DNA of 64,000 bases, from positions 1 to 64,000 of the forward strand of contig NZ_JAQTLY010000001.1 in the NCBI RefSeq assembly GCF_028714655.1, written 5' to 3'. Every line of letters starts with the position of its first letter. The first letter of the stretch is position 1. This document shows, one piece after another, positions 1-64,000 of this stretch. The notes beneath the pieces were generated by a model. That model was not told where the DNA came from, did not search any database, and saw nothing but the letters and a program-made list of their open reading frames with translations. The stretch comes from Sulfurimonas sp. Its GTDB lineage: Bacteria > Campylobacterota > Campylobacteria > Campylobacterales > Sulfurimonadaceae. Made by a program: the position numbers and the translations under genes.

Positions 1-90
1 TATTTTTTTAACTCTATGAATATTACTCTGTTTTAGATAATTAAGTCCTCTGAACAATTATTAACTTCAAAATCATATAACTACAAATTG

Positions 91-185
91 AACTTTCTGA
101 ATAAATATAGATTGCTTCGCTGTGCTCACAATGACTGGGAGAATGAGAGATTGCCGCGTTTCTAAAGAAGCTTGTAATGGCAATT
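91..185. repeat. Palindromic intergenic repeat, ATTGC type (copy A1)
   Basis: Two ATTGC-type units lie in tandem downstream of the aat stop. The first runs AGATTGCTTCG...CACAATGAC, and the second, more degenerate, starts AGATTGCCGCG. The left flank AACTTTCTGAATAAATATAG closely resembles the outer flank of the copy near 34.55 kb read on the other strand, so the repeat unit extends beyond the hairpin. Bases 1-90 show only AT-rich sequence with no gene. Confidence 0.75.
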
Positions 186-191
186 AATATT

Positions 192-884
192 TTAATTGAT
201 TAAAAAATCTTTTATTTCCCATTTATGTTCTATATTTAATATATTTACTTTATAAAGTCTATTTAAAAAATATTCTTTTGTTACCTCTTTTGCACCTAGA
301 CTTTTAAGATGGCTTGTCGGTACTTGACAATCAATAAAATCATATCCCCAAAATTTTAGATGTTTTACTAGTGTGGCATAAGCAGATTTTGAAGCATCGC
401 TGACAAGTGAAAACATAGACTCTCCGCAAAAAACTCTGCCTACTACAACACCGTATAGTCCGCCTACTAATTTTCCATCAAAATAACTCTCGACACTGTG
501 TGCTATGCCCATATCATATAAAGATGAGTAAGCTTCAATAATATCATCTTGTATCCAAGTTCCGTTTTGATTTTCTCTTTTTACGCTGCTGCACTGTTTT
601 ATTACTTCTTTAAAATTAGCATCAAATCTATATTCAAAATTTTTCATACTTTTTTTCAGTGAACGGCTTAGTTTAAAATCATCCAATTCCATAATCAGTC
701 TTGGGTTAGTAGACCACCAAATAATCGGGTCATTTTTGCCGTACCAAGGAAAAATCCCATTTTGATATGCATTAATGAGCCTATAAGGATTTAAATCGCC
801 TCCCCAAGCAACAATACCCTCTTCATTTGCATCGTTTGGATTTGGAAATGTTAAGGTATATTTATTTAGTCTTGGTATATTCAA
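192..884 (-). CDS. aat: Leucyl/phenylalanyl-tRNA--protein transferase
   Basis: This cytoplasmic enzyme attaches Leu or Phe from aminoacyl-tRNA to proteins with N-terminal Arg or Lys, making them ClpS/ClpAP substrates. The 230 residues match the family's usual length. The family signature FPWY plus WWSTNPR lies near residues 45-62, the FCGESMFS block near 150-157, and the IDCQVPTSHLKSLGA block follows. The start is a TTG that overlaps the TGA stop of clpA as TTGA, so translation is probably coupled. The conserved start of the family (FPNPNDANEEGIVAWGGDL) begins only about 13 residues in, and no better start lies upstream. It is the third gene of a clpS-clpA-aat operon, which puts the whole bacterial N-degron branch in one transcript. 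Confidence 0.96.
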   Translation of the reverse strand: MNIPRLNKYTLTFPNPNDANEEGIVAWGGDLNPYRLINAYQNGIFPWYGKNDPIIWWSTNPRLIMELDDFKLSRSLKKSMKNFEYRFDANFKEVIKQCSSVKRENQNGTWIQDDIIEAYSSLYDMGIAHSVESYFDGKLVGGLYGVVVGRVFCGESMFSLVSDASKSAYATLVKHLKFWGYDFIDCQVPTSHLKSLGAKEVTKEYFLNRLYKVNILNIEHKWEIKDFLIN

Positions 885-3058
885 GCAGGTTCTTTAAAAT
901 TTAAAATCAACTCTTCTTCATATAAAACTTCTACGCTTCCGCCGTTTTTTAGTTTTCCAAATAAAATTTCATCGCTTAGTCTATTTGTTATATTGTCCAC
1001 AATATATCTTTTTATCGGTCTGGCACCCATTTCCAAAGAGTATGAACTCTCGGCTATGAACTCTATTGCTTTTGGAGATAACGAGACAGTGATTTTTTTC
1101 TTTTTTAGTTCACTGTTTAGTTCATCTATAAATTTATTTACAATATCTTTTACAACTTCGTTATCTAGTTGTTTGAACTCTACGATGGCGCTTAATCTGT
1201 TTCTAAACTCAGGCGTAAAAAATAGTTTTAACTCCTCATTTTTTGAGAGTGAACTGTCTTTGTTGAATCCCATTACGCTTCTGGCAGTCGCACCGATGTT
1301 TGATGTCATAATAAGTATAACATTTTGAAAATTGGCTTTGTAGCCGTTATTATCCGTAAGAATGGCATTGTCCATAATCTGCAGTAAAATATTTACCAAA
1401 TCAGGGTGTGCTTTTTCTATCTCGTCTAGCAGTAAAACCGTGTAAGGGTGCCTTTTTATCGCTTCAGTGAGCAAACCGCCCTGTTCATATCCGACATACC
1501 CCGGAGGTGCTCCGATAAGGCGGCTAAGAGCATGTTTCTCCATATACTCGCTCATATCAAATCTCTCAAAATTAACGCCCAATATTTGGCTAAGTGAAAG
1601 GGCTAGTTCAGTTTTGCCAACACCTGTAGGACCTGAGAATAAGAATGATGCAATAGGTTTGTTTGGAGGAGTTAGCCCTGCTTTAGAGATTTTTATGGCT
1701 TTTGCTACCTCCGCAATTGCTTTGTCTTGTCCGATTACCTTTTTTCGTAGATTTTCTTCCAAGTTGATGAGAGAGAGTGTTTCGTCTTTGGTCACTTTTG
1801 AGCTTGAGATGCCTACTATTTTTGAAACAGTGTTTTCAATATCGTGTGATTTGACTACTCTTTTTTTCTTGTTCGTTAGATGAAATGATGCGGCAGTCTC
1901 GTCTATTAGGTCAATTGCTTTGTCCGGCAAGAATTTGTCGGTAATATATCTTTTTGACAACTCTATAGCAGTTTTTAGAGCTTTATCGGTAAATATTACA
2001 TTATGATGCTCTTCATATTTGCCCTTTAGCCCTTTTAAAATTTTGTAGGTTGTTGCAACTGATGGCTCGTTTATGTCAACTTTAGAGAATCTTCTGCTTA
2101 GTGCTTTGTCTTTTTCAAAACCGTTTCTATACTCTGCAAATGTCGTAGCGCCCATACATTTTAATTCGCCCGAAGCCAAAGCCGGTTTTAGCTGATTTGC
2201 CGCATCCATTGTTCCGCTTGTAGATCCCGCTCCGATTAAAGTATGAATTTCGTCGATAAACAAAATAGCATTAGGAATTGATTTTAGCTCATCCATAACG
2301 CCTTTTAACCGTTTTTCAAAATCCCCTCTATATTTTGTGCCGGCTAACATTGCACCCAAATCTAGTGCAAAAAGCTCACTGTTTTGTATGATGGGAGGAA
2401 CTTTATGCGCGACAATATTTAGCGCCAGCCCCTCTGCAATAGCCGTTTTTCCTACTCCTGCTTCTCCGACTAAAATAGGGTTGTTTTTCTTTCTGCGGCA
2501 TAAAATCTGAATAACTCTTTGTATCTCGTCATCCCGTCCGATTACGGGGTCAATTTTCCCATCTTTTGCTTTTTGAAGAAGGTTTATAGAGTATTTTTGC
2601 AGATAAGATTCTTTTGTGTTATCGCTTTTTGGTTCCTCATTGTGCGATATAGTTTCTAAAATATCAAGCCTTGAAATATGATACTCATCTAGCAGCATAT
2701 AGGCAAATGAGTTTACTTCATCATAGATGGCTACAAGCAAATCGCCTATGTCGGCACTCTGCTGACCGGAACTTTGGATATGTTTTATCATTCTCTCAAT
2801 CATCCTTGATAGGGCAACGCTCTCAAAAGGCTCCTCGTTTACATTTTGCGGAAGTGTGCCGATGTTTGAGTATATATAATTTTTTATAAGCTCTTTCATC
2901 TTTGTAACATCGCCGCCGCATGTAAAGATGATTTTTGCGCCCTCGGGAGAGTTTAAAAGTTGATAAAATACATGCTCAATAGTTATATACTCATGTTTTA
3001 GCTCTTTTGCATAGATAATTGATTTTTGGAAAACCTCATTTAGCGAGTAACTAATCAT
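881..3058 (-). CDS. clpA: ATP-dependent Clp protease ATP-binding subunit ClpA
   Basis: ClpA is the AAA+ unfoldase that feeds substrates, including ClpS-delivered N-degron proteins, to ClpP. The 725 residues carry an N-terminal Clp repeat domain (about 1-145). AAA module 1 has Walker A GEAGVGKT at 199-206 and Walker B around FIDEIHT. AAA module 2 has Walker A GPTGVGKT at 477-484 and Walker B LLLDEIEKA. There is no ClpB-type middle coiled coil, as expected for ClpA. The ClpP-docking loop reads MGF at 597-599 where IGL or IGF is usual. Start and stop overlap neighbours: the ATG shares bases with the clpS TAA (TAATG), and the TGA overlaps the aat start. No clpP lies nearby. Confidence 0.97.
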   Translation of the reverse strand: MISYSLNEVFQKSIIYAKELKHEYITIEHVFYQLLNSPEGAKIIFTCGGDVTKMKELIKNYIYSNIGTLPQNVNEEPFESVALSRMIERMIKHIQSSGQQSADIGDLLVAIYDEVNSFAYMLLDEYHISRLDILETISHNEEPKSDNTKESYLQKYSINLLQKAKDGKIDPVIGRDDEIQRVIQILCRRKKNNPILVGEAGVGKTAIAEGLALNIVAHKVPPIIQNSELFALDLGAMLAGTKYRGDFEKRLKGVMDELKSIPNAILFIDEIHTLIGAGSTSGTMDAANQLKPALASGELKCMGATTFAEYRNGFEKDKALSRRFSKVDINEPSVATTYKILKGLKGKYEEHHNVIFTDKALKTAIELSKRYITDKFLPDKAIDLIDETAASFHLTNKKKRVVKSHDIENTVSKIVGISSSKVTKDETLSLINLEENLRKKVIGQDKAIAEVAKAIKISKAGLTPPNKPIASFLFSGPTGVGKTELALSLSQILGVNFERFDMSEYMEKHALSRLIGAPPGYVGYEQGGLLTEAIKRHPYTVLLLDEIEKAHPDLVNILLQIMDNAILTDNNGYKANFQNVILIMTSNIGATARSVMGFNKDSSLSKNEELKLFFTPEFRNRLSAIVEFKQLDNEVVKDIVNKFIDELNSELKKKKITVSLSPKAIEFIAESSYSLEMGARPIKRYIVDNITNRLSDEILFGKLKNGGSVEVLYEEELILNFKEPA

Positions 3059-3357
3059 TACTCTTCCTCCATTTCGGCTCTTAGCGGAAAACCGTTGTCT
3101 CTGGCTTTTTTATGAACTTGAGCTACTTTGGTTTCTGCAATTTCGTGAGTATATACCCCACACAAACCCTTGTTTTTTTTATGCACCTCGAGCATTATAG
3201 CTTCGGCTTCCGCAAAGCTTTTGTGAAATATGCTCATCAAAACATCTATAACAAACTCCATGGAGGTGTAGTCATCATTTAAAATCAGTACTTTGTATTT
3301 TTTAGGGTATTTAAGCGATATTTCGTTGATAGTTTCTAACTCTGTATGTGTTGCCAT
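3058..3357 (-). CDS. clpS: ATP-dependent Clp protease adaptor ClpS
   Basis: ClpS recognises N-terminal Leu, Phe, Tyr and Trp and hands such proteins to ClpA. The 99-residue protein has the family core: YKVLILNDDYTSMEFVIDVL (about residues 22-41) with the NDDYT hydrophobic-pocket loop, an acidic AEAEAIMLEVH helix, and GVYTHEIAETK near 68-78. It is the first gene of clpS-clpA-aat. A TTATAAT-like -10 lies about 35 bases upstream in the gap before the XRE gene. Confidence 0.97.
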   Translation of the reverse strand: MATHTELETINEISLKYPKKYKVLILNDDYTSMEFVIDVLMSIFHKSFAEAEAIMLEVHKKNKGLCGVYTHEIAETKVAQVHKKARDNGFPLRAEMEEE

Positions 3358-3434
3358 AATATTCCTACAATAATTATCTTTGATAGTTAAAAATTATAAC
3401 TAAATTGAGATAATTGTGGCAAAATAAAAAGAAC

Positions 3435-3821
3435 TTAGATTTCTTTAACTCCGTCTTCATAAGTTTTTTTATACTTTCTCAAAACTGTTTTTATGTGTTC
3501 TATCATCGGTTTTGGGGTATAGTAGAGCAGTTCTAAAATCTCTCTGGCATCTTTTGAGTAGCGGATGTTATACTCCGAAGCATACTCAATATCAAAACGA
3601 AAAAGCTCTTGTTCATCCACCTCTAAAACTTCGGCTATGTAAGGGATGAGTTCTACTTTTAGTTCGCGTTTGCCGTAAAGATAGCCAAGTATAGTTTGTA
3701 CTGAAGGAATTTCGGAAGTTCTTTTGAGCTTAGGCTCAAGCATAATGAGTTTGTTTGCAAACTCTTGTTTTGTCATCTTTTTTTCTTCAAGCAGATAGTT
3801 TATCTTTTCCCAAACTTCCAT
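3435..3821 (-). CDS. XRE-family helix-turn-helix regulator
   Basis: This is a probable DNA-binding regulator of 128 residues. The N-terminal half has the XRE pattern: WEKINYLLEEKKMTKQEFANKL, then IPSVQTILGYLYGKRELKVE and LIPYIAEVLEVDEQELF. The C-terminal tail (RYSKDAREILELLYYTPKPMIEHI) resembles small phage-repressor-like HTH proteins. I chose the ATG at 3821 over an upstream TTG at 3842 because AAAGG lies upstream of it and the protein then begins at the HTH helix. A 9-bp perfect inverted repeat (TCAAAACGA at 3839-3847, TCGTTTTGA at 3901-3909) fills the divergent gap to the lipoprotein gene and may be its operator. The regulated process is unknown. Confidence 0.8.
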   Translation of the reverse strand: MEVWEKINYLLEEKKMTKQEFANKLIMLEPKLKRTSEIPSVQTILGYLYGKRELKVELIPYIAEVLEVDEQELFRFDIEYASEYNIRYSKDAREILELLYYTPKPMIEHIKTVLRKYKKTYEDGVKEI

Positions 3822-3838
3822 AAAATTTAAACCTTTAG

Positions 3839-3909
3839 TCAAAACGAAATATTTTGGTCAATAATAAGAAATAATAAAGGTCATTATGAATATACTTTTG
3901 TCGTTTTGA
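3839..3909. promoter_or_regulatory. Candidate operator: separated 9-bp inverted repeat
   Basis: TCAAAACGA (3839-3847) and TCGTTTTGA (3901-3909) are perfect inverted copies in the divergent region between the XRE gene and the lipoprotein-DUF4105 pair. The placement fits an autoregulatory site; binding is an inference. Confidence 0.4.
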
Positions 3910-3938
3910 AAATAAACAAAAAAATACAAAGGGTATTT

Positions 3939-4316
3939 ATGAAAAAAATTATTTGTGTGGCGCTTCCATTGGTTGGTGTAATTATGTTTTCTGGTTGTGC
4001 AACTATTTTAGGTGGTGGTAATCAACAAACTATAAGTGTTAATAGCTCAAAGCCGTTAAAGGGTGAAATGAAATACTCTGACGGTAGCGGACTTCAACAT
4101 TTTACTTCTCCGGCGACTTTAAGCATAGAAAGAAGAAGTAAAGACATCGTTTTAACTAGTAGCAACGGAGAGTTTGATTCAACTACTGTAAAATCTGATA
4201 TGAATCCTTGGCTTCTTGGTAATATAATTTTTGGTGGAGTAATTGGTTCTACTACAGATAGTGTCGGTGGAGCAGCTTGGAAATATCAAGAAGTAGTTAA
4301 TTTACCTGAGAAATAA
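3939..4316 (+). CDS. Small lipoprotein of unknown function
   Basis: This is a 125-residue lipoprotein with a type II signal peptide. It has KK, a hydrophobic run, and a lipobox ending FSGC, with Cys near residue 21. The mature start CATILGGGNQQTISVNS is typical of a widespread family of small envelope lipoproteins of unknown role. I place the start at the ATG at 3939, preceded by AAAGGG, and not at an upstream TTG at 3906 that would put 11 charged residues before the signal peptide. The DUF4105 gene starts 3 bp after its stop, so the two are very likely co-transcribed and both reach the outer envelope. Confidence 0.75.
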   Translation: MKKIICVALPLVGVIMFSGCATILGGGNQQTISVNSSKPLKGEMKYSDGSGLQHFTSPATLSIERRSKDIVLTSSNGEFDSTTVKSDMNPWLLGNIIFGGVIGSTTDSVGGAAWKYQEVVNLPEK

Positions 4317-4319
4317 ACA

Positions 4320-6101
4320 ATGAATAGAAGATTTTTTCTTCTATTCATTGCTCCAATAATTCTTTATGCATCGCAACAAGATGTATTAAAATTAGCAAAT
4401 GAATTGCAGATTTTTAACAAAAAAGAGTGGAAAGCACTCCTGCATTATAATCAAGAGTTAAATATATACGATGAAAATTTTACAAATATTGAAAAATTTT
4501 CATTAAAAAATGAATTAGAATTGACTATAAATGGTTTTTATGAGCCAAAAGAAAAGTATGAAAACATAAATAATCATCCTCAATGTAAATTTCCTGCAAG
4601 GCGCTTATTTTTGATAAATGAACTAAACTTAAGTGATGATTTTTTCCCATTCATTCAATGTTTGGATTTTCAAAATTATTTAAATAAAGCACCGGCTGAT
4701 ACAATATCTCTTATTTATGCCTCCGAAAATGTAAAAAATCCTTCCAGTATGATGGGGCATACATTTTTAAAATATAGCGGTATAAATTATCAAAATAACA
4801 AAGTTGAACATGCCGTTTCGTTTTATACAATCATTGAAACCCTTAATCTTTTTGAACTTGCCTATCAAAATACATATTCGGGTATGAGAGGTTTTTTTGC
4901 CCTGCAACCGTATCAAGAAGCCATAAAACAGTATATAGACAAAGAAAATAGAAATGTGTGGGAGTATAAATTAAAATTATCAGATTATAGAAAAAGGTTG
5001 ATGTACTACCATATATGGGAGCTCAAAGATAAGGATATGCAATATTTTTTTACAAGCTATAACTGTTCTACTGTTATTTACTATATTCTATCTTTGGCAA
5101 ATCCTAAAATTTATGATGATAAAAAATTATGGATTACACCGCTAGATACTGTAAAGTTTCTATATAAATATGATTTAATTGAACATAGTGAGTTGGTCGC
5201 AAGCAATGAGTGGCTTGTAAAAATGCTAAATGAGAATGTTGCTTTAAAAGATGTGGATTTTATAAAAAATATCGTTCAAGATAGTCGATATGAAGATATA
5301 GACACTTTGGATTATTACTCTCAAAAATTACTTGAAGCTTACGCAACACTAAAATATAAAAACGGTGGGCTTGATAAAGATAGCTACAAAAGTTTACAAG
5401 AAAAAATCTCTAAGAATGAAAATGGTATTGATATATCAAAATATAAATCTCCAAATAATATACCTCCAGAGAGACAGTTTGGAATTGGATATACAAGAGT
5501 GGATGATAAAGATTTTACAAAGGTATCGTTCTTGGGTGCTTCACATCTCTTAAACGACAACAATAGAGAGTATTTTGGAGAAAGTGAACTAAAGATAGGG
5601 TGTCTTTCTCTTTTGGCAAATGGTAAAAACATAGAACTTGAAGAGTTTACGCTCTATGGAATGAAACTATATACCCCTTATGATACATTGACACATGACC
5701 TTTCATATCAGTTTGAAATTGCAGTAAAAAAAGAGTTTAGCAAAGAGATGGATTATATAGACACTTTGAAAATAGACGGTGGTGTTGGTATTGACTTTAG
5801 CATAGCACATGATATAAATATTTTTGTTTTGCTAAACAGTGGAGTCGGGTACAATAAAGAACATAATGCTCATGTGTTTTTTAATCCACAAATAGGCGGC
5901 ATGATATATGAAATCTTCAACATGAAAAGCTTATTTTATTATCAACCATTTTTTATCGGTATAGATAAGGTTTATGATAAGTATCTATTAAACCATAATA
6001 TTTTTTTATCAAAAAATTATAAACTATACTTGAACTTTGAAATTTTTGAAAACAAAAAAGAGCATGTCAATTATGAGTTTGGTTTGAGTAAATTATTTTG
6101 A
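4320..6101 (+). CDS. DUF4105 (Lnb N-terminal periplasmic-like) outer-envelope protein
   Basis: This is a 593-residue secreted protein with a signal peptide (residues 1-18, ending near LYAS). The middle carries the DUF4105 signature: SMMGHTFLKYSG near 140-151 and FTSYNCSTVIYYIL near 240-253, with His, Asn and Cys as likely active-site residues. The family resembles NlpC/P60-like papain folds. The last 200 residues (from about IPPERQFGIGY) have alternating hydrophobic strands and look like a C-terminal beta-barrel. Function is unknown; an envelope hydrolase or acyltransferase is possible. It sits 3 bp downstream of a lipoprotein gene, suggesting a two-gene envelope unit. Confidence 0.75.
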   Translation: MNRRFFLLFIAPIILYASQQDVLKLANELQIFNKKEWKALLHYNQELNIYDENFTNIEKFSLKNELELTINGFYEPKEKYENINNHPQCKFPARRLFLINELNLSDDFFPFIQCLDFQNYLNKAPADTISLIYASENVKNPSSMMGHTFLKYSGINYQNNKVEHAVSFYTIIETLNLFELAYQNTYSGMRGFFALQPYQEAIKQYIDKENRNVWEYKLKLSDYRKRLMYYHIWELKDKDMQYFFTSYNCSTVIYYILSLANPKIYDDKKLWITPLDTVKFLYKYDLIEHSELVASNEWLVKMLNENVALKDVDFIKNIVQDSRYEDIDTLDYYSQKLLEAYATLKYKNGGLDKDSYKSLQEKISKNENGIDISKYKSPNNIPPERQFGIGYTRVDDKDFTKVSFLGASHLLNDNNREYFGESELKIGCLSLLANGKNIELEEFTLYGMKLYTPYDTLTHDLSYQFEIAVKKEFSKEMDYIDTLKIDGGVGIDFSIAHDINIFVLLNSGVGYNKEHNAHVFFNPQIGGMIYEIFNMKSLFYYQPFFIGIDKVYDKYLLNHNIFLSKNYKLYLNFEIFENKKEHVNYEFGLSKLF

Positions 6102-6146
6102 AAAATAGTAGCTATTTTTTTATCAAAAAAGGGAAGCAATTTTAGA

Positions 6147-6422
6147 TTATCTATCTTGCCATTTAAAAATATCTAGGATTTTGATTGTTTCGTTTTCTAT
6201 CTTATATATAATAGTGTAACCTTTAAAGGTGAGATTTCTATAGGCTTTGTTTTGAAAATAGTGAGATTGTCTGCACATGAATGGTGCGTCTGTAAGAAGG
6301 TCTATTTTTTCTTTTAGATCATTTTTAAATTTTATAGCGGCTGATTTTTTGTCTTTTGTTATATTTTTTAGAATAGCAAGAAGCGGCTCGGCAAAAGTGC
6401 TCTCAATTTGAATTTTTAAGCT
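6147..6422 (-). pseudogene. ParE/RelE-type toxin without a standard start codon
   Basis: Downstream of the antitoxin on the same strand, an open frame of about 90 codons encodes a recognisable ParE/RelE-like toxin. It has the helical segment KSAAIKFKNDLKEKIDLL, then PFMCRQSHYF, then the strands YRNLTFKGYTIIYKI and the ending LDIFKWQDR. The frame has no ATG, GTG or TTG before the conserved region; the only upstream codons back to a stop are AAG CGA TGT AGC TTA AAA ATT. At the junction the sequence reads ATGTAGC. Removing the T would give ATGAGC, the usual ATGA overlap with the antitoxin stop, and a normal N-terminus (M-S-L-K-I). It is either a one-base frameshift that silences the toxin or a gene using a rare start such as ATT. 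Confidence 0.7.
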
Positions 6423-6657
6423 ACATCGCTTCTATTTTTTTATCAATTTCCAACCAAAATGTATCTGCAGGGATAAAGTTTGCATTTTGCTCAGCTTTTA
6501 ATACTCTTTTTTGAACTTCATCTGTTGATGAAACTATAAAACTTTCTTCTGATTTGTCTTCAATGAGGCTAAGCTCACTGCTTGAAAATTGGTTGATAAA
6601 AGATAGCACTTGAGAATATACGGTATCGGTTACTTTTAACTTAAGCGTATGCATCAT
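6421..6657 (-). CDS. Antitoxin of a ParE/RelE-type toxin-antitoxin pair
   Basis: This is a 78-residue protein. It has an N-terminal strand-rich part (LKLKVTDTVYSQVLSFINQF), an acidic middle, and a helical tail ending TFWLEIDKKIEAM that would wrap the toxin. I infer its role from position: it precedes and abuts a frame with clear ParE/RelE features. I cannot name the antitoxin family with certainty. The gene starts ATGATG, and an AAAGG ribosome site lies just upstream. If the toxin frame is really broken, this antitoxin may be an orphan remnant. Confidence 0.65.
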   Translation of the reverse strand: MMHTLKLKVTDTVYSQVLSFINQFSSSELSLIEDKSEESFIVSSTDEVQKRVLKAEQNANFIPADTFWLEIDKKIEAM

Positions 6658-6727
6658 TTACCTTTCATTTTTGGTTAATTATAGCAAAAATTTTACAAGG
6701 TATTTAAAAAAATATTTTTGATTCTGA

Positions 6728-6733
6728 TACAAT
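6728..6733 (+). promoter_or_regulatory. Probable -10 element for bioD
   Basis: TACAAT, preceded by TGA in an AT-rich context, lies 33 bases before the bioD ATG. This matches the extended -10 promoters of Campylobacterota, which have a weak -35. Confidence 0.45.
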
Positions 6734-6766
6734 TGCTTTAAAAAATAGCAATAAGATGAGATAACT

Positions 6767-7411
6767 ATGACAAAACGGATTTTCGTAACCGCTACAAATA
6801 CAAATATCGGCAAGACTTATACGACTAAATTATTATTAAAAGAGTTTGCTTCGCGTGGTTTTAGCGTTGGAGTTATAAAGCCTATTGAGACGGGAGTTTT
6901 GGACGGGTATGCGACGGACGGGGAGGAGCTTTTAGAGTGTGTAAAAGAGCTAAATCCAAAGTTGTGGCACTTGGAGGTTGAAGATATCGTTCCGATTACC
7001 TATGAGGCGGCGGCAGCTCCGTTTGTCGCATCTAACAATACGCCTCTTGATATAAAGAAGATTAAAAACAAGATTGAAGAGATGGAAGCTTCTTGTGATA
7101 TTGTTATCATTGAGGGTGCAGGCGGGCTTTATGTGCCGATAGATGATAATACAATGATGATTGATTTGATACGAAAATTTGATGCCGTTGCGCTTTTGGT
7201 TACGCACTGTTCTCTTGGCTGCATAAACGATACGCTTTTAAGCAAAAAAGCTCTTGAAGATAAAAATATATCTCATATTGTTGCATTTAACTGTAGAGAT
7301 AGCGATGAGAGTTTTTCACAAATTTCGGAGCCGTATTTTTTAAAAACAGGTTTTGAAGTGTTAAAAGTCGGTCGTGATATTGAAAAAATATGTGATGTCT
7401 TGTATAATTAA
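6767..7411 (+). CDS. bioD: ATP-dependent dethiobiotin synthetase
   Basis: BioD closes the ureido ring of dethiobiotin from diaminopelargonic acid, CO2 and ATP in biotin synthesis. The 214 residues fit the family. The P-loop ATNTNIGKT is at residues 8-16, where the common form is GTDTxxGKT, so one Asp is Asn here. KPIETG near 40 and EGAGGLYVPI near 120 are the other hallmark motifs. No other biotin gene is in the window, so it stands alone, with a palindromic repeat just downstream separating it from pyrB. Confidence 0.93.
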   Translation: MTKRIFVTATNTNIGKTYTTKLLLKEFASRGFSVGVIKPIETGVLDGYATDGEELLECVKELNPKLWHLEVEDIVPITYEAAAAPFVASNNTPLDIKKIKNKIEEMEASCDIVIIEGAGGLYVPIDDNTMMIDLIRKFDAVALLVTHCSLGCINDTLLSKKALEDKNISHIVAFNCRDSDESFSQISEPYFLKTGFEVLKVGRDIEKICDVLYN

Positions 7412-7432
7412 AGTCTCTAATTATATCAGGGT

Positions 7433-7508
7433 AAGATTGCCGCGCTTTGAGATTGCCACGGCGGCTTTGCCTCCTCGCAATGACGGGTGGGAAGCTCGCA
7501 ATGACCGT
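7433..7508. repeat. Palindromic intergenic repeat, ATTGC type (copy A2)
   Basis: Between bioD and pyrB the sequence AGATTGCCGCG, a second AGATTGCCACGG and two GCAATGACxG endings form overlapping ATTGC...GCAAT hairpins. It is the same family as near 0.1, 34.5, 38.8, 46.9 and 62.8 kb. Confidence 0.8.
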
Positions 7509-7546
7509 TAAGGTCTGATTTATAAATTATTTTAAAAAAGAGTGAT

Positions 7547-8422
7547 ATGAAACATTTAATTCGTACGGATGATTTTACGACTTCAGAGATAGAGTCGATT
7601 TTAGAGGATGCAAAGCTTTTTAGCGACGGCAGATTTGACAGGATTTTAAGGGATAAAATCATAATTACGCTCTTTTTTGAAAACTCGACAAGAACTAGAA
7701 GCTCTTTTGAGATAGCGGCAAAGAGGCTTGGAGCTGAGATTGTTCATCTTGATGTGGCAAACAGCTCTACAAAAAAAGGCGAAACGCTAGTCGATACCGC
7801 GATGAACCTTGATGCGATGGGTCCTCATGCCATCATCGTGCGACATCAAAACTCCGGTGTGCCAAAAATCCTCTCAAACCACACTAAAGCTTCTATCATA
7901 AATGCGGGAGACGGTGCCCATGCTCATCCTACGCAAGCGCTTTTAGACCTTTTTACTCTTAAAAAACATTTTGGAGATATTAAGGGCAAAAAAATAGCGA
8001 TAGTCGGAGATATAAAAAATTCAAGAGTTGCAAACTCAAATATTGAACTTCTAGGCAGATTCGGAATGGAGGTTATTTTGGTAGCCCCTCCGCAATTTTT
8101 ACCAAAAACCAATCTAAGAACGACTCACTATATAAGTGAAATAATCGATGAGGTTGATGCTATCATGAGTCTTAGAACTCAAACAGAGAGACACTCTTCG
8201 CAAACTTATGCATCACTTAAAGATTATGCAAGCGACTTTTGCATAACCTCGGAAGTTGTGGGGGATAGAGATATAATCCTGCTTCATCCCGGACCTGTTC
8301 ATAGAAATATAGATATTTGCGATGCGCTGCTGGCGGACAAGAGATGTAAAGTTTTAGAGCAAGTCTCAAACGGCGTTGCGATTAGAATGGCAGTGCTTAA
8401 AAAACTTATTAATGACATTTGA
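7547..8422 (+). CDS. pyrB: Aspartate carbamoyltransferase, catalytic subunit
   Basis: PyrB makes carbamoyl-aspartate, the committed step of pyrimidine synthesis. The 291 residues show the carbamoyl-phosphate loop [12 protein letters not shown] (about residues 42-53), the [11 protein letters not shown] segment, [13 protein letters not shown] near 145 and the closing HPGPVHR loop. No pyrI regulatory subunit follows, so it is probably an unregulated or differently regulated trimer. The pabB start lies inside the last codons of this gene (11-bp overlap), pointing to coupled expression. Confidence 0.96.
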
Positions 8423-9350
8423 TGGTTTAAACTCTTTTGGTGCAAAAAGGGAGGCTTTTTTGTTTATAGTCGATTTTAAGGCTCAAAATATAATTGCCTC
8501 TCCTTTGTGTGAACTTGAAGCAAACGATATTGAATTTTGTATAGATGAAGAGTATAGTCTTAAAACTCATGAAGATTTTTTAGAGAAGAAGCCGGTAGAT
8601 TTTAGCGAGTATAAAAAAAAGTTTGATTTTGTCATAGAGAAGATAAAAGCCGGCGAGACATATCTTTTAAATCTAACACAACCGACACTTATAAAAACAC
8701 CGTTAACTCTAAAAAAGATATTTGAGTATGCAAATGCCCACTATAAGCTAAGATACAAAGATGAGTTTGTCTGTTTTTCTCCTGAGAAGTTTATTCAAAT
8801 AAAAGATTCTAAAATCTCTACATATCCCATGAAAGGGACTATTGACGCATCGATTTTTAATGCAAAAGAGAGTATCTTAAACAACAAAAAAGAGATGGCA
8901 GAACATGTTATGGTTGTAGATCTCTTGAGAAACGACCTCTCGATAGTTGCAAAAAATGTGAAAGTAGAAGAGTTTAGATATATAACCGAGATAGAAGCGG
9001 GCGAAAAAAAACTTCTGCATGTAAGTTCTCATATAAGCGGAGATATCGGGGATAATTGGCATGAGAAGATAGGCGATATATTAAAGGCACTTCTTCCGGC
9101 GGGAAGCATAAGCGGTGCGCCAAAAAAGAGTACTTTGGATATAATTGATGAAGTTGAAAATTATGAACGCGGGTATTTCAGCGGAGTTTTTGGCATCTAT
9201 GACGGTAAAACACTCGACAGTGCGGTAATGATAAGATTTGTGCAAAATTCAAAAGATGGTTGCATTTATAAAAGTGGCGGCGGCATAACTTTAGACAGTG
9301 ATGCCCAAAGTGAATATAATGAGCTTTTAGATAAAGTTTATTTACCATAA
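8412..9350 (+). CDS. pabB: Aminodeoxychorismate synthase component I
   Basis: This is a chorismate-binding enzyme that converts chorismate plus ammonia to aminodeoxychorismate on the way to p-aminobenzoate and folate. The 312-residue form consists of the catalytic domain only. Motifs include [29 protein letters not shown] (Mg and substrate site) and the AGSISGAPK block typical of PabB/TrpE. The start is taken as the ATG at 8412, beginning M-T-F-D-G-L-N-S, inside the end of pyrB; the longer frame upstream is only the shifted pyrB sequence. No pabA or pabC domain is attached. Confidence 0.9.
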
Positions 9351-9363
9351 AAGGTGTGCGCTT

Positions 9364-10761
9364 ATGTTTAAAATAGACGGTTTTTTTACAAGCGGATGGA
9401 CATTTGATGAGTCGGAGCAGTATTTAAAAAATAGATACCAGATGGTAAATATCGGTATCTTGCTCTCTGCCGGCGGACTTATTTACGGAATTATCGGAAA
9501 CTATATAAGAGATATTTCCGGGTTTATACCGATAGAAGTCGCCCTTTTATGTATGAACTTTGTTATATTTTTTGCTTTGAGAAAATATCGTAATTTTTTT
9601 GAATATTTTGCCATAATCATGACTCTTCAATACACTTTTTTATTTTTATTTCTTATTTATATCGGCGAGCCGAGTGACTTAAAACATCTCTGGATATTTA
9701 CATATCCGATAATACTTCTCTATTTTCAAAAAACTATACATGCAATTTACTGGTTTATATTTATTATTTTTATGCTCATAATAGCGCCGTTGCAAAATTT
9801 TATATCCATAAAATACTCTATGTATCAGGTTACATATATCTCATTTGTTTTAATTATAATTAGCATAATTATCTACTTTTATCAGAGAAAGATAGACGAG
9901 GCCAGAAATATTATTTTAGAACAGCAAAATATGCTTAGAGATTTTAATTTAGAGCTTGAAAAGCAGGTAAAAGAAAAAACAACCGAGTTAATCAAGTTAA
10001 ACGAATCATTAGAGCTTAAAGTTGAGCAAAAACTTGAAGAGTTAAAAAGCAAAGACCAAATACTGCAGACACAATCAAAACAGGCTGTAATGGGTGAGAT
10101 GATAAGTATGATTGCCCATCAGTGGAGGCAGCCGCTCTCTACGGTTACGCTTCAAATCGCAAACTTGCAGTTTAAACAGTTGCTTGGCAAAGATAGAAAC
10201 GACCAAGATATTGATAAAGCGTTAAGCAATATAAGCGATACGATTGTTTATCTCTCAGATACTATTGATGATTTTCAGACCTATTTTCGTCCGGATAAGG
10301 AGGTAGTAGATATTGAAATTCATGAACTGCTTCAAAGAGCAGTCAATTTTGCCATATCGAGGGTAAATGACAAAAAAATAAGAATATCAGTAAATAAGCT
10401 CACGGATATACATGTAAAAATATATATAAATGAGCTTGTTCAAGTTATATTAAATATTTTAAATAATGCAATAGATGCGCATAATGATCTCAATGTTAAA
10501 GAGCCGTTTATAGCGTTAAGTGCCAAAGTAGCGGGAAGTAAAGTTTTTATATATGTGCAAGACAATGCAGGAGGTATAAAGAGTGAAGATTTGCTACATC
10601 TTTTTGAGCCTTATTTCAGCACCAAAGGAAAAAACGGAACCGGACTTGGTTTGTATATGAGTCAGATGATTGTTCAAAAACAATTCGGCGGTGAGATTAG
10701 TGTAGAGACTTCTCAAAACGGCTCTACATTTATCGTAAAAATACCAAAAAATATAGGCTAA
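9364..10761 (+). CDS. Membrane sensor histidine kinase (orphan)
   Basis: This is a 465-residue inner-membrane sensor kinase. Residues about 28-180 hold roughly six hydrophobic helices with short loops, so the sensing part is a membrane domain. A coiled coil (EQQNMLRDFNLELEKQVKEK onward, about 185-235) links it to the dimerisation domain. The phospho-acceptor box is IAHQWRQPLST near 253, a form common in Campylobacterota. The N box (LNNAIDA), G1 (DNAGGI), F (EPYFSTK) and G2 (GTGLGLYMS) are all present, so the kinase should be active. No response regulator gene is adjacent. The signal is unknown. Confidence 0.88.
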   Translation: MFKIDGFFTSGWTFDESEQYLKNRYQMVNIGILLSAGGLIYGIIGNYIRDISGFIPIEVALLCMNFVIFFALRKYRNFFEYFAIIMTLQYTFLFLFLIYIGEPSDLKHLWIFTYPIILLYFQKTIHAIYWFIFIIFMLIIAPLQNFISIKYSMYQVTYISFVLIIISIIIYFYQRKIDEARNIILEQQNMLRDFNLELEKQVKEKTTELIKLNESLELKVEQKLEELKSKDQILQTQSKQAVMGEMISMIAHQWRQPLSTVTLQIANLQFKQLLGKDRNDQDIDKALSNISDTIVYLSDTIDDFQTYFRPDKEVVDIEIHELLQRAVNFAISRVNDKKIRISVNKLTDIHVKIYINELVQVILNILNNAIDAHNDLNVKEPFIALSAKVAGSKVFIYVQDNAGGIKSEDLLHLFEPYFSTKGKNGTGLGLYMSQMIVQKQFGGEISVETSQNGSTFIVKIPKNIG

Positions 10762-10770
10762 AGTGATAAA

Positions 10771-10799
10771 TTGATAATTTTTGGGATATAATTTATCAA
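10771..10799 (+). promoter_or_regulatory. Promoter of tal-pilT with flanking inverted repeat
   Basis: TATAAT at 10787-10792, preceded by GGGA, is a strong -10. It is bracketed by TTGATAA (10771-10777) and TTATCAA (10793-10799), a perfect inverted pair that could be an operator. Confidence 0.5.
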
Positions 10800-10815
10800 A
10801 AACGAGGTTTTATAG

Positions 10816-11796
10816 ATGTATTTAAAAGATTTAAAGTTCTCTTTATGGGCTGATTTTATAGAGAGAGATTATCTGGATAATGAATTTAGGAAATTGATAA
10901 ATGATGAGATTATTAACGGGGCGACTTCCAATCCTGCAATCTTCAAAAATGCGATACTAAGTTCAAATGCATACAAAGAACAACTCTCAACTCTCTCTTC
11001 TTTAACGCCAAAAGAGAAATATGAAGCATTGGCAATTCATGATATACGAAAAGCTGCAGATATACTAAAACCGCTTTACGAGGTAGGGGATGACGGATAT
11101 GTAAGCATAGAAGTAGACCCGTATCTTTGCGATGATGCCGATGCAACTGTCGCAGAGGGAGAGAGACTCTTTTTGGAAATAAACCGTAAAAATGTTATGA
11201 TAAAAGTTCCTGCAACAGAGGCTGGATATACGGCTATGCGTGAACTTACTGCTAAAGGAATACCGGTTAATGCGACGCTTATATTTAAAAAAGAGCAGGC
11301 AGTCTCATGTGCAAAAGCTTTTAGGGAGGGCATAGCAAAATATGGAGAAAAAGTTGATACGGTAATAAGCGTTTTTGTGAGTCGAGTAGATAGAGCTTTA
11401 GATGAAGCGTTGATTAGAGGCGGCGTGGATGCGGCACTTAGCGGAATATACAACAGCGCCGATATCTATACAGAGATTGAGAAAATGGGCGTTGATGGGT
11501 GCAGAGTGCTTTTTGCAAGTACGGGCGTAAAAGATGATTCTCTGCCTCCGCACTACTATATAGAAAAACTTTTAGCATATAATAGTGTAAATACGGCACC
11601 GGTAGATACCATAAAGGCTTTTCATTCAAGCGGAGCTAAAGTAAGCGCTCTTCCGATTTCGGCTCAGACTATAGAAGAGCACTTTGAAAAAGTCAGGGGT
11701 TTAGGTATAGATTTTGATGCCGTTTTGGATAAGCAGATATCGGATGGTTTGAAATCTTTTAAAGATGCATTTAAAGATATATTGGAGTCGTTATGA
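10816..11796 (+). CDS. tal: Transaldolase
   Basis: Transaldolase moves dihydroxyacetone units between sugar phosphates in the non-oxidative pentose phosphate pathway. The 326-residue protein shows SLWADFIERDYLD at the N-terminus, NGATSNPAIFKNA (about 36-48), VMIKVPAT near 130 with the Schiff-base Lys, GIPVNATLIF and the SVFVSRVDRALD helix. A TATAAT promoter lies about 25 bp upstream, and the stop overlaps the pilT start (ATGA). Pairing a carbon-metabolism gene with a pilus motor is unusual and is probably just co-transcription. Confidence 0.95.
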   Translation: MYLKDLKFSLWADFIERDYLDNEFRKLINDEIINGATSNPAIFKNAILSSNAYKEQLSTLSSLTPKEKYEALAIHDIRKAADILKPLYEVGDDGYVSIEVDPYLCDDADATVAEGERLFLEINRKNVMIKVPATEAGYTAMRELTAKGIPVNATLIFKKEQAVSCAKAFREGIAKYGEKVDTVISVFVSRVDRALDEALIRGGVDAALSGIYNSADIYTEIEKMGVDGCRVLFASTGVKDDSLPPHYYIEKLLAYNSVNTAPVDTIKAFHSSGAKVSALPISAQTIEEHFEKVRGLGIDFDAVLDKQISDGLKSFKDAFKDILESL

Positions 11797-12995
11797 GTGA
11801 CGGTAAAAATGAAGTAGATATAAGTAAATTAACATTCGAGCAGTTAAAAAAAATCAGAGAGTATCTTAAAAAACTCATAGAAAATGGCGGGAGTGACTTG
11901 CATGTTAAAGCAAATGGAGTAATCCGCGCAAGGATAAACGGTACAATAATTCCGTTTTCGGGAAGCATATTCTCTCATGAGGATGCTATGACTTTAGCAA
12001 AAGAGATTTTAAGAGGCAGATATTCAGAATTTACGGAAAATAAAGATATCGACTTGGTTTATCAATTTGACGAGAATAATCGTTTTCGTGTAAATATTTT
12101 CTTTCAAACAGACGGTCCCTCTTTCGTATTCCGTGTTATTCCTATGAAGATACCGACAATTGATCAGATGAACTACCCTGAAGTTGTAAGAACTTTGACA
12201 AAAGAGGGACGAGGACTTGTTCTTGTTACGGGAGCAACTGGTAGCGGAAAATCAACCACTCTTGCGGCTATGATAAATGAGATTAATATGACTGATAAAA
12301 AACATATTATAACCATTGAAGATCCTATAGAATTTGTTCATAAAGACAAGGGATGTGTAATAAATCAGCGTTCGGTCGGGCAAGATACGATCTCTTTTGA
12401 GAGAGCCTTAAGAGCGGCTCTGCGTGAAGATCCGGATATCATACTTGTCGGAGAGATGAGAGATCGCGAAACGGTTGAGCTGGCACTTCATGCGGCAGAT
12501 ACGGGACATTTGGTTTTTTCTACACTGCACACGATAGATGCAAAAGAGACAATAAACCGTATAATAGCTATATTTCCAAATGATGAGCAAAATCGTGTTC
12601 GACTCTCACTTGCAAGCGTATTAAAAGGGGTTATCTCTCAAAGACTGATTCCTACTGTAGATGACAAACGAGTTGCGGCAATGGAGATACTCGTAAAGAC
12701 TCCTACTATCGAGAAGTTGATACTCGAAAATAGAGATTACGAGATTCGCGAAGCAATAGAAAAAGGTCGAGAACACTATAAATCTCAAAGTTTTGATCAG
12801 CATATTTTAGATATATATAATCAAGGAATAATTACGAAAGAAAAAGCAAAAGATTATGCGACAAGCTCATCAGATTTGGAGCTTAGAATGAGTGGTTTAA
12901 GCAGCGGGAAAGCTGCAGATTTTATTAACGGCAAGTCTGATAAGAACTCTAAAGATGAAGCAACGACGCAAGACGATGTTTTTGATTTAAAATAG
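11793..12995 (+). CDS. pilT: PilT-family type IV pilus retraction/twitching ATPase
   Basis: This is a hexameric secretion-superfamily ATPase that depolymerises type IV pili. Of its 400 residues, the N-terminal PAS-like part includes GGSDLHVKANG. Walker A GATGSGKST lies near 146-154, the Asp box is EDPIEF, Walker B is ILVGEMRD, and the His box is GHLVFSTLHT. A Lys/Asp/Ser-rich tail follows residue 370. No pilus subunit or assembly gene is nearby. PilB/GspE relatives are less likely because the C-terminal zinc motif is missing and the N-terminus is short. It starts inside the tal stop codon. Confidence 0.9.
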   Translation: MSDGKNEVDISKLTFEQLKKIREYLKKLIENGGSDLHVKANGVIRARINGTIIPFSGSIFSHEDAMTLAKEILRGRYSEFTENKDIDLVYQFDENNRFRVNIFFQTDGPSFVFRVIPMKIPTIDQMNYPEVVRTLTKEGRGLVLVTGATGSGKSTTLAAMINEINMTDKKHIITIEDPIEFVHKDKGCVINQRSVGQDTISFERALRAALREDPDIILVGEMRDRETVELALHAADTGHLVFSTLHTIDAKETINRIIAIFPNDEQNRVRLSLASVLKGVISQRLIPTVDDKRVAAMEILVKTPTIEKLILENRDYEIREAIEKGREHYKSQSFDQHILDIYNQGIITKEKAKDYATSSSDLELRMSGLSSGKAADFINGKSDKNSKDEATTQDDVFDLK

Positions 12996-13004
12996 CTTTT
13001 AGTA

Positions 13005-13043
13005 TATACCCATTTAACCGTGCTTAAAGCTTAAATGGGTATA
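13005..13043. promoter_or_regulatory. 13-bp perfect palindrome with rplY promoter
   Basis: TATACCCATTTAA (13005-13017) and TTAAATGGGTATA (13031-13043) form a perfect 13-bp stem around a 13-base loop that is itself partly palindromic. The right arm runs into GGGTATAAT, an extended -10 (13040-13045) for rplY. It may act as the pilT terminator and as the rplY promoter or operator together. Confidence 0.6.
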
Positions 13044-13073
13044 ATTCCAAACATTTTTTATTAAGGATTTAAT

Positions 13074-13610
13074 ATGTTAGAAGGCATTATTAGAGAGAGT
13101 ATTGGCAAAAAAGGCACGAAGGCGCTTCGCCGTGATGGTTATCTAATTGCAAACATTTACGGAAAAGGGCTTGAAAATATTCACGCTGCATTTAAAGACA
13201 ATGAGTATATCCGTACTGTTCGCAACAAAGATACTTTGGCGTTTCCTATTAAAGTAGGCGCAAAAGAGATGAATGTTGTTGTTCAATCATATGAAGCACA
13301 TCCGTTAACAGGCAAGCTTTTACATGTAGATTTAATGGTAGCACAAAGTGGTGTTTTAACTCATTATCATGTTCCTGTCGTTCCACAAGGTGATGCAATC
13401 GGTCTTAAAAACAAGGGTCTTGTAAATCTTTCAAAATCTCGTTTAAGAGTTAAAGCTACTATTGAGAATGTTCCAAATTGCATCAATGTAGATATCGCAA
13501 AAATGGATGTTGGCGATTCTATGCTTGTTCGTGATATTGCAAGAATTGACAATGTTACATTTACGGATGCCGATCGTGTATCTGTACTAAGTATAATCAA
13601 AGCTAAGTAA
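13074..13610 (+). CDS. rplY: 50S ribosomal protein L25 (Ctc/TL5 form)
   Basis: This 5S-rRNA-binding ribosomal protein belongs to the long Ctc form with a C-terminal beta domain (178 residues). The N-terminal ribosomal domain includes [25 protein letters not shown], where RxGxxPAxxYG-like spacing is retained. The C-terminal domain contains [19 protein letters not shown]. It leads a block whose order (rplY-pth-lptG-lysA-HAD-pheA-hisC-fliFGH-dxs) is, from memory, kept in Campylobacter jejuni. Confidence 0.94.
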
Positions 13611-13612
13611 TT

Positions 13613-14170
13613 ATGCTGATAGTCGGTCTGGGAAATCCTGGTCCGAATTATGAGTACACTCGTCATAACATAGGTTTTATGGTTATTGACGAGCTTGTTA
13701 AACGACAAAATGCCCAAAAACTCTCCTCGTCTTCATTTAACGGAGAACTCTTCAAATTTTCAAATCATTTTTTATTAAAACCGCTTACATTTATGAATCT
13801 CTCAGGAATTGCCATAGGAGCCGTCAAAAAGTTCTATAAAATAGATGAGGTAGTTGTAATACATGATGATTTGGATTTGCCTTTCGGGACGCTTCGCTTT
13901 AAAAGAGGCGGCGGACACGGCGGACATAACGGGCTTAAATCTACAGATGAAAATATTTCAAAAGAGTATATTAGAGTCAGGATGGGTATAGGCAAGCCTG
14001 AACATAAAGGAGAAGTTGCTTCTTATGTTTTAAGTGATTTTAACAAAAATGAGCAAGGATATCTTAAAGAGTGGATTTCTGTTGCATGTGAAGCAGTTGA
14101 GTGTTTGTTGACTAATTCACTGGAAGATGTTAGCACTAAATACACAATTAAAAATTTTCAGCTAAAATAG
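13613..14170 (+). CDS. pth: Peptidyl-tRNA hydrolase
   Basis: Pth frees tRNA from prematurely released peptidyl-tRNA. The 185 residues carry the N-terminal LIVGLGNPGPNYEYTRHNIGF, including the catalytic His in TRHN (about residue 20). LKPLTFMNLSG and VVIHDDLDLPFG with the conserved Asp pair follow, then RGGGHGGHNGLKS. The gene starts 2 bp after the rplY stop, so the two translation genes are in one transcript. Confidence 0.97.
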   Translation: MLIVGLGNPGPNYEYTRHNIGFMVIDELVKRQNAQKLSSSSFNGELFKFSNHFLLKPLTFMNLSGIAIGAVKKFYKIDEVVVIHDDLDLPFGTLRFKRGGGHGGHNGLKSTDENISKEYIRVRMGIGKPEHKGEVASYVLSDFNKNEQGYLKEWISVACEAVECLLTNSLEDVSTKYTIKNFQLK

Positions 14171-14200
14171 CATCAAACTTCTTAGCGGGATATCTAATAT

Positions 14201-15298
14201 ATGTTGGCTTTTAAATATATCTCTTTTCACTATATTAAATATTTTACTATTATATTAGCGGCGCTTGTTCTGTTTTTGGTAGGGTTTGATTATATGGGGA
14301 ATGCAGAAAAATCAGATATTTCCGCAAACCTGTTTATTATATATCTGGTTTATAAATCTTTTTATGCCGTTGATATGCTGCTTCCTATTTCACTTGTTTT
14401 TGCAATGATAAGCACAAAAATATTATTAATCCGCTCCAATGCACTTGTCTCATTTTACTCACTTGGTTACTCAAGAGCCGATATTCTTAAGCCGTTTGTC
14501 GTAGTATCGACTATTGTTATTATGCTTTTTATATCACTACACTCAATTTCCAATTTTGCAAGAGCTGATGAATTCGCTAAAAATATTCGTAAAAATGCAC
14601 AATATCTAAGTCCTACGAGAGATCTATTTTTCACATATAAAGATAAATTTGTATATTTTTCAAAGATGCTGCCTCTGCAAGAGAGCGCTGAAGATATAAG
14701 AGTATTTAGTTTTAGCAACAACTCTCTAAAGGAAGTTTTGATAGCTTCAAAAGCTCTATATAGAAATGATGCATGGCAAATAGACAGAGCCGATATCATT
14801 ACTAAGCCTGATGATATTAATTTTGATTCACTGGGAATAAAAGTAGATGAGCATAAAAACTTGAAAATTCTTGATGGTTTTAGACCCAAAATGCTAGATC
14901 AAGTTTATGAGGGCAAAGTCAACTTTACGATTAAAGATGCAATTGATGCGTATTTACTTTTAAAGGAACAGAAAATTAACACGGATGTCGTGAAGAGTTC
15001 TTTGTATAAAATATTTATTTACCCGTTTTTTGTGCCAATTTTAATTGTTATTATCTTCTTTTTTGTTCCCATAAGTGTCCGATTTTTAAATGTTTCGTTA
15101 TTTAGTTTTGGGGCTATTCTCTCGTCGCTTGTCGTATGGGCGCTTCTTTTTACATTGATTGAACTCTCTAGCAATAAAGCAATACCGAGTGAAGTCGGCA
15201 TATTTATTCCTGTTTTTATACTCTTTTTGGTTGCTTTAAGACAGTGGAAGAAGTATTGCAGAGAATTTGATGCAAGAGGTTTTATAACAAAAATATAA
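14201..15298 (+). CDS. lptG: LptF/LptG-family lipopolysaccharide export permease
   Basis: This inner-membrane permease of the LptB2FG transporter extracts lipopolysaccharide toward the LptC-A bridge. The 365-residue protein has the family topology: one helix at about 12-30, two around 50-110, a large periplasmic jellyroll-like domain (about 125-265), and three helices near the C-terminus (from about 270). The N-terminal FKYISFHYIKYF and LRQWKK-type end are characteristic. Whether it is LptG or LptF cannot be decided from sequence alone; LptG is preferred because this locus carries that permease in relatives. Confidence 0.82.
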   Translation: MLAFKYISFHYIKYFTIILAALVLFLVGFDYMGNAEKSDISANLFIIYLVYKSFYAVDMLLPISLVFAMISTKILLIRSNALVSFYSLGYSRADILKPFVVVSTIVIMLFISLHSISNFARADEFAKNIRKNAQYLSPTRDLFFTYKDKFVYFSKMLPLQESAEDIRVFSFSNNSLKEVLIASKALYRNDAWQIDRADIITKPDDINFDSLGIKVDEHKNLKILDGFRPKMLDQVYEGKVNFTIKDAIDAYLLLKEQKINTDVVKSSLYKIFIYPFFVPILIVIIFFFVPISVRFLNVSLFSFGAILSSLVVWALLFTLIELSSNKAIPSEVGIFIPVFILFLVALRQWKKYCREFDARGFITKI

Positions 15299-15341
15299 GT
15301 ACTTTTTCGATAGAATGATTTAAAAAATATTTGGGATTTTT

Positions 15342-16553
15342 ATGATTAATTTTAAAGAACTGGCATCTACATATAAAACACCTCTTTACATATATGATTT
15401 GGATTACATGACAAAGCAGTATGAAGAGTTGAAAGAGGCTTTTAAGGGCAGAAAATCCATTATGGCATATGCCATAAAATCAAACTCCAATCTTAGTATT
15501 ATTAAACATTTTGCAAGTCTGGGTAGCGGAGCCGATTGTGTCTCTATCGGCGAAGTTCGTCGTGCTTTTTTAGCGGGAATTCCAAGCTATAAGATTATCT
15601 TTTCCGGTGTCGGAAAGAGCGATGATGAGATTAGAGAAGCGATTGAGAGAGATATTTTATATATCAATGTCGAGAGCGAAGCAGAACTCGGTCGTGTAGA
15701 GCTTATCGCAAAAGAGCTAAAAGCAAAATGCAGAATAAGCATAAGAGTAAATCCAAACATCGACCCTCTGACTCACCCGTACATCTCAACCGGTTTGCAT
15801 GACAATAAATTTGGAGTCGAAATTGATACTGCAAAAAGAATGTATATCAAAGCAAATAACTCGGAGCATTTAGATCCTGTCGGAATCCATTTTCATATAG
15901 GCTCTCAGCTAACTGAACTTAAACCGATTTATGAGTCTGCAGAGATTGTCGCCGATTTGGTTCGTTCCCTCTTGAACATAAAAATAGAGCTGAAATTTTT
16001 TGATATAGGCGGAGGTTTGGGCGTTAAGTATAAAGATGAGACGACTATAAAGCCGTATGATTATGCGCAAGCGATACTCTCTACGCTAAAAGGTTTAGAT
16101 CTGACGGTTATTTGTGAACCGGGAAGATTTTTGACTGCAAACGGCGGATATTTTTTAACTAAAGTTCTGTATGAAAAACAAAACGGCGAAAAAAGATTTG
16201 TCGTTGTAGACGGTGCGATGAATGACTTGCTGCGTCCGAGTTTATATAAAGCATATCACAGAATTGAAGCAATTACAAATAGTAAAACAGATGAGTGCGA
16301 AGCAGATGTAGTCGGTCCTGTTTGCGAGAGCGGCGATTTTTTTGCAAAAAATTATTCGTTGCCGATTTTAGAGCATAATGATTTGTTGGTAATTCACAGT
16401 GCGGGAGCATACGGATTTGGAATGGGCAGCAACTACAACACAAGAGGAAGAAGCGCCGAGGTAGCTGTAAAAGGCGGCGAAGCAAGACTTATTCGAAGAC
16501 GCGAAGAGTTTGAAGACTTGATAGCTTTAGAGAAAGAATTTTTGGAAAACTAA
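15342..16553 (+). CDS. lysA: Diaminopimelate decarboxylase
   Basis: This PLP-dependent enzyme converts meso-diaminopimelate to lysine. The 403 residues show the PLP lysine in MAYAIKSNSN (Lys near 48), HFHIGSQ near 187-193, the phosphate-binding GGGLGV (about 227), EPGRFLTANGGYF near 265 and the cross-subunit CESGDFFAK. It sits in the conserved block between the LPS permease and a HAD gene, whose start is only 1 bp past the lysA stop. Confidence 0.96.
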   Translation: MINFKELASTYKTPLYIYDLDYMTKQYEELKEAFKGRKSIMAYAIKSNSNLSIIKHFASLGSGADCVSIGEVRRAFLAGIPSYKIIFSGVGKSDDEIREAIERDILYINVESEAELGRVELIAKELKAKCRISIRVNPNIDPLTHPYISTGLHDNKFGVEIDTAKRMYIKANNSEHLDPVGIHFHIGSQLTELKPIYESAEIVADLVRSLLNIKIELKFFDIGGGLGVKYKDETTIKPYDYAQAILSTLKGLDLTVICEPGRFLTANGGYFLTKVLYEKQNGEKRFVVVDGAMNDLLRPSLYKAYHRIEAITNSKTDECEADVVGPVCESGDFFAKNYSLPILEHNDLLVIHSAGAYGFGMGSNYNTRGRSAEVAVKGGEARLIRRREEFEDLIALEKEFLEN

Positions 16554-16554
16554 G

Positions 16555-17331
16555 ATGTATTTTATTGATGTTCAGGGTACTTTGATTAGCGATACGGACA
16601 AATCCCCAATTCGCGGGAGTATAGAGTTTATAGATATGCTAAATAAGAAAAAAATTCCATATGTGATTATTACAAACAGTACTAAAAAAACATCAATTGA
16701 CTTTTACCATTTTTTAAAGTCTCTTGGGTTCAATTTTGATTTTGGCGCATACTTGGATCCGTTAATGACTTTAGAGTCTCGTGTGGCAAAAGACAGCGTC
16801 GCCGCTTACGGTTCAGATGAGTTTTTAGATATTTTGTTAAAAATGGGGTATGTTTTTAATTATGAAAATCCTAAAACGGTGTTGATTTCTATAAAAGAAA
16901 ATTTTACTTCGGACGAGTTTGCTCAAATTATAGATTTTTTGCTTCGCGGTGCAAGCTTAGTCGGTATGCATGAAACATCTATCTATGCAAAAAATTCTAA
17001 AAGATATCCTGGAGTCGGAGCAATTTTAAAAATGCTTGAATTTGCTACATCATGCAGTTATGCCGTGGTCGGAAAACCAAGTACGGCATTTTATAATGAA
17101 GCTTTAGAAGTAATCAAAAAACAAAACAGCAGTGCCAAATTTAGCGATATAACCATTATTAGCGATGATGTAAAGGGCGATTTAGGCGGAGCAAAAGAGA
17201 TGGGTATGAAGACAGTTTTTGTTACAAGCGGAAAGTATAAGAGTGCGGATGAAATAGTACCGTTTTTAAACCCAAATCTAAGACCGGATTGTGTTTATGC
17301 AGATATGCAAGAAATCTTGGAGGCTTTATGA
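16555..17331 (+). CDS. HAD-superfamily NagD-like hydrolase with altered motif I
   Basis: This is a 258-residue HAD protein of the sugar-phosphatase (NagD-like) type. Motif I is FIDVQGT at residues 3-9: the nucleophile Asp is present, but the second Asp of DxD, which acts as acid/base in phosphatases, is Gln. Motif II is IITNST, the later KPS lysine motif is VVGKPSTAF, and motif IV is ISDDVKGDLGGA. The Gln suggests changed chemistry (mutase-like or inactive), or an orthologous group with its own mechanism. The gene overlaps pheA (ATGA). Its substrate is unknown. Confidence 0.8.
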   Translation: MYFIDVQGTLISDTDKSPIRGSIEFIDMLNKKKIPYVIITNSTKKTSIDFYHFLKSLGFNFDFGAYLDPLMTLESRVAKDSVAAYGSDEFLDILLKMGYVFNYENPKTVLISIKENFTSDEFAQIIDFLLRGASLVGMHETSIYAKNSKRYPGVGAILKMLEFATSCSYAVVGKPSTAFYNEALEVIKKQNSSAKFSDITIISDDVKGDLGGAKEMGMKTVFVTSGKYKSADEIVPFLNPNLRPDCVYADMQEILEAL

Positions 17332-18419
17332 AAACTTTAGATGATTGCAGGGTTGCTATTGATGCTATTGATAATGAGATATTAGAACTTCTTAATAAGA
17401 GAATGATAATCGTCAAGCGCGTAGGCGAGATAAAAAACAGCAGCGGCGGTGCAATCTACAGACCTGAGAGAGAAAAGGCTATTATCCAAAGATTGACTCA
17501 ACACAGCATTGAACAAAAAGGTATGTTAAACGCAAGTGCAATCGAAGCTATATTTTTAGAGATTTTTGCAGTTTCAAGAAATTTAGAACTTCCCGAACGC
17601 ATAGCATATCTCGGACCTGAGGGAAGTTTTACGCACCAAGCGGCGGAGAGCCGTTTCGGAGCAATGAGCGATTATCTCTCTGTTAGTTCGATTCACTCTG
17701 TTTTTAAAACGCTTGAGGCACAAAGAGCTAAATTCGGTGTCGTCCCGATTGAGAATTCAAGAGACGGAGTAGTCGGTGAGACGCTTGATCTGCTTGCAAA
17801 AAGTTCCGTAAAGATTGTAGCTGAGCTATATATGCCGATTCATATGTCGTTTGCCACAAAAGCTAAAAAACTTAGCCAGATAACTAAAATTTACTCAAAA
17901 GATAAAGGGTTTGGGCAGTGCAGGGAGTTTCTTCAAGAGCATAATCTTGTTAATGTCGAGCAAATTCCCGTAGAGTCTACTGCAAAAGCGGCTATTTTGG
18001 CAGCCCAAAATCCAAATGCAGCCGCAATTTGCAGTCATATTGCAGCAAAATTGTATAGTATACCGACTATGTTTGACCATGTTGAAGACGATATAGGATC
18101 TCAAACGAGATTTGTTATACTTAGCGACTTTAAAAATGAAAAAAGCCAAGATGATAAAACCTCTATTTTGGTGAGACTCAAAGATTCCGTAAAAGCCGGT
18201 TCGCTTGTTCATTTTCTGCAGGATTTTGATGAACAAAATATAAATCTTTCAAAAATAGAGTCTCGACCTTCAAAAAATAAAGGCGGGTTTGACTACTGGT
18301 TCTTTATAGATTTTTACGGTCACATAGATGATGAAAAATTTCAAAAAGTATTACAAAAACATAAGGAAGAGGTGACTTGGTTAGGAAGTTACGCAAAAGG
18401 TGAAAATAGTGAAATTTAA
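17328..18419 (+). CDS. pheA: Bifunctional chorismate mutase / prephenate dehydratase
   Basis: PheA carries chorismate to phenylpyruvate for phenylalanine. The 363 residues contain, in order, an AroQ-type mutase domain (about 1-90; [22 protein letters not shown]) and a dehydratase domain (from [14 protein letters not shown]). The TRF motif is in [10 protein letters not shown]-terminal ACT domain includes [10 protein letters not shown], the Phe feedback site. The start is the ATG overlapping the HAD stop as ATGA; the longer upstream frame is shifted HAD sequence. The hisC start lies within its final codons. Confidence 0.95.
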
Positions 18420-19503
18420 CAAAAATTTAGAAAATATAAAAACATATGAGGCAGGAAAGCCGATAGAATTAGTCGTGAGAGAGTTTGGAATAGACCCAAA
18501 AGATATTGTAAAACTTGCATCAAATGAGAATCCTTGCGGATGCTCGCCAAAAGTTGTAACGGCAGTCGGCAATATATTATCGAAAATGGCTCTTTATCCG
18601 GATGATTCTATGATACAGCTGAAAAATGCCCTAAGTATCAGATACGGCGTAGAGAACGAAAATATAATTATCGGTTCGGGAAGCGATCAGGTAATAGAGT
18701 TTTTGATTCATGCAAAAGCAGGTTCCGGCTCAAAAATCTTGATGAACAGTATAACTTTTGCAATGTATGAGATATACGCAAAACATATAGGTGCGGAGGT
18801 TATACGAACAGCTTCGCAAGCGCATAATATGGATGAGTTTTATGAGCTGTACAAGAGCCAAAAACCTGAAATTATATTTATATGCACGCCGAACAACCCA
18901 ACGGGAGATGCGCTGGATGCACAAAAAATATTTGATTTTCTAAAAAAGATAGATAGTGATACTTTAGTCGTAATCGACGGTGCTTATATGGAGTATGCAA
19001 TCGCAAAAGATGCCAAAAAAGAGATAATCGTAAAAGAATTGATAAAAGAGTTTGACAATGTAATCTTTTTGGGAACCTTTTCTAAAGCATACGGACTTGG
19101 CGGAATGAGAGTAGGTTACGGTGTAGCAGATGCAAAAATAATAAAGGAGCTATATAAGCTTAGACCTCCTTTTAATATTACTACTCTCTCGCTAGAAGCG
19201 GCAACCGTAGCTCTAAGCGATGAGGAGTTTGTGCAAAAAAGTATTACTCTTAATTTAGAACAGATGAAAAGATATGAAGAGTTTGCAAAAGAGCAAAAAA
19301 TAGATATAATAAACAGTTATACAAATTTTGTTACATTGTGTTTAAACAAAAATCAAAATTCTTCTAAGATATCGAACTTATTGTTGCAAAAAGGGATGAT
19401 AGTTAGAGATTTGAGCAGTTACAGTATGAACGCCATCAGGGTTACAGTCGGTACAGAAGAGCAAAATAGTCGTTTTTTTGGGTTAGTTACACAATTCTTA
19501 TAA
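18409..19503 (+). CDS. hisC: Histidinol-phosphate aminotransferase
   Basis: This is a fold-type I PLP aminotransferase for histidine synthesis; in this lineage it may also serve aromatic amino acids, given the neighbouring pheA. Motifs are KLASNENP near 32-39, [12 protein letters not shown] near 160, [10 protein letters not shown], and [17 protein letters not shown] with the PLP lysine near 223. I take the GTG at 18409 (product M-K-F-N-K-N) because family members start there; another GTG at 18400 would add three residues. Both lie inside the pheA end, so translation is coupled. Confidence 0.93.
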
Positions 19504-19521
19504 TTTTAAAATGGGAAGTTA

Positions 19522-21222
19522 ATGGATTTTAAGGTACTTTTTTCACAATTAGTCGTTCTATATGATAAGCTAACTAAACAACAAAAGCTTATTATAGGTG
19601 CTGCTATTGTCGGTATCGTTGCATTTTTAATTTTTATGGTTGTTTATACGGCTAAAAAAGAAGCAACCAATAAGATGGAGGTGCTTTTTAACTCTTTAAC
19701 TTCAGAAGATGCCGTAAAAGTTGTTGAGCAGCTGGAAAAAGATAATATACCGTATGAAATATTAGATAGTAATGTTATAAAGGTTCCTAAAAAGGTAGTT
19801 TATAAAGAACGAATGGCTATTGCCTCACTCGGAATTCCAAAAAAAAGCGGTGTCGGTTTTGAACTTTTTAATAACCAAGAGTTCGGCGCGACAAGCTTTG
19901 ATCAAAATGTGAAATACCTTCGAGCCCTAGAAGGCGAGCTCGCTCGTACTATTGGTGCTCTTGCGCCCATAGAGAATGCGAATGTAAGTTTGGCTCTGCC
20001 GAAAGATTCACTTTTTGTCGAGAAGCAAACGGCTCCTACGGCTTCCGTTATGCTTAAGCTGGTTGAGGGCGGGAAGCTATCTGCAAAACAAGTCAGAGGA
20101 ATAAAAAACCTTGTGTCCGCTGCAGTACCGAATCTAACATCGGCGAATGTTATACTGATAGACAGCGACGGCGAAACATTGGGTGATGAGAATGAGATGG
20201 CTCAGATGAGCGAATTGTCATCAGTTCAGCAGAATTTTAAAACAAAAGAAGAGAAGAAAAGACAGAAAAAAATCATAGAAGTTGTTTCTCCTTTTGTCGG
20301 CGGAGAGCAAAAAGTAGTTGCTCAAGTTACTATAGAGTATGATTTTTCTATCCAAAATTCTACTTCGGAAAAGTTTGACCCCGAAAATGTAGTTAGAAGT
20401 GAACAGGTTAGCGAAGAAAAAAGAGACGGCAAAAGCCCGAGTGAAGTCGGCGGAGTTCCGGGTACAGTAAGCAATATAGGTCCTGTTGAGGGTCTCGCAA
20501 GTAATCAATCGAACGAAAAGTATGAAAAAAGCAGCGGTACGACAAATTATGAAGTCGGAAAAACAGTATCTACAACAAAAAGTGAATTTGCACGGGTAAA
20601 AAGAATTACGGCTGCAGTTGTTGTAGACGGAAAGTATAAGAATAAAGCTGATGCTGAGGGTAAGCCAACGGCTGAACAGAGTTATGAGCCGCTCTCAGAG
20701 AGTGATTTGGAGGCGCTAACTGCGTTAGTCAGTCGCTCTATAGGCATTAGCGAGGAGAGAGGCGATCAGATAAGCGTTAAAAATTTACAATTTAAAACTG
20801 CCGATGTCAACACGGCAGAAGAGAAAGTCAATCAAGCCATTGCCTTTTCCAGAGCCTATTTGGAACCGTTTTCCGGACTCTTTAAATATATTTTTGTACT
20901 TATTCTTCTTCTTGTTTTATACAAGAAAGTTATCTCTCCTTTTGCACAAAAAATGCTTGAAGTCTCTAAAGAAGAGGAAGAGCTTGGTAAGCCGATTTTA
21001 GATATCGGTAACGATGAAGATGAGGATTTGGTGGAAAAAGTGCAGTTAATGCGTAAAAAAGTTGAAGAGCAGCTAGGAGTCGGAGAGGGCTTTAATGAGG
21101 ATGAACTTAAATATGATGTTCTTCTTGAAAAAGTACGAGCTATGATTGAAGATTCACCCGAAGCGGTAGCTCTTGTCTTACAAGCTCTGGTGATAGAAGA
21201 TTCTGATGCAACTTCTAAGTAA
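19522..21222 (+). CDS. fliF: Flagellar MS-ring protein
   Basis: FliF forms the membrane ring on which the flagellum and its export gate assemble. The 566-residue protein has a first transmembrane helix near 24-46 and ring-building motifs (YscJ/FliF-like, about 50-225, with ARTIGALAPIENANVSLALPK). A low-complexity Ser/Gly/Lys region follows near 300-340, then a second helix near 450-470. The acidic C-terminal tail binds FliG. fliG follows after 12 bp. Confidence 0.97.
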   Translation: MDFKVLFSQLVVLYDKLTKQQKLIIGAAIVGIVAFLIFMVVYTAKKEATNKMEVLFNSLTSEDAVKVVEQLEKDNIPYEILDSNVIKVPKKVVYKERMAIASLGIPKKSGVGFELFNNQEFGATSFDQNVKYLRALEGELARTIGALAPIENANVSLALPKDSLFVEKQTAPTASVMLKLVEGGKLSAKQVRGIKNLVSAAVPNLTSANVILIDSDGETLGDENEMAQMSELSSVQQNFKTKEEKKRQKKIIEVVSPFVGGEQKVVAQVTIEYDFSIQNSTSEKFDPENVVRSEQVSEEKRDGKSPSEVGGVPGTVSNIGPVEGLASNQSNEKYEKSSGTTNYEVGKTVSTTKSEFARVKRITAAVVVDGKYKNKADAEGKPTAEQSYEPLSESDLEALTALVSRSIGISEERGDQISVKNLQFKTADVNTAEEKVNQAIAFSRAYLEPFSGLFKYIFVLILLLVLYKKVISPFAQKMLEVSKEEEELGKPILDIGNDEDEDLVEKVQLMRKKVEEQLGVGEGFNEDELKYDVLLEKVRAMIEDSPEAVALVLQALVIEDSDATSK

Positions 21223-21234
21223 AAAGGAATGTAA

Positions 21235-22263
21235 GTGAATTTAAGCGCAGCGCAACAAGCAAGATTTGATGAAATGAGTATGGGAGAAAAAGTTGCAATT
21301 TTATTATTGCAAATGGGCGAAGATGCAACGGCTTCTATATTTTCAAATATGAGTGTTGATGCGATAACAGATGTTTCAAAATATATTGCTATGAATAAAA
21401 GCGTGGAAAAGGTAGTTGCGACAGCAGTACTTGAAGAATTTTATGCTATTTTGCAGTCGGGTCAGTTTATAACATCCGGCGGTATGGAGTATGCAAGAGA
21501 GCTTCTTTATAGAACACTTGGTCCCGAAGAGGCAAAAAAAATTTTGGAAAAACTCTCAAGAAGTATGCAGGAGAGTCAGAATTTTGCCTATCTGTCAAAA
21601 ATCAAGCCTCAGCAGCTTTCAGACTTTATTATTAATGAGCATCCTCAAACAATTGCTCTAATTTTAGCTCATATGGATGCGACGGAAGCTGCCGATACGC
21701 TTCAATATTTCCCTGATGATTTAAGAAGCGAAGTCTCTATGAGAATGGCAAAATTGGGAGATATCTCTCCGTCGGTAATTAAGAGAGTTTCTGCGGTGTT
21801 AGAATCTAAGCTTGAATCTCTTGCGTCATATAAAGTCGAAGTCGGCGGTCCGCGTGCAGTTGCAGATATCTTTAACCGTCTTGGAGCAAAAGCTTCTAAA
21901 GAGACTCTTGCAAAAATCGAAGAGAGAGACGAAGAGATGTCTAATCTAATCAAAGAGATGATGTTTACATTTGAAGATATTGCAAAATTGGATAAAGGTG
22001 CGATTTCGGAGATTCTCAAAGCCGTAGAAAAACCTGATTTGATGCTTGGACTAAAAAGTGCGCCTGAAGATCTTAAACAGAAATTTTTTAGCGCTATGAG
22101 CGAGAGAGCAAGAGAGTCTTTTGAGGAAGAGATGCAGTTTTTAGGTGCTGTCAAAATGAAAGAGGTAGAAGGCGCACAAAGAAAAATTGTAGAAGTTGTA
22201 AACGGTCTTGCCGAAGCTGGAACAATCCAGTTAGGATCTTCGTCGGAAGAGATGGTGGAATAG
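21235..22263 (+). CDS. fliG: Flagellar motor switch protein FliG
   Basis: FliG couples the stator to the rotor and the switch. The 342 residues start with GTG, preceded by AAAGGAATG. They show the FliF-binding N-terminal domain (about 1-100), the EHPQTIALILAHM middle-domain motif near 135, and a C-terminal torque domain. The last has charged helices and the FEEEMQFLGAVKMKEVEGAQ signature near 298-317. Order fliF-fliG-fliH is conserved across flagellated bacteria. Confidence 0.97.
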   Translation: MNLSAAQQARFDEMSMGEKVAILLLQMGEDATASIFSNMSVDAITDVSKYIAMNKSVEKVVATAVLEEFYAILQSGQFITSGGMEYARELLYRTLGPEEAKKILEKLSRSMQESQNFAYLSKIKPQQLSDFIINEHPQTIALILAHMDATEAADTLQYFPDDLRSEVSMRMAKLGDISPSVIKRVSAVLESKLESLASYKVEVGGPRAVADIFNRLGAKASKETLAKIEERDEEMSNLIKEMMFTFEDIAKLDKGAISEILKAVEKPDLMLGLKSAPEDLKQKFFSAMSERARESFEEEMQFLGAVKMKEVEGAQRKIVEVVNGLAEAGTIQLGSSSEEMVE

Positions 22264-22264
22264 T

Positions 22265-23053
22265 TTGTCAAGTATAATCAGCAGTGAAAAAATTCAAAAG
22301 CATAATGTCGATAAGTACAGTTTTAAGGTTCTGGCTCTGGGCACGGAGCATCAGGACGAACAGAGTGCGCAAGGTGCAAAAAAAACGATTTTTGAAGTAC
22401 AAGAGCCTAGAATAGAACGAGAAATAGACACAAGCGCAATAAGTCAAAACTCTAAAGATTCTTTAATTGAATCTCTGCTTAAAAAAACGGATGAGATGTC
22501 ATCCAATTTTATTAAACTTCAAATGAAATTGGAGAGTATGAGCGATGAGCATAAGGCAGAACTGCAAAAAGCAAAGGATGACTCTTATGCTGTAGGGTTA
22601 GAAGCAGGAAAGGTGCTTGCTCTTAAAGAAGAAGAAAAAAACAGTGCAAATGTTTTATCTCAATATTTTTCATCTATTGCAAAGTTAGAAAAAAGCGCGA
22701 AAGATTATGAGAGTGCATTAGAAGAGATAAAAAAAGATTTAGTCAATGCAGCGTTAGATATTTCAAAAGAAGTAATAAAGATTGAGCTTAGTGAAAATTC
22801 AAACAAGGTAGCGGCGACTTTAGCCAAAGAACTTATTAAAGAACTGCAGAGTGCTTCAAAAGTGGTTTTAAAAGTAAATCCGAAAGATCACGGAGCCATC
22901 TCTCAAGCCGTAGGTTCTCTGCCTCATGTTGAAGTTATGTCCGACGGTGCAGTTAGTCTGGGGGGAGTTATTGCCATTAGCGATGCAGGTAATATTGATG
23001 CACAAATATCAAAAAGATTTGAGAGAGTAAAGAGAGTAGCATTAAGTGAGTAA
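22265..23053 (+). CDS. fliH: Flagellar assembly protein FliH
   Basis: FliH is the peripheral stalk and regulator of the export ATPase FliI. Of its 262 residues, the N-terminal third is variable. A long helical middle (about 75-160, with LKKTDEMSSNFIKLQMKLE) follows, then the conserved C-terminal FliH/VATPase-E-like domain (VNAALDISKEVIKIEL, VVLKVNPKDHGAI, VSLGGVIAISDAGNIDAQI). The best start is a TTG one base after the fliG stop. dxs follows after 9 bp, as in related genomes. Confidence 0.9.
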   Translation: MSSIISSEKIQKHNVDKYSFKVLALGTEHQDEQSAQGAKKTIFEVQEPRIEREIDTSAISQNSKDSLIESLLKKTDEMSSNFIKLQMKLESMSDEHKAELQKAKDDSYAVGLEAGKVLALKEEEKNSANVLSQYFSSIAKLEKSAKDYESALEEIKKDLVNAALDISKEVIKIELSENSNKVAATLAKELIKELQSASKVVLKVNPKDHGAISQAVGSLPHVEVMSDGAVSLGGVIAISDAGNIDAQISKRFERVKRVALSE

Positions 23054-23062
23054 AATAAATTT

Positions 23063-24886
23063 ATGAATATAGCAAAAAGCACGATAAAAGAGTTGGAAAA
23101 GCTTTGTAAAGATATAAGAGAAGAGATACTAAGAGTAGTTAGCAAAAACGGCGGACACTTGAGTTCTACGCTCGGTGCAACAGAGATTATAGTAGCGATG
23201 CACAAAGTATTTGACAGCAAAAAAGATCCATTTATTTTTGATGTATCTCACCAATCATATGCACATAAACTTATTACCGAGAGATGGAGCAAATTTGACA
23301 CGCTAAGACAATTCGGCGGTATATCAGGGTATACAAAACCAAGTGAGAGTGAACATGACTATTTTGTTGCGGGACATAGCTCAACTTCTATCTCTTTAGG
23401 TGTGGGAGCAGCAAAAGCAATAGCGCTCAAAGGCGAACAGGATTCAAGAGTTCCGGTTGTAATGATCGGCGACGGCTCAATGACTGCCGGTATGGTATAT
23501 GAAGCTTTAAATGAGTTAGGCGAGAGAAAATACCCGATGGTGATTATACTCAACGATAATGAGATGAGCATAGCAAAACCCATCGGAGCAATCAGCCGAA
23601 TGCTAAGCTCTGCCATGGCATCACCGTTTTATCAAACATTTAAGAGACATACCGAAAATTTTGTGGATAATTTCGGAGAGGGAGCACATTACATAGCAAA
23701 AAGAATGGAAGAGTCTTTGAAGCTTATAACTCCGGGAATTATGTTTGAAGAGATGGGGATTGATTATATAGGACCCGTCAACGGACATAACTTGGCTTCC
23801 TTGGTTGAAATATTGCAAAAAGCAAAAGATCTTAAAAAACCCGTAATCGTGCATGTGCAAACTCTTAAAGGCAAGGGTTATCAAATAGCCGAAGGCAAAG
23901 AGGAGAAGTGGCACGGAGTAGGACCTTTTGATATAGGCAGCGGAAACGCATCTAATAAAAAAAGCTCTTCAAAAAGTGCTACTCAAATCTACTCGGAGGC
24001 CCTGCTTCATCTTGCAAAGAAAAATGAAAAAATAGTCGGCGCAACGGCGGCTATGCCGAGCGGAACAGGATTGAGTGAGCTTATAGAGCTTTACCCGACA
24101 AGATTTTGGGATGTGGCGATTGCCGAGCAACATGCGGTAACTTCAATGGCGGCACTCGCAAAAGAGGGTTTTAAACCGTTTTGTACAATCTACTCTACAT
24201 TTTTGCAACGCGGATATGATCAGATAATACATGATACTTGTTTGATGGATTTGCCGGTTGTTTTTGCACTGGATCGTGCCGGAATAGTCGGAGAGGACGG
24301 AGAGACGCATCAAGGGGTTTTTGATATCAGTTTTTTAAGGGCGATTCCTAATATGACTCTTTTGGCTCCAAGAGACGAGAGATCTTTTCATCAGGCGATG
24401 GCGTTTGCGGCCGAGTATAAGCACCCGTGCTCTCTTAGATACCCGAGAGGCTCATTTATAGAGACCGATTTGCCTGAATCGCTTCCTTTTGAAATCGCAA
24501 AATCACAGATGCTTAGAACAAACAATAGCGATATCTTGTTTATCGGTTATGGAAACGGAGTAGGGCGTGCATACCAGAGTGCAGAATTTTTGGATGTTGA
24601 GGTAAATATTTTAGATTTAAGATTTGTTAAACCGCTTGATGAAAATATGCTTCGCGAGTTATCTAAAAAACACGATAAATGGTTTGTATTTTCAGACAGT
24701 GCAAAAATGGGCGGAGTGGCAAGTGCTATTTTAGAGTTTTTAGCCAAAGAAAAGATCTTGCATATAAAGTTAGAGAGTTTTGAATATGATGATAATTTTA
24801 TAACGCACGGAAATACAAAACAGGTGGAAGAGTCGCTTGGACTTTTACCGAAGCAGCTGGCAAAAAGAGTAGAAACACTTATATAA
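23063..24886 (+). CDS. dxs: 1-deoxy-D-xylulose-5-phosphate synthase
   Basis: Dxs is the thiamine-diphosphate enzyme that condenses pyruvate and glyceraldehyde 3-phosphate, first step of the MEP isoprenoid pathway. The 607 residues include the GGHLSSTLGATE opening, the ThDP motif GDGSMTAGM...NDNEMSI (about 137-175), and the second-domain GEDGETHQGVFD (about 410) with the catalytic environment for the donor substrate. The C-terminal transketolase-like domain is present. It is transcribed with the flagellar genes fliFGH, an arrangement seen in Campylobacter. Confidence 0.97.
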   Translation: MNIAKSTIKELEKLCKDIREEILRVVSKNGGHLSSTLGATEIIVAMHKVFDSKKDPFIFDVSHQSYAHKLITERWSKFDTLRQFGGISGYTKPSESEHDYFVAGHSSTSISLGVGAAKAIALKGEQDSRVPVVMIGDGSMTAGMVYEALNELGERKYPMVIILNDNEMSIAKPIGAISRMLSSAMASPFYQTFKRHTENFVDNFGEGAHYIAKRMEESLKLITPGIMFEEMGIDYIGPVNGHNLASLVEILQKAKDLKKPVIVHVQTLKGKGYQIAEGKEEKWHGVGPFDIGSGNASNKKSSSKSATQIYSEALLHLAKKNEKIVGATAAMPSGTGLSELIELYPTRFWDVAIAEQHAVTSMAALAKEGFKPFCTIYSTFLQRGYDQIIHDTCLMDLPVVFALDRAGIVGEDGETHQGVFDISFLRAIPNMTLLAPRDERSFHQAMAFAAEYKHPCSLRYPRGSFIETDLPESLPFEIAKSQMLRTNNSDILFIGYGNGVGRAYQSAEFLDVEVNILDLRFVKPLDENMLRELSKKHDKWFVFSDSAKMGGVASAILEFLAKEKILHIKLESFEYDDNFITHGNTKQVEESLGLLPKQLAKRVETLI

Positions 24887-24916
24887 GCACCATAATCAAA
24901 AAAAGAGAGTTTTTGC

Positions 24917-26017
24917 ATGTCTAATCTTGGAAATAAAATCTCTCAGGCAAAAGCCAAGCTTTTGATGGAGTATCCGCTTTTTGGAACTATCGCTTCAAGA
25001 TTGGAACTTATTCAAAATGATGATATACAAAGTTTTAAAAGCAACGGAATCAGGCTTGAGTATAACAGTGATTTTTTAAAGAGCTTAGAGCCGAGTCAGA
25101 TGGAATTTGTTTTTGCAAACGGCGCAATGCACGCTTCGCTTGCTCATGAAGCTAGAAAAAACGGCAGGAGCGGGTGGCTTTGGCAGCTCTCAACCGATTA
25201 TGCCATCAATGATATGTTGGTTGAAAATGGACTAAATAGACCGGATGAGGCTAGCTATAATGAGAGGTTTAGCGGGCTTTATGCCGAAGAGATTTACGAA
25301 GAGTTAAAAGAGGATATCTTACGGGATGAGCTTGAATATGAAGCGGATAGCCAAGATGAAACGACCTCTTCAAAAAATCCTGAAAATAACGAGGATTTAA
25401 ATGAGCAGCTTTTTGGGGAATTTGCAAAAGCTGTATTTGAAGCAGAGATTAAAAACGGTGAGGTTCCGATTTCGATAGGCAGGTTTTTCGCTCTTGGCTA
25501 TAACGGTAAAATCAACTGGCGAGATGAGCTAAGAGCCGCACTTGACAGATTCCATAAAGATGACTATACTCTTCTTCCGCCAAATAAAAAATTTCTTCAT
25601 TTAGGCATCTATCTGCCCTCTTGCATAAGTCAAAGATTTAAACTTGTCGTGGCAATCGACAGTTCGGGTTCGGTCGATGAGAAGCTTTTGTGCAAGTTTT
25701 TGAGTGAGCTGAATTTTTTAACAAATACGATTTCAAACTATCAGATAGAGTTGCTTGTAAGTGATGATAAGATTCAAACGCATAAAACTTTTTATAACGG
25801 CGATATCTTGGAAGCTGAAGTAAAAGGCGGGGGAGCTACTGACTTTAGAGCCGTTTTTGAATTTATAGAAAATGAGCTGCAAGATGTAAAACTGCTTCTC
25901 TATTTTACGGACTTAGACGGGATTTTTCCAAAAGATGAGCCGAATTATGAAATGAAGTGGATAGCTCCCAAAGAGAGCAGAGTTCCCTTTGGAGATATTA
26001 TAGTTTTGGAAGATTAG
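24917..26017 (+). CDS. DUF2201-type putative metallopeptidase / VWA-like protein
   Basis: This 366-residue protein has an N-terminal DUF2201-like domain and a C-terminal VWA-like domain. The former's usual HExxH helix reads ANGAMHASLAHEARKNGR here, followed by the family's DYAINDMLVENGL. The latter has AIDSSGSVDEKLL near 250, GGGATDF near 305 and YFTDLDGIFP near 335, giving an intact DxSxS metal-binding site. The first Glu of HExxH is missing, so zinc-peptidase activity is doubtful. Relatives are normally paired with a MoxR-type AAA+ ATPase; none is adjacent here. The stop overlaps the convergent GGDEF gene by 4 bp. Confidence 0.72.
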   Translation: MSNLGNKISQAKAKLLMEYPLFGTIASRLELIQNDDIQSFKSNGIRLEYNSDFLKSLEPSQMEFVFANGAMHASLAHEARKNGRSGWLWQLSTDYAINDMLVENGLNRPDEASYNERFSGLYAEEIYEELKEDILRDELEYEADSQDETTSSKNPENNEDLNEQLFGEFAKAVFEAEIKNGEVPISIGRFFALGYNGKINWRDELRAALDRFHKDDYTLLPPNKKFLHLGIYLPSCISQRFKLVVAIDSSGSVDEKLLCKFLSELNFLTNTISNYQIELLVSDDKIQTHKTFYNGDILEAEVKGGGATDFRAVFEFIENELQDVKLLLYFTDLDGIFPKDEPNYEMKWIAPKESRVPFGDIIVLED

Positions 26018-27258
26018 TTGTGAAAAACTTGATTTCTGCTGTTTTGTTTAGCATTATATAGCATCATATCGGCTTGATTAACACTCTCATCAAGAGTGTC
26101 TTCATGATTTATAGCGGCACCTATAGAAATTGTAAATTTTATCTCTTCGCCTTTGTCTGAAACGGTAACTGAATTTTGTACTTTTTCTCGCAAGTTCTCA
26201 AGTACCTTTAACGAAGTAACCGATAAACTATTTTTTATAACTACACAAAATTCATCTCCGCCGAATCTTGATACTATGTCATTTTGGTTTGTGTTTGCCC
26301 TTAAAATATCCGCTAAAGTATTTATAGCTTTATCCCCAGCATCATGTCCGTATGTATCGTTTATTTTTTTAAAATGGTCAATATTTATCATAGCAATTGC
26401 AAAATGTTCATTTTCATTTATTGCTTTTTCAAAATAAGTTCGCATATTGTCAAAAAAGTATCTTCTGTTGTAAAGCCCCGTTAAAAAGTCGCGGTTTGCA
26501 TGATTTGTTATGGCATATATGTTTTCTAAGGCCTCTATGGAGTTGTTTATGCGGCAAGAAAATTCCTCTTTTGAGAATGGTTTTTTGATATAGTCGTTTG
26601 CACCGTTTTTCAAAAATAGAGCCGTAGTCTCCTCGTCATTGTCGCTTGAGACAACTATAATAGTCAAATCGTTTTTAGTATAAGTTTTTCTAATTTCATG
26701 TGTCAGTTCAAGCCCGTTTAAAACAGGCATATGATAGTCGGTTAAAACCAAACTGATATCAGGAGTTGTGCTGAGAATTCCTAGTGCCTCTTCCCCATGT
26801 GCAACGGTTATAACTTTAAAAAACATATTTTCAAGCATGCTTTGCATCTGTTTTCTAAAAATTACGGAGTCGTCCACTACTAAAATTTTATGATTTTGAT
26901 TTTTTTGAACTCTTTTTATTGTTTGAATAATATAGTTCACATCGTTTACGCCGCTTTTATTTACATAATCAATGATGTTTTTTTTAAGCATTTTAGTTCT
27001 AAAATCTTTATCTATGTTTCCGCTAAGCACTATTGCATGATTTTTTTTCTCTAAAACATAATCCACGACTTCACCGTTTGGCGCATCGGGAAGATTGATA
27101 TCCAAAAGAGTTAAAAAGTAGCTGTATCTGCTTAAAAACAGCTTGACCTCAGATAGACTATACGCCACATCCACTTCAAAATCAAGCTCGGTGCTTATCT
27201 TTTTTGCTATTAATTTTGCTAAAGTTTTGTTATCTTCTACGATTAATATTCTCTGCAT
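26014..27258 (-). CDS. Response regulator with two receiver domains and GGDEF (diguanylate cyclase)
   Basis: This is a PleD-like signalling protein of 414 residues. Receiver 1 (about 1-115) has LLDINLPDAPNG and YVNKSG. Receiver 2 (about 122-240) has KILVVDDSVIFRKQM, the phospho-Asp in LTDYHMP, and YIKKPFS. The GGDEF domain (about 250-414) has DFLTGLYNRRYF, FKKINDTYGHDAGD and an intact FGGDEF, so it should make cyclic di-GMP. The RxxD product-inhibition site upstream of GGDEF reads NQND, so feedback inhibition is probably lost. No partner kinase is adjacent, and its promoter faces the helicase gene. Confidence 0.92.
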   Translation of the reverse strand: MQRILIVEDNKTLAKLIAKKISTELDFEVDVAYSLSEVKLFLSRYSYFLTLLDINLPDAPNGEVVDYVLEKKNHAIVLSGNIDKDFRTKMLKKNIIDYVNKSGVNDVNYIIQTIKRVQKNQNHKILVVDDSVIFRKQMQSMLENMFFKVITVAHGEEALGILSTTPDISLVLTDYHMPVLNGLELTHEIRKTYTKNDLTIIVVSSDNDEETTALFLKNGANDYIKKPFSKEEFSCRINNSIEALENIYAITNHANRDFLTGLYNRRYFFDNMRTYFEKAINENEHFAIAMINIDHFKKINDTYGHDAGDKAINTLADILRANTNQNDIVSRFGGDEFCVVIKNSLSVTSLKVLENLREKVQNSVTVSDKGEEIKFTISIGAAINHEDTLDESVNQADMMLYNAKQNSRNQVFHN

Positions 27259-27305
27259 AATTTTATAAACATCCTTATTTTTTTATGATTATAGTATAAT
27301 TTTTT

Positions 27306-28568
27306 ATGGATTATTTGAAAGATATTATTGAAAAATTAAAAGATAAAAAAAATGTTTTTTTAACAGGCGGTGCAGGTGTAGGAAAAACTACGATTACAAG
27401 AAATGTTATAAAATATTATGAAGATGAGGCAAAAAAAGTCGCAAAACTTGCTTCAACCGGAATGGCTGCTACGCTTATAGGCGGGCAGACTCTTCATAGC
27501 TTTTTAGACCTTGGAATTGCAGGTGATTTAAAAGAGTTGGAACAAAAAGGCAAATTTGAGATTAGCAAAAAAGTTAAAAAGCTTATCTCCGGTATGGATT
27601 TGATAGTTATAGACGAGATTTCCATGGTAAGCGATACTCTATTTGATATGATAAGCCTTAGATTGCGTCAGGCTGATTTTAAAGGCTCGCTTTTAGCAGT
27701 AGGTGATTTTTTACAGCTTCCTCCGGTTGTCAGAGGTTACTCGGAAGTCAGATTTGCATTTGAATCTCTTTTATGGAAAGAATTTCTCTTTGAGATAATT
27801 GAGCTTACACATATTTACAGAACCGACGATAGAGATTTTATAGAACTTTTGGCACACATTAGAGACGGTTTTGTGGATGAAGAGGTGCATAACGGTCTCA
27901 ATGAGTTTATAAAACCTCTGCCGCAAAATTTGAGTGAGTTTACTTTTTTGTTCGGTAAAAACAACTCGGCATCACTGCACAATAAAAATCAATTGGAGTT
28001 TGTTGATAAAGAGCTGCATATAAAAGAAGCTCAGGTTATTAAACATCTAAAAAGCACCAAAGAGCTAGAGATAGAGCGGTTTATGGATGATGCGAGAATA
28101 GAAAAAGAGCTGGAGTTAAAAGTAGGCGTCAGAGTGCTTTTTACTAGAAATTCTTGGAACTATTTCAACGGCGAGAGAGGAGTCGTCGTAAATATAGAGA
28201 GCAGTTTTGTCTATGTGCAAAAGAGTGACGGCGTGATTGTAAAACTTGAAGCGGTAGCTCAGAGTAAAAGCGTGTGGAGCGAAAAAAGTGTTAATGGTAA
28301 AAAAGAGATGGTAGAAGAGAACCTCTTTAGTGTTTATCAGTACCCCATAAGATTGGCTTATGCTATAACTATTCATAAATCGCAAGGTATGTCCATTGAA
28401 GATTTGATTATAGAGACCAACGAAATCTTTGCACCTTCGCAGTTCTATGTGGCAATTTCAAGAAGTTCAAACCCTAAACGCCTAAATCTAATCGCTCCAA
28501 GAAAACAGTGGAGAGATATAGTTTTTGTAAATAAAAAAGCTTTATCGTTTGTAAAAAAAGAGGTATAA
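27306..28568 (+). CDS. Pif1/RecD-like superfamily 1 DNA helicase
   Basis: This is a 420-residue helicase. Motif I is LTGGAGVGKTT near 19-29, Ia is STGMAATLIGGQTLHSF, and II is IVIDEISMVS. Motif III is AVGDFLQLPPV. A small SH3-like insert (VGVRVLFTRNSWNYFNGERG) is followed by motifs V/VI as YAITIHKSQGMSIEDLII and FYVAISRSS. It acts on DNA, probably 5'-3' and on structured substrates by analogy with Pif1. It has no extra nuclease domain and is shorter than eukaryotic Pif1. It is divergent from the GGDEF gene with only 47 bp between. Confidence 0.85.
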   Translation: MDYLKDIIEKLKDKKNVFLTGGAGVGKTTITRNVIKYYEDEAKKVAKLASTGMAATLIGGQTLHSFLDLGIAGDLKELEQKGKFEISKKVKKLISGMDLIVIDEISMVSDTLFDMISLRLRQADFKGSLLAVGDFLQLPPVVRGYSEVRFAFESLLWKEFLFEIIELTHIYRTDDRDFIELLAHIRDGFVDEEVHNGLNEFIKPLPQNLSEFTFLFGKNNSASLHNKNQLEFVDKELHIKEAQVIKHLKSTKELEIERFMDDARIEKELELKVGVRVLFTRNSWNYFNGERGVVVNIESSFVYVQKSDGVIVKLEAVAQSKSVWSEKSVNGKKEMVEENLFSVYQYPIRLAYAITIHKSQGMSIEDLIIETNEIFAPSQFYVAISRSSNPKRLNLIAPRKQWRDIVFVNKKALSFVKKEV

Positions 28569-28603
28569 CCCCCACGAAGATGTGAGAGTTAAATAGAAAA
28601 TTA

Positions 28604-29200
28604 TTACAGGCTGGCTTCGTGTTTTGCCAAATATTCGGCAACACCGTCAGTGTTGGCTTTCATGCCTTCATCGCCTTTTGCCCAGCCCGCAGGACAAACT
28701 TCGCCGTGCTCATCGGTAAAGTGCATAGCATCTACCATTCTTATCATCTCATCAATATTTCTTCCAAGCGGTAAGTCATTGATTACGGAGTGGCGAACTA
28801 CACCTTTGGCGTCAATCAAAAATGAGCCGCGAAGTGCAACCGATTCGCCGAAAAGTACATCATAATCTTTAGATATTTTTTTGTTTAAATCTGCAACTAA
28901 AGGAAATTTAACTCTGCCGATACCGCCTTTGTTTACGGGAGTTTCTCTCCATGCAAAGTGTGAAAATTGGCTATCGACGGAAACACCTATAACATTTACG
29001 CCGCGGCTTTTAAACTCTTCTATTCTGTGTGAAAAAGCAATAATTTCAGATGGACATACGAAAGTAAAGTCAAGCGGATAAAAAAATAGAACCGTACCTT
29101 TTTTGCCGAAATTTTCCGATAATTTGAAATTATCTACTATTGAACCGTCTGCTAAAACTGTTGTTGCCGTAAAATCCGGAGCGGGGTTTGTTACTAACAT
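28604..29200 (-). CDS. Typical 2-Cys peroxiredoxin (AhpC/TSA family)
   Basis: This thiol peroxidase reduces H2O2 and organic peroxides. The 198 residues contain the peroxidatic Cys in FTFVCPSEI near 50, the conserved Thr just before it, and the resolving Cys in GEVCPAGW near 170. A C-terminal tail follows as in the sensitive eukaryote-like Prx1 type. No AhpF is adjacent, so thioredoxin is the likely reductant. It is convergent with the helicase gene and divergent from metK, sharing the 29.2-29.39 kb promoter region. Confidence 0.93.
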   Translation of the reverse strand: MLVTNPAPDFTATTVLADGSIVDNFKLSENFGKKGTVLFFYPLDFTFVCPSEIIAFSHRIEEFKSRGVNVIGVSVDSQFSHFAWRETPVNKGGIGRVKFPLVADLNKKISKDYDVLFGESVALRGSFLIDAKGVVRHSVINDLPLGRNIDEMIRMVDAMHFTDEHGEVCPAGWAKGDEGMKANTDGVAEYLAKHEASL

Positions 29201-29386
29201 ATAAAGTCCTTAATTTTTTGATTAATTTGACATAATTCTAACAGAAAATCTATTAATTAAAATCAAATTATTTTAGATTGTAGTATACCTTAAGCAAGAA
29301 TCAAACTTTGAGGAGTTGTACACGATTTTTTGATATACTTTCGGTGATCTATGGAGCTAGACTCTGTATTTCAATAAGGAAAATCG
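29201..29386. promoter_or_regulatory. Divergent control region, peroxiredoxin and metK
   Basis: This AT-rich gap contains TTTTTTGATATACT (a likely -10 for metK near 29331-29337) and ends with an AAGGAAA ribosome site. I looked for a SAM riboswitch and saw no convincing one. Confidence 0.4.
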
Positions 29387-30559
29387 ATGACAAAAGAAGC
29401 AACTCCAAAAGAGTATATTTTTACTTCAGAGTCTGTAACAGAAGGGCACCCTGACAAGATGGCAGATCAAATCAGCGATGCGATTCTGGATTATATTATT
29501 GAACGAGATACTTTTGCACATGTTGCGTGCGAAACATTGGTATCAAATGGATTTTGTATAATAGCAGGCGAACTCAAAACTACGACATATGCACCGATGC
29601 AGGAGATTGTCCGCAAAGTTGTTCAAGAGATTGGCTATACTGATGCAACTTACGGGTTTGACTACCGTTCTGCAGCTGTTTTAAATGCCGTCGGGGAGCA
29701 ATCGCCGGATATAAATCAAGGAGTAAGCCTTGCGGGCGGTGAGATAGGAGCCGGAGATCAGGGTTTAATGTTCGGTTATGCATGCCGCGAAACGGATGTG
29801 CTTATGCCGCTTCCCATATATTTGGCTCACCGCCTAACTCAAAGGTTGGCAGAAGTTCGCAAAGAAGGGATTCTTCCGTATCTTCGTCCGGATGGTAAAG
29901 CACAAATAAGTATCAAGTATGTAGGCGATAAACCTGTTTTTGTAGATACAGTAGTCATATCAACCCAGCATGCACCGGATGTTTCTCAAGAGAAGATTCA
30001 TAAAGATGTCATCAGAGAGGTTATTAGATATGTTATTCCTGAGGGTATGATGGACGAGAGTACCAAGTTTCATATAAACCCGACAGGAAAATTTGTAATT
30101 GGCGGTCCTCAAGGTGATGCGGGACTAACCGGCAGAAAAATTATAGTAGATACATATGGCGGAAGTTGTCCTCACGGCGGCGGCGCATTTAGCGGTAAAG
30201 ACCCGACGAAAGTAGATAGAAGTGCCGCTTATGCGGCAAGACATGTAGCCAAAAATCTGGTTGCGTCCGGTGCATGCGACAGAGTTACAATACAAGTTTC
30301 ATATGCAATCGGTATCGTTCAGCCGATTTCAATTATGGTAGATACGCATAAAACAGGTAAAGTGGATGAGAAGAAGATTGAAGAGTGCGTAAAAGAGCTA
30401 TTTGATTTATCTCCAAAAGGAATTATAAAATCGCTAGACCTTCTTCGTCCTATATATAGAAAAACGGCAGCATACGGTCATTTTGGAAGAGAAGATGATG
30501 ATTTTACTTGGGAGAAAACAGATAGAGTCCAAGAAATCAGAGATTATCTGAAAATTTAA
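29387..30559 (+). CDS. metK: S-adenosylmethionine synthetase
   Basis: MetK forms S-adenosylmethionine from ATP and methionine. The 390 residues have the three-domain family layout. [16 protein letters not shown] lies near residues 20-35 with the catalytic His, [12 protein letters not shown] near 126, and the P-loop-like [22 protein letters not shown] near 265-285. It is a single-gene transcript as far as visible: the next gene is over 150 bp away. Confidence 0.98.
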
Positions 30560-30560
30560 T

Positions 30561-30579
30561 AGTAATCATTATCAAATCC
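30561..30579. promoter_or_regulatory. Weak Fur-like palindrome upstream of ferredoxin
   Basis: TAGTAATCATTATCAAAT directly after the metK stop resembles half of a Fur box. The ferredoxin start is about 130 bp downstream, so a link is speculative. A hairpin AAATCC...GGATTT follows (about 30577-30600) and could end metK transcription. Confidence 0.25.
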
Positions 30580-30712
30580 CTCAATTACGGAGGATTTGTT
30601 ATGTAAAAAGTGTAACAAATTTATATTATTGCACCTGAATAAAAGATATTTTAGCTGTATTTAAAAATCTTTTGTTAAACTTACCCCGAAATTAAAAACT
30701 AGGAGAATCCTA

Positions 30713-30997
30713 ATGGCAGTAATTATTGGTGATACATGTATTAACTGTGGCGCTTGTATAGATGAGTGTCCGGTAGAAGCGATTGTAGACGAGGATGATA
30801 ACCCGACTGGTAATGATACTTACTATGTATATGGTAATAAATGTGTAGAGTGTGTCGGTCATCATGATGAGCCGGCTTGTGCTACTGCATGTCCGACTGA
30901 AGGATGTATTACATGGGATGTTGTAGGTGAAAGTCCGGCACATCGTGAAGACATTTCAGATGATATGCGTGGAATCGGCAAAGCCGTAGTAGCATAA
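30713..30997 (+). CDS. 2x[4Fe-4S] ferredoxin
   Basis: This is a small electron carrier of 94 residues. Cluster ligands are visible as CINCGACIDECPVEAI (residues 9-24). The second set is CVECVGHHDEPACATACP, whose eight-residue loop between Cys pairs is typical of the YfhL/Allochromatium-type ferredoxins. A C-terminal extension of about 25 residues follows. An AGGAG ribosome site precedes the ATG, and a clear terminator hairpin ends the unit. Its partner enzymes cannot be told from context. Confidence 0.95.
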   Translation: MAVIIGDTCINCGACIDECPVEAIVDEDDNPTGNDTYYVYGNKCVECVGHHDEPACATACPTEGCITWDVVGESPAHREDISDDMRGIGKAVVA

Positions 30998-31008
30998 TTT
31001 TTTTATAA

Positions 31009-31037
31009 AACCACAAAGAGTAAAACGCTTTGTGGTT
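31009..31037 (+). terminator. Rho-independent terminator after ferredoxin
   Basis: AACCACAAAG (31009-31018) pairs perfectly with CTTTGTGGTT (31028-31037) around a 9-base loop and is followed by a T-rich stretch, TCTTTCTT. Confidence 0.85.
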
Positions 31038-31099
31038 CTTTCTTACTCTCTTTAATCAATAATTTTTCTCATTTCAACTTAAAACAGACTCTTTTTGGA

Positions 31100-31105
31100 T
31101 ACAAT
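31100..31105 (+). promoter_or_regulatory. Probable -10 element for ndk
   Basis: TACAAT within TTTTTGGATACAATTCC gives an extended -10, 35 bases upstream of the ndk ATG. Confidence 0.5.
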
Positions 31106-31140
31106 TCCATCTTAATTTTATATACTTAATAGGAGATTTG

Positions 31141-31554
31141 ATGGAACGCACACTATCAATAATAAAACCAGACGCCGTTGCTAAAGGTGTTATCGGTAAA
31201 ATTTTAGATCGTTTTGAGAGTAATGGTCTTAAAATAGCAGCAACAAGAAAAATTCAACTTTCTCGTGCAGATGCAGAGGCTTTCTATGCAGTTCACTCTG
31301 AGAGATCTTTTTTCGGTGATTTAGTTGATTTTATGATTAGCGGTCCTGTTGTTGTTTCAGTACTAGAGGGTGAAAACGCAGTAATGAAAAACCGTAACCT
31401 AATGGGTGCAACAAATCCTAAAGAGGCTGAAGCAGGAACAATTCGTGCAGATTTCGCTGAAAATATAGATGCAAATGCAGTTCACGGAAGTGATTCTGCT
31501 GAAAATGCAGCTGTTGAAATCGCATTTTTCTTCTCCACGAGAGAAATCTCTTAA
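31141..31554 (+). CDS. ndk: Nucleoside diphosphate kinase
   Basis: Ndk balances NTP and dNTP pools through a phosphohistidine. The 137 residues begin [13 protein letters not shown] and include the active-site block [12 protein letters not shown] with the His near residue 116. The ATG at 31141 is preferred over a TTG one codon earlier because AGGAG lies at the right distance and the family begins with this Met. Confidence 0.97.
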
Positions 31555-31601
31555 TTTATGAAGAAAAAATTAGTAAAACTGCCTTATAACAGGTTGGCTT
31601 T

Positions 31602-31982
31602 ATGAAAGTAGTATTGCGAAAAGTAAATACTACTCCTTTAGACTTTGAAATTAAATCAAATGAAATAACTTTTAAAGGTTATTTACAGTATGATTCCGGC
31701 AAATTAATTTTGTTAAAAGCAAAATTAAGTGGAAAAATTGATGTAGATTGTGATATTTGCGCTGACGAGTTTAAGCTTGATGTTGATGAAGATGTAGAAT
31801 TTTTCATCTCTGACGGTATTTATGAAAAAAATGAAGACTCCTTATTGGATGTTGTGGAAGTGTTAAACTCTGTGGCAGATTTGGATGAGATTATGAATTC
31901 AGAGATAGAACTTATAAAGGGCGATTATAACATCTGTGAAAATTGTAAGAAGAGCGACGCCGCTTTTGAGGAAGCATTTTAA
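31602..31982 (+). CDS. yceD: YceD-family (DUF177) protein
   Basis: This is a 126-residue protein of the YceD family, found next to rpmF in many bacteria and linked to 23S rRNA accumulation. Visible features are LSGKIDVDCDICADEF with a CxxC pair near 50-53, an acidic VDEDVEFFISDG, and a second CxxC (CENCKK) near the end. The two CxxC pairs could bind a metal. It starts a yceD-rpmF-plsX-fabH arrangement that is widely conserved. Confidence 0.85.
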   Translation: MKVVLRKVNTTPLDFEIKSNEITFKGYLQYDSGKLILLKAKLSGKIDVDCDICADEFKLDVDEDVEFFISDGIYEKNEDSLLDVVEVLNSVADLDEIMNSEIELIKGDYNICENCKKSDAAFEEAF

Positions 31983-32003
31983 ATAGTGTTTTACCCGAAA
32001 AGG

Positions 32004-32145
32004 GGGCAAGCGTAGCAAGATGGGCTTTGCTCATATTGCGTTTTTAAACAATGCTTCTGCCTCGTAAGAGGCAAGACCAAAGTGCCCAAGCGGTTTATCC
32101 TCCTTGGTTGAGGGCAAGCGTAGCAAGATGGGCTTTGCTCATATT
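32004..32145 (+). repeat. 34-nt direct repeat in the rpmF leader
   Basis: A 34-base segment starting GGGCAAGCGTAGC and ending TTTGCTCATATT occurs identically at 32004-32037 and 32112-32145. Between them is a TGCCTC-GTAA-GAGGCA hairpin (32058-32073). The whole leader from yceD to rpmF (about 187 bp) has no gene. It could be a duplicated regulatory RNA segment for rpmF or a small inserted repeat. Confidence 0.8.
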
Positions 32146-32169
32146 AAACAAAAAAGAAAGGAATATATT

Positions 32170-32319
32170 ATGGCAGTACCAAAACGAAGAGTCTCTCATT
32201 CTCGCGCAGCGAAAAGAAGAACTCACTATAAAATCTCTTTAGCTCGTCCGGTTAAAGATAAAGATGGAACATACAAGCTTCCACACCATATTAACCCAAC
32301 TACCGGTGAGTATAAATAG
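32170..32319 (+). CDS. rpmF: 50S ribosomal protein L32
   Basis: This is a 49-residue ribosomal protein with the family start [20 protein letters not shown] and a basic body. The zinc-binding Cys pairs found in many L32 proteins are absent, so it is the Cys-free form. The ATG at 32170 is preceded by AAAGGAATATATT; longer upstream frames merely read the repeat leader. plsX begins 3 bp past its stop. Confidence 0.96.
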
Positions 32320-32322
32320 TCA

Positions 32323-33321
32323 ATGGTAAAGATTGCTATTGATGCAATGGGCGGGGACTTCGGTCCTAAGCCAATTGTAGAAGGTTGTATTCAGGCTCTC
32401 AAGCAAAAAAATTTCATTCCTATTCTTGTAGGTAAAAAATCAGAAATTTTACCTCTGTTACCCAAGCGTTATAGAGATAAGATTTTTATAGTTGAAGCTG
32501 ATGATGTTATATCTATGGATGATGCAGCTACCGATGCGCTTAAAAGAAGTGAAAGTTCAATCTATAAAGCTATTGAATTAGTAAAAAATGGCGAAGCACA
32601 CGGTGTAGTTTCTGCCGGACACAGCGGAGCGACTATGACTTTGGCTACTCTTAGATTGGGACGCCTAAAGGGTGTTTTAAGACCCGCTCTTGTAGCGTTA
32701 ATGCCTACAAAAACCACTCGCAAGTCGGTAGTTCTGGATGTTGGGGCCAATGTTGACTCTAAAGCTGAACATTTAGCACAATTTGCCGTGATGGGCGGAT
32801 GCTATGCCGAAGACATGTTTAAAATTACTAATCCGTCTATAGGTCTTTTAGCAAACGGCGAAGAGAAAAGCAAGGGTAATGAAGTTACAAAAGCAGCATT
32901 CAAATTGCTTGACGGATATAAAGGCTTTAAGGGCAATGTTGAGGGTAGCGATATTTTTAATTCAAGCTGTGATGTAATAGTATGTGACGGCTTTGTCGGC
33001 AATTTGGTGCTAAAAGCATCAGAGGGAGTAGCCTCTACAATTAGCGGCTTGATTAAAGATTATATTAGAAAATCTCCTATTGCTATTACGGGAGCACTTT
33101 TGATGAGAAAAGTGTTTGTATTGCTTAAAAAACAGATGGATTATGCAGAGATAGGCGGTGCACCGCTTATCGGAATTAAAGGTTGCGCGATTGTAAGTCA
33201 CGGTAAAAGTGATCCAAAGGCAATTAAAAATGCGATTTTTCAAGCTATAAGCTATGTCGATACCGGTGTAAATGAACACATTATCCAAAGACTTGAAGCG
33301 TTAAAAAACAAGGAAAAATAA
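32323..33321 (+). CDS. plsX: Phosphate acyltransferase PlsX
   Basis: PlsX converts acyl-ACP to acyl-phosphate for phospholipid synthesis by PlsY. The 332 residues contain [20 protein letters not shown] at the start, [18 protein letters not shown] near 97-114 and [16 protein letters not shown] near 222. It is placed between rpmF and fabH as in many bacteria. The stop and the fabH start share a base (TAATG). Confidence 0.97.
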
Positions 33322-34325
33322 TGGCATATGCTGCATTTCGTTCTATAGGTGCTTATGCTCCTTGTAAAATACTTTCTAATGATGAGCTCTCTTCTATGGT
33401 CGACACATCGGATGAGTGGATAACCAAAAGAACGGGAATAAAAGAGCGCCGCATTGCAGAAGATGATGAATTTACAAGCGATATGGGTACTAAAGCTGCC
33501 CAAAAAGCAATTGAGCGAAGCGGTATAGATAAAAGCGAGATTGATATGGTGATATGTGCTACAATTTCGCCGGATTACTTTTGTATGCCCTCTACAGCGA
33601 CTATAATCTCTACAAAATTAGGTCTTGGAAATGTTACTGCTTTTGATATCTCTGCAGCTTGTACGGGTTTTGTCTATGTTTTATCAATAGCAAAAGCGTT
33701 TATAGAAGCAGGGATGAAAAAAAATGTTCTTATTATCGGTGCTGAAAAACTCTCAGCTATAACCGATTACACCGACAGAGGCACATGTATTCTTTTCGGT
33801 GACGGTGCCGGTGCTGCTGTAATTAGTGCAACTGACAATAAAAATGAAGCGATTATTGATGTTCATACCGGAGCCGACGGACAGTTTGCAGATTTGCTTA
33901 TGTCGCCAAACGGCGGAAGCGGTTCTGCTCATGACTCTCTTAATCAGGAAGCAACGAGTTGTTTTATGCAGATGAAAGGAAATGAAACTTTTAAAGTTGC
34001 CGTTAAAACTTTGACAAAAGATGTTGTAGATATTTTAAATGACAATAATATTGAGAGTTCCGACATCAAACATTTTGTACCGCATCAAGCAAACTTAAGA
34101 ATTATAAAAGCCGTCGGAGATGCACTAAAGCTAGAAGATGAGCAAGTAGTAATTACGGTTGAAAAATATGGAAATACATCAGGTGCTTCTATCCCGATGG
34201 CAATAAATGATATCTATGAAAATGGAATGTTAAAAGCAGGGGAACTTATGCTCCTAGATGCATTTGGGGGCGGACTGACATGGGGTTCTGCTCTAGTCCC
34301 ATTCTCACCGTTAGAAAAAAAATAA
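33321..34325 (+). CDS. fabH: 3-oxoacyl-ACP synthase III
   Basis: FabH starts fatty-acid synthesis by condensing acetyl-CoA with malonyl-ACP. The 334 residues have the catalytic Cys in [14 protein letters not shown] (about 113), the His in [11 protein letters not shown] (about 254) and the Asn in [10 protein letters not shown] (about 284), the complete Cys-His-Asn triad. It is co-transcribed and coupled with plsX. Confidence 0.97.
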
Positions 34326-34345
34326 CTCTTTTGCCCGATTTCTTC

Positions 34346-34410
34346 GTTGAAATTGAGTAAATATTCGTCACTTACATTTAGTAAGCTCCTCACATTGACT
34401 AAATTTCGCC
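34346..34410. repeat. Long imperfect hairpin downstream of fabH
   Basis: Arms 34346-34375 and 34381-34410 are imperfectly inverted (about two thirds of positions pair) around CTTAC-ATTTA-GTAAG. The flanks carry a direct repeat: ACTCTTTTGCCCGATTT near 34325 and ACTCTTTTGTTCGATTT near 34445. It may be a mobile hairpin element rather than a simple terminator. Confidence 0.55.
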
Positions 34411-34468
34411 TTGAACTAGAACAAAATAGAGAATTTTTTAAGAAACTCTTTTGTTCGATTTAGAAGGT

Positions 34469-34553
34469 TAGATTGCCGCGCCTCCTGCGGAGGCTCGCAA
34501 TGACGGTCATTGCGAGAAGTTTGCGACGAAGCAATCTATATTTGTTCAGAGAG
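34469..34553. repeat. Palindromic intergenic repeat, ATTGC type, head-to-head pair (copy A3)
   Basis: AGATTGCCGCG...GGCTCGCAATGACGG meets an inverted unit GTCATTGCGAG...GAAGCAATCTA. Two hairpins in opposite orientation in this way resemble a REPIN. The outer flank TTTGTTCAGAGAGTT matches the flank of copy A1 in reverse complement. Confidence 0.85.
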
Positions 34554-34595
34554 TTTGATTATTTTAAATCACTTTTTTTTGCTATTGGTATAAAA

Positions 34596-35141
34596 TTAAA
34601 AGCGAATATTCGCTCCCGCATACCAAGTTTTCATATATTCCGATTCTAGATTAAAGTCTATTCCTGAAACATTAACCTTGTCATTGCCTGTTCCCATTAC
34701 AAATCTATATCCGGCTTCCAGTTCGATATTATTGATTACTTTTACAATTACACCGGCTTGTCCTCCGTAATTAATACCGCTTAGATTAATTTCGCCGTCA
34801 GTAAGACGAGTGTACCCAACTACCGGTCCGGCATACAGAGAGAATTGATCTTTAACTACAGGTAAAATAAAATCGTAAGCAAAAGAGAAAGAATAATTTG
34901 AATTAAAATTATCAACTCCGCCATCTACATAAGTATATGTTCCGGATATGCGAGAATTTTCGTAATAATGACCCAATGTAAATGAGTAGTGAGTATCATC
35001 CATATTGTCTCTTGTTGTTACTCCGAGAGCTGAAGTTTTTAATCTATAATCTGCATTCCCTGCAAAAAACCCAAAATAATCTTTGTTCTCAGCCGCCATT
35101 AATCCTGATACAAGCAATAAGCATAGTGCTATTTTCTTCAT
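34596..35141 (-). CDS. Small outer-membrane beta-barrel protein
   Basis: This is a 181-residue protein with a signal peptide cleaved after LMAA (about residue 17). It has a regular alternation of aromatic/hydrophobic strands and turns (YSFTLGHYYENSRISGTYTY, YSFSFAYDFILP, YAGPVVGYTRL) and a terminal strand ending WYAGANIRF with a C-terminal Phe, as in OmpA/OmpX-like eight-stranded barrels. Its function is unknown. It is monocistronic, with the 34.3-34.6 kb repeats on its 3' side. Confidence 0.78.
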   Translation of the reverse strand: MKKIALCLLLVSGLMAAENKDYFGFFAGNADYRLKTSALGVTTRDNMDDTHYSFTLGHYYENSRISGTYTYVDGGVDNFNSNYSFSFAYDFILPVVKDQFSLYAGPVVGYTRLTDGEINLSGINYGGQAGVIVKVINNIELEAGYRFVMGTGNDKVNVSGIDFNLESEYMKTWYAGANIRF

Positions 35142-35192
35142 TTCTTCACCTTTTTTAGTTAATTTAGATTATTTTATGATAAGTAGTCTTGT

Positions 35193-35564
35193 TTATTTAT
35201 TAAAATTTAAAGATTTGACAACTCTTGTGTAAAACTCTTCTTCATTTGGGAGATTTAGCTTTGCTTCTCTTAGCTTCTCTCCCCACATCGGGTTTGGAAA
35301 ATGGCTGTCGTCTTTAAATCTTGCCATTACATGTATGTGAACACGCGGAAGCATATTTGCAAATGACGCCATATTTATTTTAGTCGGGTTGTAGTAGCTT
35401 TTCATCTCAAACTCTATGATGTCGTAAACTTCCCAAAGTCTTGCACGCAAATCTTTTGGAACATCTCCCAACTCTTTATAAGGCTCTTTTGTAAAAATTT
35501 TTAGCCATGGAATTTCACTCGGCTCTTTTTCTATAAACAAGTCATTATCTTCATAAATAATCAT
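35193..35564 (-). CDS. HIT-family (histidine triad) hydrolase
   Basis: This is a 123-residue nucleotide-binding HIT protein. The triad region reads LPRVHIHVMARFKDDSHFPN near residues 83-102. Aligned with the HxHxH form, the first His is Arg, while the middle nucleophile His and the third His remain. The trailing RFKDD and FPNPMWG match bacterial Ap4A-hydrolase-like HIT proteins. I chose the ATG at 35564, preceded by AAAGAG; the frame upstream adds a basic stretch unlike the family. It lies downstream of the DEAD-box gene in the same direction but beyond a hairpin. Confidence 0.82.
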   Translation of the reverse strand: MIIYEDNDLFIEKEPSEIPWLKIFTKEPYKELGDVPKDLRARLWEVYDIIEFEMKSYYNPTKINMASFANMLPRVHIHVMARFKDDSHFPNPMWGEKLREAKLNLPNEEEFYTRVVKSLNFNK

Positions 35565-35640
35565 ATCGGCTCTTTTTTTGATTAAATTATATCGTTTTTT
35601 GAGGGTTTTAAATGGGGTCAAAAGTAGTTTGTATCACAGT

Positions 35641-35664
35641 AAACCCGAAATAAATTTCGGATTT
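35641..35664 (-). terminator. Hairpin terminator downstream of the DEAD-box helicase gene
   Basis: AAACCCGAAAT (35641-35651) and ATTTCGGATTT (35654-35664) form an 11-bp stem with one mismatch and a 2-base loop, just past the helicase stop on the minus strand. Confidence 0.6.
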
Positions 35665-35681
35665 GCAGTTTGTAGCAGTTT

Positions 35682-37325
35682 TTAGTCTCTAGTTCTATTA
35701 CGGTTTCTATCACCGCTTCCTGAGCGACTTCTTTCTCCGCCGCCGGCACCGCCGCTAGAGTTTGAGCCACGGTAACCGCCGCCGCTTGGACGACTGCTTC
35801 TATCACCGCCCTCACTTGAACGAGGTCTATCACCGCTTCCTGAGCGATTTCTGTCGCCGCTTCCAGAACGGTTTCTGTCACTGCTTCCGCTGCCTGAACG
35901 GCTTCTACCTCCGCGGAAGCCGCCGCGACCGCCTCTTGTATCTCTTCTTTTGTCTGCACGATCAAGAATAGCTGCCAATTTATCAGCCGGAATACCTATT
36001 GTATTTGGACCTTGAATAGTTTGTTTGTCTAAAATCATAGAAACTAGTTTAAACATAATCGTCTCTTCGTCTATATCTTCTTTTAGCATATCAAGAATTT
36101 GATGCGCTTCGTCATATATATGTTGCTCTTCTATGTTTGTGACAATAGATTTTAGATTGATTGCTCTTAAATCATTTTTGCTTGGAACAAATGCATGAGT
36201 CATTGTCGTTCCGACTTTTGTTTTGATTCTCTGCAACTCTTTAAACTCTAACGGAGTTAAAAGTGTAATCGCCTTGCCTTTTGTTCCTGCTCTTCCCGTT
36301 CTGCCTATACGGTGAACATAAGACTCCGGATCAAAAGGAATATGGTAATTAAAAACATGAGATATATTATCAACATGTATGCCGCGAGCCGCAACATCGG
36401 TAGCAACTAAAACTTTAACGCCGTTGTTTTTAAAGCCTTTGATTACAGTTTCTCTTTGTCTCTGTTCCATATCTCCGTGAAGACCGTTTGCCAGGTATCC
36501 TGCGCTTGAGAGAACATTTGAGAGTCTGTCTACTTCGCTTTTTGTTCTACAAAATACTATCGATTTTTTGCTTTTTTCAGAATCCATCAGACGAATAATA
36601 GCGTCATCTCTCTCACTCTCTTCGATTACATAGTACTCTTGGTTAATGTCCGTATTTGTAGTTTCACCTTTTGTGATACTTACAAATTCCGGATTATCTA
36701 AAATTCTCTCAGCAAGAAGTTTGATAGGTTTTGGCATAGTAGCCGAGAAGAGAAGTGTTTGACGGTTTGACGGAAGGTATGAGAAGATTTCATTGATATC
36801 ATCCAAAAATCCCATATCAAGCATCTCATCTGCCTCATCAAGCACAACAACACTTGGAGCAAAATCTTTTAGGAGGTTCTTTTTAAGTATGTCTAAAAGT
36901 CTTCCCGGAGTTGCAACAACAACGCTCGCACCTCTTTGGATAAGGTCAATCTGTCTGTTGTAAGAGCTTCCGCCGTATACCGTTACCGTTTTAGCACCGA
37001 TATTTCTTCCGTACTTGAATAATTCATCGCTTACTTGAGTTGCAAGCTCGCGTGTAGGAGTTATAACTAAAATCCCGACACCGTCTCTTGTGTCTATGTT
37101 GTTAAGTGCAGGAAGACCGAAAGCCGCCGTTTTGCCAGTACCCGTATGCGCTTGACCTACTATATCGCGACCTGCCAAGATAAACGGTATTGCCGCTGCT
37201 TGAATCGGGCTTGGAACAGTAAATCCGGCATCTTTAATACTTTGAAGTATCTCTCTTTTCAATCCTAAATCATCAAATGTGATTACTTTTTCGTTTGTGT
37301 TTGTTTGTGCATTTTCTTGCATCAT
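35682..37325 (-). CDS. deaD: DEAD-box ATP-dependent RNA helicase
   Basis: This 547-residue cytoplasmic RNA helicase probably serves ribosome assembly or RNA decay, especially in the cold. Motifs are Q (FDDLGL...PSPIQ), I (AHTGTGKTAAFG, about 56), Ia (TPTRELA), II (VLDEADEMLDMG), III (FSATM) and VI (YVHRIGRTGRAG). The last about 90 residues are low-complexity RGG/SGSGDR repeats (GGRGGFRGGRSRSGSG and several DRNRSGSG units), a flexible RNA-binding tail. A TATAAT-like -10 lies about 75 bp upstream, and the leader has a CATGTCA/TGACATG hairpin. Confidence 0.95.
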   Translation of the reverse strand: MMQENAQTNTNEKVITFDDLGLKREILQSIKDAGFTVPSPIQAAAIPFILAGRDIVGQAHTGTGKTAAFGLPALNNIDTRDGVGILVITPTRELATQVSDELFKYGRNIGAKTVTVYGGSSYNRQIDLIQRGASVVVATPGRLLDILKKNLLKDFAPSVVVLDEADEMLDMGFLDDINEIFSYLPSNRQTLLFSATMPKPIKLLAERILDNPEFVSITKGETTNTDINQEYYVIEESERDDAIIRLMDSEKSKKSIVFCRTKSEVDRLSNVLSSAGYLANGLHGDMEQRQRETVIKGFKNNGVKVLVATDVAARGIHVDNISHVFNYHIPFDPESYVHRIGRTGRAGTKGKAITLLTPLEFKELQRIKTKVGTTMTHAFVPSKNDLRAINLKSIVTNIEEQHIYDEAHQILDMLKEDIDEETIMFKLVSMILDKQTIQGPNTIGIPADKLAAILDRADKRRDTRGGRGGFRGGRSRSGSGSSDRNRSGSGDRNRSGSGDRPRSSEGGDRSSRPSGGGYRGSNSSGGAGGGERSRSGSGDRNRNRTRD

Positions 37326-37352
37326 TTTCCTTTAAGTAGGAGATGATACAAG

Positions 37353-37402
37353 CATGTCACTAATGACATGGCACCTTCCCCTAAAATATTTGGCGAATTA
37401 TA
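37353..37402 (-). promoter_or_regulatory. deaD promoter and leader hairpin
   Basis: On the minus strand GGGTATAAT (TATAAT at 37402-37397) is followed by a leader containing CATGTCA-CTAA-TGACATG (37370-37353). The hairpin lies about 28 bases from the deaD start and could modulate translation. Confidence 0.45.
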
Positions 37403-37483
37403 CCCAAATATATTGGACTTTTAATTTAAATAAATCATATTTATAATTATTTAAGTTTATATTGTGTAGAAAAGGGATTTAAA

Positions 37484-37546
37484 ATGCCTTTGTTAAATGG
37501 TGATTTTGGGGTTATTGAGAGAGACGGTAAATTATTGAATTTTTAG
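37484..37546 (+). CDS. Possible 20-residue small ORF
   Basis: An AAAAGGGA ribosome site lies 6 bases before an ATG opening a 20-codon frame (M-P-L-L-N-G-D-F...), ending TAG. No family is recognised. It lies just upstream of the 70-residue gene and may be a leader peptide, a remnant or chance. Confidence 0.25.
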   Translation: MPLLNGDFGVIERDGKLLNF

Positions 37547-37579
37547 ATATTATTATAAAAATAAAGGAATTATTTAATT

Positions 37580-37792
37580 ATGCAGATAGAAACACAATAT
37601 AGTTATGAAAAAACTTGGAGAAGAACGAAAGAGGATGATCTTTTGCAAATTATAGTAGAAGAAGTAGGCGATGCAGATCCGAAGGGTACGCTGGCTTATA
37701 TAAAAGAAGCGATAAAAAGCGGAAAAGTGATAACAGTCGGCAGTTGCAGATTTAGAGAAGAGAAAAAAGAGACAGCCGAGGGAAAAAAATGA
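37580..37792 (+). CDS. Conserved-looking small protein of unknown function
   Basis: This 70-residue soluble protein is charged at both ends, with a central helix pair (DLLQIIVEEVGDADPKGTLAYIKEAIKSG) and a short VITVGSCRFRE strand. No family is recognised. AAGGA lies upstream, and its stop region overlaps the DoxX start (ATGA), so the two are translated together. Confidence 0.6.
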   Translation: MQIETQYSYEKTWRRTKEDDLLQIIVEEVGDADPKGTLAYIKEAIKSGKVITVGSCRFREEKKETAEGKK

Positions 37793-38172
37793 CAAATGAT
37801 ATAGCAAAACTTATTTTGAGAGTTGCTCTTGGCGCTATGATACTCTTTCACGGATTTCATAAGATTATAAATGGGGTAGGTGGAGTAAAAGAGCTAGCCG
37901 TTAGTGCGGGATTTCCTGAATTTTTAGCTTACGGAGTTTATGTAGGTGAAGTAGTTGCGCCTATATTTATTATTCTTGGAGCATATGCAAGAGCCGCATC
38001 TTTAGTTTTGGCGTTTAATATGGCTGCTGCAATTTTTCTAGCCTACGGCAATTCACTCTTTTCGCTCGGCAAACACGGAGCACCTCTTTTTGAACTTCCG
38101 TTTTTATATTTTGTAATGTCAATTTTGATATTTATGCTCGGAAGCGGAAAGTACGCATTGAATAATAAATAA
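37789..38172 (+). CDS. DoxX-family membrane protein
   Basis: This is a 127-residue inner-membrane protein with four helices. It begins AKLILRVALGAMILFHGFHKI (the LR...LFHGxxK motif of DoxX), continues GFPEFLAYGVYVGEVVAPIFIILG, then two more helices ending FMLGSGKYALNN. DoxX proteins are tied to redox and thiol stress in some bacteria; the role here is not known. It is coupled with the 70-residue gene and convergent with the phosphatidyltransferase gene, 2 bp apart. Confidence 0.85.
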   Translation: MTNDIAKLILRVALGAMILFHGFHKIINGVGGVKELAVSAGFPEFLAYGVYVGEVVAPIFIILGAYARAASLVLAFNMAAAIFLAYGNSLFSLGKHGAPLFELPFLYFVMSILIFMLGSGKYALNNK

Positions 38173-38174
38173 TA

Positions 38175-38732
38175 TTATAGATGCGGAACTTTTACATTGG
38201 AGTTTAAGCTCCATCCGATGATAATCATTAGTATAATAACTCCAAAAATCGGTAAAAGCCCATAAGTAAAAGCCAGATAGGTTAGCCAGAGCAAAATTGC
38301 ACCCAGCGGTGTCGGTACACCGGTAAAAAATTTTGCAACTTTTCCTGCATCTGCATTAATATTAAATTGGATAAGCCTTCTAAGTCCGGAAATAACATAG
38401 TAGATACTAACGACTGCAGCCAATAAAATTGATATGCCTGAGAGGTTAAGAGTATAAACAGCTTGAAAAATCAGAAATACTGGAACAAGAACAAAACTCA
38501 AAAAGTCCGCAAAACTGTCTAGCTGAACTCCAAACTCGTTAGAAAGATGATATTTTCTGGCAATTTTGCCGTCAAAAATATCAAAAGCTCCGCCAATCCA
38601 AGCTAAGATAATAGCTACAAAAAAGTTATTTTGAGTTATAAAGTAGGTTGCTAAAAGTCCTGCGGCAATATTTACGAATGTAAACAGGTTTGCTAGATTA
38701 AAATGTGATGATGAGTTGTAGAGAAATTTCAT
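38175..38732 (-). CDS. pssA: CDP-diacylglycerol--serine O-phosphatidyltransferase (type II-like)
   Basis: This 185-residue integral membrane enzyme belongs to the CDP-alcohol phosphatidyltransferase family. The catalytic motif DGKIARKYHLSNEFGVQLDSFAD (about 54-76) fits DGx2ARx8Gx3Dx3D completely. About six helices follow the usual layout (FNLANLFTFVNIAAGLLATYF at the start). The NLxTxxNxxxG opening and a DF+LVP segment (DFLSFVLVPVFLIF) favour phosphatidylserine synthase over PgsA, but the substrate is inferred. Confidence 0.85.
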   Translation of the reverse strand: MKFLYNSSSHFNLANLFTFVNIAAGLLATYFITQNNFFVAIILAWIGGAFDIFDGKIARKYHLSNEFGVQLDSFADFLSFVLVPVFLIFQAVYTLNLSGISILLAAVVSIYYVISGLRRLIQFNINADAGKVAKFFTGVPTPLGAILLWLTYLAFTYGLLPIFGVIILMIIIGWSLNSNVKVPHL

Positions 38733-38789
38733 ATATTATCCGGTGCAAGTGAATTTGATAGAAATTATAACAAAATTAACAGAAACACA

Positions 38790-38873
38790 ATAGACTTCTT
38801 TTTTCTATAACCTAGATTGCTTCGTCGCAAGCTCCTCGCGATGACATTGCGAACAAAGTGAAGCAATATAAAA
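38790..38873. repeat. Palindromic intergenic repeat, ATTGC type (copy A4)
   Basis: CTAGATTGCTTCG...CTCGCGATGAC is followed by an inverted CATTGCGAAC...GAAGCAATA. The left border TAGACTTCTT...ATAACCTAG also borders the CCTGAA-type copy at 51.4 kb, linking the two repeat types. Confidence 0.8.
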
Positions 38874-38910
38874 AGAGGATTATGAAAAAAGTCTAATATC
38901 TATAATCTAC

Positions 38911-38959
38911 TTGATATTGGTTATCAATTTAAGAACTCTATAAGTTGATATTCATTATC
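38911..38959 (+). promoter_or_regulatory. Two Fur-box-like palindromes upstream of the porin
   Basis: TTGATATTGGTTATCAA (38911-38927) is a palindrome with GATA/TATC halves. GTTGATATTCATTATC (38944-38959) matches 13 of 16 positions of the AATGATAATCATTATC Fur core. Both lie 40-85 bp before the porin ATG, suggesting iron-repressed expression. Confidence 0.7.
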
Positions 38960-38996
38960 ATTTCTAAAGTTAAATAAAATTACGAAAAGAGTTTAC

Positions 38997-40220
38997 ATGA
39001 ACAGTTCAATAAAAAGTATGGTTTTAATTTCTACTTTGACATACAGCATGACAAGTATGGCGGAAGAAGTTGTGAAGGCAGACCAAAATGAAGCCTCAGC
39101 GATTGGGCAGATTTTTGAGGAGGGTAAAGTTTCAGGAAACATAAGATCTATGTATGCCGGATACAATATAAAAAAAGAAAACGAGAACAATATCTATGCT
39201 ACGGCTCTTGGCGGTTATTTAAAGTATGAGACGGCAGAGTTAAACGGTTTTAGTGCGGCTGCAGCTTTTGCAACATCTCATGATATCGGTTTTGCAACAG
39301 GAGACAAAGGCGTAAAACAAAATGATGAGCTGTCGTCGTCTGATGGAAAATACACCACGCTAAGCGAAGCATATTTAAACTATAAATACGATGATTTTAA
39401 TTTTCGTGCAGGTCGTCAGGTTATTGATACGCCGCTGGCGAACAGTGATGATATTAGAATGATTCAAAATACATTTGAAGCGTATATCGCAACTTATGAA
39501 ATTTCTAACTTTAATTTTATGGCAGGTAAACTGCAAAAGTGGCAAGGTTATGATGCGGGATTGAATGACGGTTGGATTAAAGCGGGGGAAAAGGGAACAT
39601 ACTTCGGCGGGGCAGTATACGCAGATGATATGATGAAAGCAAGCGGTTGGTACTACAACATTACTAAGCTTACTAATGCTGCCTATTTTGATGCAGCTCT
39701 TAAGTATGAGATAAACAGTGATGTGTCAAGTACCGGAGCTGTTCAATATTTAAATGAAAGTGAGATAAGCGGCAGCGGCACAAAAGCAGATATTTACGGA
39801 GTTAGGGCAGAATTGTCGGCTTACGGATTTGCTCTAAGTGCGGCATATAACAAATCTCAAAAGAAAGTCGGCAAAACGAGTTTTAGCGGTTTTGGAGGCG
39901 GAGCGCTTTTTACGAGTATGGATACGATGATTTTGGATAAGATAGTTTCTGACCGTGATGCAAAAGCAATGGTCGGAGGCATAAGCTATGAGATTGACGG
40001 TTTGACTCTCTCTTATGCTTACGGTAATTTTAAGGGTGAAGCAGACAGTCTTGGACAAAAAGCTTATATCGTAGAGCAAGATATCGGTGTCAAATATTGC
40101 ATTATTGAAGATAAGTTTAGCGTTAGTGCTGTTTATGCAGTACAAGCGGATAGAGAGAACTCGGCAAAAACAGATAATGATTGGAGTCGTCTTCAAGTAA
40201 TGGCAGCATATAGTTTTTAA
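38997..40220 (+). CDS. Outer-membrane porin (OprD-like, Campylobacterota type)
   Basis: This is a 407-residue outer-membrane channel with a signal peptide ending near MSMAEE. GKVSGNIRSMYAGYN is the usual opening of this OprD-related porin family. Repeated amphipathic strands follow (AELNGFSAAAAFATSHDIGF, LSEAYLNYKYDDFNFRAGRQVIDTPLANSDD), and the protein ends LQVMAAYSF with C-terminal Phe. The GRQ-DTPLANSDD loop is typical of the family. Fur-like boxes upstream suggest induction in low iron, so the channel may admit an iron compound. The substrate is unknown. Confidence 0.85.
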   Translation: MNSSIKSMVLISTLTYSMTSMAEEVVKADQNEASAIGQIFEEGKVSGNIRSMYAGYNIKKENENNIYATALGGYLKYETAELNGFSAAAAFATSHDIGFATGDKGVKQNDELSSSDGKYTTLSEAYLNYKYDDFNFRAGRQVIDTPLANSDDIRMIQNTFEAYIATYEISNFNFMAGKLQKWQGYDAGLNDGWIKAGEKGTYFGGAVYADDMMKASGWYYNITKLTNAAYFDAALKYEINSDVSSTGAVQYLNESEISGSGTKADIYGVRAELSAYGFALSAAYNKSQKKVGKTSFSGFGGGALFTSMDTMILDKIVSDRDAKAMVGGISYEIDGLTLSYAYGNFKGEADSLGQKAYIVEQDIGVKYCIIEDKFSVSAVYAVQADRENSAKTDNDWSRLQVMAAYSF

Positions 40221-40221
40221 C

Positions 40222-40378
40222 AGACTTCTTTCAAACAAAAAGTTCCTGAATCATACCCAAAGGCACGCGAGTTCAGGATGACGCGGTATAGTTGTTTAGG
40301 ATGATGGAAGCTCAGAAATTTCGTCATTGACAAACTTGTACCGCAAGGGTATTTCCTTCGATCATTTGGAATCTAATC
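40222..40378. repeat. Palindromic intergenic repeat, CCTGAA type with loop insert (copy B1)
   Basis: TTCCTGAATC...GAGTTCAGGATGAC is followed by an inverted CGTCATT...TTTGGAATCTAAT unit. The second unit's loop contains a 24-nt segment (40335-40358) that is the exact reverse complement of 44659-44682. It follows the porin stop after about 2 bp and could end its transcript. Confidence 0.8.
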
Positions 40379-40415
40379 AAAACCACACTTCTCAAAATAA
40401 ATCAAACAAGATGTA

Positions 40416-40483
40416 TATGATAACTAATATCAAAATCATTAAAAATTAAGCTTAAACTTGCTACTATATTGATAACAATTATC
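40416..40483 (+). promoter_or_regulatory. Fur-box-like palindromes upstream of the small-protein operon
   Basis: ATTGATAACAATTATC (40468-40483) matches 13 of 16 and TATGATAACTAATATC (40416-40431) 12 of 16 positions of the Fur core. The nearer one lies 16 bp before the 54-residue gene and overlaps where its promoter would end. Confidence 0.65.
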
Positions 40484-40498
40484 ATAAAGGAGTGTTTA

Positions 40499-40663
40499 AT
40501 GTCTGATGTTGCTATGAAAAGCGAAATAGATAAGCTTATAAAAGAGTCTGGATTGCTAAAACATCCAAAAATGGTTTGCTCCATAGTTAAAGTATTTAAA
40601 ATGAGGTATCCCGATATTGATGATGCCAGAGTTTGCAGATTTGCAAATGAAGTCTTAAAATAA
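40499..40663 (+). CDS. 54-residue protein of unknown function, probably iron-regulated
   Basis: This small soluble protein (M-S-D-V-A-M-K...) consists mainly of helices: SEIDKLIKESGLLKHPKMVC, then SIVKVFKMRYPDIDDARVC and RFANEVLK. It has two Cys. No family is recognised. The ATG has an AAAGGAG ribosome site 6 bases upstream, directly after a Fur-like box. Two more small genes follow within 15 bp each, so this leads a three-gene operon. Confidence 0.65.
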   Translation: MSDVAMKSEIDKLIKESGLLKHPKMVCSIVKVFKMRYPDIDDARVCRFANEVLK

Positions 40664-40672
40664 GGGGTTTTT

Positions 40673-41002
40673 GTGAGTGTTTTAGTAATAGGCGGAGATA
40701 AAATTGACGCTATAAAATCAATATTGAGTTATTTTGGGGCATCTAATATAGTTCATTGGAATGCAAGAAAAAAAGCAAGTACATGCAAAAAAATTATACC
40801 TGTCGATATAGAATGTGTAGTTATGTTGACATCTTTTTTAAATCATAATGCTATGAAACATTTTAAGAGCGAAGCCAAAAAGCGTGATTTGCCGGTTATA
40901 TGTTCTAAACACAACGGCAGTTGTTTTTACGATGAATACAAAAAAGTTATGGGCAATGAGTGTATAAACTGCGATGTTTATTCGAGCTGCAATATAAAAT
41001 AG
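40673..41002 (+). CDS. DUF2325 Cys-rich protein
   Basis: This is a 109-residue DUF2325 protein: SVLVIGGDKIDAIKSIL, NIVHWNARKKAST, VVMLTSFLNHNAMKHFKSEAKKRDLPVICSKHNGS. It resembles a small Rossmann-like half domain. It has eight Cys: CKK, C in IECVV, C in VICSK, C in GSCFYD, and a C-terminal ECINCDVYSSC cluster that looks metal- or FeS-binding. It starts with GTG after AAGGGG. Lying between two small unknown proteins behind Fur-like boxes, it may handle iron or FeS clusters; that is an inference. Confidence 0.75.
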   Translation: MSVLVIGGDKIDAIKSILSYFGASNIVHWNARKKASTCKKIIPVDIECVVMLTSFLNHNAMKHFKSEAKKRDLPVICSKHNGSCFYDEYKKVMGNECINCDVYSSCNIK

Positions 41003-41016
41003 ACAAAGGAATAAAA

Positions 41017-41211
41017 ATGGCGCAACAAATTATTAATGAAATAAACGAGTTTGTTACTTTTAGATTTGATTATACAAAAAACAGAGTAGTAAATCTAAAA
41101 ACAAACAGAGATGTAGAGGTGGATGAGTTTTTGGATATTCAGTATATACTTGACTGCAATAAAGTCAGATACAGTTTTGAGAAAAATTTTGAAATTCAGA
41201 TACTTAACTGA
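41017..41211 (+). CDS. 64-residue protein of unknown function
   Basis: This small acidic-basic protein (M-A-Q-Q-I-I-N-E-I-N...) has strand-like FVTFRFDYTKNRVVNLKTN and VRYSFEKNFEIQIL around a central DEFLDIQYILDC helix. No family is recognised. The ATG at 41017 has AAAGGA 6 bases upstream; the longer frame upstream overlaps the DUF2325 end and lacks a ribosome site. It is the third gene of the small-protein operon. Confidence 0.6.
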   Translation: MAQQIINEINEFVTFRFDYTKNRVVNLKTNRDVEVDEFLDIQYILDCNKVRYSFEKNFEIQILN

Positions 41212-41242
41212 GCATATCGGGTTAGATTTATAAACAGAGTAG

Positions 41243-44200
41243 TTAAAAAACTTTAACTACTCTGTTTAACTCGACAACAGGTGGGTTTGGCAGCTGCGGA
41301 TATGCTTTTTTTACCGCGTCCGTTACCCATTGCGGGTAGATTCTAAAGTTTAGTTTTACGGTAGCCGTTAGCGGATATTTTAGTGTTTTGTCCTTAGGTA
41401 TTTTGTAGGATTCGACTCGTCTCTCTCCTGCGGCAATTCTGGTGTCGCTTAAAAGTTTTTCATATTTCCAAAAAAGAAGTCCTGCGGGTTTACCCTCTTT
41501 GTCTGCAAATACTTTCATAAAAGGTCGTGCATCTTCGCCTAGATTACCGTCGCTTTTTAGTTTTCCGCTCTCAAATACGACTTTTCCGTCGGCATCTTCC
41601 AGCGTTACATCAAGCCATAGTTCCCTAAAGTCTGCAACGCCCGTCGGCAGATGATGTCCTGCCCCGACATTTGTTACTCCGACATCAATTTGAGACTCTT
41701 TGATATCTACATCAAGCTTTGCAGAAGTTTTTAGCAGTTGCAGTGTCTGATCTTCATTTTTTTTATTTTTCAGCCCCGATAAAAAATGATTTGAGCCGGA
41801 AAAATAGTGAACTTTTACATCATCTTTTATTTTGCCGCCATCGGTTGAGAAACCTTTTAAGGGATAGAATTTACCGTTTTGCAGATTTGTCATATGGCAA
41901 TCTATACAGCTTTTATGTTTGTTAGGATTGTCCGGATTGTTAAATGACGATTTTTCCCACTCTTTAAAAGTAGAGACTATCTCGCTTGCGTTACCCGGAC
42001 TAAACTCATCATGACAAGAGGCACAATAAGCGGCGTCTTTATAAACGGGTTTCATATAACTATCTTTATGAGCTTTGGGTTTTGAGTTTATAAATTTTTC
42101 ACTGAGCCACTGTCCTGCTTCTGATTTACTATCTTCAAACGCATACTTTTGGCGCTCGGTTATGTTTAAAGTATAAGATGCGTTTCCGCCCGCGTTTTCA
42201 ACCTTTGTAATCCTATGACAGGCAACGCAAGAGACTCCCTCTTCAAGTTTTGAATTGCCGTGAATTTTCAACTCCTCTATTAGGGTTTTTGCTCCTTTTT
42301 CAAAAAACTTCTCCATTGTATCGGTAGTTTTTTGCAAACCTGTCGTAACGGCACTTGGATTGTGGCAGCCCATGCACCATTTTCTAAACTCTTCACCCTC
42401 TGTTTTGGCTGCTAGATTTTCTAAAACCATATAGTAAGGGTTTGCTCCTGCTAAGTTTTTATGATTTGAATCCGCCCACTGATTAAATATATCAGAGTGG
42501 CATGATTTGCACTTTGCAGAGTTTGTCCAATCTTCTATGTGGTATTTTTCTACATCATCTTCGAGTTTTATCCAAGTAGAGAGATAACGCAAATTCTCTT
42601 TTGAGGTAACATAACGATGCAGATTTTGCATTTTATCTTTTAGCTCTGTGTTCATATTATCCGGGTTTGCCAAAGCTATTTGCGATTTTTTATCGGCTCC
42701 CATTCCGCCTTGCGTATCTCTGGCAATTCTCACATAATCAGCCAAAGGAGTTTTTGATATAAATCCGTTTAGATTGGAATGTCCGATAGTCGCTTTTTTG
42801 GATTTATCAATTTGTGTATCTTTAAATAAAAAGCGATTTGTAAAGTTAAACCCTTCAAAATGACAAGAGTTGCAGCTCATCCAAAAATCTCCGCTCATCG
42901 GAGTTTGGCTGTTAAAATCCGAATTTGCATTGTTAAACAGTCTCTTTCCCTCTCTCATTGCCAATGGCAGAGGATCTTTTTCAACCAAACGGGAAAAAGA
43001 CTCTTTTTGCAGTGTAATCTCTGCAAAAGGGTGACTTCCTCCGCTGTCTAAAAGCGTCATATCAAGAGTAGAAGCGTTTTGAACATATATGTTATTGTTA
43101 TCGGGATGCACTAAAATAGCTTGGGGATTTGTGCCGTTTGGGTAATCTCTAAAAATTTGGGTGGCTTTTGCTCCCGTTCCGCTTATATTCGATTTTGTTC
43201 TATGTCTTTTTATTTTAGAGTTATCATTGCTTCTTTCTAAATTAAAAACCATGATATCTTCGCTTCCCGCCAATGATACAAATGCTTTTTCTCCGTCATT
43301 TGAAAAGGTCAAATCACAAGGGTTTGATACAATCATGGTCTCATTTTTGTTGTTTAGTATATTTATGGATTTAAAAAGGTGTTTTCTTTTTTGCTCCTCT
43401 TCCCTCTCAGAGCCCTTCTCTAACGAGATAATTGAGATTGTAGGGAAAACGGTTGACTGAAATTGAAAAGGGTGGTCAAAATTCCATAAAACATGAACAA
43501 GCCAAGCTTCGCTGCCGTCAGGTTTAATCTCTATGTCATCCAAAAGCCTCGGCGCGCCCTGCGACACAAACTCGTCGCCATCTTGAGTCGAATGCAGAGT
43601 TATAGTTTTTAGTTTTGAGAAACTTTTACTGTCATAAATTGTTACAATGCCGAGCATCGTATGTGTTACTAAAAGTCTTCCGTCATCCGTTAGTGCCATT
43701 CCTCGCGGAGTGTCAAGAGTTTTAATAGTTTTTATAACACTGAAATTTTTATCGTCGATAACTAAAATTTCTTTATCTTCATAAATTGTTACAAAGAAGT
43801 ATCTGTTTTTTTCGTCATAAATTATTGCATGCGGTCTGTTGTGCGTTTTTATCTCTTTAATAATTTTATTCTCTTTGTTTAAAAAATAGACTCTGTTTTT
43901 CATATAGTCGGTTACGCCGTAAATGGACTCATCGCTGTTAAAAGCTATCCTTCTTATATCGCTTCCCAAAACTTTTTCAAATATTTTTTCGCCGCTTTTT
44001 GCGTTGATTTTAGAGACACTGCCGCCGTCTAGGTTTGCGCTGTAAATATATTGTTTGTCTTTGGTCAAATAAAGAGCCGAACTGCTTGTGCTTGAATATG
44101 AGAGTGTCGGAACAAGCAATGTAAAGAGAACTGCTGAAGCTAAAACAGCTTGTCTTTTAGCTCTATGCTTTCTCTTTTTTTGATCTCTTTTAAGATTTAA

Positions 44201-44590
44201 GTATGGAAAGTTGGTGTGATGCCATAAAAAGAAGAGTAGTAGAAATGAGCCGTATAAATGAAGATTGTATGAGTATGTGCCGATTTCATCACCGCCTCTG
44301 TTTCCTATAAAAAACAGATACAACCCGCTGAGAGTTATAAGTAAAAGCACTATTCCTAAAAACATACCGTTCCTATTATTTCTTTTTTTACCGATTATAT
44401 TATCTCTATATTTAAAAATATGAATGTTTACAAAAGGTATAATCAAAAAGACAGAAACGGCGATTGAACCGATAATATGCATGGCTTGCAGGATGGAGTA
44501 ATATCCCCAGTCGATATTAAAAATATCCCATTGAACTATGCCCGTTACAAACATAAGCACAATTGAGAGTTGAATGTAAACTGATTTCAC
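41243..44590 (-). CDS. Membrane-anchored beta-propeller multihaem cytochrome c fusion
   Basis: This 1115-residue protein joins three parts. Residues 1-165 hold about five membrane helices, with His in MHIIG/NIHIF (38, 57) and LHLYG/LWHH (111, 124, 125) placed as in b-type cytochromes. Residues about 165-535 are YVTN-like beta-propeller repeats (YIYSANLDGGSVSKI, PRGMALTDDGRLLVT, AILVHPDNNNIYVQN). From about 535 there are six CXXCH sites at 573, 694, 739, 788, 856 and 895; the last five resemble cytochrome c554 proteins (CKSCHSDIFNQW). A beta-rich tail ends the protein. It probably moves electrons from the quinone pool to a periplasmic acceptor. It lies 161 bp downstream of the 674-residue gene, which has a Fur-like box. 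Acceptor unknown; ferric iron is possible. Confidence 0.8.
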   Translation of the reverse strand: MKSVYIQLSIVLMFVTGIVQWDIFNIDWGYYSILQAMHIIGSIAVSVFLIIPFVNIHIFKYRDNIIGKKRNNRNGMFLGIVLLLITLSGLYLFFIGNRGGDEIGTYSYNLHLYGSFLLLFFLWHHTNFPYLNLKRDQKKRKHRAKRQAVLASAVLFTLLVPTLSYSSTSSSALYLTKDKQYIYSANLDGGSVSKINAKSGEKIFEKVLGSDIRRIAFNSDESIYGVTDYMKNRVYFLNKENKIIKEIKTHNRPHAIIYDEKNRYFFVTIYEDKEILVIDDKNFSVIKTIKTLDTPRGMALTDDGRLLVTHTMLGIVTIYDSKSFSKLKTITLHSTQDGDEFVSQGAPRLLDDIEIKPDGSEAWLVHVLWNFDHPFQFQSTVFPTISIISLEKGSEREEEQKRKHLFKSINILNNKNETMIVSNPCDLTFSNDGEKAFVSLAGSEDIMVFNLERSNDNSKIKRHRTKSNISGTGAKATQIFRDYPNGTNPQAILVHPDNNNIYVQNASTLDMTLLDSGGSHPFAEITLQKESFSRLVEKDPLPLAMREGKRLFNNANSDFNSQTPMSGDFWMSCNSCHFEGFNFTNRFLFKDTQIDKSKKATIGHSNLNGFISKTPLADYVRIARDTQGGMGADKKSQIALANPDNMNTELKDKMQNLHRYVTSKENLRYLSTWIKLEDDVEKYHIEDWTNSAKCKSCHSDIFNQWADSNHKNLAGANPYYMVLENLAAKTEGEEFRKWCMGCHNPSAVTTGLQKTTDTMEKFFEKGAKTLIEELKIHGNSKLEEGVSCVACHRITKVENAGGNASYTLNITERQKYAFEDSKSEAGQWLSEKFINSKPKAHKDSYMKPVYKDAAYCASCHDEFSPGNASEIVSTFKEWEKSSFNNPDNPNKHKSCIDCHMTNLQNGKFYPLKGFSTDGGKIKDDVKVHYFSGSNHFLSGLKNKKNEDQTLQLLKTSAKLDVDIKESQIDVGVTNVGAGHHLPTGVADFRELWLDVTLEDADGKVVFESGKLKSDGNLGEDARPFMKVFADKEGKPAGLLFWKYEKLLSDTRIAAGERRVESYKIPKDKTLKYPLTATVKLNFRIYPQWVTDAVKKAYPQLPNPPVVELNRVVKVF

Positions 44591-44626
44591 TTTTTAAACC
44601 TTGATAAAAGAATAATAGAGTTCTCT

Positions 44627-44748
44627 GAATAATTATTGAATTAGACCCTGAATGACCAAAGGAAATACCCTTGCGGTACAAGTTCAGGGTGGCGAGCAGT
44701 TCGTCATTCCAAGCTTAACTTGGAATCTAGTTTATGATTTAATCAGAG
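44627..44748. repeat. Palindromic intergenic repeat, CCTGAA type with loop insert (copy B2)
   Basis: TAGACCCTGAATGACC...ACAAGTTCAGGGTGGC plus an inverted GTCATTCCAAGCTTAACTTGGAATCTAG unit form a head-to-head pair. The outer flanks CTCTGAATAATTA and TTTAATCAGAG form degenerate terminal inverted repeats. The first unit's loop holds the shared 24-nt segment (44659-44682). Confidence 0.85.
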
Positions 44749-44751
44749 TTT

Positions 44752-46776
44752 TTAATTGGATAATTTAACTTTTCCTGCCATAGTCGGAGCAGTTCCGAAT
44801 TTTCCGCCTGCTTTGTTAATCGGAGGAACATTGTCTTCGTCGTTATTGCTTGTTGTCATTGAAGCTGTTTCATATTCGCCCGAATCAAGTAGCCACTCTG
44901 CGAGTTGAGCACCGTCATTTACGGAATTTCCGTTTATAACCAATTGAAACCACCTTGTAAATCTCTCGGTTAAGTTTTTAAGTTCAAGAACCGGCTTTTT
45001 CTCAAAACCTGTATTCTTTAAATTGCTAATAGCGCTTCTTAACCCACCGCTAACTGCTCCGATAGTATAAGGCGTATACTCTTTTGACGCATCGACATAA
45101 GTACCGATTTTTTTATCATACATATTTTTTTCTATAGAGATCATCAACTCTCTTGCTTCTTCTCTGTATTTGCTGTTTTTGGTCGCCAGATATGCTGCCG
45201 TGAGTCCTCTGATAACCGCAAACTGTGTTCCTAAATCTGCTCCCTCTTTTGAACCGCTCTTTACATTGTAAACGGTTGCATATAAGCCGTTTTTCTCTTT
45301 CGCTTTGCCGATTAGAAAATCAGCCTGAGCTTTAATAAGTTCAAGAGCCTTTTTACCTTGCTCAGTCTCTAAAGATTGTGCACTCTTGCTTGAACCGTAA
45401 CCGACGGGAAGTGCATCTACGGCTCTTTGAAAAATTCTTAGTGCTTCTATGGAGTATGCTGCATCGTAAATTGTAACCGTGCTGCTTTGTTCGCCGTCAA
45501 ATCTGTCAATGAAAGTTCCGGCTTTTTTATCAAAGTGAAGTTTTGAAATATTTTCAAACATTAAATTAGCGATATTTGCAGCAACTGAGAATGCGTCATC
45601 GGATTTAATATCATTTTTTCTGTTGCCGTCGATATTTACTTTTGGAGCGCTTTTAAAAGGTTTTCCGTCAAACACCGCTAAAAATGAAGGATTTTGATTT
45701 TTATTGGAAGTTCTTTGATCTGAAAATGCATAAAATTCAGATATCGGCCAAAGTATCTGCCAAGTATCTCTTAAACTGGAATGTCCCTCTTTAACTTTTA
45801 AAGAAGCAATAGATTTGGTACCGTTTGCATTTTCTTCTTCCACTGCTATACTGTTTGCAAACCATATAGGCTTGCTTGCATCGTAAGATGGATCAAATTT
45901 TGCACCTAAATTTTTACCGTCAAAGCCTAGTTTCTCTTGCATATATAAAATACATTCCCATGCAAGTTCTGTTAAAATCATCCCGTTTATGCCGTCTTTG
46001 CTTGAAACTCCCAGAGCATGTTTTCCATCAGAATCCATAGACGAGCTTGTAGCTTTTACCTCTTTATCAGTTTCTATTACATGCATTCCGCCTAGAAAGT
46101 CTTGCGCCCACATTATATCTTTTAAGAGTGCTGCACCAAATGAAGCAGGATTGAATGTTTTATCCATTTCCGATTCAATCCAAGAGAGCGTTTTATAATC
46201 TCTTAAATAAGCAGGTATTGAAATTTTCACTACACTCTCTTTGCCGCGCTTGAAGACGGTTATCTCGTCTTTATTTACAATTGTCATATCAATTTCTTGT
46301 GCAAATTCAGGGATTCCAGAGGTGTATGGCAGTGCGGTCGGATGCATATTTAACGGTATTATTTCCGGGTCATTGCCTGTTGCTTTTGCAAACTCTATAA
46401 ATCTTTTTGCCAAAGAAGCCATATCCCCGCCTCTTGAAGCGTTTAAAAGACCGTTTACCAGATGCGGTCCCATTTTTGACTGATAATTTAGAGCATACAT
46501 CGCTTCTTCAGAGTATTCATAACTCTCAATTCCTGCCGTATAATCAAACTCTGTCGGTTTATTGATTGCATTTGGATTTAGTGTGTCTAAATCAAGCCCG
46601 AGTGATTCTACAAGGGGTTCTCCGGACAACTCAAACTCAGTATAGGCAAACATTGCCCCTGCCGTATAAAATCTTTTATCCAAAACCTCTGCTTTTGTAT
46701 TAGAAAACGGCTTTGAAGCATATAATGATGTTATAGCCAAAGAAGCAATCAGTGACAATTTTACTATCTTATTCAT
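44752..46776 (-). CDS. Large periplasmic protein of unknown function, probably iron-regulated
   Basis: This is a 674-residue protein with a clear signal peptide (MNKIVKLSLIASLAITSLYAS). The mature part is rich in helices with repeated aromatic pairs (YDAAYSIEALRIFQRAVDALP, RDTWQILWPISEFYAFSDQR, GLTAAYLATKNSKYREEAREL), suggesting an alpha/alpha toroid or helical-repeat fold. It has almost no Cys and no haem motif. I do not recognise the family. A near-perfect Fur core is 70 bp upstream. The multihaem fusion gene follows in the same direction, so the two may work together: one binding a ligand or surface, the other carrying electrons. Confidence 0.65.
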   Translation of the reverse strand: MNKIVKLSLIASLAITSLYASKPFSNTKAEVLDKRFYTAGAMFAYTEFELSGEPLVESLGLDLDTLNPNAINKPTEFDYTAGIESYEYSEEAMYALNYQSKMGPHLVNGLLNASRGGDMASLAKRFIEFAKATGNDPEIIPLNMHPTALPYTSGIPEFAQEIDMTIVNKDEITVFKRGKESVVKISIPAYLRDYKTLSWIESEMDKTFNPASFGAALLKDIMWAQDFLGGMHVIETDKEVKATSSSMDSDGKHALGVSSKDGINGMILTELAWECILYMQEKLGFDGKNLGAKFDPSYDASKPIWFANSIAVEEENANGTKSIASLKVKEGHSSLRDTWQILWPISEFYAFSDQRTSNKNQNPSFLAVFDGKPFKSAPKVNIDGNRKNDIKSDDAFSVAANIANLMFENISKLHFDKKAGTFIDRFDGEQSSTVTIYDAAYSIEALRIFQRAVDALPVGYGSSKSAQSLETEQGKKALELIKAQADFLIGKAKEKNGLYATVYNVKSGSKEGADLGTQFAVIRGLTAAYLATKNSKYREEARELMISIEKNMYDKKIGTYVDASKEYTPYTIGAVSGGLRSAISNLKNTGFEKKPVLELKNLTERFTRWFQLVINGNSVNDGAQLAEWLLDSGEYETASMTTSNNDEDNVPPINKAGGKFGTAPTMAGKVKLSN

Positions 46777-46798
46777 CTAAATTCCTTATTTTGATTTG

Positions 46799-46861
46799 AA
46801 AACGATTATCAAAATTATAAATAAAGAAGCTTAATGTATGTTTAAAATGATAATTATTATC
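46799..46861 (-). promoter_or_regulatory. Fur box upstream of the 674-residue protein gene
   Basis: AATGATAATTATTATC (46846-46861) matches the Fur core AATGATAATCATTATC at 15 of 16 positions. A second, weaker site AACGATTATCAAAATTAT lies at about 46801-46818, next to the start. This is the best Fur match in the window. Confidence 0.75.
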
Positions 46862-47018
46862 AGAGTAATTTAGTTTTGAGATTGCCGCGCTGCGCTCGCA
46901 ATGACGCAAAAGAGAGATTGCCGCGTCGCTTCACTCCTCGCAGTGACGGTTGCTTGTCATTGAACACATTCTTCCGTCATTGCGAACGAAGTGAAGCAAT
47001 CTATGGTTAATCAGAGTA
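46862..47018. repeat. Palindromic intergenic repeat cluster, ATTGC type (copy A5)
   Basis: Three units lie together: AGATTGCCGCG...CTCGCAATGACG, AGATTGCCGCGTCGC...CGCAGTGACGG, and an inverted GTCATTGCGAAC...GAAGCAATCTA. The outer border GGTTAATCAGAGTATT matches the CTCTGATTAA-type flank of other copies. Confidence 0.85.
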
Positions 47019-47030
47019 TTCCATTGAAAT

Positions 47031-48407
47031 TTAGTTTTTCAATAAATACAGTGTTTTTTCGCCTACAAAACGCCCTTTATAAATCTCATAAGATGCTTCT
47101 TTTGGTTTCTGAGCCGTGATGATGTAAACCGTGTCTTTTTCATTAAGGTAGTTTGCGCTGTCATGGTAATAGTTGTCTGCTACTCTGTGATTATAAACGG
47201 TTCTTAGTATCTCAATGCCCCTGTTCGCTACTATTATTCTATCTGTGAGGGCTATATTTTGGGCGATTTGTTCAATGGGAGAAATCTTTTCATCATATTT
47301 TAAAATATGAAATATATTAAAAGAGAGTATCAAAAAAAGTAAGATATTTGCTTTTTTTAAATATGTTGCAAGAAAAATATTGGCTATAAAAACTAAAGGT
47401 ATTATATGTCTTAGGCTGTCGGGATTTTGGGCAAAGAGTATCCAGCAAAAGTAGAAAACAAAAAGTATGTACAAAAGCATGAACTTTTTTTCTTGTTTAA
47501 AAGGTAGAAATAGCAAAAATACATATGGTATATTTATAACTGAAAAGATATTGTCAAACCAAGAAAGTTCGCTGTTTTGCCCTCGTCCCCAGAGTGAGAA
47601 ATGTCCCTCAACAAATCTCACACCCTCATAAAAATAGAGCATGCCGTTGTTTATAAATATAAAGAGCAAAAACAAAACGGAGGTTGAAAAAAACCAAACC
47701 AAGACCGGTTTTAGGGAATCTTTTTTAAAGATGTAAAGATATATAAATACCGCAATAAATACAATAAAATAGGATGGTCTTGAAAAAAATGAGATGGCAA
47801 AAATAATACCGCTTAGTCTTTGTTTTTTAAGTAAATTTTTTGCAAAACTAGACCCTGAATCAAGTTCAGGGTGACAGTTGGTGAGTTCAGGGTGACAGTT
47901 GGTGAATTCATGGTTAGAGAAGCTCAGAAATCTCGTCATTCCAAACTTGATTTGGAATCTAGTTTTGAGGTTATGCAAGAAGTTTAGCTCAAGAAAATAG
48001 AGTCCTAAAAAGAAAAAGAGCAAACCAACACTTTCGCTTAACATACACAATGAGAGGTTCATTAGATAAGGTGTAGTAATAGAGAGTACGAAGACTATAA
48101 AAGCCGTTTTTTCGTTTTGAAGTTTTTTTGTATATAAAAAGAGAACAAGCGGCAGCAGTATCGCACTAAGAGCAGTGAGAATAAAGAGAGAGTATTTGGC
48201 ATCATCTATAAAAAAATTGATGATTTTGCCAAAAATAACGACAGAAGGGTACCCCGGAAAATGAGGAGAAAAATCTATAACGCTAAAGTTTTTTATACCG
48301 TTTGCCAAAAAAAGCGAATCGTCATTAAAATATGAAGCAGGGTAGGTAAAAATAAAAACGGCATAAACAAAAGTACTTATGCCGATGATTATTTTATAGT
48401 TGCTCAT
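47031..48407 (-). CDS. Multi-pass membrane glycosyltransferase (GT39/PMT_2-like) with in-frame repeat insert
   Basis: This is a 458-residue protein with about ten membrane helices, resembling polyprenyl-phosphate-sugar-dependent glycosyltransferases. The early loop YFNDDSLFLANGI (about 26-38) holds the acidic residues expected for the catalytic site, and HFPGYPS follows. A C-terminal globular part carries ALTDRIIVANRGIEILRT. Residues about 148-188, including the CHPELTNCHPELDSGSS stretch, are not glycosyltransferase sequence: they are encoded by a 123-bp palindromic repeat inserted in frame in a loop between helices. Substrate and acceptor are unknown. It is the fourth gene after FTR1. Confidence 0.7.
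   Translation of the reverse strand: MSNYKIIIGISTFVYAVFIFTYPASYFNDDSLFLANGIKNFSVIDFSPHFPGYPSVVIFGKIINFFIDDAKYSLFILTALSAILLPLVLFLYTKKLQNEKTAFIVFVLSITTPYLMNLSLCMLSESVGLLFFFLGLYFLELNFLHNLKTRFQIKFGMTRFLSFSNHEFTNCHPELTNCHPELDSGSSFAKNLLKKQRLSGIIFAISFFSRPSYFIVFIAVFIYLYIFKKDSLKPVLVWFFSTSVLFLLFIFINNGMLYFYEGVRFVEGHFSLWGRGQNSELSWFDNIFSVINIPYVFLLFLPFKQEKKFMLLYILFVFYFCWILFAQNPDSLRHIIPLVFIANIFLATYLKKANILLFLILSFNIFHILKYDEKISPIEQIAQNIALTDRIIVANRGIEILRTVYNHRVADNYYHDSANYLNEKDTVYIITAQKPKEASYEIYKGRFVGEKTLYLLKN
47844..47966. repeat. 123-bp palindromic repeat inserted in a coding region (copy B3)
   Basis: The insert runs from AAAACTAGA to TCTAGTTTT, which are exact inverted ends. Inside are CCCTGAA-TCAAG-TTCAGGG and ATTCCAAA-TCAAG-TTTGGAAT hairpins (the second read on the minus strand), plus a 21-bp tandem duplication (GTTCAGGGTGACAGTTGGTGA twice). 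Its length is 41 codons with no stop in the host frame. Confidence 0.88.
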
Positions 48408-48419
48408 TTTGCGCCAAAA

Positions 48420-48974
48420 CTAGAGTTCTGCAAGGACTCTATATATAATCTGTTGATTTTTTTTGTACTCTTGCTCATCGGCTGCCTTTGCTCCGACTCC
48501 AAAAAGACCGGGGTTTCCGATAGAGTCCGCACATTTTTTTATGGCTGCCTTAAGCGTTTCATTTTTTTCTTTATCTAAACTGACCGATAAAATTTTGTAA
48601 AACTTATCGGCTTTTGCCAGCATAACTTTTGCCACATTAAACTCTTTTATATTTTTAAAACCGCCATCGATTCTTCTTTGAATCTCGCAAGCAACGGAAA
48701 TGTCAAGCCATCTGAGTATCTGCTTTTTGTCATGTTTTAAAATCGATGTTTTTAAACCCTCAAAGAGCAGAGTGTTAAACTCGTCATTTAAGTATCGATA
48801 AGTCTGCTCATACTCTTTAAACACCGTCTCCGCCTTTTTAAAGTCATCACCGTTTACGGCTCTTACGATTGCTTCTTTTGCATCAATCGTCGGCTCTTTG
48901 CCTGCTGCTGCATAAGAGTAGGCATTTAGAGCAGAAGCTATAAAAGCCGCAATAAATAACACTAAAAGTTTCAT
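48420..48974 (-). CDS. Periplasmic helical protein next to FTR1, function unknown
   Basis: This is a 184-residue protein with a signal peptide (MKLLVLFIAAFIASALNAYS). The mature chain is nearly all helix and charged: AKEAIVRAVNGDDFKKAETVFKEYEQTYRYL, LLFEGLKTSILKHDKKQILRWLDISVACEIQRRIDGGF. Conserved-looking Glu, His and Arg residues could bind iron. No family is recognised. Bacterial FTR1 permeases often have a periplasmic iron-binding helper (P19, EfeO or a fused helical domain), and none other is seen here, so it is a candidate partner. It lies between the flavoprotein and the glycosyltransferase, 12 bp from the latter. Confidence 0.6.
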   Translation of the reverse strand: MKLLVLFIAAFIASALNAYSYAAAGKEPTIDAKEAIVRAVNGDDFKKAETVFKEYEQTYRYLNDEFNTLLFEGLKTSILKHDKKQILRWLDISVACEIQRRIDGGFKNIKEFNVAKVMLAKADKFYKILSVSLDKEKNETLKAAIKKCADSIGNPGLFGVGAKAADEQEYKKNQQIIYRVLAEL

Positions 48975-48999
48975 GTTTTTCCTTTTATTTAATGTTACA

Positions 49000-49058
49000 C
49001 ACTGAAACGAACTCGTCCGTTTCAGTGGCAGGAACTAAAGTCCCTACAACCCCCTAAA
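49000..49058 (-). promoter_or_regulatory. Hairpins in the leader of the 184-residue gene
   Basis: CACTGAAACG (49000-49009) and CGTTTCAGTG (49018-49027) form a perfect 10-bp stem with an 8-base loop. A second, shorter inverted repeat AGGAACT...AGTCCCT follows at about 49030-49046. There is no T-run, so a leader or processing structure is as likely as a terminator. Confidence 0.5.
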
Positions 49059-49109
49059 GCTACGAAAAACAAGTTTTTCGAGAATTACAAGGTAATTTAC
49101 GCTCTTTTT

Positions 49110-50510
49110 TCAGGCGATGCTTTTTGTCTCTATAACCGTTTTTTCATTTCTGTGATTGTAGATTTTCTCTTTTGAAATAGACGAATCTCCGAGAATCTTC
49201 CCTGCCGCCATAAGCCCCGTCTCCATAGCGGTATCAAGAAATATGTATCTAAATGTTCCCTGTCTCCCCGCCATTACAAGATTGTTAAATCTATTTAGGT
49301 ATTTGATAGCGTCATCCCTTTTTATGTCGTAATTTATATCCATTAATGTATAAGCATGCTCCGTACTAAAAGAGAAGCTATCTATTATCTTTTCTTCAAT
49401 ATCAAACCTCAGTTTTTTTAAGTCCTGTTTTACGATTTTTAAAAGCTCTTCCTTGTCCATATTCCAGATTTTGTCATTTTTGTTGCATGGAATTTCAAGC
49501 ATTATGGAACTTTTGCTTTTTGGAGACATAAACTCTGATCTTCTTTTTGGCTCTTGTATCCTTGTAGGCAAAAGCTCATAATCGCTTACATACTGCCAAG
49601 TGTGAGGCGAAAAATCTTCTATATCTAAACCGATACACAAAAATCTAAGGCTTCTGAATTTTAAACCGCTCTCATAACCGAGTTTTAAAGACATTTCGTT
49701 AAGCGGCATAGTTGAGATGATGTCGTGGGCTTTAAAAGTGTGATTTTGCGTATGAACGGCTGTTATGGAGTTGTTCGTATATTCAAAGCTCGTCACTTCA
49801 CAATCAAGAAATATTTTTCCGCCCAAAGCCTCAAACCTTTGTGCCATCCTCTTTGGAAGTTCCCCAAATCCGTATTTGGGATATCTATAACTTTTTGCAT
49901 AAGTTCTCACTGTTTTTTTATTTTTAAACAGCATTTTTTTTGCAACATCTTTTAAATCAAGCAGTGAAATCCTCTGTCCTGCCCAGTCGGCACTCAAATC
50001 TTTCGGTTCTATTCCCCAAAGTTTTTTTGTATATGGGGCAAAAAAATTCTTATACAGAGTTGCTCCGAATCTTGATGTTATCCATGTCTCAAAACTTTTA
50101 TCATCAGGCTTTACTAATTTTAACAATATTTTCAAGGTATCAAAAAGTGCGCCGAAAAGAAGTTTTAAAGGAGCCGTTTTTAGAAGATTTTTCAAATTTA
50201 GCGGATACTCGTAAACTCTGTTTTGGTGAAGTATGACGGAGCTTCTGTTTGCAATTAAAAGATTATCGCCTAAAATCTCTTCCACAAAGGCAAGAAGAGC
50301 CTCATTGTTTGTAATAAATCTGTGTCCCCCGTAGTCAAATCTATATTTGTCATCCCCCGTGTTTAAAACTTCAGTTCTGCATTGTCCGCCGACACTTGAC
50401 TCTTTTTCTAAAAGTATTACGCTCTTTTTCTCTTCCAAAAGTTTTATACCCGCTATCAATCCGGCAACTCCGCCTCCGATAATCAAAACATCGCTATTTT
50501 GCATAGGCAT
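49110..50510 (-). CDS. FAD-dependent oxidoreductase (protoporphyrinogen oxidase / UDP-galactopyranose mutase-like)
   Basis: This 466-residue flavoprotein has the FAD-binding start DVLIIGGGVAGLIAGIKLLEE, the GGQCRTEV motif near 45 and a C-terminal NLVMAGRQGTFRYIFLDTAMETG. The central SRFGATLYKNFFAPYTKKLWG and LSADWAGQRI blocks are typical of a PPOX/UGM-like subgroup often found beside polysaccharide genes. The substrate is unknown. I start it at the ATG at 50510, with GGAAAAG upstream, although an ATG at 50504 is equally possible; the longer frame upstream reads FTR1 in the wrong frame. Either way it begins inside the last codons of the FTR1 gene, so translation is coupled. Confidence 0.75.
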   Translation of the reverse strand: MPMQNSDVLIIGGGVAGLIAGIKLLEEKKSVILLEKESSVGGQCRTEVLNTGDDKYRFDYGGHRFITNNEALLAFVEEILGDNLLIANRSSVILHQNRVYEYPLNLKNLLKTAPLKLLFGALFDTLKILLKLVKPDDKSFETWITSRFGATLYKNFFAPYTKKLWGIEPKDLSADWAGQRISLLDLKDVAKKMLFKNKKTVRTYAKSYRYPKYGFGELPKRMAQRFEALGGKIFLDCEVTSFEYTNNSITAVHTQNHTFKAHDIISTMPLNEMSLKLGYESGLKFRSLRFLCIGLDIEDFSPHTWQYVSDYELLPTRIQEPKRRSEFMSPKSKSSIMLEIPCNKNDKIWNMDKEELLKIVKQDLKKLRFDIEEKIIDSFSFSTEHAYTLMDINYDIKRDDAIKYLNRFNNLVMAGRQGTFRYIFLDTAMETGLMAAGKILGDSSISKEKIYNHRNEKTVIETKSIA

Positions 50511-51309
50511 AAGTTCTTTTCCATAATATAAGAGCACTTGACATATAGAGAATCCAAGAGAGCAGATGCAGCAGCGAGGGAGAGGAGTTGTACCCAAAGA
50601 GCGCTCTTAAAAAAGTTCCGATTAAACCTTTGTCGTCCAAGATATGCGATATATCGTAAACGCTTGACATAAGGACAGGAGCCAATCCGCTTGCCTGCAT
50701 CATAGAGACGGCACTTCCGAAAAGCCCGCCGGCGATTATCAAAATCAGAAGCGAGGTGTATTTGAAAAATGCTTTTATAGGGATATTCTTTGCGCCTTTC
50801 ATAAGAGCATAAACCAAAATCACGGATACCATAATCCCCAAAGAAGCACCGATAAGTCCCTCCTCAGCGCTTATATTTTCTCCTATGCTAAGTGAGGAGA
50901 AAAAGAGTACGCTCTCAAAACCTTCTCTTAAAACCGCCAAAAATGCTAAAAACACCATACCGGCTATATTGCCCGCCGTTACCAAACGATCCAGATTTTC
51001 TTCTATCTCGCCTTTTATCTGTTTTGATTGGTTTGACATCCAAAAAACCATATAAGATAAAACAGCCGTTGCAAAAAGCAGAATAAAAATCATTAAATAG
51101 TGCTGATAAAGTTCATTTTCCATTCCGTAAATCATGACTTGAAAAATATATGCGATGATGAGCGATACTGCAATCCCGATAATTACGCCCAAATAGATAT
51201 ATTTGTTGTATCTTTTTACTTGAAGACGGCTTAAATAGGAGAGAATAATACCTACTATTAAAAAAGCCTCCAACCCTTCTCTCAGCGTTATTAAAAAACT
51301 TGCTAACAT
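50494..51309 (-). CDS. FTR1-family high-affinity iron permease
   Basis: This is a 271-residue inner-membrane iron permease with about seven helices. The two iron-handling REGxE motifs are present: LREGLEAFL near residues 9-17 and LREGFESVLF near 127-136. It is the short form without the fused periplasmic domain. A Fur-like box lies 23-38 bp upstream. It is the first gene of an FTR1-flavoprotein-184aa-glycosyltransferase unit. In C. jejuni FTR1 works with P19; no P19 is seen here. Confidence 0.92.
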   Translation of the reverse strand: MLASFLITLREGLEAFLIVGIILSYLSRLQVKRYNKYIYLGVIIGIAVSLIIAYIFQVMIYGMENELYQHYLMIFILLFATAVLSYMVFWMSNQSKQIKGEIEENLDRLVTAGNIAGMVFLAFLAVLREGFESVLFFSSLSIGENISAEEGLIGASLGIMVSVILVYALMKGAKNIPIKAFFKYTSLLILIIAGGLFGSAVSMMQASGLAPVLMSSVYDISHILDDKGLIGTFLRALFGYNSSPSLLHLLSWILYMSSALILWKRTYAYAK

Positions 51310-51331
51310 TCTATTCCTTGCAGATAATTAT

Positions 51332-51347
51332 AATAATCGTTATCATT
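51332..51347 (-). promoter_or_regulatory. Fur-box-like site upstream of FTR1
   Basis: Read on the minus strand, AATGATAACGATTATT matches 13 of 16 positions of the Fur core and sits 23 bp before the FTR1 ATG. Confidence 0.65.
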
Positions 51348-51399
51348 ATAATTTATTAAAAATAAAAAGTTTCTTAAATTTATACACAAATTGAAAAAC

Positions 51400-51545
51400 T
51401 ATTAGACTTCTTGCATAACCTAACAAAGTATATTCCAAATCGAGTTTGGAATGACGAGGTAATCAAAGTTTGGAATTACGATATTTTTGAGTTTTCGTTA
51501 TCCTGAACTTGATTCAGGATCTTTTGTTTGCAAGAAGTCTATTAA
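51400..51545. repeat. Palindromic intergenic repeat, CCTGAA type (copy B4)
   Basis: ATTCCAAATCGAGTTTGGAATGACG and TATCCTGAACTTGATTCAGGATC hairpins lie between exact outer inverted repeats TAGACTTCTTGCA and TGCAAGAAGTCTA. The interval 51310-51618 otherwise holds only the Fur-like box and the feoA leader. Confidence 0.85.
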
Positions 51546-51618
51546 ATAAATCTATGCCAAATTAAACAATAATCTAAATTTCTCTATAATTAGGTACTTG
51601 AAAATAAGCAGAGAAAAT

Positions 51619-51873
51619 ATGTCGGATAAAATAGATAATAATAAAACAAAAAAATTAAGCGATTGTAAAAAAGCGTGTATAGTAAAAATTACCAAGCTAA
51701 ATGCCGATTCGGAGCTAAGACAACGATTGATATCTTTTGGAATTATGAAAGATGCGGTTGTTGAAGTGCTTGAACTTGCTCCCGCAAAAAGTACGATAGA
51801 GATAAAGGTCGGTAAAATGAGAATAGCTCTTCGAGCTCAAGAAGCTGAACTGATAGAGGTTGTAAAAATATGA
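51619..51873 (+). CDS. feoA: Ferrous iron transport protein A
   Basis: FeoA is the small SH3-like cytoplasmic partner of the FeoB channel. The 84 residues include ACIVKITKLNADSELRQRLISFGIMKDAVVEVLELAP and a terminal IALRAQEAELIEV, the usual FeoA pattern. I prefer the ATG at 51619 (M-S-D-K-I) with AGAGAA upstream to a TTG seven codons earlier. The stop overlaps the feoB start (ATGA). No obvious Fur box lies directly upstream. Confidence 0.9.
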   Translation: MSDKIDNNKTKKLSDCKKACIVKITKLNADSELRQRLISFGIMKDAVVEVLELAPAKSTIEIKVGKMRIALRAQEAELIEVVKI

Positions 51874-54011
51874 ATAAAAATATAAAAGTTTGTCCGATAA
51901 CGGCAAAGCATATAAAAGTAGCATTGGTTGGGCAACCCAATGTCGGAAAGAGTATGCTTATAAACTCTATATCAAATGCACACTTGCAAGTAGGAAATTT
52001 TACGGGTGTAACTGTTGAGAAGAGTGAAGTATTATTTGATTATAAAGATTATCATTTTACCGTAGTCGACTTGCCGGGAACTTATGCTTTGAGCGATTAC
52101 TCCATCGAAGAGAGAGTAACTACGCAGTATCTCTTGGCTGAAGATTATGATTTGATTATAAATGTAGTAGATTCTACAAATCTGGAAAAAAACCTTCAAC
52201 TGACTTCTGAATTGATGAGTGTGGGCAAAAAGATGTTATTAGCCCTTAATATGAGCGATGAAGCCAAGAAAGAGGGCATAGAGATAGATAATAATCAAAT
52301 GTCTTTGCTTCTTGGTTTTTCATGCGTAAAAGTTTCCGCCGCAACAAAAGAAGGCATAGGCGAACTAATAGAAGCGATAATAAAAGAGTATGAAAATGAA
52401 ACTATGGAGCATAAGCTCATCTTTAGTGAAGCGGTTGAAGAGGAGGTATCTATAATAGTCGACTATTTAACCAAACACAAATACGAGGATGAAAATTCAT
52501 ACAGAAATATAGCGATAAATCTTCTAAAAAATAGTAAAAAAACATATGCAAAGCTACATGATGACCCTATTTGGACGGAGTTGCAGCCGATTCTTATCGA
52601 GGCTTCCAAACATATTGAGCTGCATCACGATTGCGATGACATAAAAGAGGCTTTTGCTTCAGAATATGCTTCATTTAACAGAGGAGTAGTTGCCGAGGTT
52701 GTAAAACAAAGCAGAGAGGCTGAGAAAAAAACACTTACCGATAAAATAGATTCTGTTTTGATACATCAACTATTGGGTATACCGATATTTTTATTTTTTA
52801 TGTGGGCGCTTTTTCAGCTTACATTTAAAATCGGTTCTATTCCGATGGAGTGGATTGATGCTTTTTTCTCTTGGTTTGGCGAAACGGTAGGCGCTACTAT
52901 ATCTAACGATGATGTTCGCTCGCTGGTAGTCGACGGAGTTATATCGGGCGTCGGTGCGGTTGTTCTTTTTGTTCCAAATATTGCCATACTCTTTGTCGGT
53001 ATCGCTCTTTTGGAGAGTACGGGCTATATGTCAAGAGTCGCGTTTTTGCTTGACGGTTTTTTTCATAAATTTGGACTTCACGGTCAGTCGTTTATACCCC
53101 TTGTAACGGGTTTTGGCTGTTCTATTCCCGCTTATATGAGTGCGAGGATTTTAAAAAATGACCGTGACAGACTTTTGACTCTCTTTATAATCGGGTTTAT
53201 GAGTTGCGGAGCAAGACTTCCCGTGTATGTTCTCTTCGCGGGTGCATTTTTTTCAGAGAGTATGGCAGGGAATGTTCTTTTTGCTATCTATATAACCGGT
53301 GCTATGCTTGGACTTTTTGCCGCAAAAATACTTAAGCTGACTGCTTTTAAAGGTATAGACGAGCCGTTTGTTATGGAGATGCCAAAATATAGACTTCCCT
53401 CAGTTAAGCTTATTTGGCATACAGTTGTTACAAAAACTTTGATGTATTTGAAAAAAGCCGGTACTTTTATTGCGGCGGCTTCAATGCTTATATGGTTTTT
53501 AAGCAATTATCCCCATAATTTAAAACTCAAAGAAGAGTATGGCAAAAAAATTGAAAATGCTATAAATGAAGATGAAAAAAAAGAGCTTGCAAACAGACTC
53601 TCAGAAGCTAATTTGGAACAGAGTTATCTGGGCAAAATCGGCAAGTTTTCAGAGCCGATTTTTGCACCGCTTGGATTTGACTGGAAAATGAGCGTGGCTC
53701 TTCAAACCGGACTTGCCGCAAAAGAGGTAGTTGTTTCAACACTTGGTGTTTTATATGCTTTGGGCAAGGATATAAATGAAGAAAATAACAGTTCTTTAAA
53801 AGAGATAATATCTAAAAATATTCCGTTTCCCTCAGCTGTTGCATTTATAGTGGTAGTAATGATATATCTTCCGTGTTTGGCGGCTTCGGTCGTATTTACG
53901 CGTGAAGCCGGCGGTATAAAATACTTCTTTTATCTTCTGGCATTAACATCCGCAGTAGCATATACGCTTGCATTTATAGCGTTTAATGTTACATCTATGT
54001 TTTATAGCTAG
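51870..54011 (+). CDS. feoB: Ferrous iron transport protein B
   Basis: FeoB is the GTPase-linked inner-membrane Fe2+ importer. In its 713 residues, the G domain has GQPNVGKS (about 22-29), the G2 Thr in NFTGVTVEK, G3 DLPGTY and G4 as NMSD (usually NxxD). A membrane domain of about ten helices follows, with GFGCSIPAYMSARI and SCGARLPVYVLF, the two Gate-like motifs with Cys. A C-terminal half repeats the pattern (AAKEVVVSTLGVLYALG). It is coupled to feoA and adjoins the Fur-linked FTR1 unit, so two iron importers are side by side. Confidence 0.97.
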   Translation: MNKNIKVCPITAKHIKVALVGQPNVGKSMLINSISNAHLQVGNFTGVTVEKSEVLFDYKDYHFTVVDLPGTYALSDYSIEERVTTQYLLAEDYDLIINVVDSTNLEKNLQLTSELMSVGKKMLLALNMSDEAKKEGIEIDNNQMSLLLGFSCVKVSAATKEGIGELIEAIIKEYENETMEHKLIFSEAVEEEVSIIVDYLTKHKYEDENSYRNIAINLLKNSKKTYAKLHDDPIWTELQPILIEASKHIELHHDCDDIKEAFASEYASFNRGVVAEVVKQSREAEKKTLTDKIDSVLIHQLLGIPIFLFFMWALFQLTFKIGSIPMEWIDAFFSWFGETVGATISNDDVRSLVVDGVISGVGAVVLFVPNIAILFVGIALLESTGYMSRVAFLLDGFFHKFGLHGQSFIPLVTGFGCSIPAYMSARILKNDRDRLLTLFIIGFMSCGARLPVYVLFAGAFFSESMAGNVLFAIYITGAMLGLFAAKILKLTAFKGIDEPFVMEMPKYRLPSVKLIWHTVVTKTLMYLKKAGTFIAAASMLIWFLSNYPHNLKLKEEYGKKIENAINEDEKKELANRLSEANLEQSYLGKIGKFSEPIFAPLGFDWKMSVALQTGLAAKEVVVSTLGVLYALGKDINEENNSSLKEIISKNIPFPSAVAFIVVVMIYLPCLAASVVFTREAGGIKYFFYLLALTSAVAYTLAFIAFNVTSMFYS

Positions 54012-54087
54012 GGTGTCTTTTACTTAATCGGAATTTGAAAAAATAAATTTTAGATATAATTGTTTTATGAAAGAAAAGGAGTCTAAC

Positions 54088-54223
54088 TTGCCAACTTTGC
54101 TGGACATAAACGGTTTTAAATTTTGAGCATGAGCCAAAACATATTCATGTGATGAGAGGCAATGGATTTGCTAAAGAAAACAAAAAAGAGTTTGAAAGGA
54201 TTTGGAATGAGTGGTTTAATTAA
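54088..54223 (+). pseudogene. Decayed DUF4160 gene
   Basis: An AAGGAG ribosome site and TTG start open a frame reading (M)PTLLDINGFKF and then stop. This is the typical N-terminus of DUF4160. Two bases later, in another frame, EHEPKHIHVMRGNGFAK continues the family motif, then jumps to ENKKEFERIWNEWFN, the typical C-terminus. At least two deletions are implied: one after FKF that shifts the frame, and one removing about 30 residues of the middle. DUF4160 is normally encoded just upstream of DUF2442, as here. Confidence 0.75.
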
Positions 54224-54449
54224 GGGTAAAGAAGTACATTTTGACGATGCCTATCTGCATGTAAAACTTGATGATGATAGGATAATATCTACACCCATGG
54301 ATTGGTATAAACCATTAAAAAATGCGACATTGGCACAACTTAAAAACTATAAGTTAATATGCCTAAATAGCGGTATAGAATGGGAAGAATTGGATTATCA
54401 TTTGAGCATAGAGAGTATGTTTTATATTTCTCAAAGTAATGCGGCTTAA
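54207..54449 (+). CDS. DUF2442 protein
   Basis: This is an 80-residue DUF2442 protein: GKEVHFDDAYLHVKLDDDRIISTP, then MDWYKPLKNATLAQLKNYKLICLNSGIEWEELDYHLSIESM. The start is the ATG at 54207 with AAAGGA 6 bases upstream, overlapping the end of the decayed DUF4160 frame by 17 bp. DUF4160-DUF2442 pairs are frequent and have been regarded as toxin-antitoxin-like. With DUF4160 broken, this would be the surviving half. Which half is toxic is not known to me. Confidence 0.82.
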   Translation: MSGLIKGKEVHFDDAYLHVKLDDDRIISTPMDWYKPLKNATLAQLKNYKLICLNSGIEWEELDYHLSIESMFYISQSNAA

Positions 54450-54462
54450 AGTTTCTTTTTAA

Positions 54463-54492
54463 TAGAGTTCTTGCAGTTTTGCAAGAACTCTA
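54463..54492. terminator. Strong 12-bp hairpin between DUF2442 and the two-component genes
   Basis: TAGAGTTCTTGC (54463-54474) and GCAAGAACTCTA (54481-54492) are perfectly inverted around AGTTTT. It resembles the TAGACTTCTTGCA outer border of repeat copy B4, so it may be a collapsed repeat end acting as terminator. Confidence 0.6.
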
Positions 54493-54536
54493 ATCTCATT
54501 AACCACTTATTAGTTGATATCTGTTAAGATTCATCT

Positions 54537-55199
54537 ATGAAAAAAATATTAATGATTGAAGATGACTTGGAGTTGGCGGAGATATTAACAGAATATCTTG
54601 GGCAGTTTAAGTTTGAGGTTGTCACAGAGGACGACCCTTTTAAAGCGGTAAGTATATTAAAGTTAGAACCGTTCGACTTGGTTATTTTAGATTTAACCTT
54701 GCCGGGTATGGATGGTTTAGAGGTTTGCGAAGCAATTCGCGAGAGACAGGATATCCCTATCATCATCTCATCGGCTAGAAGCGATGTTACCGATAAGGTA
54801 AAGGCACTTGAACTTGGGGCTGACGATTATATTCCAAAGCCGTATGACCCGAGGGAGCTTGAGGCTAGAATCCACTCTGTTTTAAGACGATACGAAGCAA
54901 AATCGCAACAAAAAGAGGAATCAAAGAGCGATTTTAAATGTGATACTTCGTCTATGATGATTACATACAAGGGTAGAAACATCGACCTTACAAATGCAGA
55001 GTTTGGAATTTTGTCATATATGATTGCGAAGCAGGGACTTGTCGTTTCAAGAGAAGATTTGATTCATAATGTAAATGCTATAAATGAAGACTCTTCAAAC
55101 AAGAGTATTGATGTTATGGTCGGCAGAATTAGAAATAAACTCGGAGATAAATCTCTTATCGAATCCGTTAGAGGTGTGGGTTATAAACTTCTTAAATAA
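54537..55199 (+). CDS. OmpR-family response regulator (ArsR-like, two-component)
   Basis: This is a 220-residue response regulator. The receiver domain (1-115) has DDLEL near the start, the phospho-Asp in LVILDLTLPG (about 52) and the Lys in YIPKPYDPRE. The winged-helix DNA-binding domain (about 128-220) includes LTNAEFGILSYMIAKQGLVVSREDL and RGVGYKLLK. It is followed after 26 bp by a sensor kinase resembling ArsS of Helicobacter and Campylobacter, so the pair is called ArsRS-like. The target genes may include mltF just downstream. Confidence 0.92.
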   Translation: MKKILMIEDDLELAEILTEYLGQFKFEVVTEDDPFKAVSILKLEPFDLVILDLTLPGMDGLEVCEAIRERQDIPIIISSARSDVTDKVKALELGADDYIPKPYDPRELEARIHSVLRRYEAKSQQKEESKSDFKCDTSSMMITYKGRNIDLTNAEFGILSYMIAKQGLVVSREDLIHNVNAINEDSSNKSIDVMVGRIRNKLGDKSLIESVRGVGYKLLK

Positions 55200-55225
55200 T
55201 TGTCATTGTTTTAGGAGATAAACCA

Positions 55226-56500
55226 ATGCGTCAACATGCCGTTTTAATAACTGTTTTATTTGCACTCACTGTTACTTTGGTGAGTGTGAGTATAGTATTT
55301 TGGAAGTTTTTTCAACTCAATAAACAGCACTATATAGATCATATTTTTACAAAACATGCAATAATCACTCAAATATTTCGTCAACATGAACAAGAAGTGA
55401 CTTCTCAAATTATGCTAGAAGCAAATCTGGCAATATATGATTTTGTGCTTGAAAAAGATAGAAAAGTCATAGATGTTATTTTAAAAAATGCAAAAGTTTT
55501 AAAGAAAAAAGATTTTAAAAGTATTGATGCCTCATTAATGCTCTCAGAAAAAGGTCTTTACACTAAAAAAGTTGTTACCGAGTTAAAAGCCAATATGTTG
55601 GAGTTCAATCAAAAGATATATTTTTATCTCGAATCTCCTTCCTCTTCCGTGCTTATCCTTGATGAAGAGTTAAAACCGTATAAATATTGGAGCGTTGCTT
55701 ACGCATATTTGCTGATAATAGCGATACTCACCTTTTCGTTTGCATTGATTTTACAAAAGCTGCGTCCGCTTATCAGACTTAGAAAGAAAATCGCACTTTA
55801 CGGTAACGGAGATATGAATGTCTCTTTTAAAACAAAAGGGTGCGATGAAATTTCACTGATTTCAAATGAGCTTGAATCAACAAGAGAGAAGATTAATAAT
55901 ATTTTAGATTCACGAACTCTCTTTCTAAGAAATATTATGCATGAGCTTAAAACTCCTATTGCAAAGGGAACAATTGCGACTCAAATGTTAGAATCTCAAA
56001 AACAAAGAGATAGGTTTAGTTCTATTTTCGGTCGCTTGGAGTCACTGATTAATGAATTTGCACTTATAGAGGAAGTCACAAGTTTAGGAGATAAAACTGA
56101 GGTTAAAGAGTACCGTTTGGTAGATATAATAGACGGTGCCATTGATATGGCGATGATAGAGAGAAGCAGCGTGACAATTGAAGTTGATGCAACGCATAAA
56201 ATTAATGTAAACTATAGATTATATACAACAGCTATTAAAAATATGATAGACAACGGTATCAAATATTCAACAGATGCGCATGTAAAGATTTTAATAAAAA
56301 ACAATGAACTCTCTTTTGAAAGCAAAGGAGCGTGCATAGCACATCCTTTGCAGTATTATATAGAGCCGTTTACTAAAGACAATCCGTCAAAAAATAGTTT
56401 CGGACTAGGACTATATCTTGTTGATTCTATTTTAAAAGCCCACGGGCAAGTCTTAGCGCATGAGTATGAAAACGGTCTTAACCGTTTCATATTTGTATAA
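55226..56500 (+). CDS. ArsS-like sensor histidine kinase
   Basis: This 424-residue inner-membrane kinase has helix 1 near 7-27, a periplasmic sensor of about 120 residues with scattered His (an acid-sensing arrangement in ArsS proteins), and helix 2 near 157-177. A HAMP-like linker includes LRKKIALYGNGDMNVSF. The H box is IMHELKTPIAKG, the N box NMIDNGIKYS, and the G2 box NSFGLGLYLVDSIL. The G1 box is weak (NNELSFESKG instead of DxGxG), as in ArsS relatives. The start has AGGAGA 7 bases upstream. The signal is inferred from the family only. Confidence 0.88.
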   Translation: MRQHAVLITVLFALTVTLVSVSIVFWKFFQLNKQHYIDHIFTKHAIITQIFRQHEQEVTSQIMLEANLAIYDFVLEKDRKVIDVILKNAKVLKKKDFKSIDASLMLSEKGLYTKKVVTELKANMLEFNQKIYFYLESPSSSVLILDEELKPYKYWSVAYAYLLIIAILTFSFALILQKLRPLIRLRKKIALYGNGDMNVSFKTKGCDEISLISNELESTREKINNILDSRTLFLRNIMHELKTPIAKGTIATQMLESQKQRDRFSSIFGRLESLINEFALIEEVTSLGDKTEVKEYRLVDIIDGAIDMAMIERSSVTIEVDATHKINVNYRLYTTAIKNMIDNGIKYSTDAHVKILIKNNELSFESKGACIAHPLQYYIEPFTKDNPSKNSFGLGLYLVDSILKAHGQVLAHEYENGLNRFIFV

Positions 56501-56513
56501 ATTTTAAGTCTAA

Positions 56514-57953
56514 ATGATTAGGATGAACAGTTATATGAAAAAATCGACAATCGCTTTTTTTGCAATATATTTTTTTATTTTCGGTTGGATAAGCCATACA
56601 TTATATCAAGGTGTGCAAAAAGAGACCAAGACAAAAACATTAAAAAAGATAAAAGATGGCGGAGTTCTTAATGTTGCGCTATTAAATTCATCCTCTACAT
56701 ACTACATTGGCTCAGACGGATCAAAAGGTTTTGAATATGATCTTCTTGATGCCTATTCGAAACATTTGGGAGTTAAGTTAAATATTACTACCGCAAATAC
56801 TACAAAAGAGGCGCTTGAGCTTAGTAAAAATCCTGATATTCACATTACTTCCGCAGCACTCTCTAAAACCAAAGAAAGAGAGAAGATTTTTAATTTCGGA
56901 CCATCATATTTTGAAGCTCAAGAGCAAGTCGTTTGTCATAAAAAAATGATGTTAAACGGAAAATTTCCAAATAATGTCGATGATTTAACGGGACTAAAAA
57001 TTGTTGTAGGAGAAGGTACAAGCTATAATGAAACCATAGAACTGTTAAAAGCAGAAGGGCTTGATATAAATGCAACATACACATCCGAGTATTCAACTGA
57101 AGAGTTAATTGCGCAAGTAGACTCCAGTGAGATAGACTGCACCATAGTAGATTCAAATATATATGTACTAAATCAGCGCTATTTTCCAAATATAGCACTT
57201 GCATTTGATATAAGCAACAGAACGCAGCAAGCATGGGTTTTAGCTCAAGATATAACAGAACTCAAAGAGGATATGTACTCTTGGTTAAACTCTTTTAGTC
57301 AAAGCGGAGATATGGCAAGACTCAAGGACCGTTACTATAGTTATGTCCTGTTTTTCAATTATAACGATACTGCAATGTTTAACGAAAAAGCAAAAACCGT
57401 ATTGCCGAAATATGAAAAATATTTTCAAGAGGCTTCTACAAAGTATGAAATTCCTTTTTCATTATTGGCATCATTGTCATATCAAGAGTCGCATTGGAAT
57501 GAAAATGCAAGAAGCGATACGGGAGTAAGAGGACTTATGATGCTTACCCAAGATACCGCAGAACATCTAGGAGTGCGAGACAGAGTAGATCCTAAGCAGA
57601 GTATATTAGGCGGAGCAAAACATTTAAATCAAATAATGAAAGCCGTTTCAAACGAAGTGGTCGGAGAAGATCGTCTTAAGTTTGCGCTTGTTGCTTACAA
57701 CATCGGTGAAGCACATGTTTTAGATGCCCAAAAATTAGCGCAGCAGATAGGATTAAACCAAAACAGCTGGGCTGATTTGAAAAAAGTGTTGCCGCTTCTT
57801 TCTCAGAAAAAGTATCATACGACATTAAAACACGGATATGCAAGAGGCAGTGAAGCGGTTAAATATGTTGAAGCGGTATATAGCTATATGGATATCTTAC
57901 AAAAAAACAGCGGTGAAAAATCATTAAACAAGGCAGGGGTAAAAAACCCTTAG
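56514..57953 (+). CDS. mltF: Membrane-bound lytic murein transglycosylase F
   Basis: This 479-residue peptidoglycan enzyme has an N-terminal anchor helix (about 11-30). An SBP3-like domain (about 45-265; [48 protein letters not shown]) regulates activity in MltF. The lytic transglycosylase domain (from about 310) has the catalytic Glu in [10 protein letters not shown], then [18 protein letters not shown] and [12 protein letters not shown]. Several ATGs lie close together (56514, 56523, 56535) and the exact start is uncertain. It follows the two-component genes by 13 bp. Confidence 0.92.
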
Positions 57954-57968
57954 CCTTAACTCTTAATC

Positions 57969-58304
57969 TTAAAGGGAAGCACCCTCTTTGCCGTCAGCTA
58001 AAGAGCTTAAAAAACTCTCCATGTCATACTTGACTCTATACTCCGGTGTCATAATGTGTATAAGAATATCGCCCAAATCAACGACAATCCAGTCACTGCT
58101 CTCATCGACATTGTTAAATTTTTCTGCCGGTTTTAGTTCATTTTTTAGATGATCAAGCAGAGCCGTCGTATGTCTTGAACCGAGTGATGATGCAATAATC
58201 GCATAATCAACAAAGTAATTCTTCTCTCTAAGATCAAAAACTTCAATATTTTCTGCTTTGTTTTTGTCTAAAACTTCCGTTATTTTTTCTATTCTGTTTT
58301 GCAC
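57969..58304 (-). CDS. rsfS: Ribosomal silencing factor
   Basis: RsfS binds L14 and blocks subunit joining under starvation. The 111 residues show the family core: NIEVFDLREKNYFVDYAIIASSLGSRHTTALLDHLKNEL (about 20-58), then SSDWIVVDLGDILIHIMTPEYRVKYDMESF. It lies just downstream of nadD, the common rsfS-nadD pairing. Confidence 0.95.
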   Translation of the reverse strand: MQNRIEKITEVLDKNKAENIEVFDLREKNYFVDYAIIASSLGSRHTTALLDHLKNELKPAEKFNNVDESSDWIVVDLGDILIHIMTPEYRVKYDMESFLSSLADGKEGASL

Positions 58305-58326
58305 TTGTTTTCCTTAATGCCAAATT

Positions 58327-58857
58327 TTATTCGGTATAAAAATTATATATCTCTTTTGCACACTTTTTGGGCAGCTTTGAAATTTCAATCTTTTCTCTAA
58401 GTTTTGTCGATGAAACTTTTTCATTAACATTTAGCCTTAAAAACTCTTGTGAAATTTCAATCCCGTCTCTGGGAACTACGATAAAAGTAACTAAATCCCT
58501 AAGCTCATTATATCTATGCCACTCGTGAAGTGAAGCAAGATTGTCGGCACCGATTACAAGGTATATCTTTTTATAACTTTTTAAAAGATGTTTAACCGTT
58601 TCAATAGTAGGTACTTTTTTCTCTTGAAGAACTTCATACTCTGAGACTTCAACATTTTTATAGTCGCTAAAAATCTCTTTTAGCCATTTTACTCTAAGAG
58701 ATGCCGAAGCATAAAATTGAGATTTAAACGGATTTAAAAATGTCGGCATCACTATAACTTTGTCAATATCTTTGAACTCCCTCAAAGCCTCAACAATAGC
58801 CGTATGACCGATATGCGGCGGGTCAAAAGAGCCGCCAAAAAGTGCGATTGTATCCAT
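58327..58857 (-). CDS. nadD: Nicotinate-nucleotide adenylyltransferase
   Basis: NadD makes deamido-NAD from nicotinate mononucleotide and ATP. The 176 residues open IALFGGSFDPPHIGHTAIVE with the GxFxPxHxGH signature. VIGADNLASLHEWHRYNEL and the SSTKLREKI signature near 150 complete the nucleotidyltransferase set. It is divergent from gap; a TTATAAT -10 on the minus strand lies at about 58869-58874. Confidence 0.96.
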   Translation of the reverse strand: MDTIALFGGSFDPPHIGHTAIVEALREFKDIDKVIVMPTFLNPFKSQFYASASLRVKWLKEIFSDYKNVEVSEYEVLQEKKVPTIETVKHLLKSYKKIYLVIGADNLASLHEWHRYNELRDLVTFIVVPRDGIEISQEFLRLNVNEKVSSTKLREKIEISKLPKKCAKEIYNFYTE

Positions 58858-58868
58858 ATTTAAAGCGA

Positions 58869-58892
58869 ATTATAACTAAGTTTAGGTAAAAT
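58869..58892. promoter_or_regulatory. Divergent promoters of nadD-rsfS and gap
   Basis: ATTATA (58869-58874, TATAAT on the minus strand) and TAAAAT (58887-58892, plus strand, after GG) lie back to back in a 66-bp gap and fit the -10 elements of the two operons. Confidence 0.5.
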
Positions 58893-58923
58893 TGCCCAAT
58901 TTTTATTTTAATTAGGAAATATA

Positions 58924-59922
58924 ATGGCATTAAAAATAGCAATTAACGGATTTGGTAGAATCGGTCGCTGTGTGGCTCGAATAGCTGCAATGAGGGATGA
59001 TGTAGAAATTGTAGCTATAAACGATACGGCAAGTATGGATATGATGCTATATCTTCTTAAAAACGACTCCGTTCACGGGACATTTAGCAGCAGCGTAGAA
59101 CAGCTTGATGATGAAAATATCAGCATTAACGGTAAAAATATCAGAGTTTTTAGCGATCGCGATCCAAAAAATTTAAAATTTGCCGAGTGCGGTGCAGAGA
59201 TAGTTTTAGAGTGTACGGGTGTGTTTTTAAGTCAAGAAGATGCGCAGATTCACATCGATAACGGCATAAAAAAAGTTCTCTTCTCTGCTCCTGCAAAAGA
59301 TGATACGCCTACATTCGTTATGGGTGTGAATGAGCATCTTTACGCAGGGCAAAGCATCGTTTCTAATGCTTCTTGTACCACAAACTGCCTTGGACCTATC
59401 GCAAAAGTGCTTGATGATGCTTTTGGAATCCAAAAAGGGCTTATGACGACTATTCACTCATACACTAATGACCAAAATATTTTGGATGTAAAGCACTCAA
59501 AAGATAAACGCCGCGCCCGCGCCGGAGCTATAAATATGATTCCGACAACAACGGGTGCCGCAAAAGCGATTGGTTTGGTTCTTCCTCAGCTTCAAGGCAA
59601 ACTTCACGGACAAAGCGTCCGCGTTCCTACGCCGAATGTTTCTATGGTGGACTTGAATGTCGTAGTAAATAAAAAAACAACAAAACAAGAGATAAATGCC
59701 GTTATGAATGAAGCTGCAAATACAACTTTAAAAGGTATTCTTCTGATAGATAAAGAGATGAGAGTTTCCCAAGACTTCGTCGGATGTGAATACAGCTCAA
59801 TCGTTGCGGAGGATTTAACTCAGGTAATTGACGGCGACATGGTAAAAGTTATGGCATGGTACGACAATGAGTGGGGATACTCGACAAGACTTATAGATAT
59901 GGCTCTGCACATATCCAAGTAG
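58924..59922 (+). CDS. gap: Glyceraldehyde-3-phosphate dehydrogenase
   Basis: Gap is a glycolytic/gluconeogenic enzyme. The 332 residues carry the Rossmann start KIAINGFGRIGRCVARIA, the catalytic SNASCTTNCLGPI (Cys near 152), HSYTNDQNILD, and the late WYDNEWGYSTRLIDM. It starts a gap-pgk-tpiA run, so lower glycolysis or gluconeogenesis is expressed together; in an autotroph it would work toward sugar synthesis. Confidence 0.97.
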   Translation: MALKIAINGFGRIGRCVARIAAMRDDVEIVAINDTASMDMMLYLLKNDSVHGTFSSSVEQLDDENISINGKNIRVFSDRDPKNLKFAECGAEIVLECTGVFLSQEDAQIHIDNGIKKVLFSAPAKDDTPTFVMGVNEHLYAGQSIVSNASCTTNCLGPIAKVLDDAFGIQKGLMTTIHSYTNDQNILDVKHSKDKRRARAGAINMIPTTTGAAKAIGLVLPQLQGKLHGQSVRVPTPNVSMVDLNVVVNKKTTKQEINAVMNEAANTTLKGILLIDKEMRVSQDFVGCEYSSIVAEDLTQVIDGDMVKVMAWYDNEWGYSTRLIDMALHISK

Positions 59923-59959
59923 AACTAACACTTTGTTAAAATAAAATTTTTGGAGACAT

Positions 59960-61159
59960 ATGGAACTTTTAAATATAAAAAATTTGGATTTAGCGGGTAA
60001 AAAAGTTTTTATTCGATGTGATTTTAATGTCCCGATGGATGAGTTCGGAAACATATCCGATGACCGCCGTATCCGTTCGGCGCTCTCTACCATCAACTAT
60101 TGTTTAGACCACGGTTGTGCGGTTGTTTTGGCATCCCACCTCGGTCGTCCGGACGGACAGGTTGTTGCTAAGTACTCACTGCTTCCGGTGGCTAGAAGAA
60201 TTCACCATCTGCTAAAGAGAGAAGTAGCGCTTGCGCAAGATGTTATAGGAGAAGATGCACTAAGCAAAGCTGCTGCGCTCAAATCGGGTGAAGTTCTTCT
60301 TCTTGAAAATCTTCGTTATGAAGAGGGTGAGACAAAAAATGATGCAGAGTTGTCAAAAAAATTGGCATCTATGGCAGATTTTTACATAAATGACGCTTTT
60401 GGCGTAAGTCACAGAGCACACTCTTCGGTTGAGGGGATAACTCACTATTTTGACAACAAACATAAAGCAGCCGGTTTTTTACTGCAAAAAGAGATAGAGT
60501 TTTTAGGTAAAATCATACAAAATCCCGTTCGCCCGTTTGCAGCCATTATAGGCGGTTCAAAAGTTTCCGGCAAACTTGAAGCGTTGATTAACTTGCTTCC
60601 TAGAGTCGATAAAGTATTAATCGGCGGGGGAATGGCATTTACATTCTTGAAAAAACTCGGGTATGACATAGGCGCTTCACTGGTAGAGGATGATCTGCTT
60701 GAAGAAGCGGGGCGAGTTATGCAAGAGGCTACTAGACTGGGAGTTAAATTTTATCTTCCGGTAGATGTCGTAGCGGCGGAGAAGTTTTCGGAAGATGCTA
60801 TAAGCAAGCTGGTTTCCGTTCAAGAGATACCTGAGGGATGGATGGGCTTGGATATCGGACCTGCAACCGTAAGACTATACAGAGAGGTTCTAAGTGATGT
60901 ACAGACTGTTCTTTGGAATGGACCTATGGGCGTTTACGAGATGGATAGATTTGCACGCGGCTCAAACAAAATAGCTAATTTTGTAGCCGACAGCTATGCA
61001 ACGACGATTGTCGGCGGCGGAGATACTGCCGACCTTGTTCAAAGAATCGGCGTAGATGACGAGATGACTTTTATCTCAACAGGCGGAGGTGCTTCGTTAG
61101 AGCTATTAGAGGGTAAAATTTTGCCGGGTGTAGCATCTTTAATGATTGAAGAGGATTGA
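59960..61159 (+). CDS. pgk: Phosphoglycerate kinase
   Basis: Pgk interconverts 1,3-bisphosphoglycerate and 3-phosphoglycerate. The 399 residues contain [21 protein letters not shown] near 14-34, ASHLGRPDG near 59-67, [25 protein letters not shown] near 195 and the C-terminal ATP-site [10 protein letters not shown] plus [14 protein letters not shown]. It lies between gap and tpiA; the ribosome site of tpiA lies within its last codons. Confidence 0.97.
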
Positions 61160-61161
61160 TT

Positions 61162-61869
61162 TTGATAATTGCAGCGAATTTAAAAACAAATCTGACACGA
61201 GAAAAAAGTGTTAAGTATATAAAAGAGGTAGAAAATTTTTTAGAAAAAAATAGTATCTCGCAAGAGGTTTTGGTTTTTCCTGCAATATCAAATTTAAATC
61301 GACATTCAGGAAGAGTAACTATCGGAACGCAAAACGCATATCCGACTGTAAACGGCGCTTTTACGGGCGAAATAGGATATGAACAGCTAGAAGAGTTTGG
61401 CATAAAAACTATTTTGATCGGGCATAGCGAGCGACGACATATTATAGGCGAAATTCAAGAGATGCTTGTAAAAAAGTTTGATTTTTACAAAGAACTCGGT
61501 TTTAAGATTATCTACTGTGTCGGAGAGCCTCTTGAGGTTAGAGAAGCGGGACACGAAAAGATGATGGAGTATATATCCAGGCAGTATGCGGGGATAGATG
61601 TTGCATATGAAAACCTGATTATTGCGTATGAGCCTGTTTGGGCAATAGGAACGGGACTTACTCCGACCTTAGAAGATATCGTAGCCATTCATAAAGAGTT
61701 AAAAGCCAAATCAAGCGCACCTCTTCTTTATGGGGGAAGCGTGAAAGTGACAAATGCAAAAGAGGTTTTGGCACTTGATGGAGTAGACGGTATTTTAGTC
61801 GGCAGTGCGGCACTGTATGTGGAGCATTTTTGTACAATGTGCGAGTATGCAGAAATATTAGATAAATAA
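61162..61869 (+). CDS. tpiA: Triosephosphate isomerase
   Basis: TpiA interconverts dihydroxyacetone phosphate and glyceraldehyde 3-phosphate. The 235 residues include NLKTN near the start (substrate Lys), the catalytic His in LIGHSERRH and the catalytic Glu in AYEPVWAIGTG (loop 6), then LYGGSVKVTNA and DGILVGSAAL. I chose the TTG at 61162 because GAGGA (61151-61155) lies 6 bases upstream; a TTG at 61156 would abut that site. The protein then starts M-I-I-A-A-N-L-K, like Campylobacter TpiA. Confidence 0.95.
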   Translation: MIIAANLKTNLTREKSVKYIKEVENFLEKNSISQEVLVFPAISNLNRHSGRVTIGTQNAYPTVNGAFTGEIGYEQLEEFGIKTILIGHSERRHIIGEIQEMLVKKFDFYKELGFKIIYCVGEPLEVREAGHEKMMEYISRQYAGIDVAYENLIIAYEPVWAIGTGLTPTLEDIVAIHKELKAKSSAPLLYGGSVKVTNAKEVLALDGVDGILVGSAALYVEHFCTMCEYAEILDK

Positions 61870-61884
61870 GTATTTGAAATTATC

Positions 61885-61948
61885 TGCCGCTTTATGCGGC
61901 AAGCTTTAGTGCCATAGCGGCTAGCGTAGATGACGGAATTACTTCCGA
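61885..61948. other. Small hairpins between tpiA and fabI
   Basis: TGCCGC-TTTAT-GCGGCA (61885-61901) and CGGAA-TTAC-TTCCG (about 61934-61947) form two short stems in the 113-bp gap. The first could terminate the glycolytic operon, though no T-run follows. Confidence 0.4.
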
Positions 61949-61982
61949 CATCGTATAAAATAATATTAGAGGAGAAGATTGA

Positions 61983-62804
<822 letters not shown>

Positions 62805-62813
62805 GTAATAAAA

Positions 62814-62902
62814 ACCTCTGATTAGATTGCCGCGCTTATGTCATTGCGAGCGAAGCGCGGCAATCTCAATGACACAAGCGCGGCAATCTAAATGACAAGC
62901 GC
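62814..62902. repeat. Palindromic intergenic repeat, ATTGC type, head-to-head (copy A6)
   Basis: CTCTGATTAGATTGCCGCGCTTATG meets GTCATTGCGAG...GCGCGGCAATCTC and a further GCGCGGCAATCTA. It follows the fabI stop and could act as its transcript end. The CTCTGATTA border recurs in copies A5 and B2. Confidence 0.85.
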
Positions 62903-62994
62903 AACTAAATTCTACTGCCTCATTTTTAATCAATTATCCACATTAATAATAAAATCAATATGTCATAATCTCTTTATCAGAAAAAGGACATGAA

Positions 62995-63660
62995 ATGAAA
63001 TTTATTAAACTTAGTTTATCAGTAGCCCTTATTACAACGATGGCATTTGCAGAGGAAGAAAAAAAATCCGATTTCGGCGTAAGTGCAAATATGGCAATTA
63101 CAAGTAATTACATATGGAGAGGTATGACTCAAAGCAACAATTCTCCTGCAGTTCAGGGCGGAGTCGACTTAGAGTATAAAGGTTTATATGTAGGTGCTTG
63201 GGGATCAAATGTGGATTTTGGAGATACTAAAAACTCTTTGGAAGCAGATTTTTACGGCGGATATAAGAGTGAATTATACGGTATAGGTTTTGATATCGGC
63301 GCTATACAATATGCTTACCCTAATATGTCAAATGAGTATAACTTTGCAGAGGCATATCTCGGGATAAGTAAAGAGTGGGAAAAATTCGGCGTAAAGGCAA
63401 AGTATAGCAAGGGTATTAAAACTAACGATTTAAATCCTGAAGATTGCTGGGAAGTCGGTGCTTCGGCTAAATTACCTTACGATGTAGGATTTAGTGCTAT
63501 TTACGGCGACTATCATAACATAGGCACATACTACTCCGTAGGATTAAACAGAGCCTTTGAAAAGTTTGAGTTAAGTGTAGCATATATTAATTTTAACCAT
63601 GAAACTGATTCAAGTGCAGATGAAGAGAATGTCGTAGGTACGGTTACTTTTCGTTTTTAA
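62995..63660 (+). CDS. TorF-family putative porin
   Basis: This is a 221-residue outer-membrane protein with a signal peptide (ending TMAFAEE). The conserved N-terminal strand block of the TorF/Gcw_chp family reads VSANMAITSNYIWRGMTQSNNSPAVQGGVDLEYKGLYVGAWGSNVDF. Further strand pairs end in VVGTVTFRF with C-terminal Phe. Substrate is unknown. It has its own AAAAGGA ribosome site and is separated from fabI by a repeat, so it is likely its own transcript. Confidence 0.85.
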   Translation: MKFIKLSLSVALITTMAFAEEEKKSDFGVSANMAITSNYIWRGMTQSNNSPAVQGGVDLEYKGLYVGAWGSNVDFGDTKNSLEADFYGGYKSELYGIGFDIGAIQYAYPNMSNEYNFAEAYLGISKEWEKFGVKAKYSKGIKTNDLNPEDCWEVGASAKLPYDVGFSAIYGDYHNIGTYYSVGLNRAFEKFELSVAYINFNHETDSSADEENVVGTVTFRF

Positions 63661-63691
63661 TACAAACTAGGGAGTCCATGCTCCCTATACC

Positions 63692-64000
63692 CTATTTTCC
63701 TATAACGGGCATCGAAGATACCTTTTGCGTATGAGACTCTGCAGTAGTTGAGTTATGCTCTTTATTATAAACTTCCATTTTATCTACATACTCTTGCAAA
63801 ACAAAATTTCTATTCTCATCCTCATTTTTCTTTTTGATAGTTTCATTTTTTTCAACTGCAGGAGTCCACTCCTCTTTTACCCAACTGTCAAGCTTGCTCT
63901 GCATATAGCCGCCCTTTTTATTTTCCTGTTCCCCGGAAACACTATTTAAAGCTTTGTTTTGCGATGGGTTCGCACCGTCTACCTTGCTGCAGGAAGTCAA
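63692..64000 (-). CDS. Lipoprotein or secreted protein, 5' end cut by the window edge
   Basis: Only the C-terminal 102 codons are in the window. The first visible residues read LTSCSKVDGA, which looks like a lipobox (L-T-S-C) followed by a mature lipoprotein, so the true start probably lies a little beyond base 64000. The rest is charged and Lys/Glu/Asn-rich (NETIKKKNEDENRNF, DKMEVYNKEHN) with no recognisable domain. It is convergent with the TorF gene. Confidence 0.55.
   Translation of the reverse strand: MTSCSKVDGANPSQNKALNSVSGEQENKKGGYMQSKLDSWVKEEWTPAVEKNETIKKKNEDENRNFVLQEYVDKMEVYNKEHNSTTAESHTQKVSSMPVIGK

What the first reader, a model, noticed from the sequence alone, without database searches (positions are those of the whole stretch)
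41243..44590. Single-chain b-haem anchor, beta-propeller and hexahaem cytochrome c fusion
Seen: about five membrane helices with His pairs placed as haem ligands, then propeller repeats, then six CXXCH sites (573, 694, 739, 788, 856, 895) in 1115 residues. Known: propeller-plus-cytochrome and c554-like proteins exist separately. Inferred: one polypeptide could take electrons from quinol to a periplasmic acceptor. Next to a Fur-boxed gene, and with FTR1 and FeoAB nearby, a ferric reductase for reductive iron uptake is a testable idea; another reductase is equally possible.
Basis: partly seen in the sequence, partly recalled or inferred. Interest (0 to 1): 0.8.

Follow-up and report, generated by a model that had tools for sequence, protein, structure and literature searches.

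The report
Haem-chain protein tied to iron uptake
A bacterial membrane protein that chains two probable b-haems, a beta-propeller and six c-type haems is encoded in an iron-regulated gene cluster with an iron importer, in several unrelated bacterial groups, and probably moves electrons between the cell's respiratory quinones and iron outside the membrane during iron uptake.

Summary
Window 41243-44590 (minus strand) encodes a 1115-aa protein with CXXCH at exactly the six stated residues: a four-helix membrane anchor with four His, a propeller, a mono-haem domain and a penta-haem domain. The four anchor His are invariant in 28 long homologues from Campylobacterota, Alpha- and Gammaproteobacteria, and in short homologues. 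In gammaproteobacteria the anchor is a separate upstream gene.

The iron link is strong. In the window's genus (135 genomes) the long form, a neighbouring periplasmic protein of no known family ('d1') and FTR1 occur in the same 7 genomes; FTR1 occurs in only one other. In several relatives the gene abuts FTR1. Fur-like boxes precede d1 and FTR1 and recur across orthologues. Some relatives without FTR1 have other iron genes nearby.

A paralogue without the propeller sits in a denitrification island beside a MauG/MbnH-type haem protein; it looks derived by propeller loss.

Best reading: the quinone-linked haem partner of a Fur-regulated iron-uptake system, analogous but not homologous to EfeB/EfeO with FTR1. 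Ferric reduction is favoured; Fe(II) oxidation is not excluded. A signal-peptide-like segment means the chain may be cut in vivo.

The parts
41243..44590 (-). d0: fusion protein, 1115 aa (membrane anchor, propeller, mono-haem, penta-haem)
44189..44590 (-). Residues 1-134: four-helix membrane anchor with invariant H38, H57, H111, H125 (two b-haems inferred)
44090..44149 (-). Residues 148-167: signal-peptide-like hydrophobic segment at the point where gammaproteobacterial split genes separate
42983..44080 (-). Residues 171-536: YVTN-type beta-propeller with invariant H310, H366, H373
42575..42973 (-). Residues 540-672: mono-haem domain (C573NSCH), homologous to the first haem domain of propeller-dihaem (MauG/CCP-like) proteins
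41246..42574 (-). Residues 673-1115: penta-haem cytochrome domain with C-terminal beta domain (c552/5ze8-like)
44752..46776 (-). d1: conserved partner, 674 aa, signal-like start, (alpha/alpha) toroid by model, no named family
46843..46861 (.). Fur-like box upstream of d1, best in the window (3 mismatches to the 19-bp consensus)
47031..48407 (-). d3: PMT_2-like membrane protein (weak match), accessory
48420..48974 (-). d4: 184-aa protein with signal-like start; relative found beside FTR1 in an imelysin/DHOR cluster of another genome
49110..50597 (-). d2: PRK07208-type FAD oxidoreductase (start codon uncertain), accessory
50494..51309 (-). d5: FTR1-family iron permease (EfeU/FTR1)
51332..51350 (.). 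Fur-like box upstream of FTR1 (15/19), conserved in position in orthologues
51870..54011 (+). FeoB ferrous iron transporter, divergent from FTR1
40673..41002 (+). DUF2325 protein; present in all 7 long-form genomes of the genus (not always adjacent)
38997..40220 (+). Opr-type porin; orthologues lie directly upstream of d1 in L039 and L041

Best explanation
The protein is the membrane-anchored haem partner of a Fur-regulated iron-uptake system. Shown: domain order, invariant haem motifs and membrane His, conserved linkage and co-occurrence with FTR1 and d1, conserved Fur-like boxes. Inferred: quinol is oxidised at a four-helix anchor with two b-haems; electrons pass through the penta-haem domain to the mono-haem beside the propeller, which presents bound Fe(III) complexes at an invariant His site; reduced iron is handed, perhaps with the help of d1, to FTR1, or to another importer in lineages without FTR1. 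It would work like a bacterial counterpart of reductive iron assimilation driven by the quinone pool. Separate confidences: component of iron acquisition about 0.8; electron flow outward (reductase) about 0.5. The score below is for the whole mechanism.
For: Invariant anchor His in long, split and short forms. Exact co-occurrence with d1 and near-exact with FTR1 in 135 genomes of the genus; four d1-positive genomes in other genera of the order all have FTR1. Gene abuts FTR1 in several loci. Fur-like boxes at d1/FTR1 in 14 of 17 cases against 17 of 179 other genes. Other iron genes near the long form in relatives: FecCD-type importers, an SBP/ABC importer with a 16/19 box, a ferritin-like protein, Fur and FeoB. 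The anchor/penta-haem module replaces the second haem domain of a propeller-dihaem relative, as expected for an electron-supply module.
Against: FTR1 is missing in 14 of 30 long-form genomes reached through loci. FTR1 permeases are thought to carry Fe(III) made in situ (PMC11966278, PMC2631029), which fits an oxidase better than a reductase. No iron binding, expression or activity data. Iron-gene neighbours outside the FTR1 loci were not tested against a background rate.
Confidence: 0.48

Rival explanations
1. Ferroxidase direction: the propeller/mono-haem site oxidises Fe(II) next to FTR1 so that Fe(III) is made in situ, and the electrons run inward through the penta-haem and b-haems into the quinone pool. 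It would do for FTR1 what Fet3p does in yeast or the proposed oxidases do in FtrABCD.
For: FTR1 is described as needing a coupled Fe(II) oxidase, whose identity in bacterial FtrABCD is unknown (PMC11966278; PMC2631029). Some long-form loci without FTR1 carry an SBP/ABC importer or a cupredoxin-type protein.
Against: Low-potential quinones (menaquinone in Campylobacterota, from general knowledge) are poor acceptors from Fe(II) unless Fe(III) is tightly bound. Multihaem proteins with quinone-linked membrane anchors usually carry electrons outward (general knowledge).
Confidence: 0.28
2. Quinol peroxidase or detoxifying enzyme: electrons from quinol reduce peroxide at the MauG/CCP-like mono-haem, and the protein protects iron-starved or iron-loading cells rather than handling iron itself.
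For: The mono-haem domain is related to the first haem domain of MauG/CCP-like proteins. The short paralogue is encoded with a MauG/MbnH-type protein. DUF2325, whose Campylobacter member is PerR-regulated and next to katA (PMC9426514), occurs in all long-form genomes. EfeB-type partners of FTR1 are peroxidases.
Against: The second haem domain of the MauG/CCP architecture is missing, and the invariant propeller His site is unexplained by a peroxidase role.
Confidence: 0.13
3. The substrate is not free iron: another metal (for example copper) or a carbohydrate- or organic-bound compound handled with d1, d2 and d3, the iron genes being neighbours because the product supports iron nutrition.
For: d1 has a toroid fold whose nearest, weak structural matches are sugar epimerases and glycosidases. 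d3 is weakly PMT_2-like and d2 matches amine-oxidase and UDP-galactopyranose-mutase profiles. A cupredoxin-type protein stands beside d0 in the four genomes without d1.
Against: Fold matches are weak (TM at most 0.36) and show no function. d2/d3 are missing from many long-form loci. FTR1 and Fur-like boxes point to iron.
Confidence: 0.09

Closest known systems
EfeUOB and imelysin/DHOR (DUF1111)-FTR1 iron-uptake systems
   Same: FTR1 permease, a periplasmic helical protein and a periplasmic haem redox protein encoded together with Fur-type control; some versions lack the permease; the one other FTR1 cluster of the genus (G019) is of this type and shares d4 and DUF2325 relatives.
   Different: No imelysin and no DHOR protein in the window's genome. 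The haem partner is a quinone-anchored multihaem fusion and the helical partner is d1.
FtrABCD and P19-FTR1 systems
   Same: FTR1 permease with periplasmic redox partners whose exact job is unsettled.
   Different: No FtrA/FtrB/P19-type or polyferredoxin gene found among the cluster proteins scanned.
Propeller-dihaem (MauG/CCP-like) proteins; hydrazine synthase beta/gamma
   Same: Propeller followed by a MauG/CCP-like first haem domain; propeller fold close to hydrazine synthase beta (Z 35.1).
   Different: The second haem domain is replaced by a penta-haem module and a membrane b-type anchor is added; hydrazine synthase models score far below cut-off.
Penta-haem cytochrome c552 of Thermochromatium tepidum (5ze8)
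   Same: C-terminal region: five CXXCH and matching fold.
   Different: 5ze8 is a free-standing protein; the function of the fused domain cannot be read from it.
Fre-type (FRD) ferric reductase with FTR1 in yeast
   Same: Idea of a b-haem electron donor acting together with an FTR1 permease.
   Different: No FAD/NAD(P)H domain in d0; electrons are inferred to come from quinol through c-haems; no homology claimed.

Membership tests
EfeUOB / imelysin-DHOR-FTR1 system | FTR1-family permease in the cluster | tested here: met
   PF03239 and EfeU models match window 50494-51309
EfeUOB / imelysin-DHOR-FTR1 system | Imelysin/EfeO (PF09375) partner | tested here: not met
   No PF09375 match in the window's genome G000
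EfeUOB / imelysin-DHOR-FTR1 system | DHOR/DUF1111 (PF06537) haem partner | tested here: not met
   No PF06537 match in G000; DyP-type EfeB was not tested
FtrABCD | FtrA/FtrB (P19, cupredoxin) and FtrD polyferredoxin in the operon | tested here: not met
   No such Pfam family among the cluster proteins scanned; the rest of the genome was not searched
MauG / cytochrome c peroxidase | Two haem domains, each with CXXCH | tested here: not met
   Only the first haem domain is present in d0; the Anoxybacillus relative has both
Penta-haem cytochrome c552 (5ze8) | Five CXXCH in a matching fold | tested here: met
   phmmer 3.4e-07; Foldseek E 8.7e-14; five CXXCH in residues 694-899
ExtKL (NF040886) | Curated score of 250 bits | tested here: not met
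   54.9 bits
Cytochrome b561-like anchors (Ni_hydr_CYTB / DUF4405) | Four-helix bundle with bis-His haem ligands and a Pfam match | tested here: inconclusive
   Helices and invariant His present, but Pfam matches are weak (best 4.5e-05, in 4 of 27) and the PDB profile search found nothing
NrfH-type quinol dehydrogenases | TIGR03153 score of 134.2 bits; single-helix anchor | tested here: not met
   18.1 bits; the anchor has four helices
Hydrazine synthase beta | NF052340 score of 560 bits | tested here: not met
   43.1 bits; only the propeller fold is shared
Fre-type ferric reductase (FRD) | FAD/NAD(P)H-binding domain in the same chain | tested here: not met
   No such Pfam domain in d0
Iron redox activity (reductase or oxidase) | Electron exchange between quinone and iron | not testable with these tools
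   Needs biochemistry

The most novel reading that the evidence does not exclude
A previously undescribed class of bacterial iron-uptake system, found in several bacterial classes and probably spread by gene transfer, in which a quinone-linked chain of two b-haems and six c-haems, meeting a propeller metal site, provides the redox step for FTR1 and other importers, with d1 as a new kind of periplasmic iron protein.
Probability: 0.5. Interest if true: 0.85.

Novelty: new variant of a known kind. Interest (0 to 1): 0.7.

Why it matters
How bacterial FTR1-type importers obtain their redox step is unsettled: PMC11966278 states that the ferrous oxidase of FtrABCD is unknown, and PMC3143127 that the functions of EfeO and EfeB are unknown. 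This system offers a candidate whose electron path can be read from its sequence, with an anchor that is fused in some lineages and split in others, an invariant propeller His site, and a conserved partner (d1) with no family name. If right, respiratory-quinone electrons would be used for nutrient iron uptake and not only for metal respiration.

Tried and rejected
Chance or assembly artefact: rejected, since the same architecture occurs in three classes and as split genes. Part of a denitrification or other respiratory cluster: true of the short paralogue only. Geobacter ExtKL: score far below cut-off. Lactonase-type nitrous-oxide reductase: 21.7 against 700 bits, dropped. Mutual exclusion of d0/d1 with imelysin/DHOR: no overlap (7 versus 12 of 135 genomes), but zero overlap is expected about half the time by chance, so it is not used as evidence. 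Universal FTR1 dependence: rejected, FTR1 is in only 16 of 30 long-form genomes reached through loci. DUF2325 as a strict iron marker: rejected, it also occurs in 10 other genomes of the genus, and its Campylobacter member is next to catalase. PDB profile search with the anchor alignment: no match up to E 10. Literature searches for FTR1 with multihaem or propeller proteins found no description, but only open-licence papers are held. Haem placement and distances in the models could not be measured (no coordinates supplied).

Full report
Observation. The ORF at 41243-44590 is real and lies on the minus strand: 1115 aa, GTG start, an in-frame stop just upstream. CXXCH occur at exactly the six stated residues. 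AlphaFold2 with 35 sequences (mean pLDDT 80) gives four membrane helices (3-18, 28-63, 69-95, 102-134), a propeller (171-536), a small mono-haem domain and a helical multihaem region with a C-terminal beta domain. Structure comparison finds hydrazine synthase beta (5c2v_B, Z 35.1, rmsd 2.5, 308 aligned) and a YVTN propeller (1l0q) for the propeller, and the penta-haem cytochrome c552 5ze8 for the C-terminal part (Foldseek E 8.7e-14; phmmer 3.4e-07). A shared propeller fold shows no function.

Two architectures. In the window's genus 7 of 135 genomes carry the long form. Most of the 54 genomes with a match carry a short form of about 600 aa in which the anchor is joined directly to the penta-haem domain, and every long-form genome also has a short form. 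The own short paralogue (L036:8224-10026) overlaps by 4 bp an upstream haem protein of the MauG/MbnH family and lies in an island with a cytochrome cd1 gene and a cytochrome c/oxidase pair of NO-reductase type. In a tree of the penta-haem domain, rooted with proteobacterial long forms, all short forms make one clade (support 0.92) nested among campylobacterotal long forms. So the short form probably arose by loss of the propeller and works with a separate haem partner; this depends on the rooting, and some nodes are weak.

Distribution. The genome-contig scan found long forms at 41-49% identity in Alphaproteobacteria (Pseudovibrio, Terasakiella, Kiloniella, Shimia, Aurantimonas) and Gammaproteobacteria (Bermanella, Oleispira, Saccharospirillum, Pokkaliibacter, Motiliproteus), and at higher identity in Arcobacter, Aliarcobacter, Sulfurospirillum and Sulfurimonas. 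In seven gammaproteobacterial loci the anchor is a separate gene just upstream, so the fusion is genuine and the two parts belong together. Only 7 of 397 genomes drawn across the phylum have d1, a patchy spread that suggests horizontal transfer.

Anchor. Across 27 anchors (long, split and short) with 31% mean column identity, only ten columns are invariant: G17 W28 H38 H57 G89 L92 G96 G100 H111 H125. From the helix order, H38 and H111 should lie on one side of the membrane and H57 and H125 on the other, as expected for two bis-His b-haems; this is inferred. Pfam shows only weak b561-type resemblance. The hydrophobic segment after the four helices usually has a basic lead and small residues at its end, with an AxA motif in 11 of 29 sequences, mostly alphaproteobacterial, and it lies where the free-standing gammaproteobacterial gene begins. 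It may act as an internal signal peptide, so the mature protein could be two chains.

Propeller and mono-haem. H310, H366 and H373 are invariant in all 28 aligned homologues, the last two inside a very conserved stretch around residues 363-383. A propeller-dihaem lipoprotein on an Anoxybacillus plasmid aligns over residues 170-698 at 31% identity, keeps H310 and H366 but not H373, and is encoded next to a d1 homologue with a DUF2325 gene close by. So the core pair is probably d1 plus propeller/first-haem domain, and the anchor and penta-haem are an electron module in place of the second haem domain.

Iron link. (i) Co-occurrence: d1 is in exactly the 7 long-form genomes of 135, and FTR1 in those 7 plus one (Fisher p about 7e-12 and 6e-11, not corrected for ancestry). 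Four d1-positive genomes in other genera of the order all have FTR1. (ii) Gene order: d0 lies directly against FTR1 in L039-L041 and in L066, L067 and L084, and is on the same strand as FTR1 in the window. (iii) Regulation: Fur-like boxes of at least 14/19 occur within 150 bp upstream of 14 of 17 d1/FTR1 genes against 17 of 179 other genes in the same campylobacterotal loci (Fisher 1.6e-10); the window's best box is upstream of d1. (iv) Other iron genes near the long form in relatives: a FecCD-type importer with its binding protein in L067, L074 and L082 (L074 has no FTR1), with a TonB-dependent receptor in L067; an SBP/permease/ATPase importer with a 16/19 box in L078, L080 and L083; a ferritin-like protein in L068; Fur and FeoB in L057. 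(v) The one other FTR1 genome of the genus (G019) carries FTR1 with imelysin, a DHOR dihaem protein, a Fur-family regulator, a relative of d4 (31%, E 9e-21) and DUF2325. That is the known imelysin/DUF1111 type (PMC3143127), and it shares accessory genes with the window cluster. Limits: FTR1 is absent in 14 of 30 long-form genomes reached through loci, and item (iv) has no formal background test.

d1. The 674-aa neighbour has no Pfam or NCBIfam family above cut-off and begins with a signal-like stretch. Its model (pLDDT 86) is an (alpha/alpha) toroid with only weak matches to sugar epimerases and glycosidases (TM at most 0.36 on the query). Four alphaproteobacterial genomes without d1 (L073, L074, L075, L124) have a plastocyanin/azurin-type protein beside d0 instead.

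Mechanism. The favoured model is quinol to b-haems to penta-haem to mono-haem/propeller to Fe(III), with iron passed to FTR1 or another importer. The opposite direction (Fe(II) oxidation feeding FTR1, electrons to quinone) is the main rival, because FTR1 is thought to carry Fe(III) formed in situ (PMC11966278; PMC2631029). Nothing computed here decides the direction. Redox roles that help iron uptake have been proposed for partners of P19-FTR1 systems (PMC8238504).

Membership. The cluster works like EfeUOB and imelysin/DHOR systems (permease, periplasmic helical protein, periplasmic haem protein) but is not one: imelysin and DHOR are absent from the genome. The fusion is not a complete MauG/CCP protein, not ExtKL, not NrfH and not an FRD-type ferric reductase. 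No description was found in the open-licence library, which is incomplete; hence 'new variant of a known kind' and not a stronger claim.

Noticed in passing
L036:7034-10026 (own genome, contig C6): Propeller-less short paralogue overlaps by 4 bp an upstream MauG/MbnH-family haem protein, in an island with cytochrome cd1 and other denitrification-type genes; possibly a quinol-linked partner of that haem enzyme.
   Followed up: partly
L056:10001-13345: The closest orthologue (88%, Sulfurimonas sp. BM502 MAG) is split into two ORFs, a broken gene or an assembly error.
   Followed up: no
L127:659-2950 and L133:9989-12133: Sulfuricurvum variants of 715-764 aa with six CXXCH, without the propeller as far as length shows, next to another multihaem gene.
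   Followed up: no
window 40673-41002: DUF2325 gene beside d0; a DUF2325 gene also stands near the d1/propeller pair on an Anoxybacillus plasmid (L144:5843-6139) and near FTR1 in G019 (L147:810-1151). The Campylobacter member (Cj1384) is PerR-regulated and of unknown function.
   Followed up: partly
window 44678-44691, 47852-47873, 51500-51520: Short palindrome-like repeat (ACCCTGAACTTG-type) recurs between or within genes of the cluster, perhaps a dispersed intergenic element or terminator.
   Followed up: partly
L145:8932-10932: A solitary d1 homologue (52%) on a mobilizable Aeromonas plasmid, close to insertion sequences and glgC and without d0 nearby.
   Followed up: no
genus survey: Imelysin and DHOR proteins occur together in the same 12 of 135 genomes, none of which has the long form.
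   Followed up: yes
window 54537-56500: A response-regulator-like ORF and a sensor-kinase-like ORF lie just downstream of FeoB, with homologues near FeoB in L063.
   Followed up: no
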